From Candidatus Komeilibacteria bacterium (GTDB taxonomy: Bacteria > Patescibacteriota > Patescibacteriia > UBA1558 > GWA2-36-10): a stretch of DNA of 34,800 nt. Within the stretch, counting starts at the first letter, position 1, and every line of letters begins with the position of its first letter. This document shows positions 1 through 34,800 of the stretch, one piece after another. Under the pieces are notes generated by a model, which did not search any database, had not been told where the DNA came from, and saw only the letters and a list, made by a program, of their open reading frames with translations. The stretch covers positions 1 to 34,800 of the forward strand of contig JABHYW010000059.1 in the NCBI GenBank assembly GCA_018656655.1, read 5' to 3'. The position numbers and the translations under genes are program-made.

Positions 1-1
1 A

Positions 2-184
2 GTTGGCTTAGTGTTTGTCGCTGTTGCTTTAGCCAATCATGCTTTAGACGAAACTATGGCAGCTGCTTCTCTGCTAGCTGTTATATTAGTTACAGTTTTA
101 GGGGCAATTTTATTTGAAAAAGAAATTATGAAGCAAGCTGCATCAGAAAAATCAGCTAAGATTGAAACTCCAGTAGAGGCGTAA
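2..184 (+). CDS. C-terminal fragment of a membrane protein (5' truncated by the window); product unknown
   Basis: Frame 2 reads VGLVFVAVALANHALDETMAAASLLAVILVTVLGAILFEKEIMKQAASEKSAKIETPVEA* : one hydrophobic helix then a charged tail, followed directly by a strong terminator. Confidence 0.6.
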   Translation, partial: VGLVFVAVALANHALDETMAAASLLAVILVTVLGAILFEKEIMKQAASEKSAKIETPVEA

Positions 185-197
185 ATTATATTTTTAT

Positions 198-226
198 CCC
201 GCCGCGTTTGACGCGGCGGGTTTTTT
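198..226 (+). terminator. Rho-independent terminator
   Basis: CCCGCCGCGT-TTG-ACGCGGCGGG, perfect 10-bp GC-rich stem followed by TTTTTT. Confidence 0.93.
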
Positions 227-272
227 ATTTTACTTATTTTATGCTAAAATATAGTTATAATAAACAAAATTT

Positions 273-1223
273 ATGCTTACTTATACATTATTTATTGCTG
301 GGTTTTATTTTCTTATTAAAGGCGCTGATTGGTTAGTAGATGGTGCGTCTTCTATTGCTAAAAAACATAAGGTATCCAATTTAGTAATTGGTTTAACTAT
401 TGTTTCTTTTGGTACTTCTGCTCCAGAACTAATTGTTAATTTATTTGCGTCCTTTAATGGCAGTAGTGATTTAGCAATTGCTAATATTGTTGGTTCAAAT
501 ATTTCTAATGTATTACTTATTCTAGGAATTTCGGCTATGATTTTTCCTTTAGCGGTTAAAAAAGGTACTATTACTAAAGAAATTCCTTTAAATCTTCTGG
601 CGGCTGTAGTATTATGGCTATTAGTTAATGATATGATGATTGATGGTCTTGGATTTTCATCATTAACTAGAATAGATGGTGCAATATTATTATTATTTTT
701 TATAATTTTTATATATTATACTTTTGGTCTTTCTAGGACTGAGGGTGAAGGTGAGGATGTTACGGAGTATAAAAATTGGAAATCTATTTTAATGATTATA
801 GGTGGTATGATTGGTCTGGCTTTGGGCGGTCAGTGGATAGTAGACGGTGCTATTAAGATAGCTGCTCAGCTTGGTATGAGTGAATCACTTATTGGTTTGA
901 CTGTAGTGGCTATCGGAACTTCACTTCCTGAATTAGCAGCCAGTGCAACCGCAGCCATGAAGCATAAGTCAGATATTGCGATTGGTAATATTATTGGATC
1001 AAATATTTTTAATATTTTTTGGATTTTAGGGCTTAGTTCGGTTATTCGACCACTTATTTTTTCACCGATGTTAAATTTTGACATTTATTTTATGGCCGTT
1101 ACAACCGTTGTTTTATTTTTGTTTATGTTTTTAGGTAAAAAAAATATTTTACAGAGATGGCAAGGTGCTAGTATGATTGGTATTTATATAATTTATTTAG
1201 CTTATTTGATTAATAGAGGATAA
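273..1223 (+). CDS. CaCA-family Na+/Ca2+ exchanger (YrbG-like)
   Basis: Two internally repeated motifs, FGTSAPELIVNLFAS...NIVGSNISNVLLILG and IGTSLPELAASATAA...NIIGSNIFNIFWILG, are the alpha repeats of CaCA exchangers; polytopic. Confidence 0.93.
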   Translation: MLTYTLFIAGFYFLIKGADWLVDGASSIAKKHKVSNLVIGLTIVSFGTSAPELIVNLFASFNGSSDLAIANIVGSNISNVLLILGISAMIFPLAVKKGTITKEIPLNLLAAVVLWLLVNDMMIDGLGFSSLTRIDGAILLLFFIIFIYYTFGLSRTEGEGEDVTEYKNWKSILMIIGGMIGLALGGQWIVDGAIKIAAQLGMSESLIGLTVVAIGTSLPELAASATAAMKHKSDIAIGNIIGSNIFNIFWILGLSSVIRPLIFSPMLNFDIYFMAVTTVVLFLFMFLGKKNILQRWQGASMIGIYIIYLAYLINRG

Positions 1224-1238
1224 TTTTTTAGTATATTA

Positions 1239-1276
1239 AAAAACCACCCATTCGGCTGTCGCTCAGAGTGGTTTTT
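1239..1276. terminator. Bidirectional terminator between convergent genes
   Basis: AAAAACCAC (1239-1247) pairs with GTGGTTTTT (1268-1276); lies between the exchanger and the minus-strand peptidase. Confidence 0.75.
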
Positions 1277-1285
1277 AGTTTAGAA

Positions 1286-2533
1286 TTATTTAATATAATT
1301 TAAAGGATTTTTTCTTACCTTATTCACTCTAACTTCCATATGAAGATGAGGGCCAGTGGACCAACCAGTGTTACCAATTAAAGCAATGGTTTCACCACGG
1401 GATACGCTGTCGCCGGCGCTGACCAATAATTTAGAGGCATGAGCATATAATGTCTGAATGCCGTTACCATGATTTATAATAACATTATAACCATAACCTT
1501 TTGACCAGCCAGCCCGTTCTATTTTACCAGCTTCTGCGGCGTATATAGGATTACCAGTTTTATCACCAATATCTAGACCAGAGTGTCCCCAATGATAATA
1601 TTGGGTAATTCTATGAGATAGGACTGGCCATAATAATTTAGTACCAGTATGTATATCTTGAGCGCTAGGTGGAGTAATACTTGGCGTGTTTACAGTTGGA
1701 GGCCTGTAGGATGATACTACTCTAGTAGGTCTAACACCATCAGGAATAAATAATAGATCGCCAATACTGATATCAGATGAATCAGCTAATTTATTTGCCT
1801 CTACAATTATTTTAGCATCAGCTTGATATTTTTTAGCAATAGCTAATATAGTATCACCAGATACAACTTCGTAATTAATACCAGAATCTTGTAGAATATT
1901 TAATTTTTGACCAGGACGGATAGTACTACTCCAAGTTAAATCATTTTCCCAAAGAATTGTATTAGCACTCACACCAAATTTTTGAGCTATAGCACCAATT
2001 ACATCTCCGGATTGGACGATATATGCTACATTTTTTTTACGAGCTATTTCAATTGGCGCATCACTAGCTTTATTATCTTCTGGACTGAGTAAAACCAAAC
2101 TTGCAGAGTCAGGTGAAACATCAGTTATGTCATCGTCACTAGCTGCAAAAGGAGTGACTACCACTAATTGTTGAACAGTGCCTTGATCTTCTAGATAATT
2201 AGCAACTTGTGCTTGGTTGGTAGCTGGACCGGTTTCTTCAATCAGTTCGCTCCATAATTCCTGTCCTTCAGAGCTGGGTTTTATAATACTGGATAATAAA
2301 GTACGGTTGGCATATTCATCAGTGCTATAGTTTTGGGCAAAAATATTGTTTGTAGTAACAGATATAATAATAATTACGATGATAGCACTTGGTAAATATT
2401 TTCTGATCAGTATTATGTAATTTATATTTTTAAAATTTAAATTCTTGAGTTTTATCTTGAATTTTAATATATATTTATATACAAATAATATACTAGGAAA
2501 AACTGTGTATTTACCTAACCAAAGTAAAGACAT
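1286..2533 (-). CDS. Secreted/membrane-anchored LysM (x2) + M23-family peptidase (putative peptidoglycan endopeptidase)
   Basis: Two LysM-like segments (YIVQSGDVIGAIAQKFGVSANTILWEN and YEVVSGDTILAIAKKYQADAKIIVEAN); M23 motifs GHSGLDIG and GPHLHMEV retain the metal ligands; N-terminal hydrophobic helix. Confidence 0.92.
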   Translation of the reverse strand: MSLLWLGKYTVFPSILFVYKYILKFKIKLKNLNFKNINYIILIRKYLPSAIIVIIIISVTTNNIFAQNYSTDEYANRTLLSSIIKPSSEGQELWSELIEETGPATNQAQVANYLEDQGTVQQLVVVTPFAASDDDITDVSPDSASLVLLSPEDNKASDAPIEIARKKNVAYIVQSGDVIGAIAQKFGVSANTILWENDLTWSSTIRPGQKLNILQDSGINYEVVSGDTILAIAKKYQADAKIIVEANKLADSSDISIGDLLFIPDGVRPTRVVSSYRPPTVNTPSITPPSAQDIHTGTKLLWPVLSHRITQYYHWGHSGLDIGDKTGNPIYAAEAGKIERAGWSKGYGYNVIINHGNGIQTLYAHASKLLVSAGDSVSRGETIALIGNTGWSTGPHLHMEVRVNKVRKNPLNYIK

Positions 2534-2656
2534 TCCAAAAAAATTACCTAATTTTAGGGATTTTTTATATAGAAAAACTAAGCTATCTGCTAAGCGGAGG
2601 GCTAGTTTATTTAGTATTTTTTTGATAAAAAGGCTAATATAGTTTACTTAATATTT

Positions 2657-2708
2657 AAGTATTTTTTATAACATAAATCATAACATACCAGAACATATTT
2701 TAACAGTC
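2657..2708 (-). promoter_or_regulatory. Candidate sigma70-like promoter for the M23 gene
   Basis: On the minus strand: TTGACT - 17 nt (GTTAAAATATGTTCTGG) - TATGTT. Weak -10; position approximate. Confidence 0.35.
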
Positions 2709-2726
2709 AAGGTCAAGGTTTTTGGT

Positions 2727-2755
2727 TTGATTTTTTGGCTAGCAAATGGTAAAAT
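2727..2755 (+). promoter_or_regulatory. Candidate sigma70-like promoter for leuS
   Basis: TTGATT (2727-2732) - 17 nt - TAAAAT (2750-2755), about 25 nt before the likely true start at 2781. Confidence 0.4.
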
Positions 2756-2780
2756 TTTACTACAAATTTGTAAAATAACT

Positions 2781-5210
2781 ATGAAATATCAAGCTAATAA
2801 AATAGAAAAGAAGTGGCAAAAGTATTGGGAGGATAATAATACTTTTGAGGCCAAAGATTATGATAAGAGAGAGAAGTTTTATGGTTTGGTAGAATTTCCT
2901 TTTCCATCTGGAGAAGGTTTGCATACTGGGCATCTTAGGTCTTATACGGCCATGGATGTTATTTGTCGTAAAAAGAGAATGCAGGGTTTTAATGTTTTAT
3001 TTCCAATGGGCATGGATGCTTTTGGTTTGCCAGCTGAAAATTATGCTATTAAGACTAATACTCATCCGCAAATTACTACTCGTAAAAATATAGATAATTT
3101 TGTTCGTCAGTTAAAAGGTACTGGCTTTGCTTTTGACTGGTCTCGATTTATAAGTACTACTGATCCAGAATATTATAAATGGACTCAGTGGATTTTTATT
3201 CAAATGTTTAAAAAAGGGCTAGCTTACAAATCTAGTGAGAATATTAATTGGTGCACTTCCTGTAAGATTGGTTTGGCTAATGAAGAAGTAGTGGCTGGCG
3301 CTTGTGAAAGATGCGGAGGAGAGGTAATCAAGAAAGAAAAAGAACAGTGGATGCTGAAAATTACAGATTATGCTGATCGTCTAATAGATGGATTAGATAA
3401 TATTAATTTTTTAGAAACAATTAAAAAACAACAGAGCGATTGGATTGGTAAAAGTGAAGGCGCAGAGATACAGTTTAAAGTCAAAAGTCAAAAGTCAAAA
3501 GTTTCAGAAGAGCTAAAAGTTTTTACTACTCGACCAGACACTTTATTTGGAGCAACTTTCATGGTTATTGCTCCTGAACATCCGATACTTCGTAAATTAG
3601 AGTCAGATATAAAAAATATTAGCGAAATTAAAGAGTATATAGAAATAGCAACTAAAAAAACTGATATAGAACGAGCTAGTGAAGATAAGGCTAAAACAGG
3701 CATTGAATTAAAAGGGCTTAAAGCTATAAATCCAGTAAATAAAGAAGAGATTCCTATTTTTGTGGCTGATTATGTAATGATGGGTTATGGTACAGGGGTT
3801 ATTATGGCTGTACCAGCTCATGATCAACGTGATTGGGAATTTGCTAAGAAATATAATATTGAGATTAGAGAGGTAATTAGTGGTGGAGATATATCACAGG
3901 CTGCTTATATTGAAGAAGGCTTAGCTATAAATTCAGAAAAATTTAATGGTCTAGAGACTGAAGAATTTAAAGAAAAAATAATAAAATATTTAGAAGATAA
4001 AAAATTAGGCAAAGCTACTGTAAATTATAAACTGCATGATTGGATTTTTTCTCGCCAAAGATATTGGGGTGAGCCAATTCCAATGATAAACTGTACTAAG
4101 TGTGGCTGGTTGCCAGTGCCAGAAGATGACTTGCCAGTAGAATTACCGCAAGTTGATGATTTCAGGCCAGGAGATGATGGAGAGTCACCGCTTACTAAAG
4201 CAACTGAATGGCTTAATACCACTTGTCCAAAATGTAAAGGTTCTGCCAAGCGCGAAACAGATGTAATGCCTAATTGGGCTGGCTCTAATTGGTATTTTAT
4301 TCGTTATACTGATCCTAAAAATGATAAAGAGTTAGTAGATCGAAAAAAAGCAGATTATTGGTTGCCAGTTGATTGGTATAATGGTGGTATGGAACATAAT
4401 ACTTTACATCTTCTTTATTCCAGATTTGTTTATAAGTTTTTAGCTGATATTAATGTAGTGCCAAAACATAAAGATATAGGTGATGAACCATATTCCAAAC
4501 GCACCGCTCAAGGGATGATACTTGGAGAAGGAGGTGTTAAGATGTCTAAATCTAAAGGCAATGTCATTAATCCAGATGGTTATTTAGATAAATATGGTGC
4601 CGATACAGTTAGGATTTATGAAATGTTCATGGGGCCTTTTGATCAATCTATTGCCTGGGATGACAAGGGTGTGAATGGAGTTTATCGTTTTTTAAATAAA
4701 GTTTGGGATTTACAAGATAAGGTAGTTGAAAAAGAAATAAGTAAAGAAGTACAAAATTTAATACATAAGAGTATTAAAAAAGTTGGCGAAGATATTGATA
4801 ATATGCGATTTAATACGGCGGTATCTCAAATGATGATATTAGTTAATGCTTTAGATAAAGAGTCAGAAATTTCAAAAGAAGTTTTTGAGAGATTTGTATT
4901 AATATTAGCTCCGTTTGCTCCACACATGGCTGAAGAAATGTGGCAAGCTTTAGGTAATAAAAATAGTTTAGCTAGTTTTGCTTGGCCAGACTATGATAAG
5001 AATTTAGCTCAAGATGATAAGGTAATTATTGGTATTCAGGTAAATGGAAAAGTTCGTGATGATATTGAATTAGATTTTGATACTGAGCCATCTGAAAGTT
5101 TGCAAGCGGAAATTTTAGCTAGAGAAAAAGTGGTTAGAAATATAAAAGATAAAGAAGTGGTAAAATTTATTCATATTAGAAATAAAATAATTAGTATCGT
5201 CGTAAAGTAA
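2781..5210 (+). CDS. leuS: Leucyl-tRNA synthetase (bacterial type)
   Basis: FPFPSGEGLHTGHLRSYTAMDV (HIGH region), KMSKSKGNVINPDGYLDKYGADT (KMSKS), TTRPDTLFGATFMVIAPEHP editing domain. Start moved from 2727 to ATG 2781 (MKYQANKIEKKWQKYW). Confidence 0.97.
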   Translation: MKYQANKIEKKWQKYWEDNNTFEAKDYDKREKFYGLVEFPFPSGEGLHTGHLRSYTAMDVICRKKRMQGFNVLFPMGMDAFGLPAENYAIKTNTHPQITTRKNIDNFVRQLKGTGFAFDWSRFISTTDPEYYKWTQWIFIQMFKKGLAYKSSENINWCTSCKIGLANEEVVAGACERCGGEVIKKEKEQWMLKITDYADRLIDGLDNINFLETIKKQQSDWIGKSEGAEIQFKVKSQKSKVSEELKVFTTRPDTLFGATFMVIAPEHPILRKLESDIKNISEIKEYIEIATKKTDIERASEDKAKTGIELKGLKAINPVNKEEIPIFVADYVMMGYGTGVIMAVPAHDQRDWEFAKKYNIEIREVISGGDISQAAYIEEGLAINSEKFNGLETEEFKEKIIKYLEDKKLGKATVNYKLHDWIFSRQRYWGEPIPMINCTKCGWLPVPEDDLPVELPQVDDFRPGDDGESPLTKATEWLNTTCPKCKGSAKRETDVMPNWAGSNWYFIRYTDPKNDKELVDRKKADYWLPVDWYNGGMEHNTLHLLYSRFVYKFLADINVVPKHKDIGDEPYSKRTAQGMILGEGGVKMSKSKGNVINPDGYLDKYGADTVRIYEMFMGPFDQSIAWDDKGVNGVYRFLNKVWDLQDKVVEKEISKEVQNLIHKSIKKVGEDIDNMRFNTAVSQMMILVNALDKESEISKEVFERFVLILAPFAPHMAEEMWQALGNKNSLASFAWPDYDKNLAQDDKVIIGIQVNGKVRDDIELDFDTEPSESLQAEILAREKVVRNIKDKEVVKFIHIRNKIISIVVK
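3481..3501 (+). repeat. Perfect 7-bp tandem repeat (TCAAAAG)x3 inside leuS
   Basis: AAAG TCAAAAG TCAAAAG TCAAAAG TTTCAG read directly. Confidence 0.9.
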
Positions 5211-5320
5211 ATCCCTCCCCAACCCTCCCTTTGTCAAGGGAGGGAGCTTAAATCAAGTGGGAGGATAAATAAAATTAATAAACTAAGAAGCCCCCTTGAC
5301 AAAGGGGGTTGGGGGATTTA
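5208..5320. repeat. REP-like intergenic repeat, locus A (two opposed half-units)
   Basis: Left: ATCCCTCCCCAACCCTCCCTTTGTCAAGGGAGGG with stem CCCTCCCTT/AAGGGAGGG; right: CCCCCTTGACAAAGGGGGTTGGGGGATTT. Left and right are inverted relative to each other. Confidence 0.9.
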
Positions 5321-5333
5321 AAAATAAAAGCCC

Positions 5334-6497
5334 ATGCAATTTCATTTGGTAGAAGATTACAAAAAAATACATTTTTCACAAGGACTTTTGTCTTTATGGT
5401 CTGGTAAAATATTACTTGATTTCGGTCTTAATATTTTCGGTCTTTTTTTGCCAATTATTTTGTATCAGGCCTATGGTAATACAAATCTCTTGATTGCTTG
5501 GTTTATTTCTCATTCCCTAGGATATTTTTTACTAGCTCCTTTAGGAGGACAATTAATGAATAAAATAGGTATTCGCAAGAGTCTTTACATTGGAGTTTTG
5601 TTTAGAATCCCTTATTTTCTTGCTTTTTATCATTTTGCATCCAATCCAATACTTTTTGCCGTTATTGCATCTTTGTCATTGATTATTATTCGCAGTACTT
5701 TCTGGTTGCCATTCTTAACAGATAGTGCTAAGTTCTCTAGTCGAAAAAATAGAGGCAAACAATTTAGTGTTTTATTTTCTATATCATCACTGTTGGCTAT
5801 TATAGCGCCAGTTTTAGCTGGATTTTTGATGAATAAATGGGGCTTTACATTAGTGACCATAGTATCAATGATAATTAGCATTGCTTCCATGGTACCATTT
5901 TTATTTTTACCTAAGACAAAAGAAACTCTGGCTTGGACTTATGGAGAAACTTTTAAATATTTTTTCCATCCTTTTAATAGACGGATGGTCGGAGCCTATA
6001 TGGCAGATGGAGCAGTCGGTATAGTTAATGGAGTTTTCTGGCCTTTATTTTTGTTTTTTCTATTAGATGGAAAATATAATGCTATGGGCATGATTACAGG
6101 AGCTATACTTTTAGCAGGCTTAGTAATTCGTTTAATAGTTGGTAATTTTTTAGATAAATTTGAAAAATTAAAATTGGTTCGAATAGGCACAATTCTTAAT
6201 TCTAGTGCTTGGTTAATTAAAACAATTGTAGTTTCTGCTCTGCATGTATTTTTGGCTTCCCTTTATCATACTATTGCCATTATAGTATTGCGTACCTCAC
6301 TTGATACACTAGTTTATGAAAAAGCAGCCGACCGAGGACATTATATTGATGAATATACATTGATTAAAGAAATGGCTATTCATTTTGGTAAGATATTGAT
6401 ACTAGTGCTTATAGCGGGAATGTTATTTTTCTTTCCGCTTCAAGTTACTTTTATAATTGCAGCAGTGTTTACTTTATTTGTAAATCTACTTAAATAA
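5334..6497 (+). CDS. MFS-type transporter
   Basis: Polytopic ~12-helix protein; APVLAGFLMNKWG motif shared with its paralog at 7106. Confidence 0.75.
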   Translation: MQFHLVEDYKKIHFSQGLLSLWSGKILLDFGLNIFGLFLPIILYQAYGNTNLLIAWFISHSLGYFLLAPLGGQLMNKIGIRKSLYIGVLFRIPYFLAFYHFASNPILFAVIASLSLIIIRSTFWLPFLTDSAKFSSRKNRGKQFSVLFSISSLLAIIAPVLAGFLMNKWGFTLVTIVSMIISIASMVPFLFLPKTKETLAWTYGETFKYFFHPFNRRMVGAYMADGAVGIVNGVFWPLFLFFLLDGKYNAMGMITGAILLAGLVIRLIVGNFLDKFEKLKLVRIGTILNSSAWLIKTIVVSALHVFLASLYHTIAIIVLRTSLDTLVYEKAADRGHYIDEYTLIKEMAIHFGKILILVLIAGMLFFFPLQVTFIIAAVFTLFVNLLK

Positions 6498-6500
6498 AAT

Positions 6501-7109
6501 ATGGAAGAAATTATATTAACTAAAGATAATAAAGCTCAAGTTTTGCAAACAGCTCTTGAAGTTTTGAATAAAGGGGGAGTGATAGTTTATCCAACTGAAA
6601 CTTCATATGGATTGGGTTGTGATTTTTATAACGAAGCAGCCGTAGCTAAAATTTATAAGATAAAGAATCGCGACAAGAAAAGCCCTTTATCGGTTATAGT
6701 GCCAGATATTATAGCGGCTAGTGCCTTGGTAGAATTTTCTGATAAGTCACGTCGTTTAGCTTTAGAGCATTGGCCAGGACCATTAACTTTGGTTTTGCCC
6801 TATAAATATTGTGAAATTCAACATCATTGTGATAATTATTTAGCTTTGAGAGTTTCTAGTCATCCAATAGCTGATGCTTTGGTTAATAATTTTGCTAAAC
6901 CAATTGTAGCCACTTCAGCTAATATCTCAGATAATCCAGATTCTTATACTCCCGAAGATATTAAAAAACAATTTAAAGATTCAAAAATAAAACCAGATTT
7001 ATTTATTAATGTTGGCGAACTTCCTGAACGTGCTAATTCTACCATTGTAAAATTTGCCGGAAATAAAGGAGAGATTCTTCGCCAAGGGGATATAAAAATA
7101 AAATTATGA
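6501..7109 (+). CDS. tsaC: L-threonylcarbamoyladenylate synthase (TsaC/Sua5/YrdC family)
   Basis: GGVIVYPTETSYGLGCDFYNEAAVAKIYKIKNRDKKSPLSVIV, WPGPLTLVL, LALRVSSHPIADALV, PIVATSANISDNP. Confidence 0.95.
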   Translation: MEEIILTKDNKAQVLQTALEVLNKGGVIVYPTETSYGLGCDFYNEAAVAKIYKIKNRDKKSPLSVIVPDIIAASALVEFSDKSRRLALEHWPGPLTLVLPYKYCEIQHHCDNYLALRVSSHPIADALVNNFAKPIVATSANISDNPDSYTPEDIKKQFKDSKIKPDLFINVGELPERANSTIVKFAGNKGEILRQGDIKIKL

Positions 7110-8281
7110 TGCATTTTATCAAAAGTTTTTTACCACATCACATGAAACGCCAAGTTAAGGAGTTGTTTATTTTTACTACTTTAATCAACTTAGCTTTAGC
7201 ATTGGTGATGATTTTTGAGCCAATTTATCTTTATCAGATTGGCTATAGTCTAAACGATATAATGTTATTTTATTTAATTGTTTATGCTTTGTATTTTTTT
7301 ATTATACCTTTAGGAGCGAAGTTTGCTCGTCGTTATGGCTATGAGATAGCTATGCTGATTGGCTCAATCTTTTTTATAATTTTCTATGTATCTTTATTTT
7401 TTATAGCTAAGTATCCAATTCTATTTTATATAACCCCGTTTATTTTTGCTGTTCAAAAAATGTTTTATTGGCCAGCTTACCATGCTAACTTTGCTAGATT
7501 TTCTGATCAAGAAGAAGAGGGTAAAGAAATTAGTGCTATGACAGTAGCCTCTTCTTTGGTATTTATTGTGGGACCAGTTTTAGCTGGTTTTATTATTTCT
7601 CAATGGGGCTACGGAATATTATTTACCTTGGCTTCTGTTATATTTTTAGCTTCAAATATTCCTACTCTTATTACCAAAGAGAATCTTAAACCAGGTAGTT
7701 TTTCTTATAAAACAGCCTATAAAGATTTATTTAGTAAAGAAAATCGCAAGAGCTTTTTAGCTTATATTGGTTTTGGAGAGGAATTGGTAGCAGTAATTGT
7801 TTGGCCCGTTTTTATTTCCATTGTTGTAACTAATATTTTTGATTTAGGTTTATTAATTACAGCCACCACTTTTATTACTACCTTAGCAGTCTTTTATATT
7901 GGTAAATTAACTGATTCTCAAAATAAGCGAAAGATTTTAGCGTTAGGTTCTTATGTTTATGCTTTAGGTTGGTTTTTTAGAGTATTTATATTTAATACCT
8001 TGGGGGTATTTTTTGTAGATACTTTATCTAGATTAGGTAAAAATATAATTTCAGTTCCTTTGATTGCTATTACTTATGAAAAGGCCAAAGACCAAGAAGC
8101 AAGTAAGAAGAGAGCTGTTATGAGTAGAATTTTATTTTTCGAAATGGGGCTTATTATTGGTAAAATTTTAGCCATTGTAGCTATTTATACGCTTACTCTT
8201 TTTATTGGGGATGAATCTTTAGCATTTAAAATAACTTTCATATTAGCTGGTTCAATGACTCTGCTTTATATGTTGCTCTAA
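7106..8281 (+). CDS. MFS-type transporter, paralog of 5334..6497
   Basis: Polytopic; GPVLAGFIISQWGYGILF aligns with APVLAGFLMNKWGFTLVT. Start overlaps the tsaC stop (ATGA). Confidence 0.75.
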   Translation: MMHFIKSFLPHHMKRQVKELFIFTTLINLALALVMIFEPIYLYQIGYSLNDIMLFYLIVYALYFFIIPLGAKFARRYGYEIAMLIGSIFFIIFYVSLFFIAKYPILFYITPFIFAVQKMFYWPAYHANFARFSDQEEEGKEISAMTVASSLVFIVGPVLAGFIISQWGYGILFTLASVIFLASNIPTLITKENLKPGSFSYKTAYKDLFSKENRKSFLAYIGFGEELVAVIVWPVFISIVVTNIFDLGLLITATTFITTLAVFYIGKLTDSQNKRKILALGSYVYALGWFFRVFIFNTLGVFFVDTLSRLGKNIISVPLIAITYEKAKDQEASKKRAVMSRILFFEMGLIIGKILAIVAIYTLTLFIGDESLAFKITFILAGSMTLLYMLL

Positions 8282-8370
8282 CCCCTCTGTCCTTCGGACA
8301 TCTCCCCTTGACAGGGGAGAGAGGATTAACAAAGTAAGCCCCCTTGTCAAAGGGGGTTTGGGGGATTTTT
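8279..8370. repeat. REP-like intergenic repeat, locus B
   Basis: TAACCCCTCTGTCCTTCGGACATCTCCCCTTGACAGGGGAGA ... GCCCCCTTGTCAAAGGGGGTTTGGGGGATT. Confidence 0.9.
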
Positions 8371-8371
8371 T

Positions 8372-9208
8372 ATGAATATAGACGAATTACAATTTTTATT
8401 AAAAAAATATCATCTGACACCAAATAAAATACGTGGTCAGAATTTTTTAGTATCTGATGAGGTCTTAGAAGATATTATTAGTAGTTCAAAAATTTCTAAG
8501 CAAGATTTAATTTTAGAAGTAGGTCCAGGCCTGGGAGCCTTAACGCAGAAATTAACAACCAATTCAAGGCAGGTAGTAGCTTTGGAAATTGATAAGAACC
8601 TTCAAGAGTTACTTAGTACATTAGCTAAACTTAATAAAAATTTAGAAATTATTTGGCAAGATATATTGTCTTTGACAGATGAACAATGGCAAGAACTTTT
8701 GAATAAATACCAAGCTAAAGATTATAAAATTGTAGCTAACATCCCATATTATTTAACTGGGAAATTTGTACGAAAATTTGTTTTAGCTAAGCAGAAACCT
8801 CTTAGTATGACCTTGATGGTTCAGAAAGAAGTGGCTGAGCGTATAATAAATAATAGAAAGCAGAGCCTATTATCGTTGTCAGTAGCTTTCTATGCTAAGA
8901 GTAAAGTAATTCGTATAGTCAATAGAGATAATTTTCATCCTCAGCCGAAAGTAGATTCAGCAATTTTGTATATTTATGACATTAAAGCTTGGGATTATGG
9001 AGTTGATGAAAGAAAAACTTGGCAAATTATCAAACGAGGTTTTGCTTTTAAGAGAAAAAAACTTTTCAACAATCTTTTAAGTGATTCAAGCATAGCTAAA
9101 GATAAATTGAAGAAAATATTTGATGATATAGGCTTAGATTCAAATATCAGAGCAGAAAAATTGAGTACTGATGACTGGTTAAATATAATAAAACATTTAG
9201 AGATTTAA
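8372..9208 (+). CDS. rsmA: 16S rRNA (adenine1518-N6/adenine1519-N6)-dimethyltransferase
   Basis: GQNFLVSDEVLEDII, ILEVGPGLGALTQKL, IVANIPYYLTGKFVRKFV, MVQKEVAERI, HPQPKVDSAIL. Confidence 0.96.
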   Translation: MNIDELQFLLKKYHLTPNKIRGQNFLVSDEVLEDIISSSKISKQDLILEVGPGLGALTQKLTTNSRQVVALEIDKNLQELLSTLAKLNKNLEIIWQDILSLTDEQWQELLNKYQAKDYKIVANIPYYLTGKFVRKFVLAKQKPLSMTLMVQKEVAERIINNRKQSLLSLSVAFYAKSKVIRIVNRDNFHPQPKVDSAILYIYDIKAWDYGVDERKTWQIIKRGFAFKRKKLFNNLLSDSSIAKDKLKKIFDDIGLDSNIRAEKLSTDDWLNIIKHLEI

Positions 9209-9322
9209 CCCCTCTGTCCTTCGACTTACTTCGTTCACTCAGGACATCTCCCCTTGACAGGGGAGAAAACCAAATAAAACTAGCTAAGAAAAAGTCCCCC
9301 TGTTAAGGGGGATTTAGGGTGT
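9206..9322. repeat. REP-like intergenic repeat, locus C (left unit interrupted)
   Basis: TAACCCCTCTGTCCTTCG[ACTTACTTCGTTCACTCA]GGACATCTCCCCTTGACAGGGGAGA ... GTCCCCCTGTTAAGGGGGATTTAGGG. Confidence 0.88.
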
Positions 9323-9341
9323 TAAAAGATTAGATAGTATT

Positions 9342-9370
9342 TTGGTTATTTTATAATTTTGTGTTATAAT
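9342..9370 (+). promoter_or_regulatory. Candidate sigma70-like promoter of T4SS block 1
   Basis: TTGGTT (9342-9347) - 17 nt - TATAAT (9365-9370), just upstream of ATG 9392. Confidence 0.65.
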
Positions 9371-9391
9371 ATACTCAAGTTAATAAAATTG

Positions 9392-10198
9392 ATGATTGAG
9401 AAATTTGATAATAACAACGAGCTAGAATCACTAGATCAAGAGGATTTGACTAGTGATAATTATGCAGCTAATTTAGATAATAATCAGCAAATTTTGCATA
9501 AAGCTCCTAAAGCCCATAAACAGTTAAGGTTCTGGTTTTTTTTAATTTTAGTTGTTTTTGTAGTTTTACTAGTTTCATCACGTTTACGTGATAATATCTA
9601 TGATCCTCTAAAATATGATGTGCCTGATTGGTTAGCTGAACAATTAAGTGAGGAAGAAGAAGCGGCTCAGACTATGGCTGATTTAAAAGAAAATGATACG
9701 GATCAGGATGGTTTAACTGATTATCAAGAAATGTATCAATATTACACTAGTATGTTTTTACCAGATACTGATAGTGATGGCTTTACTGATGCCGAAGAAG
9801 TTAATTTAGGACAAGATCCACTTTGTCCAATAGGGGAATCATGTAATTTGTTAAGATTGATTACTCCAAATACAAAATTAGCTAATATTATAGAGGACGT
9901 AACCCTTGATTCAAATTTAACACTTCAACAGGCGGCTGCGGCTGAGTTTAGAAAATTTTTAGCGGCCAATGGTATGCCTCAAGAAGATCTTGATGATTTA
10001 AGTGACGAGGATTTATTAACTATTTTTAGAATAGTAGAAGAAAGTAAGATTTTAGATGAGGGAAAATTTAATGCCAGTACTACGCCAGATCAAATTAGAG
10101 ATTTTTTATTACTTATGCCTGGTGTAGATTATAATGAAATTAGTTCTATGACTGATGAAGAGCTAATGAAAGTTGCTGAGGATTTATTAGATAAATAA
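9392..10198 (+). CDS. Single-pass membrane protein with thrombospondin type 3-like Ca2+-binding repeats
   Basis: TM helix FWFFLILVVFVVLLV; NDTDQDGLTDYQEMYQYYTSMFLPDTDSDGFTDAEEVNLGQDPLCPIG. Start moved from 9359 (overlaps the -10 box) to 9392. Confidence 0.8.
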   Translation: MIEKFDNNNELESLDQEDLTSDNYAANLDNNQQILHKAPKAHKQLRFWFFLILVVFVVLLVSSRLRDNIYDPLKYDVPDWLAEQLSEEEEAAQTMADLKENDTDQDGLTDYQEMYQYYTSMFLPDTDSDGFTDAEEVNLGQDPLCPIGESCNLLRLITPNTKLANIIEDVTLDSNLTLQQAAAAEFRKFLAANGMPQEDLDDLSDEDLLTIFRIVEESKILDEGKFNASTTPDQIRDFLLLMPGVDYNEISSMTDEELMKVAEDLLDK

Positions 10199-10223
10199 TA
10201 TCAAAATAGATAAATAATAATAT

Positions 10224-13200
10224 ATGATTAGTTACAAAAAATTTATTTTTAGTATTTGCTTGATAATTTTTATTTTGTCAGGGGTAGTTATCCCAGGAAC
10301 AGCCGAAGCTTTTTCGCCAGGTGTGGTTGCAGTTAATAGTGGTAAATGGGTATGGGAACAAGTAGAGAAGGCCTATGATAAAGTTAACGGGCAACTATCG
10401 TCCGATTTAGCTTATAAAACAGTTGAGATGTTTATGAATAGTCTAGCCTATGATGTGGCTACTTATTTAGCTGAAGGTGGACCAGGTGGCGAGCCTTTAT
10501 TCAAAACTGTGCCTATTGGAAAAAGCCTGGCAACTGCCAGAGATAAAGCTCTGGGAGAATTTTTAAGTGAATTAACTGAATTAGGTTTTGATGAATTAGG
10601 AATTGATCTTTGTAGCCCTTCTTTAGAATTAAAATTAACTCTTACTTTAGGTTTAATAGATACTGAAATGCCACCTAGGCCAAGTAATTGCGATTGGAGA
10701 AAATTGCAAAATAATTGGTCAAAATTTGGTGATAATGTACAAGCTGATATTATTAAATTTCAATTAGACCCTAGAAGAAGTGGTGAGACTAGCGCTATAG
10801 AATTTTTTAAAAACATAGTTAGTAAATCGGGTACAGATGTGGGAGCAGCCTTTGCAATAAGTGCAGAAGTAAATAGAAGAAAACTTGAAGCGGAAAAAGT
10901 TGAAGAAATAGAATATTCAGAGTGTCAGGGATATTTAGATACGGCTACAGTTGTTACAGCGTGGACACAAGTTACTTGCATGACTAATATGAATATGTCA
11001 TTTGAGCAGTGGAATTCAGCTATTGAAGCTTCCAGGGTATCTATAGAGGAGAAGAAAAAAGAAGCTGATGGAAGGTTATCTACTATTATGAAAGCCGCTG
11101 GAAATAAATTTCTTGATACCTTTACTTCTAAACTAATGAAGAATTGGATTAAGAGAGGTATGTGGTCATTATTTGGTAGTGATGCTAATTCTACAGATTA
11201 TAGAAATACTCTTCTTGATAGATTAAGAGGTGGGGCTAATATTTTCCAACCTCGTAATGCAGATATTTTTAAAGATTTTAAAACTATAAATATTGAAACT
11301 ATTGAGTCATTTGATTATTTAGATATATTTGCTATTTGTCCCGATCAATTTAGACAGCCAGATAATTGTGTAATGAGTCCAGCGTTTTTACAAGCTATAA
11401 ATAATAAATTAACAATTCAACAGGCTATTGAGCAGGGCATTATAGATGGTAATATGCTTTTGGTGCCTAAAGACGATCCAGTTAATAATAGTAGCAATAA
11501 ATGCTATAGAGATAATCTTTGTTATACTAACTTAGTAAAATTAAGAAAAGCCAATATAATTCCAGTAGGCTGGGAATTAGCTGCGCTAAGAGCGCCAGTT
11601 TCTTTACAGCAAGCTATGGATTGTTTTGAAGATGGTGGAGACTGCATTTTTGGTATTGATGAGACTCGTAATGAGTTTATGGTTGAGGGAAATTTTCATA
11701 ATCCATTTTATCATTTAGTAGATCCAGATTGGGTTTTGAAAGCTCCAACTATACGTTGTGAGGCTTATGCTTTTTCACCTGTATTAGAATCTCCAGACAG
11801 TAGTAATAGACAACGATACTGTGCTGATCCAAAAGTATGCCTACGGGAAGATTCAGACGGAAATTGTATAGAAGATCAATTTAATTATTGTACGCGTAGT
11901 GAAAATATTTGGAATTTTGAAGGTAAAATCTGTGAATCTGGCGAAATATACGCTGGATGCTTAACTTATTCTAATGATGATTTTGGTGTTAATTCATATT
12001 TAGAAAGTAGTTTAGAATATTGCAGTGCCGATCAAGCTGGTTGTCGTCGTCATTCTCAAGAGATTGATGCTTATGGTAATTGGGTTTTAGAAGATATTGA
12101 AGTTGATACTAATGATTTGTTTTTTAATAGACAAGCTAGTGAATGTAATGAGTCTAATGTGGGCTGTAATGAATATATTGCCATGGCCCCTGATACAGGC
12201 GCTAATTTAATACCAAATGGTGATTTTGAAATCTGGAGCACTGCTCCAGATGATTTGCCAGATAGCTTTAGTGGGTTGGCTAGTACTGTTTCAGGAGAAG
12301 GAGTTAATGACTCTAACGCCATTCTAGCTGCTTTTCGTCGGCCAGCAGGAGGAAGTCATATATCAGCTTGTCAACGGATTTCATCTTTAAGTCCACATAC
12401 TAATTATACAGTATCTGTAGACGTTAAGTTGAATATGACTGATGAAGAGCGAGGTGATGCTCCTGCTCGCATTACTTTAGATAGTTGTAATGATGCCAAT
12501 GGTAATCCAGGAAATATTTTTTCACCAGATGACTCTATGGAGATAAGTAATGATGATCCAAACGCACCGCCAGATGAGGCAAGTGCATATTTACAAATTG
12601 GTGATATAAGCGGAAATTATACTAAATTTTCAGGAACTTTTAATACTAATAATAGTGTAACATGCCATTCTATTTGTATTGGCTCTAATTATGGGAATGA
12701 GTTACCTCATTATTTTGATAATTTAAAATTAGAAATGGTAACTCAGCCGTCAGCTGTTTCCACATATACTGCTTATGGCGATGGAGCTCGTATATATATG
12801 AATGATGACACAATGATGTGTACAGCTGATGAAGTTGGTTGTCAGGGTTATATTCCAAATAATGGCGATCCAATGATTCCAGCTGTTATTGTTCAAGACG
12901 ACCTATGTCCGGCAGAGTGTGTTGGTTATGAGACATTTACTGAGCAAGTAGATATTTTTGATATTATAGAAGGTGATAATTTAGTAGAATATTATAATTT
13001 TATACCTAATACTGCTCAAGAATGTCCAGCTCAGGAAATAGGTTGTGAAGAATTTACAAACCTCGATGTAGTGGCTGAAGGAGGCGAAGGTAGAGAATAT
13101 TTCACATATTTGAGACAATGTGTTGAGGAAAGTGAAGGAACAGTGTTCTATACTTGGGAGGGTACTGATGTAGCTGGTTATCAAATTAAAACTTGGTATG

Positions 13201-16200
13201 CTTTAGAAAGTAATCTTGATGATGCGCCATGTACTAATATGGATCCAGCAGGCGGTGTTTGTCAGGATGATTCAGCTGCTGAAGATTCTAATGTAGCGGT
13301 TTGTGGAGCAGAGACTCCTGATAATCCAGTTGATGACCCAGTTAATGATCCAAATTGTAGAGTATTCTTTGATGAAGCTGGGGCTGAGCATTATAGATTC
13401 CAAGACAGAGTAATTTTTGCTACAGATAATTGTCATGATTATCGTCGAAGCTTAACAGGTCAAGTTTATAAAGCTGTGCCAGAGGAAAGTATTCATTGTC
13501 AGGAAACTAATAATAATTGTAGATCCTATTATGGTAATAATGCTAATAACATACGTGAAGTATTGGCAGATAATTTTGAAGATGGTACTTATGAGCTTTG
13601 GCAATCAATTGGAGATCCACTTGATATATCTAATGTATCTTTAAATGACAATGGCCATTCTTTGGAAGCACAGACAGGGCAGGCATTTATGCGCGATGTT
13701 AGAAATGTAAGTCTGCAAAATGATAAACAATATAAAATTTCTTGGTGGATGAGAAATAATGCTATATTAAATTCGTTTACTATGAGTCTGGCAGGGGCTG
13801 ATGAAGATGACAATGTACTTGATGAGCTATTAATTGATCCAATCCTAGATAGTACTTGGCAAAATATTGAGCCAGGACGTTGGCATTATTATACAGCTTC
13901 TGTGCATATAGACGATTTAGATAATTTAGAGGCAGATTTAATAAATAAATTAGATATTCAAATAAATACAGACGCTACTTTAGATGATCAAAGTTTGTAT
14001 ATAGATAATTTTACCATCAAAGAAATAAGTAATAATTTTTCCGTAGTTAGAAATTCTTGGGATACACCACTAGCCTGTAATCAACCATATGATGGCTATC
14101 ATTTGGGATGTCAATCATATGTGGATTTAAATGGGCAAGCATTTGACCTTAAATCTTTTGATCATTTATGTAGAGAAAATACAATTGGCTGTATGCCAGT
14201 TATAGCTACTCATAATTCTACTAATCCTTTTGAAGAAACTTTTAATGAAGGTGATTATTCTGAACTAACAGTCTTAGAAGATAATTTAGAATATTTAGTT
14301 CCTAATCCTAATAATTATTGTCCACAAGCTGCTAAAGGTTGTTCAGTTTTAGGTATTCCAGATAGGTTAGATGAAACACAATTTACTTCTGTTTATAAAA
14401 TTAATGATCCAGATAAATATTCTTCAATAATGTGTGATTCAACTGGCTTAAATTGTGCGGAATATAATACGGCTAAAGGAGTCTTTTACCTAAAAGATCC
14501 AGGAGCTGAAACTTGTACTTACCAACAAAATGTTTTCATTGAAGGTAGTCGCTTGTCTGGTTGGTTTAAGACAGCTACCTTAGGCGATGAAATTCCATTG
14601 GGTTGTGCAGATACAGATGATAATTATGATACAGACGATGATGGGTATTATGATGTTAGAGAATTGGTATTAGCTAATGATTATTGTAGTGTTTCCGAAT
14701 CAGATGTTAATCAATTATTCTATTTTACCAAAGATGACTGTGACGAGGCTAACGGATATTGGAATAATTTCTTAATGGCCGCTCAATGTCCAGCTAGTGA
14801 GAATCTTTGTACAGCTTTTAGAGATCCAGTCGATCCAGTGGCTTGTGATCCTAAAGGAATAAATTTTAGTTTTATAGATTTTGATGGTCATTGTAGAGAT
14901 AATCCTACATTATATACCAATCAATCAACTTGTGAATCTGCCTATCCGGCTATACCAGGCGAGCCAAGTGCTTGGATTTCACCTAGTAAAGATGGTTATT
15001 GTAGTGACATAAATTATAATAATGCCAGAGATTGTAATAATAACGGGGAAACTTGGACAGCTTATTGTAAAAGTTATTATTACTATAATGATGAAAATAT
15101 TGATGAAACTAGTTGTGATGGCGTAGTTGATAGGCAAGATGGTTGCGTATTATTTTATGAGGCTAATTCTTGGAATGGTGAACATAGTCAATCTACTGTC
15201 ATTTATGATGCACAAGAAACTTACGAGGATATAGAAGCTTCTAATGCAAGCGCTAGTCCAATAGCTTGTAATCCAGATTTTGATCCAACTTGTAATTTAG
15301 ACTCAAATAAACTAATAAAAGTAAGTAAAGATAGACAATGTGCTGAATGGTTAGCCTGTAAATCTTCTACTGCCTCTTTTGATGATAATACAAATGAATA
15401 TAAGATTATTTGTGATGACTTAGATGCTTGTCTTGAATTTCAATATGACACAGATAGTAATACTACTAAATGTAAAAAGTGGGGTTCCTATGATGAAGAT
15501 GTTGAAGCACTTACTTTTGAAAAATATCAATCTCGTGACACTGGCTTGAGAAGACATATGTCATGGAGTGATAAAGAATATACTGGATATTCTATACCAA
15601 ATATGTTGGCAGTTAAGGATTTGCAAGTTTATAATTTTGGGACTACTACAGATAATCCAATTAGTCGCTTAACTTACGCTGTAACAGATAGTGTAGATAT
15701 TACTATTGGAAATTATCACTCAAGTTGTGTAGATCCAGATGATTCATCAATTCCTCTAGTTGAAGAAACTTGTTCCACTGAAATAAATACAGATGGTGAT
15801 TATACCTTTATAGGTGAATGTCATAATCGTATATGTTGGATAAATCCAAGGGTAAATGAAATTAGTACTTCTGCTTACGCTATAGAAGCTCGGGCTTATT
15901 CTGTAGCTGATGCACCTTTTCCAAGTGCTATTGATGGAGAGGATTTAGAGCGGTCGGTAAAATATACAGCGGCTAATATTTGTAGTATTGGTGAAAATTC
16001 TTGCGAAAGTTCATTTAAAAAAGTGACTTATGGCAATGGTCAAAAGACCTTATATTATCCAGAATCCTTACCAGACGGCGAGACAATACCACCAGGTATT
16101 TGTACTTCGGGGCAGATTTTAGAAGATGAAGAACCACATTCATGTGAATTTAATTATAATTGCGATACTAATGAGAGTGATGGTACTTCTAGGCGTGATG

Positions 16201-18785
16201 GTATGTGTTCTATTAAGACTGAAGAAATTATTTTTAGAAACTGGCCAGGTATTTGTTTAGAGTATGATACTAATAATCCAGTGGCTAGTGACGGAGAAAG
16301 TTCATACTATTGTAATCAATGGTATCCAGCTCAGAAAATTAAGGGAACAGCTAGTTTATATAATAATTATAGAGGAGCTGGTTATTTTGAACAAAATGGA
16401 CGAGATGCCTTATTCTGTGCAGTAGCTGAGGCTTATATTACAGCAGAAGATAGGTACTATTGTGGTTATTTTAATGATAATGAATTTTATAATCAGTGCA
16501 ATGTTTTACTTAAGGTACCAGCTGGATCTAGAGTTAATCTTGATAGTGCAGCTGAATGGCCTGCATTATTAGAGTCAGGGGCTTGGTTGGAAGCTGATAA
16601 TAATGACCTGCATCCATCGCATCTGGATGTAGGTAGAGATATTATTATGCCTAGTGATAAATATACTAGATCTGATAACTTTAATGATATTTATCCCGTA
16701 CAAGATAGTTTCATGGATATTATAAATGAAATGTTTGATGCTACTGATACCACAGAAGATATTCATCGTTTTTATTGGGATGAAGATGTTAGAGCTGATG
16801 GTCATGATAGTAGTAGTACTTTTGTGACTATTCCAGATGAAACTTATAGTTTCACAGAGGGACATTGTGAAACTTATGCCGATCCACTTGAATGTAATAA
16901 CCCTGATAATGAGCATGAGGTTTATAGTCGTAAATGGAGGAGTGGGCAATGTGGTTTGCATAAGTGGCGCAACAGAGAAATATTTTGTAATCCTTTAGAG
17001 TCTAATTATTATGTAGATTTGAATAGTGGAGAAAATAATTCTGTCCCTTCCGCGCCAGTTTATGAGGGCGCTTGTGGAGAAAATTGTAAATTCACTAGTG
17101 CGGATGTACTTAACGAAAATCATGGGCGAGGTTGTTTGCAGGATGATACTTTATCTCTGGCCTATTCATCGGTTTTAGATGATTATACAGAGGCTTCTAC
17201 CTTTGATGTGGAGGAGTGTTTAGCTACGGTGTCTACTTCGGAAGAAGAAGTCTTGTGCTCTTTTATAGCCTGTGTTGAATCATTAGAGCTTAATCAAGGC
17301 AATGATCATCTTTGCTCTCTTTATGATACTTGTTTAAGTGCTACATATTCTCAGTTTACTAATCTGTCACTGCTTTCTGAGCTGGTATATAATCAAATTA
17401 TGAGTTGTTTTTCCGATGGTGGTACTGGCTATAATCCAAATAATCCTCCAGAATATGGCGACGGCATAGGGCCAGAAGTAGATATATATGATTTTGAGGA
17501 AGAGGAACAGTGTCTTACAGACAATCAAGCTGCTTTTACAGATCAGTTCACAAATCAAGTTGATTGGGCTGCTCTAGAATTGTTTTGTTCTCAATGTACA
17601 TATGAAGACCCGGGAGATCATACTACTATTACCAATGGCACAGATTGTGACGGGGTAAATTCTTTAGATTGTTATCAACAATGTCGTATCATTACTCATT
17701 TAGATAGTGAGGGTCTACTATCAGCTGTACGTACTGATATTTGGTGGAGGAGTGCTGCTCCCCCAGCAGATTCTAGGGTTCGTACAGTTCCTTGGCAATC
17801 TTGGTATTGGAAGAGTCAAACAGATGGCTATATAATTTCTGATCCAGCAGCTGCTGACGATGATGAGGTCTTGTATGGTAGTATCCTTGGTTTATCTGAT
17901 CCAGGAAATTTCTCTCATTTTGGTGCTGGCCTAGGCCGTTTCACTAATGATACTATTGTGGCTACTAGGGTGCCTTATTATAATGTTAGTAATAATATTA
18001 CAGCGGCTACTTTCTTTAATTATATGAGTAGTCCGAACAGTGACTTGGCAGTTAATTTAAATACTGCTTTGTCAGAAATGCAAGATTTATTCTTTAGAGT
18101 TTATAATTTGCAATGGATAGCAGAAGATAGTGCATATCAGCTCTATGGAGATGAAGCAACAAATTTAGGAGGTGGAAATGGTACTAATCCGTTTGCTGGT
18201 CCAGAATATAGCCCGAGAATTTTAGCAACTTGTGGAGATGCTCTTTGTGAGACTAGAGACAATGAAGGTAATGTAACGGCAGTGGCCGAGGGCATAACTA
18301 TTAATGGAGTTAATGGCGGAAATTTACAAGGCCTTAATTCTTCATTATTTGTTAACGTTAAATTTTTCTATCATGCTCATCCAGATCACATGCCAGTTTA
18401 TAGCGTGGATGTTGATTGGGGCGATACTCCAGGAAATAATTTCTCTTTTACGCCTGGTAAATATAAAAATTCTTTACCAGCAAAATGGTGTAATCCTATA
18501 TTACTTGCACCAGGAGATGTTAGTCCACATACAACAGACAGTGAACCGCAGTTCATGGGATTTGCGGGAACTGAAGACGCTTGTCAAGATGGTTACAAAA
18601 TTTTCTACCATGATTATATGTATGATGACACGGGAGCTTATGCTTGTAACGGTGCTTTTGGCACACCTGCTAAACCAAATATAGCAAACGCTTCATGTTA
18701 TCAACCTCGTGTCAGAGTAACTGATAATTGGATGGTGGAAACATTAATGCCATTTGATGGTTGGATAGTGGTCCATGATGGTTAA
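10224..18785 (+). CDS. Giant (2853 aa) secreted Cys-rich protein; two CBM/galactose-binding-like beta-sandwich regions, C-x6-C motif array, TSP3-like motif, C-terminal PKD-like region
   Basis: Signal peptide FSICLIIFILSGVVIPGTAEA; about 109 Cys by manual count; NLIPNGDFEIW... and ADNFEDGTYELW... beta-sandwich starts; DTDDNYDTDDDGYYDVREL; FFYHAHPDHMPVYSVDVDWGD ... CYQPRVRVTDNW near the C-terminus. One uninterrupted frame. Confidence 0.88.
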   Translation: MISYKKFIFSICLIIFILSGVVIPGTAEAFSPGVVAVNSGKWVWEQVEKAYDKVNGQLSSDLAYKTVEMFMNSLAYDVATYLAEGGPGGEPLFKTVPIGKSLATARDKALGEFLSELTELGFDELGIDLCSPSLELKLTLTLGLIDTEMPPRPSNCDWRKLQNNWSKFGDNVQADIIKFQLDPRRSGETSAIEFFKNIVSKSGTDVGAAFAISAEVNRRKLEAEKVEEIEYSECQGYLDTATVVTAWTQVTCMTNMNMSFEQWNSAIEASRVSIEEKKKEADGRLSTIMKAAGNKFLDTFTSKLMKNWIKRGMWSLFGSDANSTDYRNTLLDRLRGGANIFQPRNADIFKDFKTINIETIESFDYLDIFAICPDQFRQPDNCVMSPAFLQAINNKLTIQQAIEQGIIDGNMLLVPKDDPVNNSSNKCYRDNLCYTNLVKLRKANIIPVGWELAALRAPVSLQQAMDCFEDGGDCIFGIDETRNEFMVEGNFHNPFYHLVDPDWVLKAPTIRCEAYAFSPVLESPDSSNRQRYCADPKVCLREDSDGNCIEDQFNYCTRSENIWNFEGKICESGEIYAGCLTYSNDDFGVNSYLESSLEYCSADQAGCRRHSQEIDAYGNWVLEDIEVDTNDLFFNRQASECNESNVGCNEYIAMAPDTGANLIPNGDFEIWSTAPDDLPDSFSGLASTVSGEGVNDSNAILAAFRRPAGGSHISACQRISSLSPHTNYTVSVDVKLNMTDEERGDAPARITLDSCNDANGNPGNIFSPDDSMEISNDDPNAPPDEASAYLQIGDISGNYTKFSGTFNTNNSVTCHSICIGSNYGNELPHYFDNLKLEMVTQPSAVSTYTAYGDGARIYMNDDTMMCTADEVGCQGYIPNNGDPMIPAVIVQDDLCPAECVGYETFTEQVDIFDIIEGDNLVEYYNFIPNTAQECPAQEIGCEEFTNLDVVAEGGEGREYFTYLRQCVEESEGTVFYTWEGTDVAGYQIKTWYALESNLDDAPCTNMDPAGGVCQDDSAAEDSNVAVCGAETPDNPVDDPVNDPNCRVFFDEAGAEHYRFQDRVIFATDNCHDYRRSLTGQVYKAVPEESIHCQETNNNCRSYYGNNANNIREVLADNFEDGTYELWQSIGDPLDISNVSLNDNGHSLEAQTGQAFMRDVRNVSLQNDKQYKISWWMRNNAILNSFTMSLAGADEDDNVLDELLIDPILDSTWQNIEPGRWHYYTASVHIDDLDNLEADLINKLDIQINTDATLDDQSLYIDNFTIKEISNNFSVVRNSWDTPLACNQPYDGYHLGCQSYVDLNGQAFDLKSFDHLCRENTIGCMPVIATHNSTNPFEETFNEGDYSELTVLEDNLEYLVPNPNNYCPQAAKGCSVLGIPDRLDETQFTSVYKINDPDKYSSIMCDSTGLNCAEYNTAKGVFYLKDPGAETCTYQQNVFIEGSRLSGWFKTATLGDEIPLGCADTDDNYDTDDDGYYDVRELVLANDYCSVSESDVNQLFYFTKDDCDEANGYWNNFLMAAQCPASENLCTAFRDPVDPVACDPKGINFSFIDFDGHCRDNPTLYTNQSTCESAYPAIPGEPSAWISPSKDGYCSDINYNNARDCNNNGETWTAYCKSYYYYNDENIDETSCDGVVDRQDGCVLFYEANSWNGEHSQSTVIYDAQETYEDIEASNASASPIACNPDFDPTCNLDSNKLIKVSKDRQCAEWLACKSSTASFDDNTNEYKIICDDLDACLEFQYDTDSNTTKCKKWGSYDEDVEALTFEKYQSRDTGLRRHMSWSDKEYTGYSIPNMLAVKDLQVYNFGTTTDNPISRLTYAVTDSVDITIGNYHSSCVDPDDSSIPLVEETCSTEINTDGDYTFIGECHNRICWINPRVNEISTSAYAIEARAYSVADAPFPSAIDGEDLERSVKYTAANICSIGENSCESSFKKVTYGNGQKTLYYPESLPDGETIPPGICTSGQILEDEEPHSCEFNYNCDTNESDGTSRRDGMCSIKTEEIIFRNWPGICLEYDTNNPVASDGESSYYCNQWYPAQKIKGTASLYNNYRGAGYFEQNGRDALFCAVAEAYITAEDRYYCGYFNDNEFYNQCNVLLKVPAGSRVNLDSAAEWPALLESGAWLEADNNDLHPSHLDVGRDIIMPSDKYTRSDNFNDIYPVQDSFMDIINEMFDATDTTEDIHRFYWDEDVRADGHDSSSTFVTIPDETYSFTEGHCETYADPLECNNPDNEHEVYSRKWRSGQCGLHKWRNREIFCNPLESNYYVDLNSGENNSVPSAPVYEGACGENCKFTSADVLNENHGRGCLQDDTLSLAYSSVLDDYTEASTFDVEECLATVSTSEEEVLCSFIACVESLELNQGNDHLCSLYDTCLSATYSQFTNLSLLSELVYNQIMSCFSDGGTGYNPNNPPEYGDGIGPEVDIYDFEEEEQCLTDNQAAFTDQFTNQVDWAALELFCSQCTYEDPGDHTTITNGTDCDGVNSLDCYQQCRIITHLDSEGLLSAVRTDIWWRSAAPPADSRVRTVPWQSWYWKSQTDGYIISDPAAADDDEVLYGSILGLSDPGNFSHFGAGLGRFTNDTIVATRVPYYNVSNNITAATFFNYMSSPNSDLAVNLNTALSEMQDLFFRVYNLQWIAEDSAYQLYGDEATNLGGGNGTNPFAGPEYSPRILATCGDALCETRDNEGNVTAVAEGITINGVNGGNLQGLNSSLFVNVKFFYHAHPDHMPVYSVDVDWGDTPGNNFSFTPGKYKNSLPAKWCNPILLAPGDVSPHTTDSEPQFMGFAGTEDACQDGYKIFYHDYMYDDTGAYACNGAFGTPAKPNIANASCYQPRVRVTDNWMVETLMPFDGWIVVHDG

Positions 18786-18811
18786 TATTTTCAATAAATC
18801 AATATATAAAT

Positions 18812-21800
18812 ATGCAAATTAAAAGTTATCACTTAAAATTAAAATGGCTTTACTTAGTAAGTATCTTTACTATAAGTTTGGGTTTTCCTCTTAGGGCCTT
18901 TGCAGGTGTTACGGATTTTCTAAGATTAATGGCTCAATTTATTTGGGGATATTGGATTATACCATTAACTTGGCTTCTACAGCTGGAGCTGGAGTTACTT
19001 AGATTTGTCGCTAGCTATAATAATTTTACAAGTGAAGGAGGAGTAATTACTGGTTGGATAGCTCTTAGGGATTTATCCAACATGTTTTTTATAATAATTC
19101 TTTTGGTAATTGCTTTTGCTACAATACTTAGAATTTCCAGTTATGGTTATCAGCAGTTGTTAAAAAAGACAATTATTGTTGCTATATTAATTAATTTTTC
19201 TAAAACAATTGTTGGATTTTTGATAGACATTGTACAAGTAGTAATGCTTACATTTATTGCCGCTGTTGATAATGTTATGGCTGGTGGAGTGGTAATAGCC
19301 CTTGGTTTGCAAGGTATAATGACTATAGCTAAAAATGCAGTTGGAGCAGACTTGGCGGGACCAAAGTTAGATGATTATATTGTAGCTCTCGTAATGTCAT
19401 CTATATTTATACAGATTTTAGTTGTAGTCATAGGAGTGATGGTTATGATGTTGATTATGAGAATTGTAGCTCTTTGGGTAGCAATTATCTTAGCTCCCTT
19501 AGCTTTTATATCTAGTATATTTCCTGCTACAAAATCTTTTTATTCAAAATGGACTAAAGAATTCGGAGCTAATTTAGTAAGTGGTCCAATGTTAGCTTTT
19601 TTCTTGTGGCTGACTCTTACTATTGTTGGTAATGGAGATGCCTATAAAAGTTTTACTGATGGTGAAGATATTGCAGGTAGTGGAGCTACAGAATTTTTAG
19701 GAACTAGCAATATGGTAAATTATATAGTAGCCATTGCTTTACTGTTGACTGGTATTAAGCAGGCAGCTGCTTCAGGTGCTGCAGGTGCTAATTTTGCTAG
19801 CAAAGGTATGAGTATGATTCAGGATAGGGCTAGTAAAATGGCTCGGCGTTATCCAGGTGCTGCTTTTACAAGAGCAAAGGCGGGAATTGCCAGAGGTTTG
19901 ATTAGGAGCGAAGATGGTTCAGCTAAGTCTTTGACAAAGGGTATGGGTATGCTTGCTCAAAGCAAATTTGGTAAAAGTATAAAGCTAGATAAACTAGCTA
20001 GTGGAGTAACTACCGGAGCTACTCGATTTGATGCCAAAGCCGATGAATTAAAAAGTACTGATAGCAGATGGAAACAATACGCCGGTAAAACTATGAGTGG
20101 TGTTAGAAGTGCCAAATGGAATCGAATACCAGGGTATGGAGGTGCATTTCAAAGAGAAGCACAGAAAAGTATGGGCGAAGCTCCGGCCAAGGAAGCTGAA
20201 TTTGATAGTGAGGATACAAAAAATGTATTAGATCAACATAAGTCAAGTTTTCATGAGTCTAAAAAGACTCTGACAGGAAATAGATTCCAGAAGTGGTGGT
20301 CTAAGGCAACATCTTTAGGGGGAGCAGGGTCTCAAGATGCAGCTTATTGGCAGAATGAACTTAAAGAGGGTAGAATGGATACTTCTGAAAAAGCGCAAGC
20401 TGGTGTTCAAGCTGCTAAGGGAGTGCATAATCAAGGATTAGCTGATGACATACATAATCATAATCCAGGTGTTTATGACAGTGAAAAAGAAATAAATAGA
20501 GATATTGAAAGAAAGAGTTATAAGGGTATAATGTCGGGGTGGTCAGCAGAATCAGCTAATGGTCATAATGCAGAATTATTTTTAAATACTCTGCGTAAAC
20601 ATAAAGATTATAAAAATGGGGATGTGGGTAGAGCTGTTAATAACCTTGAGTCACAATCTAGAATAGCGTGGGGAGAAGTTTTAAAGGAAAGTACAGAAAA
20701 TGTAATTCAAGATACAGACCATAAAGGTGATGGTTCAATGCTTAGAAGAGACGAGGCAGGCGAGTTAATTCATGGTAATAATGGTGAATTAGAAATGAAC
20801 AATGAATTAATGCAAGGTCTTATGGCAGATATAGTGAATGTTTATCCTGGTGGTGCTGATGAAATTGCGCAGATGATTGTAGCTAAAATTAATAAGGAAT
20901 TGCAAGAAATTAAGATTCCAGACGGAGCTATTACTAGCTTAACAAAAGTAAAAGGAGAAACAGACGATGAATTTAAAGGCAGAGAAGATAGCTGGAAAGA
21001 ATCTATTAGGCGGCATGCTTTAGATGAAGATCATGAAGATTATATAGATGAGAATACACATAATGATAATAAGAGAATAGCAAGTAGGTATTTTACATCT
21101 GACGAATTAGAAGGCCAAAGAGCCAAAATTGAAGCTGAGAGGGAGGATATGAATAATGAAGAAGAGAGTGATAGGCTTTTGAGTATGGTTAATGGTCATT
21201 CTATGATGACAATAAAAACTGAAGCTGCCGATTTAGAAAGAGCTGCCCAGCATCAACTTGATAAAGCAGGTAATCTTGAGCCTAGGCAGCCAGTTTTAGA
21301 TACTGTAGCAGAGCCAGAAGAAGCAGATATAATTACTAGGGCTAAGAAATTAGTAGCTGCGGAACCGGAATCTAAGTCTAAGATTGTTGGTGCCGACGGG
21401 CAGAAAATAAAAAGCGAGGAGTCTACAGAAGACAGAATAGAAGGTAAAAAAGCTCAAGCTAGAGATGAATTAATGGAAGAGGGACGAGTTGAGGCTGCAG
21501 ATAAGCACGCTGAAGCTGAAGAAAAATATGAAGTTGATAAAGAGGCTTATAAGGCAGATATAGACAATCTTGTGAAGGAGATGGAAGAAGCTATAAAGGG
21601 TGTAAATAATAATAGTACAGCAAAGGAATTAGATGATTTAGATAAGCTGCAAGGTACTACTACAGATCCAAAAAAATTAGAACAATTAACGAAGCGAACA
21701 AATTATTTATTACATTTACAAAATATAAGACGTAGAAAAATCTTAAATTCAGAAGTTTCTCATAATGATAATCATGCCTCTAGAGCATCATTAAAAGATG

Positions 21801-22141
21801 CTACCGATGGATCAGATTATTCAAGGATATTTGAAGCTGATATTGGTAAGGATGGAATAAGACATTTAGTTCAAGAGTTAGCTAGAGTAGGTGATCAAAA
21901 TCAGCAAAAACAATTTCTTAAAACAGCAAATCCTGAACAGCTTCAACTTTTTGCAGATGCAGTAGTAAGTAGTGGACAAAAATTAGCTAAGCCAGTAACA
22001 GATAGTTTAACTGCAAATAATAAATTAAGAGTGTACAGAGAAATTTATGTTTCAACTGCAATGGAAACTGGCACATCAGAACGTAAGGCTCGAAGGGAAG
22101 CTGCTGATAAGGGCTTGAATGAATTACGGCATGGGGCTTAA
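18812..22141 (+). CDS. VirB6/TrbL-like polytopic T4SS protein with very long hydrophilic C-terminal tail
   Basis: Signal/TM then several TM helices up to about residue 325 (IVALWVAIILAPLAFISSIFPATKSFYSKWTKEFGANLVSGPMLAFFLWLTLTIVG); the remaining ~780 aa is charged and Ala/Lys/Glu-rich. Confidence 0.8.
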   Translation: MQIKSYHLKLKWLYLVSIFTISLGFPLRAFAGVTDFLRLMAQFIWGYWIIPLTWLLQLELELLRFVASYNNFTSEGGVITGWIALRDLSNMFFIIILLVIAFATILRISSYGYQQLLKKTIIVAILINFSKTIVGFLIDIVQVVMLTFIAAVDNVMAGGVVIALGLQGIMTIAKNAVGADLAGPKLDDYIVALVMSSIFIQILVVVIGVMVMMLIMRIVALWVAIILAPLAFISSIFPATKSFYSKWTKEFGANLVSGPMLAFFLWLTLTIVGNGDAYKSFTDGEDIAGSGATEFLGTSNMVNYIVAIALLLTGIKQAAASGAAGANFASKGMSMIQDRASKMARRYPGAAFTRAKAGIARGLIRSEDGSAKSLTKGMGMLAQSKFGKSIKLDKLASGVTTGATRFDAKADELKSTDSRWKQYAGKTMSGVRSAKWNRIPGYGGAFQREAQKSMGEAPAKEAEFDSEDTKNVLDQHKSSFHESKKTLTGNRFQKWWSKATSLGGAGSQDAAYWQNELKEGRMDTSEKAQAGVQAAKGVHNQGLADDIHNHNPGVYDSEKEINRDIERKSYKGIMSGWSAESANGHNAELFLNTLRKHKDYKNGDVGRAVNNLESQSRIAWGEVLKESTENVIQDTDHKGDGSMLRRDEAGELIHGNNGELEMNNELMQGLMADIVNVYPGGADEIAQMIVAKINKELQEIKIPDGAITSLTKVKGETDDEFKGREDSWKESIRRHALDEDHEDYIDENTHNDNKRIASRYFTSDELEGQRAKIEAEREDMNNEEESDRLLSMVNGHSMMTIKTEAADLERAAQHQLDKAGNLEPRQPVLDTVAEPEEADIITRAKKLVAAEPESKSKIVGADGQKIKSEESTEDRIEGKKAQARDELMEEGRVEAADKHAEAEEKYEVDKEAYKADIDNLVKEMEEAIKGVNNNSTAKELDDLDKLQGTTTDPKKLEQLTKRTNYLLHLQNIRRRKILNSEVSHNDNHASRASLKDATDGSDYSRIFEADIGKDGIRHLVQELARVGDQNQQKQFLKTANPEQLQLFADAVVSSGQKLAKPVTDSLTANNKLRVYREIYVSTAMETGTSERKARREAADKGLNELRHGA

Positions 22142-22163
22142 ATATAATTAATTTACTTTATAA

Positions 22164-23420
22164 ATGAAACTAATACAATTAAATGCATTGCCTGAAGAAG
22201 TGCAAGATTTTATTTGGGGTATTATGTCAGATTTTAATTATACTTTATTTAATGATCCATCTTTAAATTTTACACAATTTGAATTTATCAATACTTTACA
22301 GGATGACATTATTCTTAAAAAAAAGAATATTTTGGATCTGCCAAAAGAATTAGAAAAAATGCCGGGTAAATTTCAAGGAGATTTTAGAGAATTAGCTCTT
22401 AAAATAGCCATAGAAATATTTTGGCCATTGCAAGATTATTTAGGAGGCGTAGATAGGTTGATTCTACGTTTAGGAGGTAAAGTTCCCAAATTAGTTCCTC
22501 TAAAGAAAAAGGCTTCAAAAAATAAAGATTTTTTAGGAGATACTTTTCAAGGCAAAGTAAAAGATTTAATTAGCCAACACAAAGAATTTAAAGGCTTACA
22601 ACTAACACCTGACAAAATATTTAATAAAAAAGGTAGTCTAATTAATCCAAGTGTACAGAATTGGATTGACGATTATATTCATTTTTTAGGCGCGGGTAAA
22701 CATAGTTCTTTGGAAAGAGCTAAATATATTTCTAAAAGTCCGAATTCTTTAAAATTAGATGATAAATATAAAGATAGCTTACGTTTTTTATTATTATCTT
22801 ATGATCAAGGAGTTGAGCTTTATTTTGATAAATCTGAGAAATTGTTAGTTATCAAAGATCAGCCTGCTAGAAAGTTGCTAAATAAAGAAATTAAAGATGA
22901 TAAACTTGGCTTTGATAATATTTTAATAGATTTTAAAAAAGATCTAAGGAGTTTGCAAGAGGGATTATTTCCTAGTGATATTATAATGTCTGAAGCCGAG
23001 GGAGATATAAATAAAGTTCGTGATATATTGTGGCAGTCAATCGGCATGGGAGACAAGGATAAGGTCATGGGTTGTTTAGCTTTATTAATATCTAGAAAGT
23101 CTTTTGATTCTATGATTAAAAAGGATAGTAGATTTAAAAGTATTTTAAAGCGATTTATAGGTATAAAATATGGACAAGGCATGGAAGTATCTTGGGATGA
23201 GAATATGGACCAGCTGATAAGCAGGCGATTTTTTTTAGAGATGCTTTTAGTAGATAAATTAGCCTTAGATGAAAAATCACTTTTTGTAACTATTTTTTAT
23301 ATGACAAATATAATACCAGATTCAGGTCAGCTTATATATTTTGACAAGCAAGATCAAAAATTTAAATGGCGAGCTATACAAGTCACAGGTAATAAATTTG
23401 CTTGGGTAGATAGCTTATAA
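22164..23420 (+). CDS. Hypothetical soluble protein (418 aa), last gene of block 1
   Basis: Long ORF 22 nt downstream of the VirB6-like gene on the same strand; no recognised motif, no TM. Confidence 0.75.
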   Translation: MKLIQLNALPEEVQDFIWGIMSDFNYTLFNDPSLNFTQFEFINTLQDDIILKKKNILDLPKELEKMPGKFQGDFRELALKIAIEIFWPLQDYLGGVDRLILRLGGKVPKLVPLKKKASKNKDFLGDTFQGKVKDLISQHKEFKGLQLTPDKIFNKKGSLINPSVQNWIDDYIHFLGAGKHSSLERAKYISKSPNSLKLDDKYKDSLRFLLLSYDQGVELYFDKSEKLLVIKDQPARKLLNKEIKDDKLGFDNILIDFKKDLRSLQEGLFPSDIIMSEAEGDINKVRDILWQSIGMGDKDKVMGCLALLISRKSFDSMIKKDSRFKSILKRFIGIKYGQGMEVSWDENMDQLISRRFFLEMLLVDKLALDEKSLFVTIFYMTNIIPDSGQLIYFDKQDQKFKWRAIQVTGNKFAWVDSL

Positions 23421-23517
23421 AATCCCTCCTAACCTCCCTTTGACAAGGGAGGAATATAGTCTAAACAAAAAAGTCCCCCTGGACGCCGAAGGTGGTGGGG
23501 ATTTAGGGGGTTAGGCT
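23418..23517. repeat. REP-like intergenic repeat, locus D, between convergent genes
   Basis: TAAAATCCCTCCTAACCTCCCTTTGACAAGGGAGG ... GTCCCCCTGGACGCCGAAGGTGGTGGGGATTTAGGGGGTTA. Confidence 0.85.
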
Positions 23518-24706
23518 ATTTTTTGTTTTGCCAAACTGTGATTTGTCGTTTTACTTTTTGTCCTGGGCGATTATAAATTATGTCTTTATCTAATTTATAT
23601 TCAAAACCAAGTTGGGAGATAATTTTTTTATCTAAGGTATAAATATCTTGGCCAGCTATATTAAATACTGGAAATACAAATACTATCATAGCCTTGGGTG
23701 ATAATATTTTTTTGAATTTTTCAAAAGCTAGCGTATATAATATTTGAAGTTCGTCTTTTATTTTATTTATATCAGAAGTTTTATTTAGACGAGCAATTAG
23801 ACGAGCATCACCCATAAATGGCTCAGTTACAATTGTATTTATAGAATTAGCATCTAATTTTTTATCAATATTTTTAATATCAGACTCTAATATTTTCAGA
23901 TTAGCTTTAGCCTTAAAATTTTCTAGTAGCCAGTTTAAGTTTTCTGTAGTTTCTGTAACAGACCTAGGATTGATATCACTACCATATATATTTTGATAAC
24001 CCAAGAGTATAGCTTCTTGAAGTACTGTACCAGAACCACAGAAAGGATCTAATAAATTTTTGTTTTTATTTTCTCCAGCCTCTCCGCTTTGGTCAAGACC
24101 TTCGGCTAGATTAACCATCATCTGAGCTACCTTGGGAGGTAGCATGCCGCTTTTATCATCACGATGAGGACGTTTCATATCACGCCAACCATAGCGTACA
24201 AAATCTTGGACAGCCTCTGTCAAAGCTAGCATGTATTTATTTTCATGTTTTATAATCAATAGCTCGTTACCAATTAATTTATTTTTTGAAACTACAACAG
24301 AAGAGAGGATGGCATCTTGACTAGTTACTAGACGGCTTTTATATTTATTTTCTTTTAGTAATTTTTTCAATTCAAAGGCTATTTTTTGAATAGATTTATC
24401 ATTACTATCATTGTATAAACTAAAGCCAAAATTATTTTTTTTGTCTGGTTTAAGATTTTTCTCTAAAATATCATACCACAGAAAAACATCTAGATTACTA
24501 AGCTTATCTAGGCTTTGATTATAGCGAGCAATTTTAATTGTACCGCCTAAAATATTGATTAAATCCTTTGATTCTTTGTTGGTGTTGGCTAGTACAAAAT
24601 CAGGGCCAATAAGCTCTATTTGGTCGTTTTTGGAGCTTAAAACAGCCTTTAATTCTTCTTTGGCTAGGTCAGGAGACTGACCCAACATAAATAGGTATTT
24701 ATTCAT
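23516..24706 (-). CDS. TRM11/UPF0020-family (THUMP-MTase-like) RNA methyltransferase
   Basis: DPFCGSGTVLQEAILLGYQNIYGSDINPRSVTETTENLNWL (SAM motif) and VTEPFMGDARLIARL at the motif IV position. Confidence 0.8.
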   Translation of the reverse strand: MNKYLFMLGQSPDLAKEELKAVLSSKNDQIELIGPDFVLANTNKESKDLINILGGTIKIARYNQSLDKLSNLDVFLWYDILEKNLKPDKKNNFGFSLYNDSNDKSIQKIAFELKKLLKENKYKSRLVTSQDAILSSVVVSKNKLIGNELLIIKHENKYMLALTEAVQDFVRYGWRDMKRPHRDDKSGMLPPKVAQMMVNLAEGLDQSGEAGENKNKNLLDPFCGSGTVLQEAILLGYQNIYGSDINPRSVTETTENLNWLLENFKAKANLKILESDIKNIDKKLDANSINTIVTEPFMGDARLIARLNKTSDINKIKDELQILYTLAFEKFKKILSPKAMIVFVFPVFNIAGQDIYTLDKKIISQLGFEYKLDKDIIYNRPGQKVKRQITVWQNKK

Positions 24707-24751
24707 AGGTATATGATAGTTTAAATAGTTATTTTACGCAATGTATAGACC

Positions 24752-24780
24752 TTGACTCAGGCCTCTTATTATGGTAAATT
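24752..24780 (+). promoter_or_regulatory. Candidate sigma70-like promoter of the rpsF cluster
   Basis: TTGACT (24752-24757) - 17 nt - TAAATT (24775-24780). Confidence 0.5.
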
Positions 24781-24810
24781 GCGTTCAGTTAATATATCTT
24801 AATTAACCAC

Positions 24811-24855
24811 GCCCCTGTATTAACTGTAAGGGGCCCTTAGTATTTAAAGCTAAGG
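24811..24855 (+). promoter_or_regulatory. rpsF leader with two abutting hairpins (candidate S6:S18 autoregulatory leader)
   Basis: GCCCCT (24811-24816)/AGGGGC (24829-24834), then CCTTAG (24835-24840)/CTAAGG (24850-24855); ends 15 nt before the rpsF ATG. Confidence 0.5.
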
Positions 24856-24870
24856 TAATTAGATAGAAAA

Positions 24871-25368
24871 ATGAAATACGAACTATCTTTTATTATTAGT
24901 CCAATTATCGCTGAGACAGATCATCCATCTGTTAATCAAGAGGTTTTGGACTATCTCAAAGGCATCGATGCTAAAATAACTCGAGAGCCTTATTTTATGG
25001 GCCGTAGAAAATTGGCCTACCCAATAGCCAAGCAAAAGCATGGTTTTTATGTTTGTTTGGAATTTGAATCAGAGTCCAGCGCTAGTCTAAAAGAATTGGA
25101 TACCAAATTGAAGCACAATAATAGTTTGCTTCGTTATTTGATAATCAAATTAGAAGGAGAGGCTGATAATGTGGCTGTTGATTTTTCTAAGATGGAGGAA
25201 AAAGAAAAAGCTAGAGGTAGAGGTAGAGAAACTAAAAAAGTAAAAGTTTCAGTTTCAAAAGCCGCACCTAAGAAAGAAGCTCCAAAAGTTGAAGTTAAGG
25301 CTAAGATAAAATTAGAAGACATTGATAAAAAATTAGACGAAATTTTGGAAACACCAAAACTTGATTAA
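24871..25368 (+). CDS. rpsF: 30S ribosomal protein bS6 with Lys/Glu-rich C-terminal extension
   Basis: MKYELSFIISPIIAETDHPSV, REPYFMGRRKLAYPIAKQKHGFYVCLEFE; followed by ssb and rpsR. Confidence 0.95.
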   Translation: MKYELSFIISPIIAETDHPSVNQEVLDYLKGIDAKITREPYFMGRRKLAYPIAKQKHGFYVCLEFESESSASLKELDTKLKHNNSLLRYLIIKLEGEADNVAVDFSKMEEKEKARGRGRETKKVKVSVSKAAPKKEAPKVEVKAKIKLEDIDKKLDEILETPKLD

Positions 25369-25386
25369 TATTTTAAACGTAATTAT

Positions 25387-25860
25387 ATGAATCTAAACAA
25401 AGCAATGGTCATTGGTAATGTAGTACGCGATCCTGAAATGCGCACTACCCCCACTGGTCACAACGTTACTTCTTATTCAATAGCTACTAATAGAGTTTGG
25501 AATGACACTAATGGTCAAAAACAAGAAAGAGCTGAATTTCATAATATTGTAGCTTGGCGTAGATTGGCTGAGATTAGTAACCAGTATCTTAAAAAAGGTT
25601 CAAAGGTTTATATTGAAGGTAGACTTCAAACTAGATCTTGGGATGATCCAAATGGCGTAAAGAAATATCGTACTGAAATAATCGCTGAAAACATGATTAT
25701 GTTAGATAGGGCAGGTAGTGCTCCATCAGGCGGAGATTTTAATACTGAACAACCATCAATGGATAAAACTCCAGTAGTGGATGTTAATCAAACTAGTACT
25801 CCAAAGCCGAGCTCAGATAGCTCAGAAGAGGAAATTAGTATTGAGGATATTCCATTTTAA
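25387..25860 (+). CDS. ssb: Single-stranded DNA-binding protein
   Basis: MNLNKAMVIGNVVRDPEMRTTPTGHNVTSYSIATNRVW, LKKGSKVYIEGRLQTRSWDD, acidic tail ending DIPF. Confidence 0.97.
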   Translation: MNLNKAMVIGNVVRDPEMRTTPTGHNVTSYSIATNRVWNDTNGQKQERAEFHNIVAWRRLAEISNQYLKKGSKVYIEGRLQTRSWDDPNGVKKYRTEIIAENMIMLDRAGSAPSGGDFNTEQPSMDKTPVVDVNQTSTPKPSSDSSEEEISIEDIPF

Positions 25861-25883
25861 AGACTAAATAAAACTAAATTTTT

Positions 25884-26102
25884 ATGCATACAAAACAAAG
25901 CAACAAATACTGTCATTTTTGTGTAAATAATATGACCGATATTGATTACAAAAATTGGCAACAATTAAAACGCTTTACATCTTCCTATGGTAAAATTGTA
26001 CCAAAAAGAAGAAGTGGTGCTTGTTCAAAGCATCAAAGAAAATTAGCTCAAGCTATTAAAAGAGCTCGTTTCATGGCTTTACTTCCTTACGTATCAAAAT
26101 AA
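25884..26102 (+). CDS. rpsR: 30S ribosomal protein bS18, zinc-ribbon (C+) form
   Basis: CHFCVNN ... [50 protein letters not shown]. Confidence 0.96.
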
Positions 26103-26106
26103 AGAT

Positions 26107-26664
26107 ATGCTAGGACTTAACGATCTAAAGCTAGGCAGAGTAATTTCTATTAATGACGAACCCTATCAAGTAGTCTGGAATCAACACATTAAAGTGGCCA
26201 GAGGAGGGGCAGTCATGAAAACCAAACTAAAAAATCTTATATCTGGCAGTACTTTAGAAAAAAGTTTTAATGGCTCTGACAATATAGCTGAAGCAGATAT
26301 TACTCGTCGCAAAGCAAACTTTCTTTATCAACAAGAAGATGGATTTCATTTTATGGATAACGAAAGTTTTGAACAATTTCAATTTTCTAAAGATGATTTA
26401 GGAGATTTAGTAAAATATCTTATTGATGGGCAAGAAGTAGATGTATTAGTTTTTAATGATAGTCCAGTTTCTATTGCTTTACCAACTAAGATTACTTTAG
26501 AAGTTAAATCAGCTCCAGATGGAGTAAAGGGTAATAGCTCTGGCGCTGTTACTAAGACAGTAGTATTAGAAAATGAATTAGAGATTAGGACTCCTTTATT
26601 TATTAAGTCAGGTGACAAGGTAATTGTAAACACAGAGACAGGTGAATATGTAGAAAGAGTCTAG
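26107..26664 (+). CDS. efp: Translation elongation factor P
   Basis: NDLKLGRVISINDEPYQVVWNQHIKVARGGAVMKTKLKNLISGSTLEKSF ... FHFMDNESFEQ ... GVKGNSSGAVTKTVVLENELEIRTPLFIKSGDKVIVNTETGEYVERV. Confidence 0.96.
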   Translation: MLGLNDLKLGRVISINDEPYQVVWNQHIKVARGGAVMKTKLKNLISGSTLEKSFNGSDNIAEADITRRKANFLYQQEDGFHFMDNESFEQFQFSKDDLGDLVKYLIDGQEVDVLVFNDSPVSIALPTKITLEVKSAPDGVKGNSSGAVTKTVVLENELEIRTPLFIKSGDKVIVNTETGEYVERV

Positions 26665-26682
26665 TTTATCAAATATTTTTTC

Positions 26683-26724
26683 AAAACAACCTCGGAGGTT
26701 ATTTAACCTCCGAGGTTGTTTTAT
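26683..26724. terminator. Strong (potentially bidirectional) terminator after efp
   Basis: AAAACAACCTCGGAGGTT-ATTT-AACCTCCGAGGTTGTTTT: perfect 18-bp stem, 4-nt loop. Confidence 0.93.
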
Positions 26725-26727
26725 TTA

Positions 26728-26756
26728 TTGGCTATAACATATAAATATGTTATAAT
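26728..26756 (+). promoter_or_regulatory. Promoter of T4SS block 2 overlapped by a perfect palindrome
   Basis: TTGGCT (26728-26733) - 17 nt - TATAAT (26751-26756); TATAACATAT-AA-ATATGTTATA palindrome at 26733-26754. Confidence 0.65.
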
Positions 26757-26791
26757 ATAGTAAATAAAAATAAATATATATACAATAATTC

Positions 26792-28210
26792 ATGGATTCT
26801 TCAAATAATAAAGTAGTTGATATTTTAAATAGCGATAATTGGTCAGATGCCCTTTTAATTAAAGATGAAAGGGGTAATTTAAGACCCTTAAAAGCTAAAA
26901 AAGATGAAAAAAATGGTGTTTTATTAAGTAAAAAAGATTTATTTGTTTCAGAAGGTAGTTTAGCACCGAAAGATGATAATTTTATTCCTATACAAAACAT
27001 TGGGGGCAATTCTCAAGATAAATCAGAATTAATATTTCATCCAGATGATAAAGAAGAGGCTGATTTTATTGCTCAAAACATGCAGCAAGATAATAGTAAA
27101 AAATACAGTGTAGAAAAAATAGTGGATCGGATTATAGATAAGCAAAAACTTGATTTTGATAGCAAAAATAAAAAAATATTTACAAATATTCTATATAACT
27201 TTTTTAGAAATAGAAAAAGTGCTGTAATTACCAGAGAGCTTTTAACAAATAGTGTTTTAATAAAAAATAAAAAGCTTTCACTTAAAATTGTTGACATTAT
27301 TGTATCTGTTATTAAAAGTATTAAAAATAAAATTGATGCGGCAGGGGGTTTAGTCGTTAATGATGTAGAATTAAAAGCTGAAGTTAAAAAAGACAATTTA
27401 AAAAAGGTGGAGCATGATGTTTTGGATAAAATTGATAAAAAAGACGTGTTATCTGACGTGTCCACCGAAACTTCAGTGAAGGTGGAAACTTCAGTGAAGG
27501 ATGAAACAGGGTCTATATCAGCCCAAGATGAGATTAAAAATGCTCTTGGTGAATTATCGACAATCAAACCTAATTTAAAAGTACCTGTAAAAGAAAAAAC
27601 AAGTAAAGCACCAGTAGTTAAAGAAGTTAAACCAGAGCCAGTTTTAAAGAAGCAAGAAAAATCTAAATCAGCTAAGGGATTTTCAATTCCATTAACTAGT
27701 GAAAATATTTCAACTAAAAAACCAGAAATAAAATTTAAACCAGCCGAAGGTCTCGAGCAGAGTCGAGAGAAAACATCATTACCTAAAGTATTAAGGCCAA
27801 ATATAAAACAGGAACCAAAAAAAGCTATTAGTGATGTTGTTACTCCAGTTAAGCCAGAAACAACTCCAATAATGCCTAAAAGTGTCTTAACTGGCCCAGT
27901 TCAAGAGTTACAGTCTTTTGATTTAGTAGTTTGGCGTCGTTTAGGTAATACGGCCAATGAAAGAACTCAAAAGATTTTGGACAAAATTAATTTACTACAA
28001 GAAGAATCATATACCAAAAAGGCGCAGGGTATTACTGCTTGGCGTGATAGTAAAGTTTATAAATTATATTTGCAATTAGGTGCAGAAAGTATGATAGCGG
28101 GTAAGGAAGTGGCAGAATTTATAACTGATTATGAAAATAAAAATGAAAATACACTTAGTATAGAAGAATTTTCTGCCATATCTGACTTAAATAAACAATT
28201 AAGGTTTTAA
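26792..28210 (+). CDS. Hypothetical Lys-rich protein (472 aa), first gene of block 2
   Basis: Long ORF after a good promoter; charged and largely low complexity with a better-structured C-terminus (DLVVWRRLGNTANERTQKILDKINLLQEES...). Confidence 0.78.
   Translation: MDSSNNKVVDILNSDNWSDALLIKDERGNLRPLKAKKDEKNGVLLSKKDLFVSEGSLAPKDDNFIPIQNIGGNSQDKSELIFHPDDKEEADFIAQNMQQDNSKKYSVEKIVDRIIDKQKLDFDSKNKKIFTNILYNFFRNRKSAVITRELLTNSVLIKNKKLSLKIVDIIVSVIKSIKNKIDAAGGLVVNDVELKAEVKKDNLKKVEHDVLDKIDKKDVLSDVSTETSVKVETSVKDETGSISAQDEIKNALGELSTIKPNLKVPVKEKTSKAPVVKEVKPEPVLKKQEKSKSAKGFSIPLTSENISTKKPEIKFKPAEGLEQSREKTSLPKVLRPNIKQEPKKAISDVVTPVKPETTPIMPKSVLTGPVQELQSFDLVVWRRLGNTANERTQKILDKINLLQEESYTKKAQGITAWRDSKVYKLYLQLGAESMIAGKEVAEFITDYENKNENTLSIEEFSAISDLNKQLRF
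27751..27770 (+). repeat. Fragment of a TCTCGAG...TCGAGAGA palindromic repeat inside a CDS
   Basis: TCTCGAGCAGAGTCGAGAGA; compare ATCTCGAGCGTAGTCGAGAGAT at 28715-28736. Confidence 0.65.
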
Positions 28211-28213
28211 TTT

Positions 28214-28690
28214 ATGCCAGAAAGATTTATAGTGCCACAATTTATAGATATAGAGGATAGAATTTGGGGACCAATTACTGTTCGGCAATTTATTATAATA
28301 TTAGTCGGTTTTTTAGCTGCGTTTATTGCCTATAAAACATCAGATTTTGCTTTATTTATTTTTTTAGCAGTGCTTATCGCTTTGTTAGTTGGCATTTTTG
28401 GTTTTTATAAAATAAATGGAGCGTCATTCCATATATTTGCCCTTAATTTTATTGAGACAACTTTTAAGAAGCCATCTTTGCGGGTTTGGCATAAACAACA
28501 TATTAGAACTGAAGAATTTAAATCGAAAGATGAAGGTTTAGAAAAAGATGTATTTGTTACTCCAAAAAAATTAATTTCAAGTAGAAAATTAGCTGAACTT
28601 TCTTTAGTAATAGACACAGGCGGAATTTACAAAGGAGAGCAAAAAGCTAATCAGGAAAATAATGTTAGTTTTTCTGAAAAAAATATTTAA
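28214..28690 (+). CDS. PrgI-family T4SS membrane protein (VirB3-like)
   Basis: MPERFIVPQFIDIEDRIWGPITVRQFIIILVGFLAAFIAYK...; two TM helices; directly upstream of VirB4-type genes. Confidence 0.85.
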   Translation: MPERFIVPQFIDIEDRIWGPITVRQFIIILVGFLAAFIAYKTSDFALFIFLAVLIALLVGIFGFYKINGASFHIFALNFIETTFKKPSLRVWHKQHIRTEEFKSKDEGLEKDVFVTPKKLISSRKLAELSLVIDTGGIYKGEQKANQENNVSFSEKNI

Positions 28691-28710
28691 TATAATAATC
28701 TGTGAGTTTT

Positions 28711-28766
28711 TGTCATCTCGAGCGTAGTCGAGAGATCTAGATTTCTCCACTTTGGTCGAAATGACA
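28711..28766. repeat. REP/MITE-like imperfect palindrome between prgI and virB4 genes
   Basis: Termini TGTCATCTCGA / TCGAAATGACA (inverted, 1 mismatch) plus internal CTCGA...TCGAG stem. Confidence 0.8.
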
Positions 28767-28779
28767 AATATAAAATATT

Positions 28780-29460
28780 ATGAAAAATAAAAAATTAGCT
28801 GGCGACAGACCATCAACATCAACCCAAAAATATTTAGATATTGCAGAAATTAGAGATGATTTGGTTATTTTAAATGACGGCACAGTCAGAGGGGTGCTTT
28901 TGGTAGCGTCAATAAATTTTGATCTTAAGTCAGAAGATGAACAAAGAGCTACTATTAGTAATTATGTTAATTTTTTAAATACTTTAGATTATCCGCTACA
29001 GATAATAATTCAGTCTCGTCCTTTGAATATTGATGATTATATGGACAGACTAAAAAAAATGGAAAGAGAACAAACTAATGAATTACTTCGTATGCAGACA
29101 GCTGATTATCGAGGTTTTGTTCAAGAGCTACTTACTTTAGAACAAATTATGAGTAAGAAATTTTATGTAGTAGTGCCTTATAGTCCTCTTAATGTTAAAA
29201 AAAGGAGTTTTAAATCTAGGCTGGCTACAGTTTTTTCTTCAGCTAAAGTAGTTAGTTTAAGTCGTAAACGTTTTGAAGAATTTAGTGGACAATTAGAAAA
29301 ACGATGTGGCTTTATTGCTTCTGGCTTGGGTAGCTTAGGATTGCGCAGTCAACGTTTAAGTACTCAGGCTTTAATTGAACTTTATTATAATAGTTATAAT
29401 CCAGATTTATTTCAAAAGCAACCGATGGACGATATAAATAAATTAACCATTGAAACATAA
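28780..29460 (+). CDS. VirB4/TraC N-terminal-domain-like protein (stand-alone, no ATPase motif)
   Basis: STQKYLDIAEIRDDLVILNDGTVRGVLLVASINFDLKSEDEQRATISNYVNFLNTLDYPLQIIIQSRPL resembles the N-terminal barrel of VirB4-type ATPases; stop overlaps the next start (TAATG). Confidence 0.78.
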   Translation: MKNKKLAGDRPSTSTQKYLDIAEIRDDLVILNDGTVRGVLLVASINFDLKSEDEQRATISNYVNFLNTLDYPLQIIIQSRPLNIDDYMDRLKKMEREQTNELLRMQTADYRGFVQELLTLEQIMSKKFYVVVPYSPLNVKKRSFKSRLATVFSSAKVVSLSRKRFEEFSGQLEKRCGFIASGLGSLGLRSQRLSTQALIELYYNSYNPDLFQKQPMDDINKLTIET

Positions 29461-31391
29461 TGTTTGGTTTTAATAAAATAAAACAAGCTCAGAAAGAAGT
29501 TAAGGTAGATAAAGAGTTAGAGAAATTGTCAGTTAATACAAAAGCTCAAGTATCTCCTAAAGAAAATATTGCTCGGGACAAGCAATTAATTGAAGCTGAA
29601 AAAGTTTTTAGAGAAGGCGTGGTGTCTGTTAGAGATATTATTGCCCCCGCAGCTTTAAAAGTAGATCCACATTATTTGCGGCTTAATAATTTATATGTCC
29701 GGACTTTATTTGTAATGACTTATCCGCGTTATGTAACTATTGGTTGGTTTGCTCCAATTATCAATGAAAGTCTTACACTGGATATTTCCATGTTTTTCTA
29801 TCCTTTGGATATTAAGATGGTACTTAAGCAATTAAAAAATAAGGTTGGTACTATGGAGGCTCAGATTATGTCTGATCATGAAAAAGGAGCGCCTCGTGAT
29901 CCTATTACTGAAACAGCTTTACAAGATATTGAAGCTCTTCGTGATGGATTGACTCAGGGTACAGAGAAATTCTTTCAATTTGCCTTATACGTTACTATTT
30001 ATTCAAAAGACAAAGATGAGTTAGATTTAGCTACTGATAGAGTAGAAAATTTATTAGGAATGCAATTAATTTATTCTCGTAGAGCTCTTTTTCAAGCTGA
30101 GCAAGGATTTAATTCAACTTTAGCTCTAGGAAACGATGAATTGTCTATTGCTACTAATATGAATAGCTCTCCAATTGCTTCCTCCTTTCCTTTTGTATCT
30201 TCTGAGCTGACATCAGACGACGGAATATTATATGGCATAAATAGACATAATAATAGTTTAATATTATTTGATAGATTTTCTTTGCAAAATGCTAATATGG
30301 TTGTTTTTGCTACTTCGGGTGCCGGTAAATCTTACGCAATTAAATTAGAGGTTTTGCGTTCAATGATGCTTGGTACAGATGTGATTATTATTGATCCAGA
30401 AAATGAATATCAACATCTTTCTGAGGCTGTGGGCGGTACTTATATAAATGTGTCTTTAAATTCTGAAAGTAAAATGAACCCTTTTGATTTGCCAAAAGGT
30501 ATTAGTGGTGATAGTAAGCCGGAGGACATTTTAAGAAGTGCTGTCATTACATTAAAAGGCTTAATTAGATTGATGATTGGTGATGTTACCAATTTGGAAG
30601 ATTCTTTACTTGATAGAGCAATTTTAGAAACTTATGCTAAGAAAGATATTACTGCAGCTAGCGATTTAGCTAATATAGACCCTCCTATTATGTCTGACTT
30701 AGAAGAGGTATTGCTTAGTATGGAAGGTGGAGAGGATATGGCCTTAAGAATTAAAAAATATACAGAGGGTACTTTTTCAGGATTATTCAATAGCCCCACT
30801 AATATAACAGTAGATAATCAATTAATAGTATTTTGTATTAGAGATTTAGAGGAGGAGCTTCGTCCGATAGCCATGTACATGATTATGAATTATATTTGGA
30901 ATATTATCAGAAGCGAACTTAAACGTAGGATGTTAGTAGTAGATGAAGCTTGGATTATGATGAGACATGAAGACAGTTCTAAATTTATGTATGCTTTAAT
31001 TAAACGTTGTCGTAAATATTATTTAGGAATCACTACTATTACTCAAGATGTTAATGATTTTTTAACTTCTACCTATGGAAATGCCATTGTGACTAATTGT
31101 GCTTTGCAATTATTAATGAAGCAAACACCGGCGGCAGTTGATTTGGTGCAGAAGACATTTATGTTAACAGAGGGGGAGAAATATTTATTACTAGAAGCTG
31201 GTTTAGGCGAAGGTATATTTTTTGCTGGAGCTAAACATGCTGCTATAAAAGTACAAGCTTCTTATGGTGAGCATCAAATTATTACTTCTGATCCAAGTCA
31301 ATTACTTGAAATTGAAGAAGCTAAAAAAGAATTTGAAGAGCAAATAATAGCTGATGCAGAAAAAAATCCTAATGAAGAACAAATTAAATAA
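29460..31391 (+). CDS. virB4: VirB4/TraC-type T4SS ATPase
   Basis: Walker A FATSGAGKSYAIKLEVLRSM; IIIDPENEYQHL; Walker B RMLVVDEAWIMMRHEDSSKF; TTITQDVNDFLTSTYGNAIVTNCALQLLMKQ. Confidence 0.95.
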   Translation: MFGFNKIKQAQKEVKVDKELEKLSVNTKAQVSPKENIARDKQLIEAEKVFREGVVSVRDIIAPAALKVDPHYLRLNNLYVRTLFVMTYPRYVTIGWFAPIINESLTLDISMFFYPLDIKMVLKQLKNKVGTMEAQIMSDHEKGAPRDPITETALQDIEALRDGLTQGTEKFFQFALYVTIYSKDKDELDLATDRVENLLGMQLIYSRRALFQAEQGFNSTLALGNDELSIATNMNSSPIASSFPFVSSELTSDDGILYGINRHNNSLILFDRFSLQNANMVVFATSGAGKSYAIKLEVLRSMMLGTDVIIIDPENEYQHLSEAVGGTYINVSLNSESKMNPFDLPKGISGDSKPEDILRSAVITLKGLIRLMIGDVTNLEDSLLDRAILETYAKKDITAASDLANIDPPIMSDLEEVLLSMEGGEDMALRIKKYTEGTFSGLFNSPTNITVDNQLIVFCIRDLEEELRPIAMYMIMNYIWNIIRSELKRRMLVVDEAWIMMRHEDSSKFMYALIKRCRKYYLGITTITQDVNDFLTSTYGNAIVTNCALQLLMKQTPAAVDLVQKTFMLTEGEKYLLLEAGLGEGIFFAGAKHAAIKVQASYGEHQIITSDPSQLLEIEEAKKEFEEQIIADAEKNPNEEQIK

Positions 31392-31426
31392 TCTAAAGTT
31401 TACTAATATTTTAAAGAGTAAATAAT

Positions 31427-32023
31427 ATGGATAAAGACAAGGTGAATGGCGCAGCCAGAGAGGGTGGTCTGGGCTACAAAAGAAAAAAAATCCTATGGAT
31501 AGTAGTAATTATTATTTTACTTCTAGCTCTCTTGTTGTGGGTAATTAGAACTAGTAATGATAATTCTCAAATAGATGGACAGTTAGATAAAGAGCCACCA
31601 GTATTTACTCCTCCTAGCGCTCAAATAGAATATGAGGACGTAGAAGTACCAGAAGCAAGTCCTACTGAATTTTCAGCTATTAATTTGGCAAAAAATTATG
31701 TAGCTAGATTTGGTTCTTGGTCTACTGATAATCAGGGCAATAATTTAAATGAGCTGTTACCGCTTAGTACAAGTAGAATGCAGGACTATCTTAGAAATAT
31801 AGAGTTAGATTTTGAGGCAGAGAAGTTTAAGGGTATTACAACTAAAAGTTTAACTGCTAATGTAGTGAGTATGACTGATAATCAGGCAGAAATTTTAATT
31901 GGTACTCAAAAAATTGAAACAAATGATAAATTGGAACAAAAAATTTATTATCAAGATGCAAGTGTAAAATTAGTTAAATCAGCTGATAAATGGTTGGTTG
32001 ATGAATTTTATTGGAAAGAATAA
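31427..32023 (+). CDS. Single-pass membrane protein with NTF2-like fold, VirB8/TcpC-like candidate
   Basis: N-terminal TM (KKILWIVVIIILLLALLLWVI), linker, then FSAINLAKNYVARFGSWSTDNQGNN...YYQDASVKLVKSADKWLVDEFYWKE, a VirB8-type topology. Confidence 0.65.
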   Translation: MDKDKVNGAAREGGLGYKRKKILWIVVIIILLLALLLWVIRTSNDNSQIDGQLDKEPPVFTPPSAQIEYEDVEVPEASPTEFSAINLAKNYVARFGSWSTDNQGNNLNELLPLSTSRMQDYLRNIELDFEAEKFKGITTKSLTANVVSMTDNQAEILIGTQKIETNDKLEQKIYYQDASVKLVKSADKWLVDEFYWKE

Positions 32024-32028
32024 TTTTT

Positions 32029-32307
32029 ATGGATATAGTTAGTGTAAAAAAAAGAATAAAAAAAGACAGGGCTATTTTAGATGCCTCTGTTGACGAAGGA
32101 ATGGCGGGGAGTACCATAAAAGACAATTTTGAGATTCTAGTGAAGTCATTAAGTCAAAAATTAGTGTTAGACTTGCAGGCTATTGAAAAAAGTCAAAAAA
32201 ATTTATCTAAAGAAGAAATATTAAATATGCAAAATATAGAAGTACAAAAATTTAAAATTAAAATAGCTGATATTGCTCATATTATAGATAATAAGCTTAA
32301 AGATTAG
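32029..32307 (+). CDS. Small hypothetical protein (92 aa)
   Basis: ATG 32029 (MDIVSVKKRIKKDRAILDASV...) preferred over 32011, which overlaps the preceding CDS. Confidence 0.7.
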   Translation: MDIVSVKKRIKKDRAILDASVDEGMAGSTIKDNFEILVKSLSQKLVLDLQAIEKSQKNLSKEEILNMQNIEVQKFKIKIADIAHIIDNKLKD

Positions 32308-32309
32308 CT

Positions 32310-33173
32310 ATGACTCCACTACTTGCTAATATACCAGTTGGCTTTATTGCAAATACTGTTGCTAAAAAAATGGGTATGACTCAAGGCATACCAGGAGTGA
32401 GTAATACCTTGTTACTAGCTCATGTTGCTCAGCATGCACAGGATATCCAAGCTGCGGCTGACCATTCAATGCCTTATATGAAGGCAGCAGCTGGTATAGC
32501 TGGGGATAGAGTACGACAAAAAGCAGGAAATATAAGAAGTAGGTTACAAGGGCGTTCTTCGGATGATGAAACAGGTCAAAATAATGATCCAGCGCAATCA
32601 GAGCGCAATCAGAGTGGTGGTGCTGACGAACAAGGACGCAGAAGACAGTCTATCAATAAACTTGGGGGTAAGGCTATTGGAAGATTAGGACCTCAGGTGG
32701 GTTTAGATAATTTACAAAAAAAACTTAGTCAAGAAAGTGATCAAGAGGATGATAGTGGGATTAAAGAAAGAGCTCAAGTAAAGTCACGTAGGGCTTTTAA
32801 ACGATATAAAAGACAGGCCAAAGAAAAAGCTAAGAAAAAAATAAAACAAAAAATAGCAAAAAAAGTAGCCAGCAGGGGAGCTATTAGGCTCGTTGCAGGT
32901 GCTTTCGGGGCTACTGGTGTGGGCTTGATTGTTACTTATATAATATGGACTGTTCAGGCTATAGCTGGTAATCTGATAGGGTCAAAAATTATTCCTAAAT
33001 TGGAATGGTGGGAATTAATACTCTGGTTTATAATAGGATTATTACTGTTTGCGTTATTAGTGTTATTAGGTGGTTTATTAATTACAGCCGTTAAATTTAT
33101 GATAGCAACTCCTGGAGAGCAAGCAATTTATTTAGGTAAGGCTTTATGGGAGTATATAAAAGATCTCTTTTAA
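32310..33173 (+). CDS. Hypothetical membrane protein with basic linker and two C-terminal TM helices
   Basis: GAIRLVAGAFGATGVGLIVTYIIWTVQAIAG and LILWFIIGLLLFALLVLLGGLLITAVKFMI; upstream Lys/Arg-rich segment. Confidence 0.75.
   Translation: MTPLLANIPVGFIANTVAKKMGMTQGIPGVSNTLLLAHVAQHAQDIQAAADHSMPYMKAAAGIAGDRVRQKAGNIRSRLQGRSSDDETGQNNDPAQSERNQSGGADEQGRRRQSINKLGGKAIGRLGPQVGLDNLQKKLSQESDQEDDSGIKERAQVKSRRAFKRYKRQAKEKAKKKIKQKIAKKVASRGAIRLVAGAFGATGVGLIVTYIIWTVQAIAGNLIGSKIIPKLEWWELILWFIIGLLLFALLVLLGGLLITAVKFMIATPGEQAIYLGKALWEYIKDLF
32592..32613 (+). repeat. Perfect 11-bp tandem duplication in a CDS
   Basis: GCGCAATCAGA GCGCAATCAGA read directly. Confidence 0.9.
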
Positions 33174-33187
33174 TATAATATAAAATT

Positions 33188-34411
33188 ATGAATAAAAAAA
33201 AGATTGCATTAGTTATGGGTTTCATCATTCTAGTCTTTATTTTAGGCTTTGCTTTGTATTTAGTATTTTTTAAACCAACGTCCAGTATTACTCCAAGTGG
33301 TGATTTTGGACCTGGTAATTTACCAGGTATTGGTAATGGCAATATTACTATTATAGATGATAATGTAAATGGAAATACTAATGATACTCTACCTTGGCAA
33401 GCTTATATTCAAGACAAGATAACAGATGTGGCTAATGGAGGATTAACAACTGTAACTGAATTAATTCCTAATGAAGTAAAAGGAGTTGCTTCCAGTCCTA
33501 ATGGCTTACAATATTATGATACAGAAACTCAAAAATTTTATCGTATTAATGCCAATGGAGAGATTGAAGAATTGAGTAATAAATTATTTTATCAAGTTGA
33601 TCAAATTACTTGGTCTGGAAATGGTGATAAAGCAATTTTAGAGTATCCAGATGGTTCAAATATTTTATATAATTTTAAAACAGGCCAACAAATTACTTTA
33701 CCAATAGAAATGGAAGATTTTTCTTTTGATGCTTCTAATAATAAAATAGCTGCTAAATGGATTGGTACAAATGAAGAAGATAATTGGTTGGTGTTGGCTA
33801 ATGATGATGGTTCAGGAATGTCTTTAATTGAGCCGCTTGGCGATCAAGCACATCATACTTTTGTAGGATTTTCACCAGATAATCAAGTGGCCGTTATGCA
33901 TAGAAAATATATAGATGCTCAACGACAAAAAATATACCCTATTGGTTTAAATGGTGAATCATTTAAATCTTTTACAGTAGATGGAGCTGGCTTTGAATCT
34001 GATTGGTCTCCAGAAGGATCTAGTATGGTATATAGTGTTTATAATGAAGCAAGTAATTATAATCCAAATTTATGGGTTACCAATGGTAGAACTAGCGAAT
34101 TGGGGGATATAAAAGTATCTTTAAATCTAGCTACTTGGCCAGATAAATGTAGTTTTGCTGGAGAGGACGGTATGTACTGTGCTGTTCCGCAAGGATTACC
34201 ACGAGGAGCTGGACTTTATCCAGAAATAGCCGAGCGTTACCCTGATAATTTTTATTATATAAATTTAAATTCAGGTACAAAAAGTTTGATAGCTAGTCCA
34301 GTGGGACAAAATGGTTCTTATACGGCTAATAATCTTTTCCCATCTTCAGATGGATCAGTTTTATATTTCACAGATGGCGATGGCAATTTACAAAGTATTA
34401 GATTACAATAA
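33188..34411 (+). CDS. Membrane-anchored beta-propeller-like (TolB/PD40-type) protein
   Basis: N-terminal TM KIALVMGFIILVFILGFALYLVFF; repeated blade-like segments (ITWSGNGDKAILEYPDGSNILYNF, FVGFSPDNQVAVMHRKYIDA, SDWSPEGSSMVYSVYNEASNYNPNLWV, NNLFPSSDGSVLYFTDGDGNLQSI). Confidence 0.75.
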   Translation: MNKKKIALVMGFIILVFILGFALYLVFFKPTSSITPSGDFGPGNLPGIGNGNITIIDDNVNGNTNDTLPWQAYIQDKITDVANGGLTTVTELIPNEVKGVASSPNGLQYYDTETQKFYRINANGEIEELSNKLFYQVDQITWSGNGDKAILEYPDGSNILYNFKTGQQITLPIEMEDFSFDASNNKIAAKWIGTNEEDNWLVLANDDGSGMSLIEPLGDQAHHTFVGFSPDNQVAVMHRKYIDAQRQKIYPIGLNGESFKSFTVDGAGFESDWSPEGSSMVYSVYNEASNYNPNLWVTNGRTSELGDIKVSLNLATWPDKCSFAGEDGMYCAVPQGLPRGAGLYPEIAERYPDNFYYINLNSGTKSLIASPVGQNGSYTANNLFPSSDGSVLYFTDGDGNLQSIRLQ

Positions 34412-34470
34412 AATAACCCCTCCCGACCTCCCCTTGACAGGGAAGGAGCTTGAGAGAGATGGGAGGATTA
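34409..34470. repeat. REP-like intergenic repeat, locus E (left unit only)
   Basis: TAAAATAACCCCTCCCGACCTCCCCTTGACAGGGAAGGAGCTTGAGAGAGATGGGAGGATTAAA; GAGCTT...GGGAGGAT matches locus A. Confidence 0.8.
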
Positions 34471-34492
34471 AAATAAATATTAATTTTACTAT

Positions 34493-34800
34493 ATGAATAT
34501 AAAAAAACAACCAAGAATTTCTAACGGGGTAGGAAAAAAGAAATTATTTGCCTTAGGATTTTTACTGGTATTTTTTTCAATTTTACTAGTATCATTTGAT
34601 GCTCAAGCTGCTGGGTCACTTATAGATTTAAAATATAAACCAAATGTACCAATACCTGTTGAAGTAAATGGTTATAATTTTGCCGCTGAAGAGATTCTCA
34701 TTGAGAATGGTGATTTTTTAGCTAGTTATATTGTGTCTATTTATATCTATGGAGCTCGTTTTGCAGGTATTTTAGCGATGTTTATGTTGGTGATTGCTGG
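34493..34800 (+). CDS. N-terminal part of a small secreted/membrane protein, candidate pilin-like (VirB2-type) T4SS subunit; truncated at the window end
   Basis: MNIKKQPRISNGVGKKKLFALGFLLVFFSILLVSFDAQAAGSLIDLKYKPNVPIPVEVNGYNF...LASYIVSIYIYGARFAGILAMFMLVIAG; signal peptide plus TM, last in the block. Confidence 0.5.
   Translation, partial: MNIKKQPRISNGVGKKKLFALGFLLVFFSILLVSFDAQAAGSLIDLKYKPNVPIPVEVNGYNFAAEEILIENGDFLASYIVSIYIYGARFAGILAMFMLVIA

Follow-up and report, generated by a model that had tools for sequence, protein, structure and literature searches.

TraN, encoded with the outer-membrane T4SSs of F-type plasmids, is an exported, cysteine-rich protein with 22 conserved cysteines, all of them possibly paired; its body is conserved, and a variable tip determines which recipient receptor is used (PMC9246713). 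In Gram-positive conjugation systems, surface proteins such as PrgB of pCF10 and TIE of pLS20 promote donor–recipient contact without a pilus (PMC8092201). According to the available part of a dedicated survey (PMC12102498), surface adhesins replace pili in Gram-positive T4SSs, and the patescibacterial T4SS, which mostly comes without a relaxase, derives from FATA-type conjugation machines and is encoded by a cluster with VirB6, PrgI (VirB3) and VirB4; the same part reports that no adhesin was detected for this T4SS and no PrgB-type adhesin in Patescibacteria. In the selection and holding of hosts by Patescibacteria, type IV pili have been implicated, and in one cultured lineage the T4SS is essential, namely for epibiotic growth of S. 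epibionticum (Saccharibacteria) (PMC10633639). Large cysteine-rich exported proteins with a suggested role in attachment are also known from another CPR lineage, the Peribacteria, where they are encoded in a multi-gene cluster with no T4SS linkage reported in the available part of the source (PMC4736985); large cysteine-rich extracellular proteins in CPR are therefore not new as an idea.

The giant gene and its T4SS cluster

The window analysed here, meaning the whole stretch of 34,800 nucleotides from a Candidatus Komeilibacteria genome, contains an intact ORF with an ATG start (10224–18785, + strand) for a protein of 2853 amino acids, hereafter the giant, with 109 cysteines (3.8%), a mass of 318 kDa and a pI of 4.2. 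Coordinates, length and cysteine count given in a preliminary description, made from the sequence alone, were reproduced exactly on re-computation. The sole hydrophobic segment at the threshold used spans residues 1–32, in agreement with the signal peptide and the lack of a C-terminal TM anchor described earlier; the predicted signal peptide (residues 1–29, 10224–10310, +; cleavage between TAEA and FS) has similar counterparts at the N-termini of homologues. Residue 12, a cysteine, falls inside it, leaving 108 cysteines in the mature chain. A chance ORF is excluded because stop-free homologues of ∼2500–3700 amino acids occupy the equivalent locus across a whole class (see below). The gene takes up 1.1% of the assembled genome (∼1 Mb), and more than 50 apparent disulfides are notable as protein biochemistry.

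Immediately upstream, after a gap of 25 bp, lies the gene for a TSP3-repeat protein with one N-terminal TM segment (9359–10198, +; 279 amino acids; Pfam TSP3_bac, 8.7e-7), a conserved partner of the giant. Downstream, after 26 bp, follows the gene for a VirB6/TrbL-like polytopic membrane protein (18812–22141, +; 1109 amino acids). The Pfam family TrbL/VirB6 (PF04610) is matched by 7 of the 28 members of this gene's family (best, 9e-8), the window copy itself falling short, and the earlier placement of the giant directly upstream of a VirB6-like gene is thereby confirmed. This VirB6-like protein has no cysteine at all, as against its cysteine-rich neighbour, and carries a very long C-terminal tail that differs among relatives. 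It is followed by the conserved protein p418 (22164–23420, +), by some 3.4 kb with other, unrelated genes (23516–26664), and then by p472 (26792–28210, +), a conserved T4SS-cluster protein located directly before PrgI in four relatives (L055, L058, L066 and L070), by a PrgI/VirB3 homologue (28214–28690, +; PF12666, 7.1e-11) and by VirB4 (28780–31391, +). The latter is present as two ORFs, an N-terminal part (28780–29460) and the ATPase (29460–31391; PF19044, 9.4e-28). The N-terminal part may correspond to a TrsD-like protein, a type common in Patescibacteria according to the available part of the T4SS survey (PMC12102498). In L055, L058 and L066 the set is uninterrupted from giant–VirB6 to p472, PrgI and, in two of them, VirB4.

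Conservation of this arrangement was assessed on 33 complete giants. The TSP3 gene is found within 300 bp upstream of 30 of them, and VirB6 within 250 bp downstream of 23 and within 3.2 kb of 28. The remaining five loci show no VirB6 in the region examined (one of the five stops at a contig edge), so that the giant–VirB6 linkage is not absolute. Homologues beside VirB6 and VirB4 genes, whose absence would have refuted the preliminary description, do exist, and its association of the giant with a T4SS cluster is sustained by a linkage to VirB6, PrgI and VirB4, the patescibacterial FATA-type set, that is conserved across loci.

Other features of the region also recur. In nearly all loci read phylum-wide (window 8372–10198; L186–L218), the rRNA methyltransferase gene rsmA is located just upstream of the set formed by TSP3 gene, slot and VirB6, which is an old linkage of a housekeeping gene with a T4SS cluster. 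Further upstream (5334–8281), two MFS transporters of similar length lie on either side of a Sua5/YrdC-like gene, as recognized by eye, and the same arrangement is seen between leuS and rsmA in several relatives.

Distribution of the giant and small proteins in the same slot

A homologue was found in 51 of 53 related genomes. A contig search with the single giant protein gave no match; one with an alignment succeeded. The named relatives are Komeili-, Uhr-, Falkow-, Buchanan-, Kerfeld-, Kuenen- and Magasanikbacteria, which make up the class usually called ABY1, very small bacteria that depend on hosts. The profile search against CPR genomes suggested in the preliminary description was run with the conserved core, which matches 167 of the 192 genomes of the class (151 of 166 among good genomes). 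In a sample of 380 genomes from the phylum, 33 match, all 33 in this class, and no homologue of the core was found outside it. The giant is therefore a signature of the whole class and not a peculiarity of the window's genome, a point that had been missed. Complete homologues (n = 33) contain 88–152 cysteines. In two relatives (L042 and L034) the giant appears as two consecutive ORFs, of 2170 + 643 and 1290 + 1403 amino acids, which are either true splits or assembly frameshifts. An open frame of 26141 amino acids in another genome (G479, contig C8) is an artefact, since masked N bases make up 24,000 of its codons.

VirB6 profile matches are widespread outside ABY1, and other classes keep the order RsmA – TSP3/1-TM protein – X – VirB6 – PrgI – VirB4, where X is a small, cysteine-poor, exported protein, mostly of 280–800 amino acids. 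The N-terminus of the giant aligns with X over ∼195 columns at low identity (hhalign, alignment A4 against A8: probability 96.7, E = 4e-10) and with a five-member X subgroup (A9) at a probability of 96.5; the control comparison with VirB6 gave 0.1. A further X subgroup (A10) reaches a probability of only 16, which is not significant alone, and phmmer links the X groups together. The X profile retrieved new members, and in 9 of the 11 held-out genomes examined the match (280–880 amino acids) lies directly upstream of VirB6. Some X proteins have fn3 or SdrD_B domains at their end.

Judged from these alignments, the slot upstream of VirB6 exists phylum-wide, occupied by a small protein with which the giant has its N-terminal domain in common, which also went unnoticed in the preliminary description. 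Most simply, X would be an ancient member of the T4SS cluster, with an ectodomain that was enlarged in ABY1. Since X shares both the slot and the N-terminal domain with it, the giant can best be understood as the ABY1 form of a T4SS-cluster protein found throughout the phylum, its ectodomain having grown about fivefold to become a disulfide scaffold with fast-diverging CBM-type jelly rolls. Two loci outside ABY1 also encode unusually large exported proteins a short way upstream of the VirB6 region: L195 (6696–12572, −) has one of 1959 amino acids with 27 cysteines, and L215 (4574–11090, −) two of 1112 and 1054 amino acids with 20 and 34 cysteines. They have no detectable similarity to the giant and are possibly independent enlargements.

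Domain architecture and apparent cysteine pairing

The mature chain begins with an N-terminal domain (residues 30–500, 10311–11723, +), the first part of which is helical; its residues ∼60–280, including the conserved pair C130/C156, are the portion in common with the small slot proteins of other classes. Searches of solved structures with the N-terminal profiles returned chance matches only, and a PHROGs search gave no match. Cys-rich module 1 (residues 503–652, 11730–12179, +), with near-invariant cysteines from 512 to 648 and a partly confident model, is followed by jelly roll 1 (residues 655–845, 12186–12758, +), which has a CBM-type fold (Foldseek probability 1.00 to CBM16/CBM22/CBM4; the table holds no query positions, and the match is placed on the beta-rich segment 655–845 from the model). 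Cys-rich module 2 (residues 856–1108, 12789–13547, +) is the most conserved core in the alignment (A1). Jelly roll 2 (residues 1110–1270, 13551–14033, +) matches CBM_4_9 (PF02018, 2e-7) over residues 1115–1230 with 31.9 bits against a gathering score of 25.9; 13 of 16 homologues also match this family. The alignment further delimits Cys-rich module 3 (residues 1276–1464, 14049–14615, +), a variable insertion with gaps and low conservation (residues 1465–1610, 14616–15053, +), Cys-rich module 4 (residues 1611–1760, 15054–15503, +) and a moderately conserved region (residues 1768–2100, 15525–16523, +) that includes Cys-rich module 5 (∼1906–2100). A hypervariable region (residues 2101–2460, 16524–17603, +) precedes a putative C-terminal PKD/Ig-like domain with insertions (residues 2690–2853, 18291–18782, +; alignment A5), which has a DWGDG-like motif, weak Foldseek matches to PKD domains (2y72, probability 0.82, E = 0.15) and no Pfam match; the C-terminal model comes closest to the Deinococcus HPI S-layer protein (E = 6.5e-4). 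The models are only partly confident, and in the C-terminal half the last 190 residues alone can be interpreted. The parts of the protein diverge at different rates: within the genus, identity is 62–82% in Cys modules 1–4 (65–82% in module 2), 23–53% in the jelly rolls (23–52% in jelly roll 1) and 21–42% in the hypervariable region.

The earlier characterization of the product as disulfide-rich is borne out by the behaviour of its cysteines. About 40 cysteine columns are invariant across the class, and the number of cysteines after the signal peptide is even in 33/33 complete homologues, as expected if every cysteine is disulfide-paired. Their counts take 18 different values, and the family tree requires a minimum of 24 changes in number, none of which alters parity. 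Among further relatives 29 of 33 have an even number; the signal-peptide cut was automatic here and may account for some of the four odd counts. Variable cysteine columns are gained and lost pairwise, many with r = 1, and 57% of them have a partner at r > 0.8, compared with 2–21% for ten other residues. Control proteins also show even counts (LeuS, 11/13; RsmA, 23/37; VirB6, 19/27); this control is not a clean 50% because the counts are low and related, and the tree-based count of 24 changes is therefore the better measure.

A check for DsbA/DsbB/VKOR-type oxidases, likewise suggested beforehand, revealed DsbA-like and VKOR genes side by side in the window's genome (G000, contig C21, 2284–3169). 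Across the class, DsbA-like proteins are found in 92 of 95 genomes and VKOR in 43 of 95. Parity, pairing and the presence of these genes constitute strong, though indirect, evidence for export and oxidation of the giant. The motif CX6C occurs 11 times in the giant versus 4.1 expected, and evidence that the Cys modules are homologous repeats is mixed.

Possible function and comparison with known systems

We lean towards the view that the giant is the ABY1 version of a phylum-wide exported T4SS-cluster protein and serves as a host-contact ectodomain at the T4SS. It would be exported by Sec through its signal peptide, and its 108 mature cysteines would be oxidised to ∼54 disulfides, presumably by DsbA-like and VKOR enzymes. 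The helical N-terminal domain, which is conserved, would hold it at the envelope beside the VirB6 and TSP3 membrane proteins, and the remaining 2300 residues would reach outward as a rigid disulfide scaffold, displaying two CBM-type jelly rolls and hypervariable segments and ending in the PKD/Ig-like domain. The giant would then keep the target (host) cell in place where the T4SS opens, probably via surface glycans. A role as a surface appendage or in host contact, as already suggested in the preliminary description, fits because a conserved scaffold beside the T4SS presents fast-diverging domains of a carbohydrate-binding type. Also in its favour are the adhesin-type domains (fn3 or SdrD_B) of slot proteins elsewhere, the surface adhesins of Gram-positive T4SSs and the essential part of the T4SS in epibiotic growth of Saccharibacteria. 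Counting against it, VKOR is present in fewer than half of the class genomes, linkage to VirB6 is not absolute, the N-terminal homology covers ∼195 columns at low identity with little support from subgroup A10, the structure models are partly confident, and a jelly roll of the CBM type can have a structural role alone.

The near-universal presence of the giant in the class, the high conservation of its Cys modules and the best match of its C-terminal model would also suit a structural protein of the cell envelope, S-layer-like or wall-coating, whose scaffold and jelly rolls attach to polysaccharide of the cell itself (CBM domains would suit binding of own glycans) and make the envelope more rigid around the T4SS, host recognition playing no part. 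We consider this rather unlikely: the giant keeps to the T4SS slot and has small homologues among T4SS-cluster proteins, Pfam finds no S-layer domain in it, and the jelly rolls and variable segments outpace the scaffold in divergence, with which changing external ligands fit better. Its signal peptide, helical N-terminal domain and place directly upstream of VirB6/TrbL could instead indicate a T4SS subunit that forms a channel or spacer outside the cell, resembling a VirB5/TrbJ stalk or conduit to which disulfide modules have been added; it would bridge the distance to the host, and adhesion would come second. The same gene order is seen in virB5–virB6 and trbJ–trbL, and the N-terminus of one slot protein (L205) weakly matches TrbJ (19.2 bits, E = 5e-4). 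Membership of the VirB5/TrbJ family, suggested by this position and this match, was rejected, the profiles NF010448 (TrbJ) and PF07996 (VirB5) being over cut-off in 0 of 115 class genomes and absent from the matches listed at the mapped giant loci; with the N-terminal profiles also without a solved-structure match, a stalk or conduit seems distinctly unlikely. Finally, a large exported protein encoded with a secretion system might reach the host as an effector or toxin, or be secreted as an enzyme that acts on its own, and CBM domains are common in glycoside hydrolases. The Sec signal peptide, the conservation of the whole chain across the class and the lack of any catalytic or toxin domain in Pfam or NCBIfam, as well as of an enzyme domain at the N-terminus of the small homologues in other classes, make this highly improbable.

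For the holding of hosts, the giant is a specific candidate present throughout a class, and other classes have a homologue of it in the same position; cultured Saccharibacteria or further tractable members would make its role accessible to study, provided that they carry the small form. More tentatively, the slot upstream of virB6 might be the host-recognition module of the patescibacterial T4SS, combining a conserved domain for docking with ectodomains (fn3, SdrD_B, Ig-like) that differ by lineage and can be swapped, and inflated in ABY1 to a 300-kDa disulfide-welded tether; the slot would in that case contribute to host range throughout the phylum.

In the open-access literature searched, no account was found of the class-wide giant, of its linkage to the T4SS or of the slot shared phylum-wide, and the available part of the patescibacterial T4SS survey (PMC12102498) holds no description of the giant or of the small slot family upstream of VirB6, although its VirB6, PrgI and VirB4 cluster is the same as that of the giant. 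The large cysteine-rich proteins of Peribacteria resemble the giant in their CPR origin and suggested role; they differ in lineage, in their multi-gene cluster and, as far as the available part of the source goes (PMC4736985), in T4SS linkage. Of the adhesins of better-studied systems, PrgB and TIE show no domain match to it: no thioester, Cna or polymer-adhesin domain was found by Pfam in the giant or 16 homologues, CBM_4_9 being the only match. Like TraN, the giant is a predicted exported, cysteine-rich protein encoded with a T4SS, and its many conserved cysteines are apparently paired. Unlike TraN, it belongs to a FATA-type cluster and contains jelly rolls of the CBM type; its N-terminal domain is another one, and its cysteines number about five times those of TraN. 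A Pfam scan gave no TraN match up to E = 1 for the giant and up to E = 0.01 for 16 homologues. With no match to TraN, PrgB-type or other adhesin families, the relation to TraN is one of functional analogy only, as had been anticipated, and the giant would work like TraN, PrgB or TIE while belonging to none of these families.
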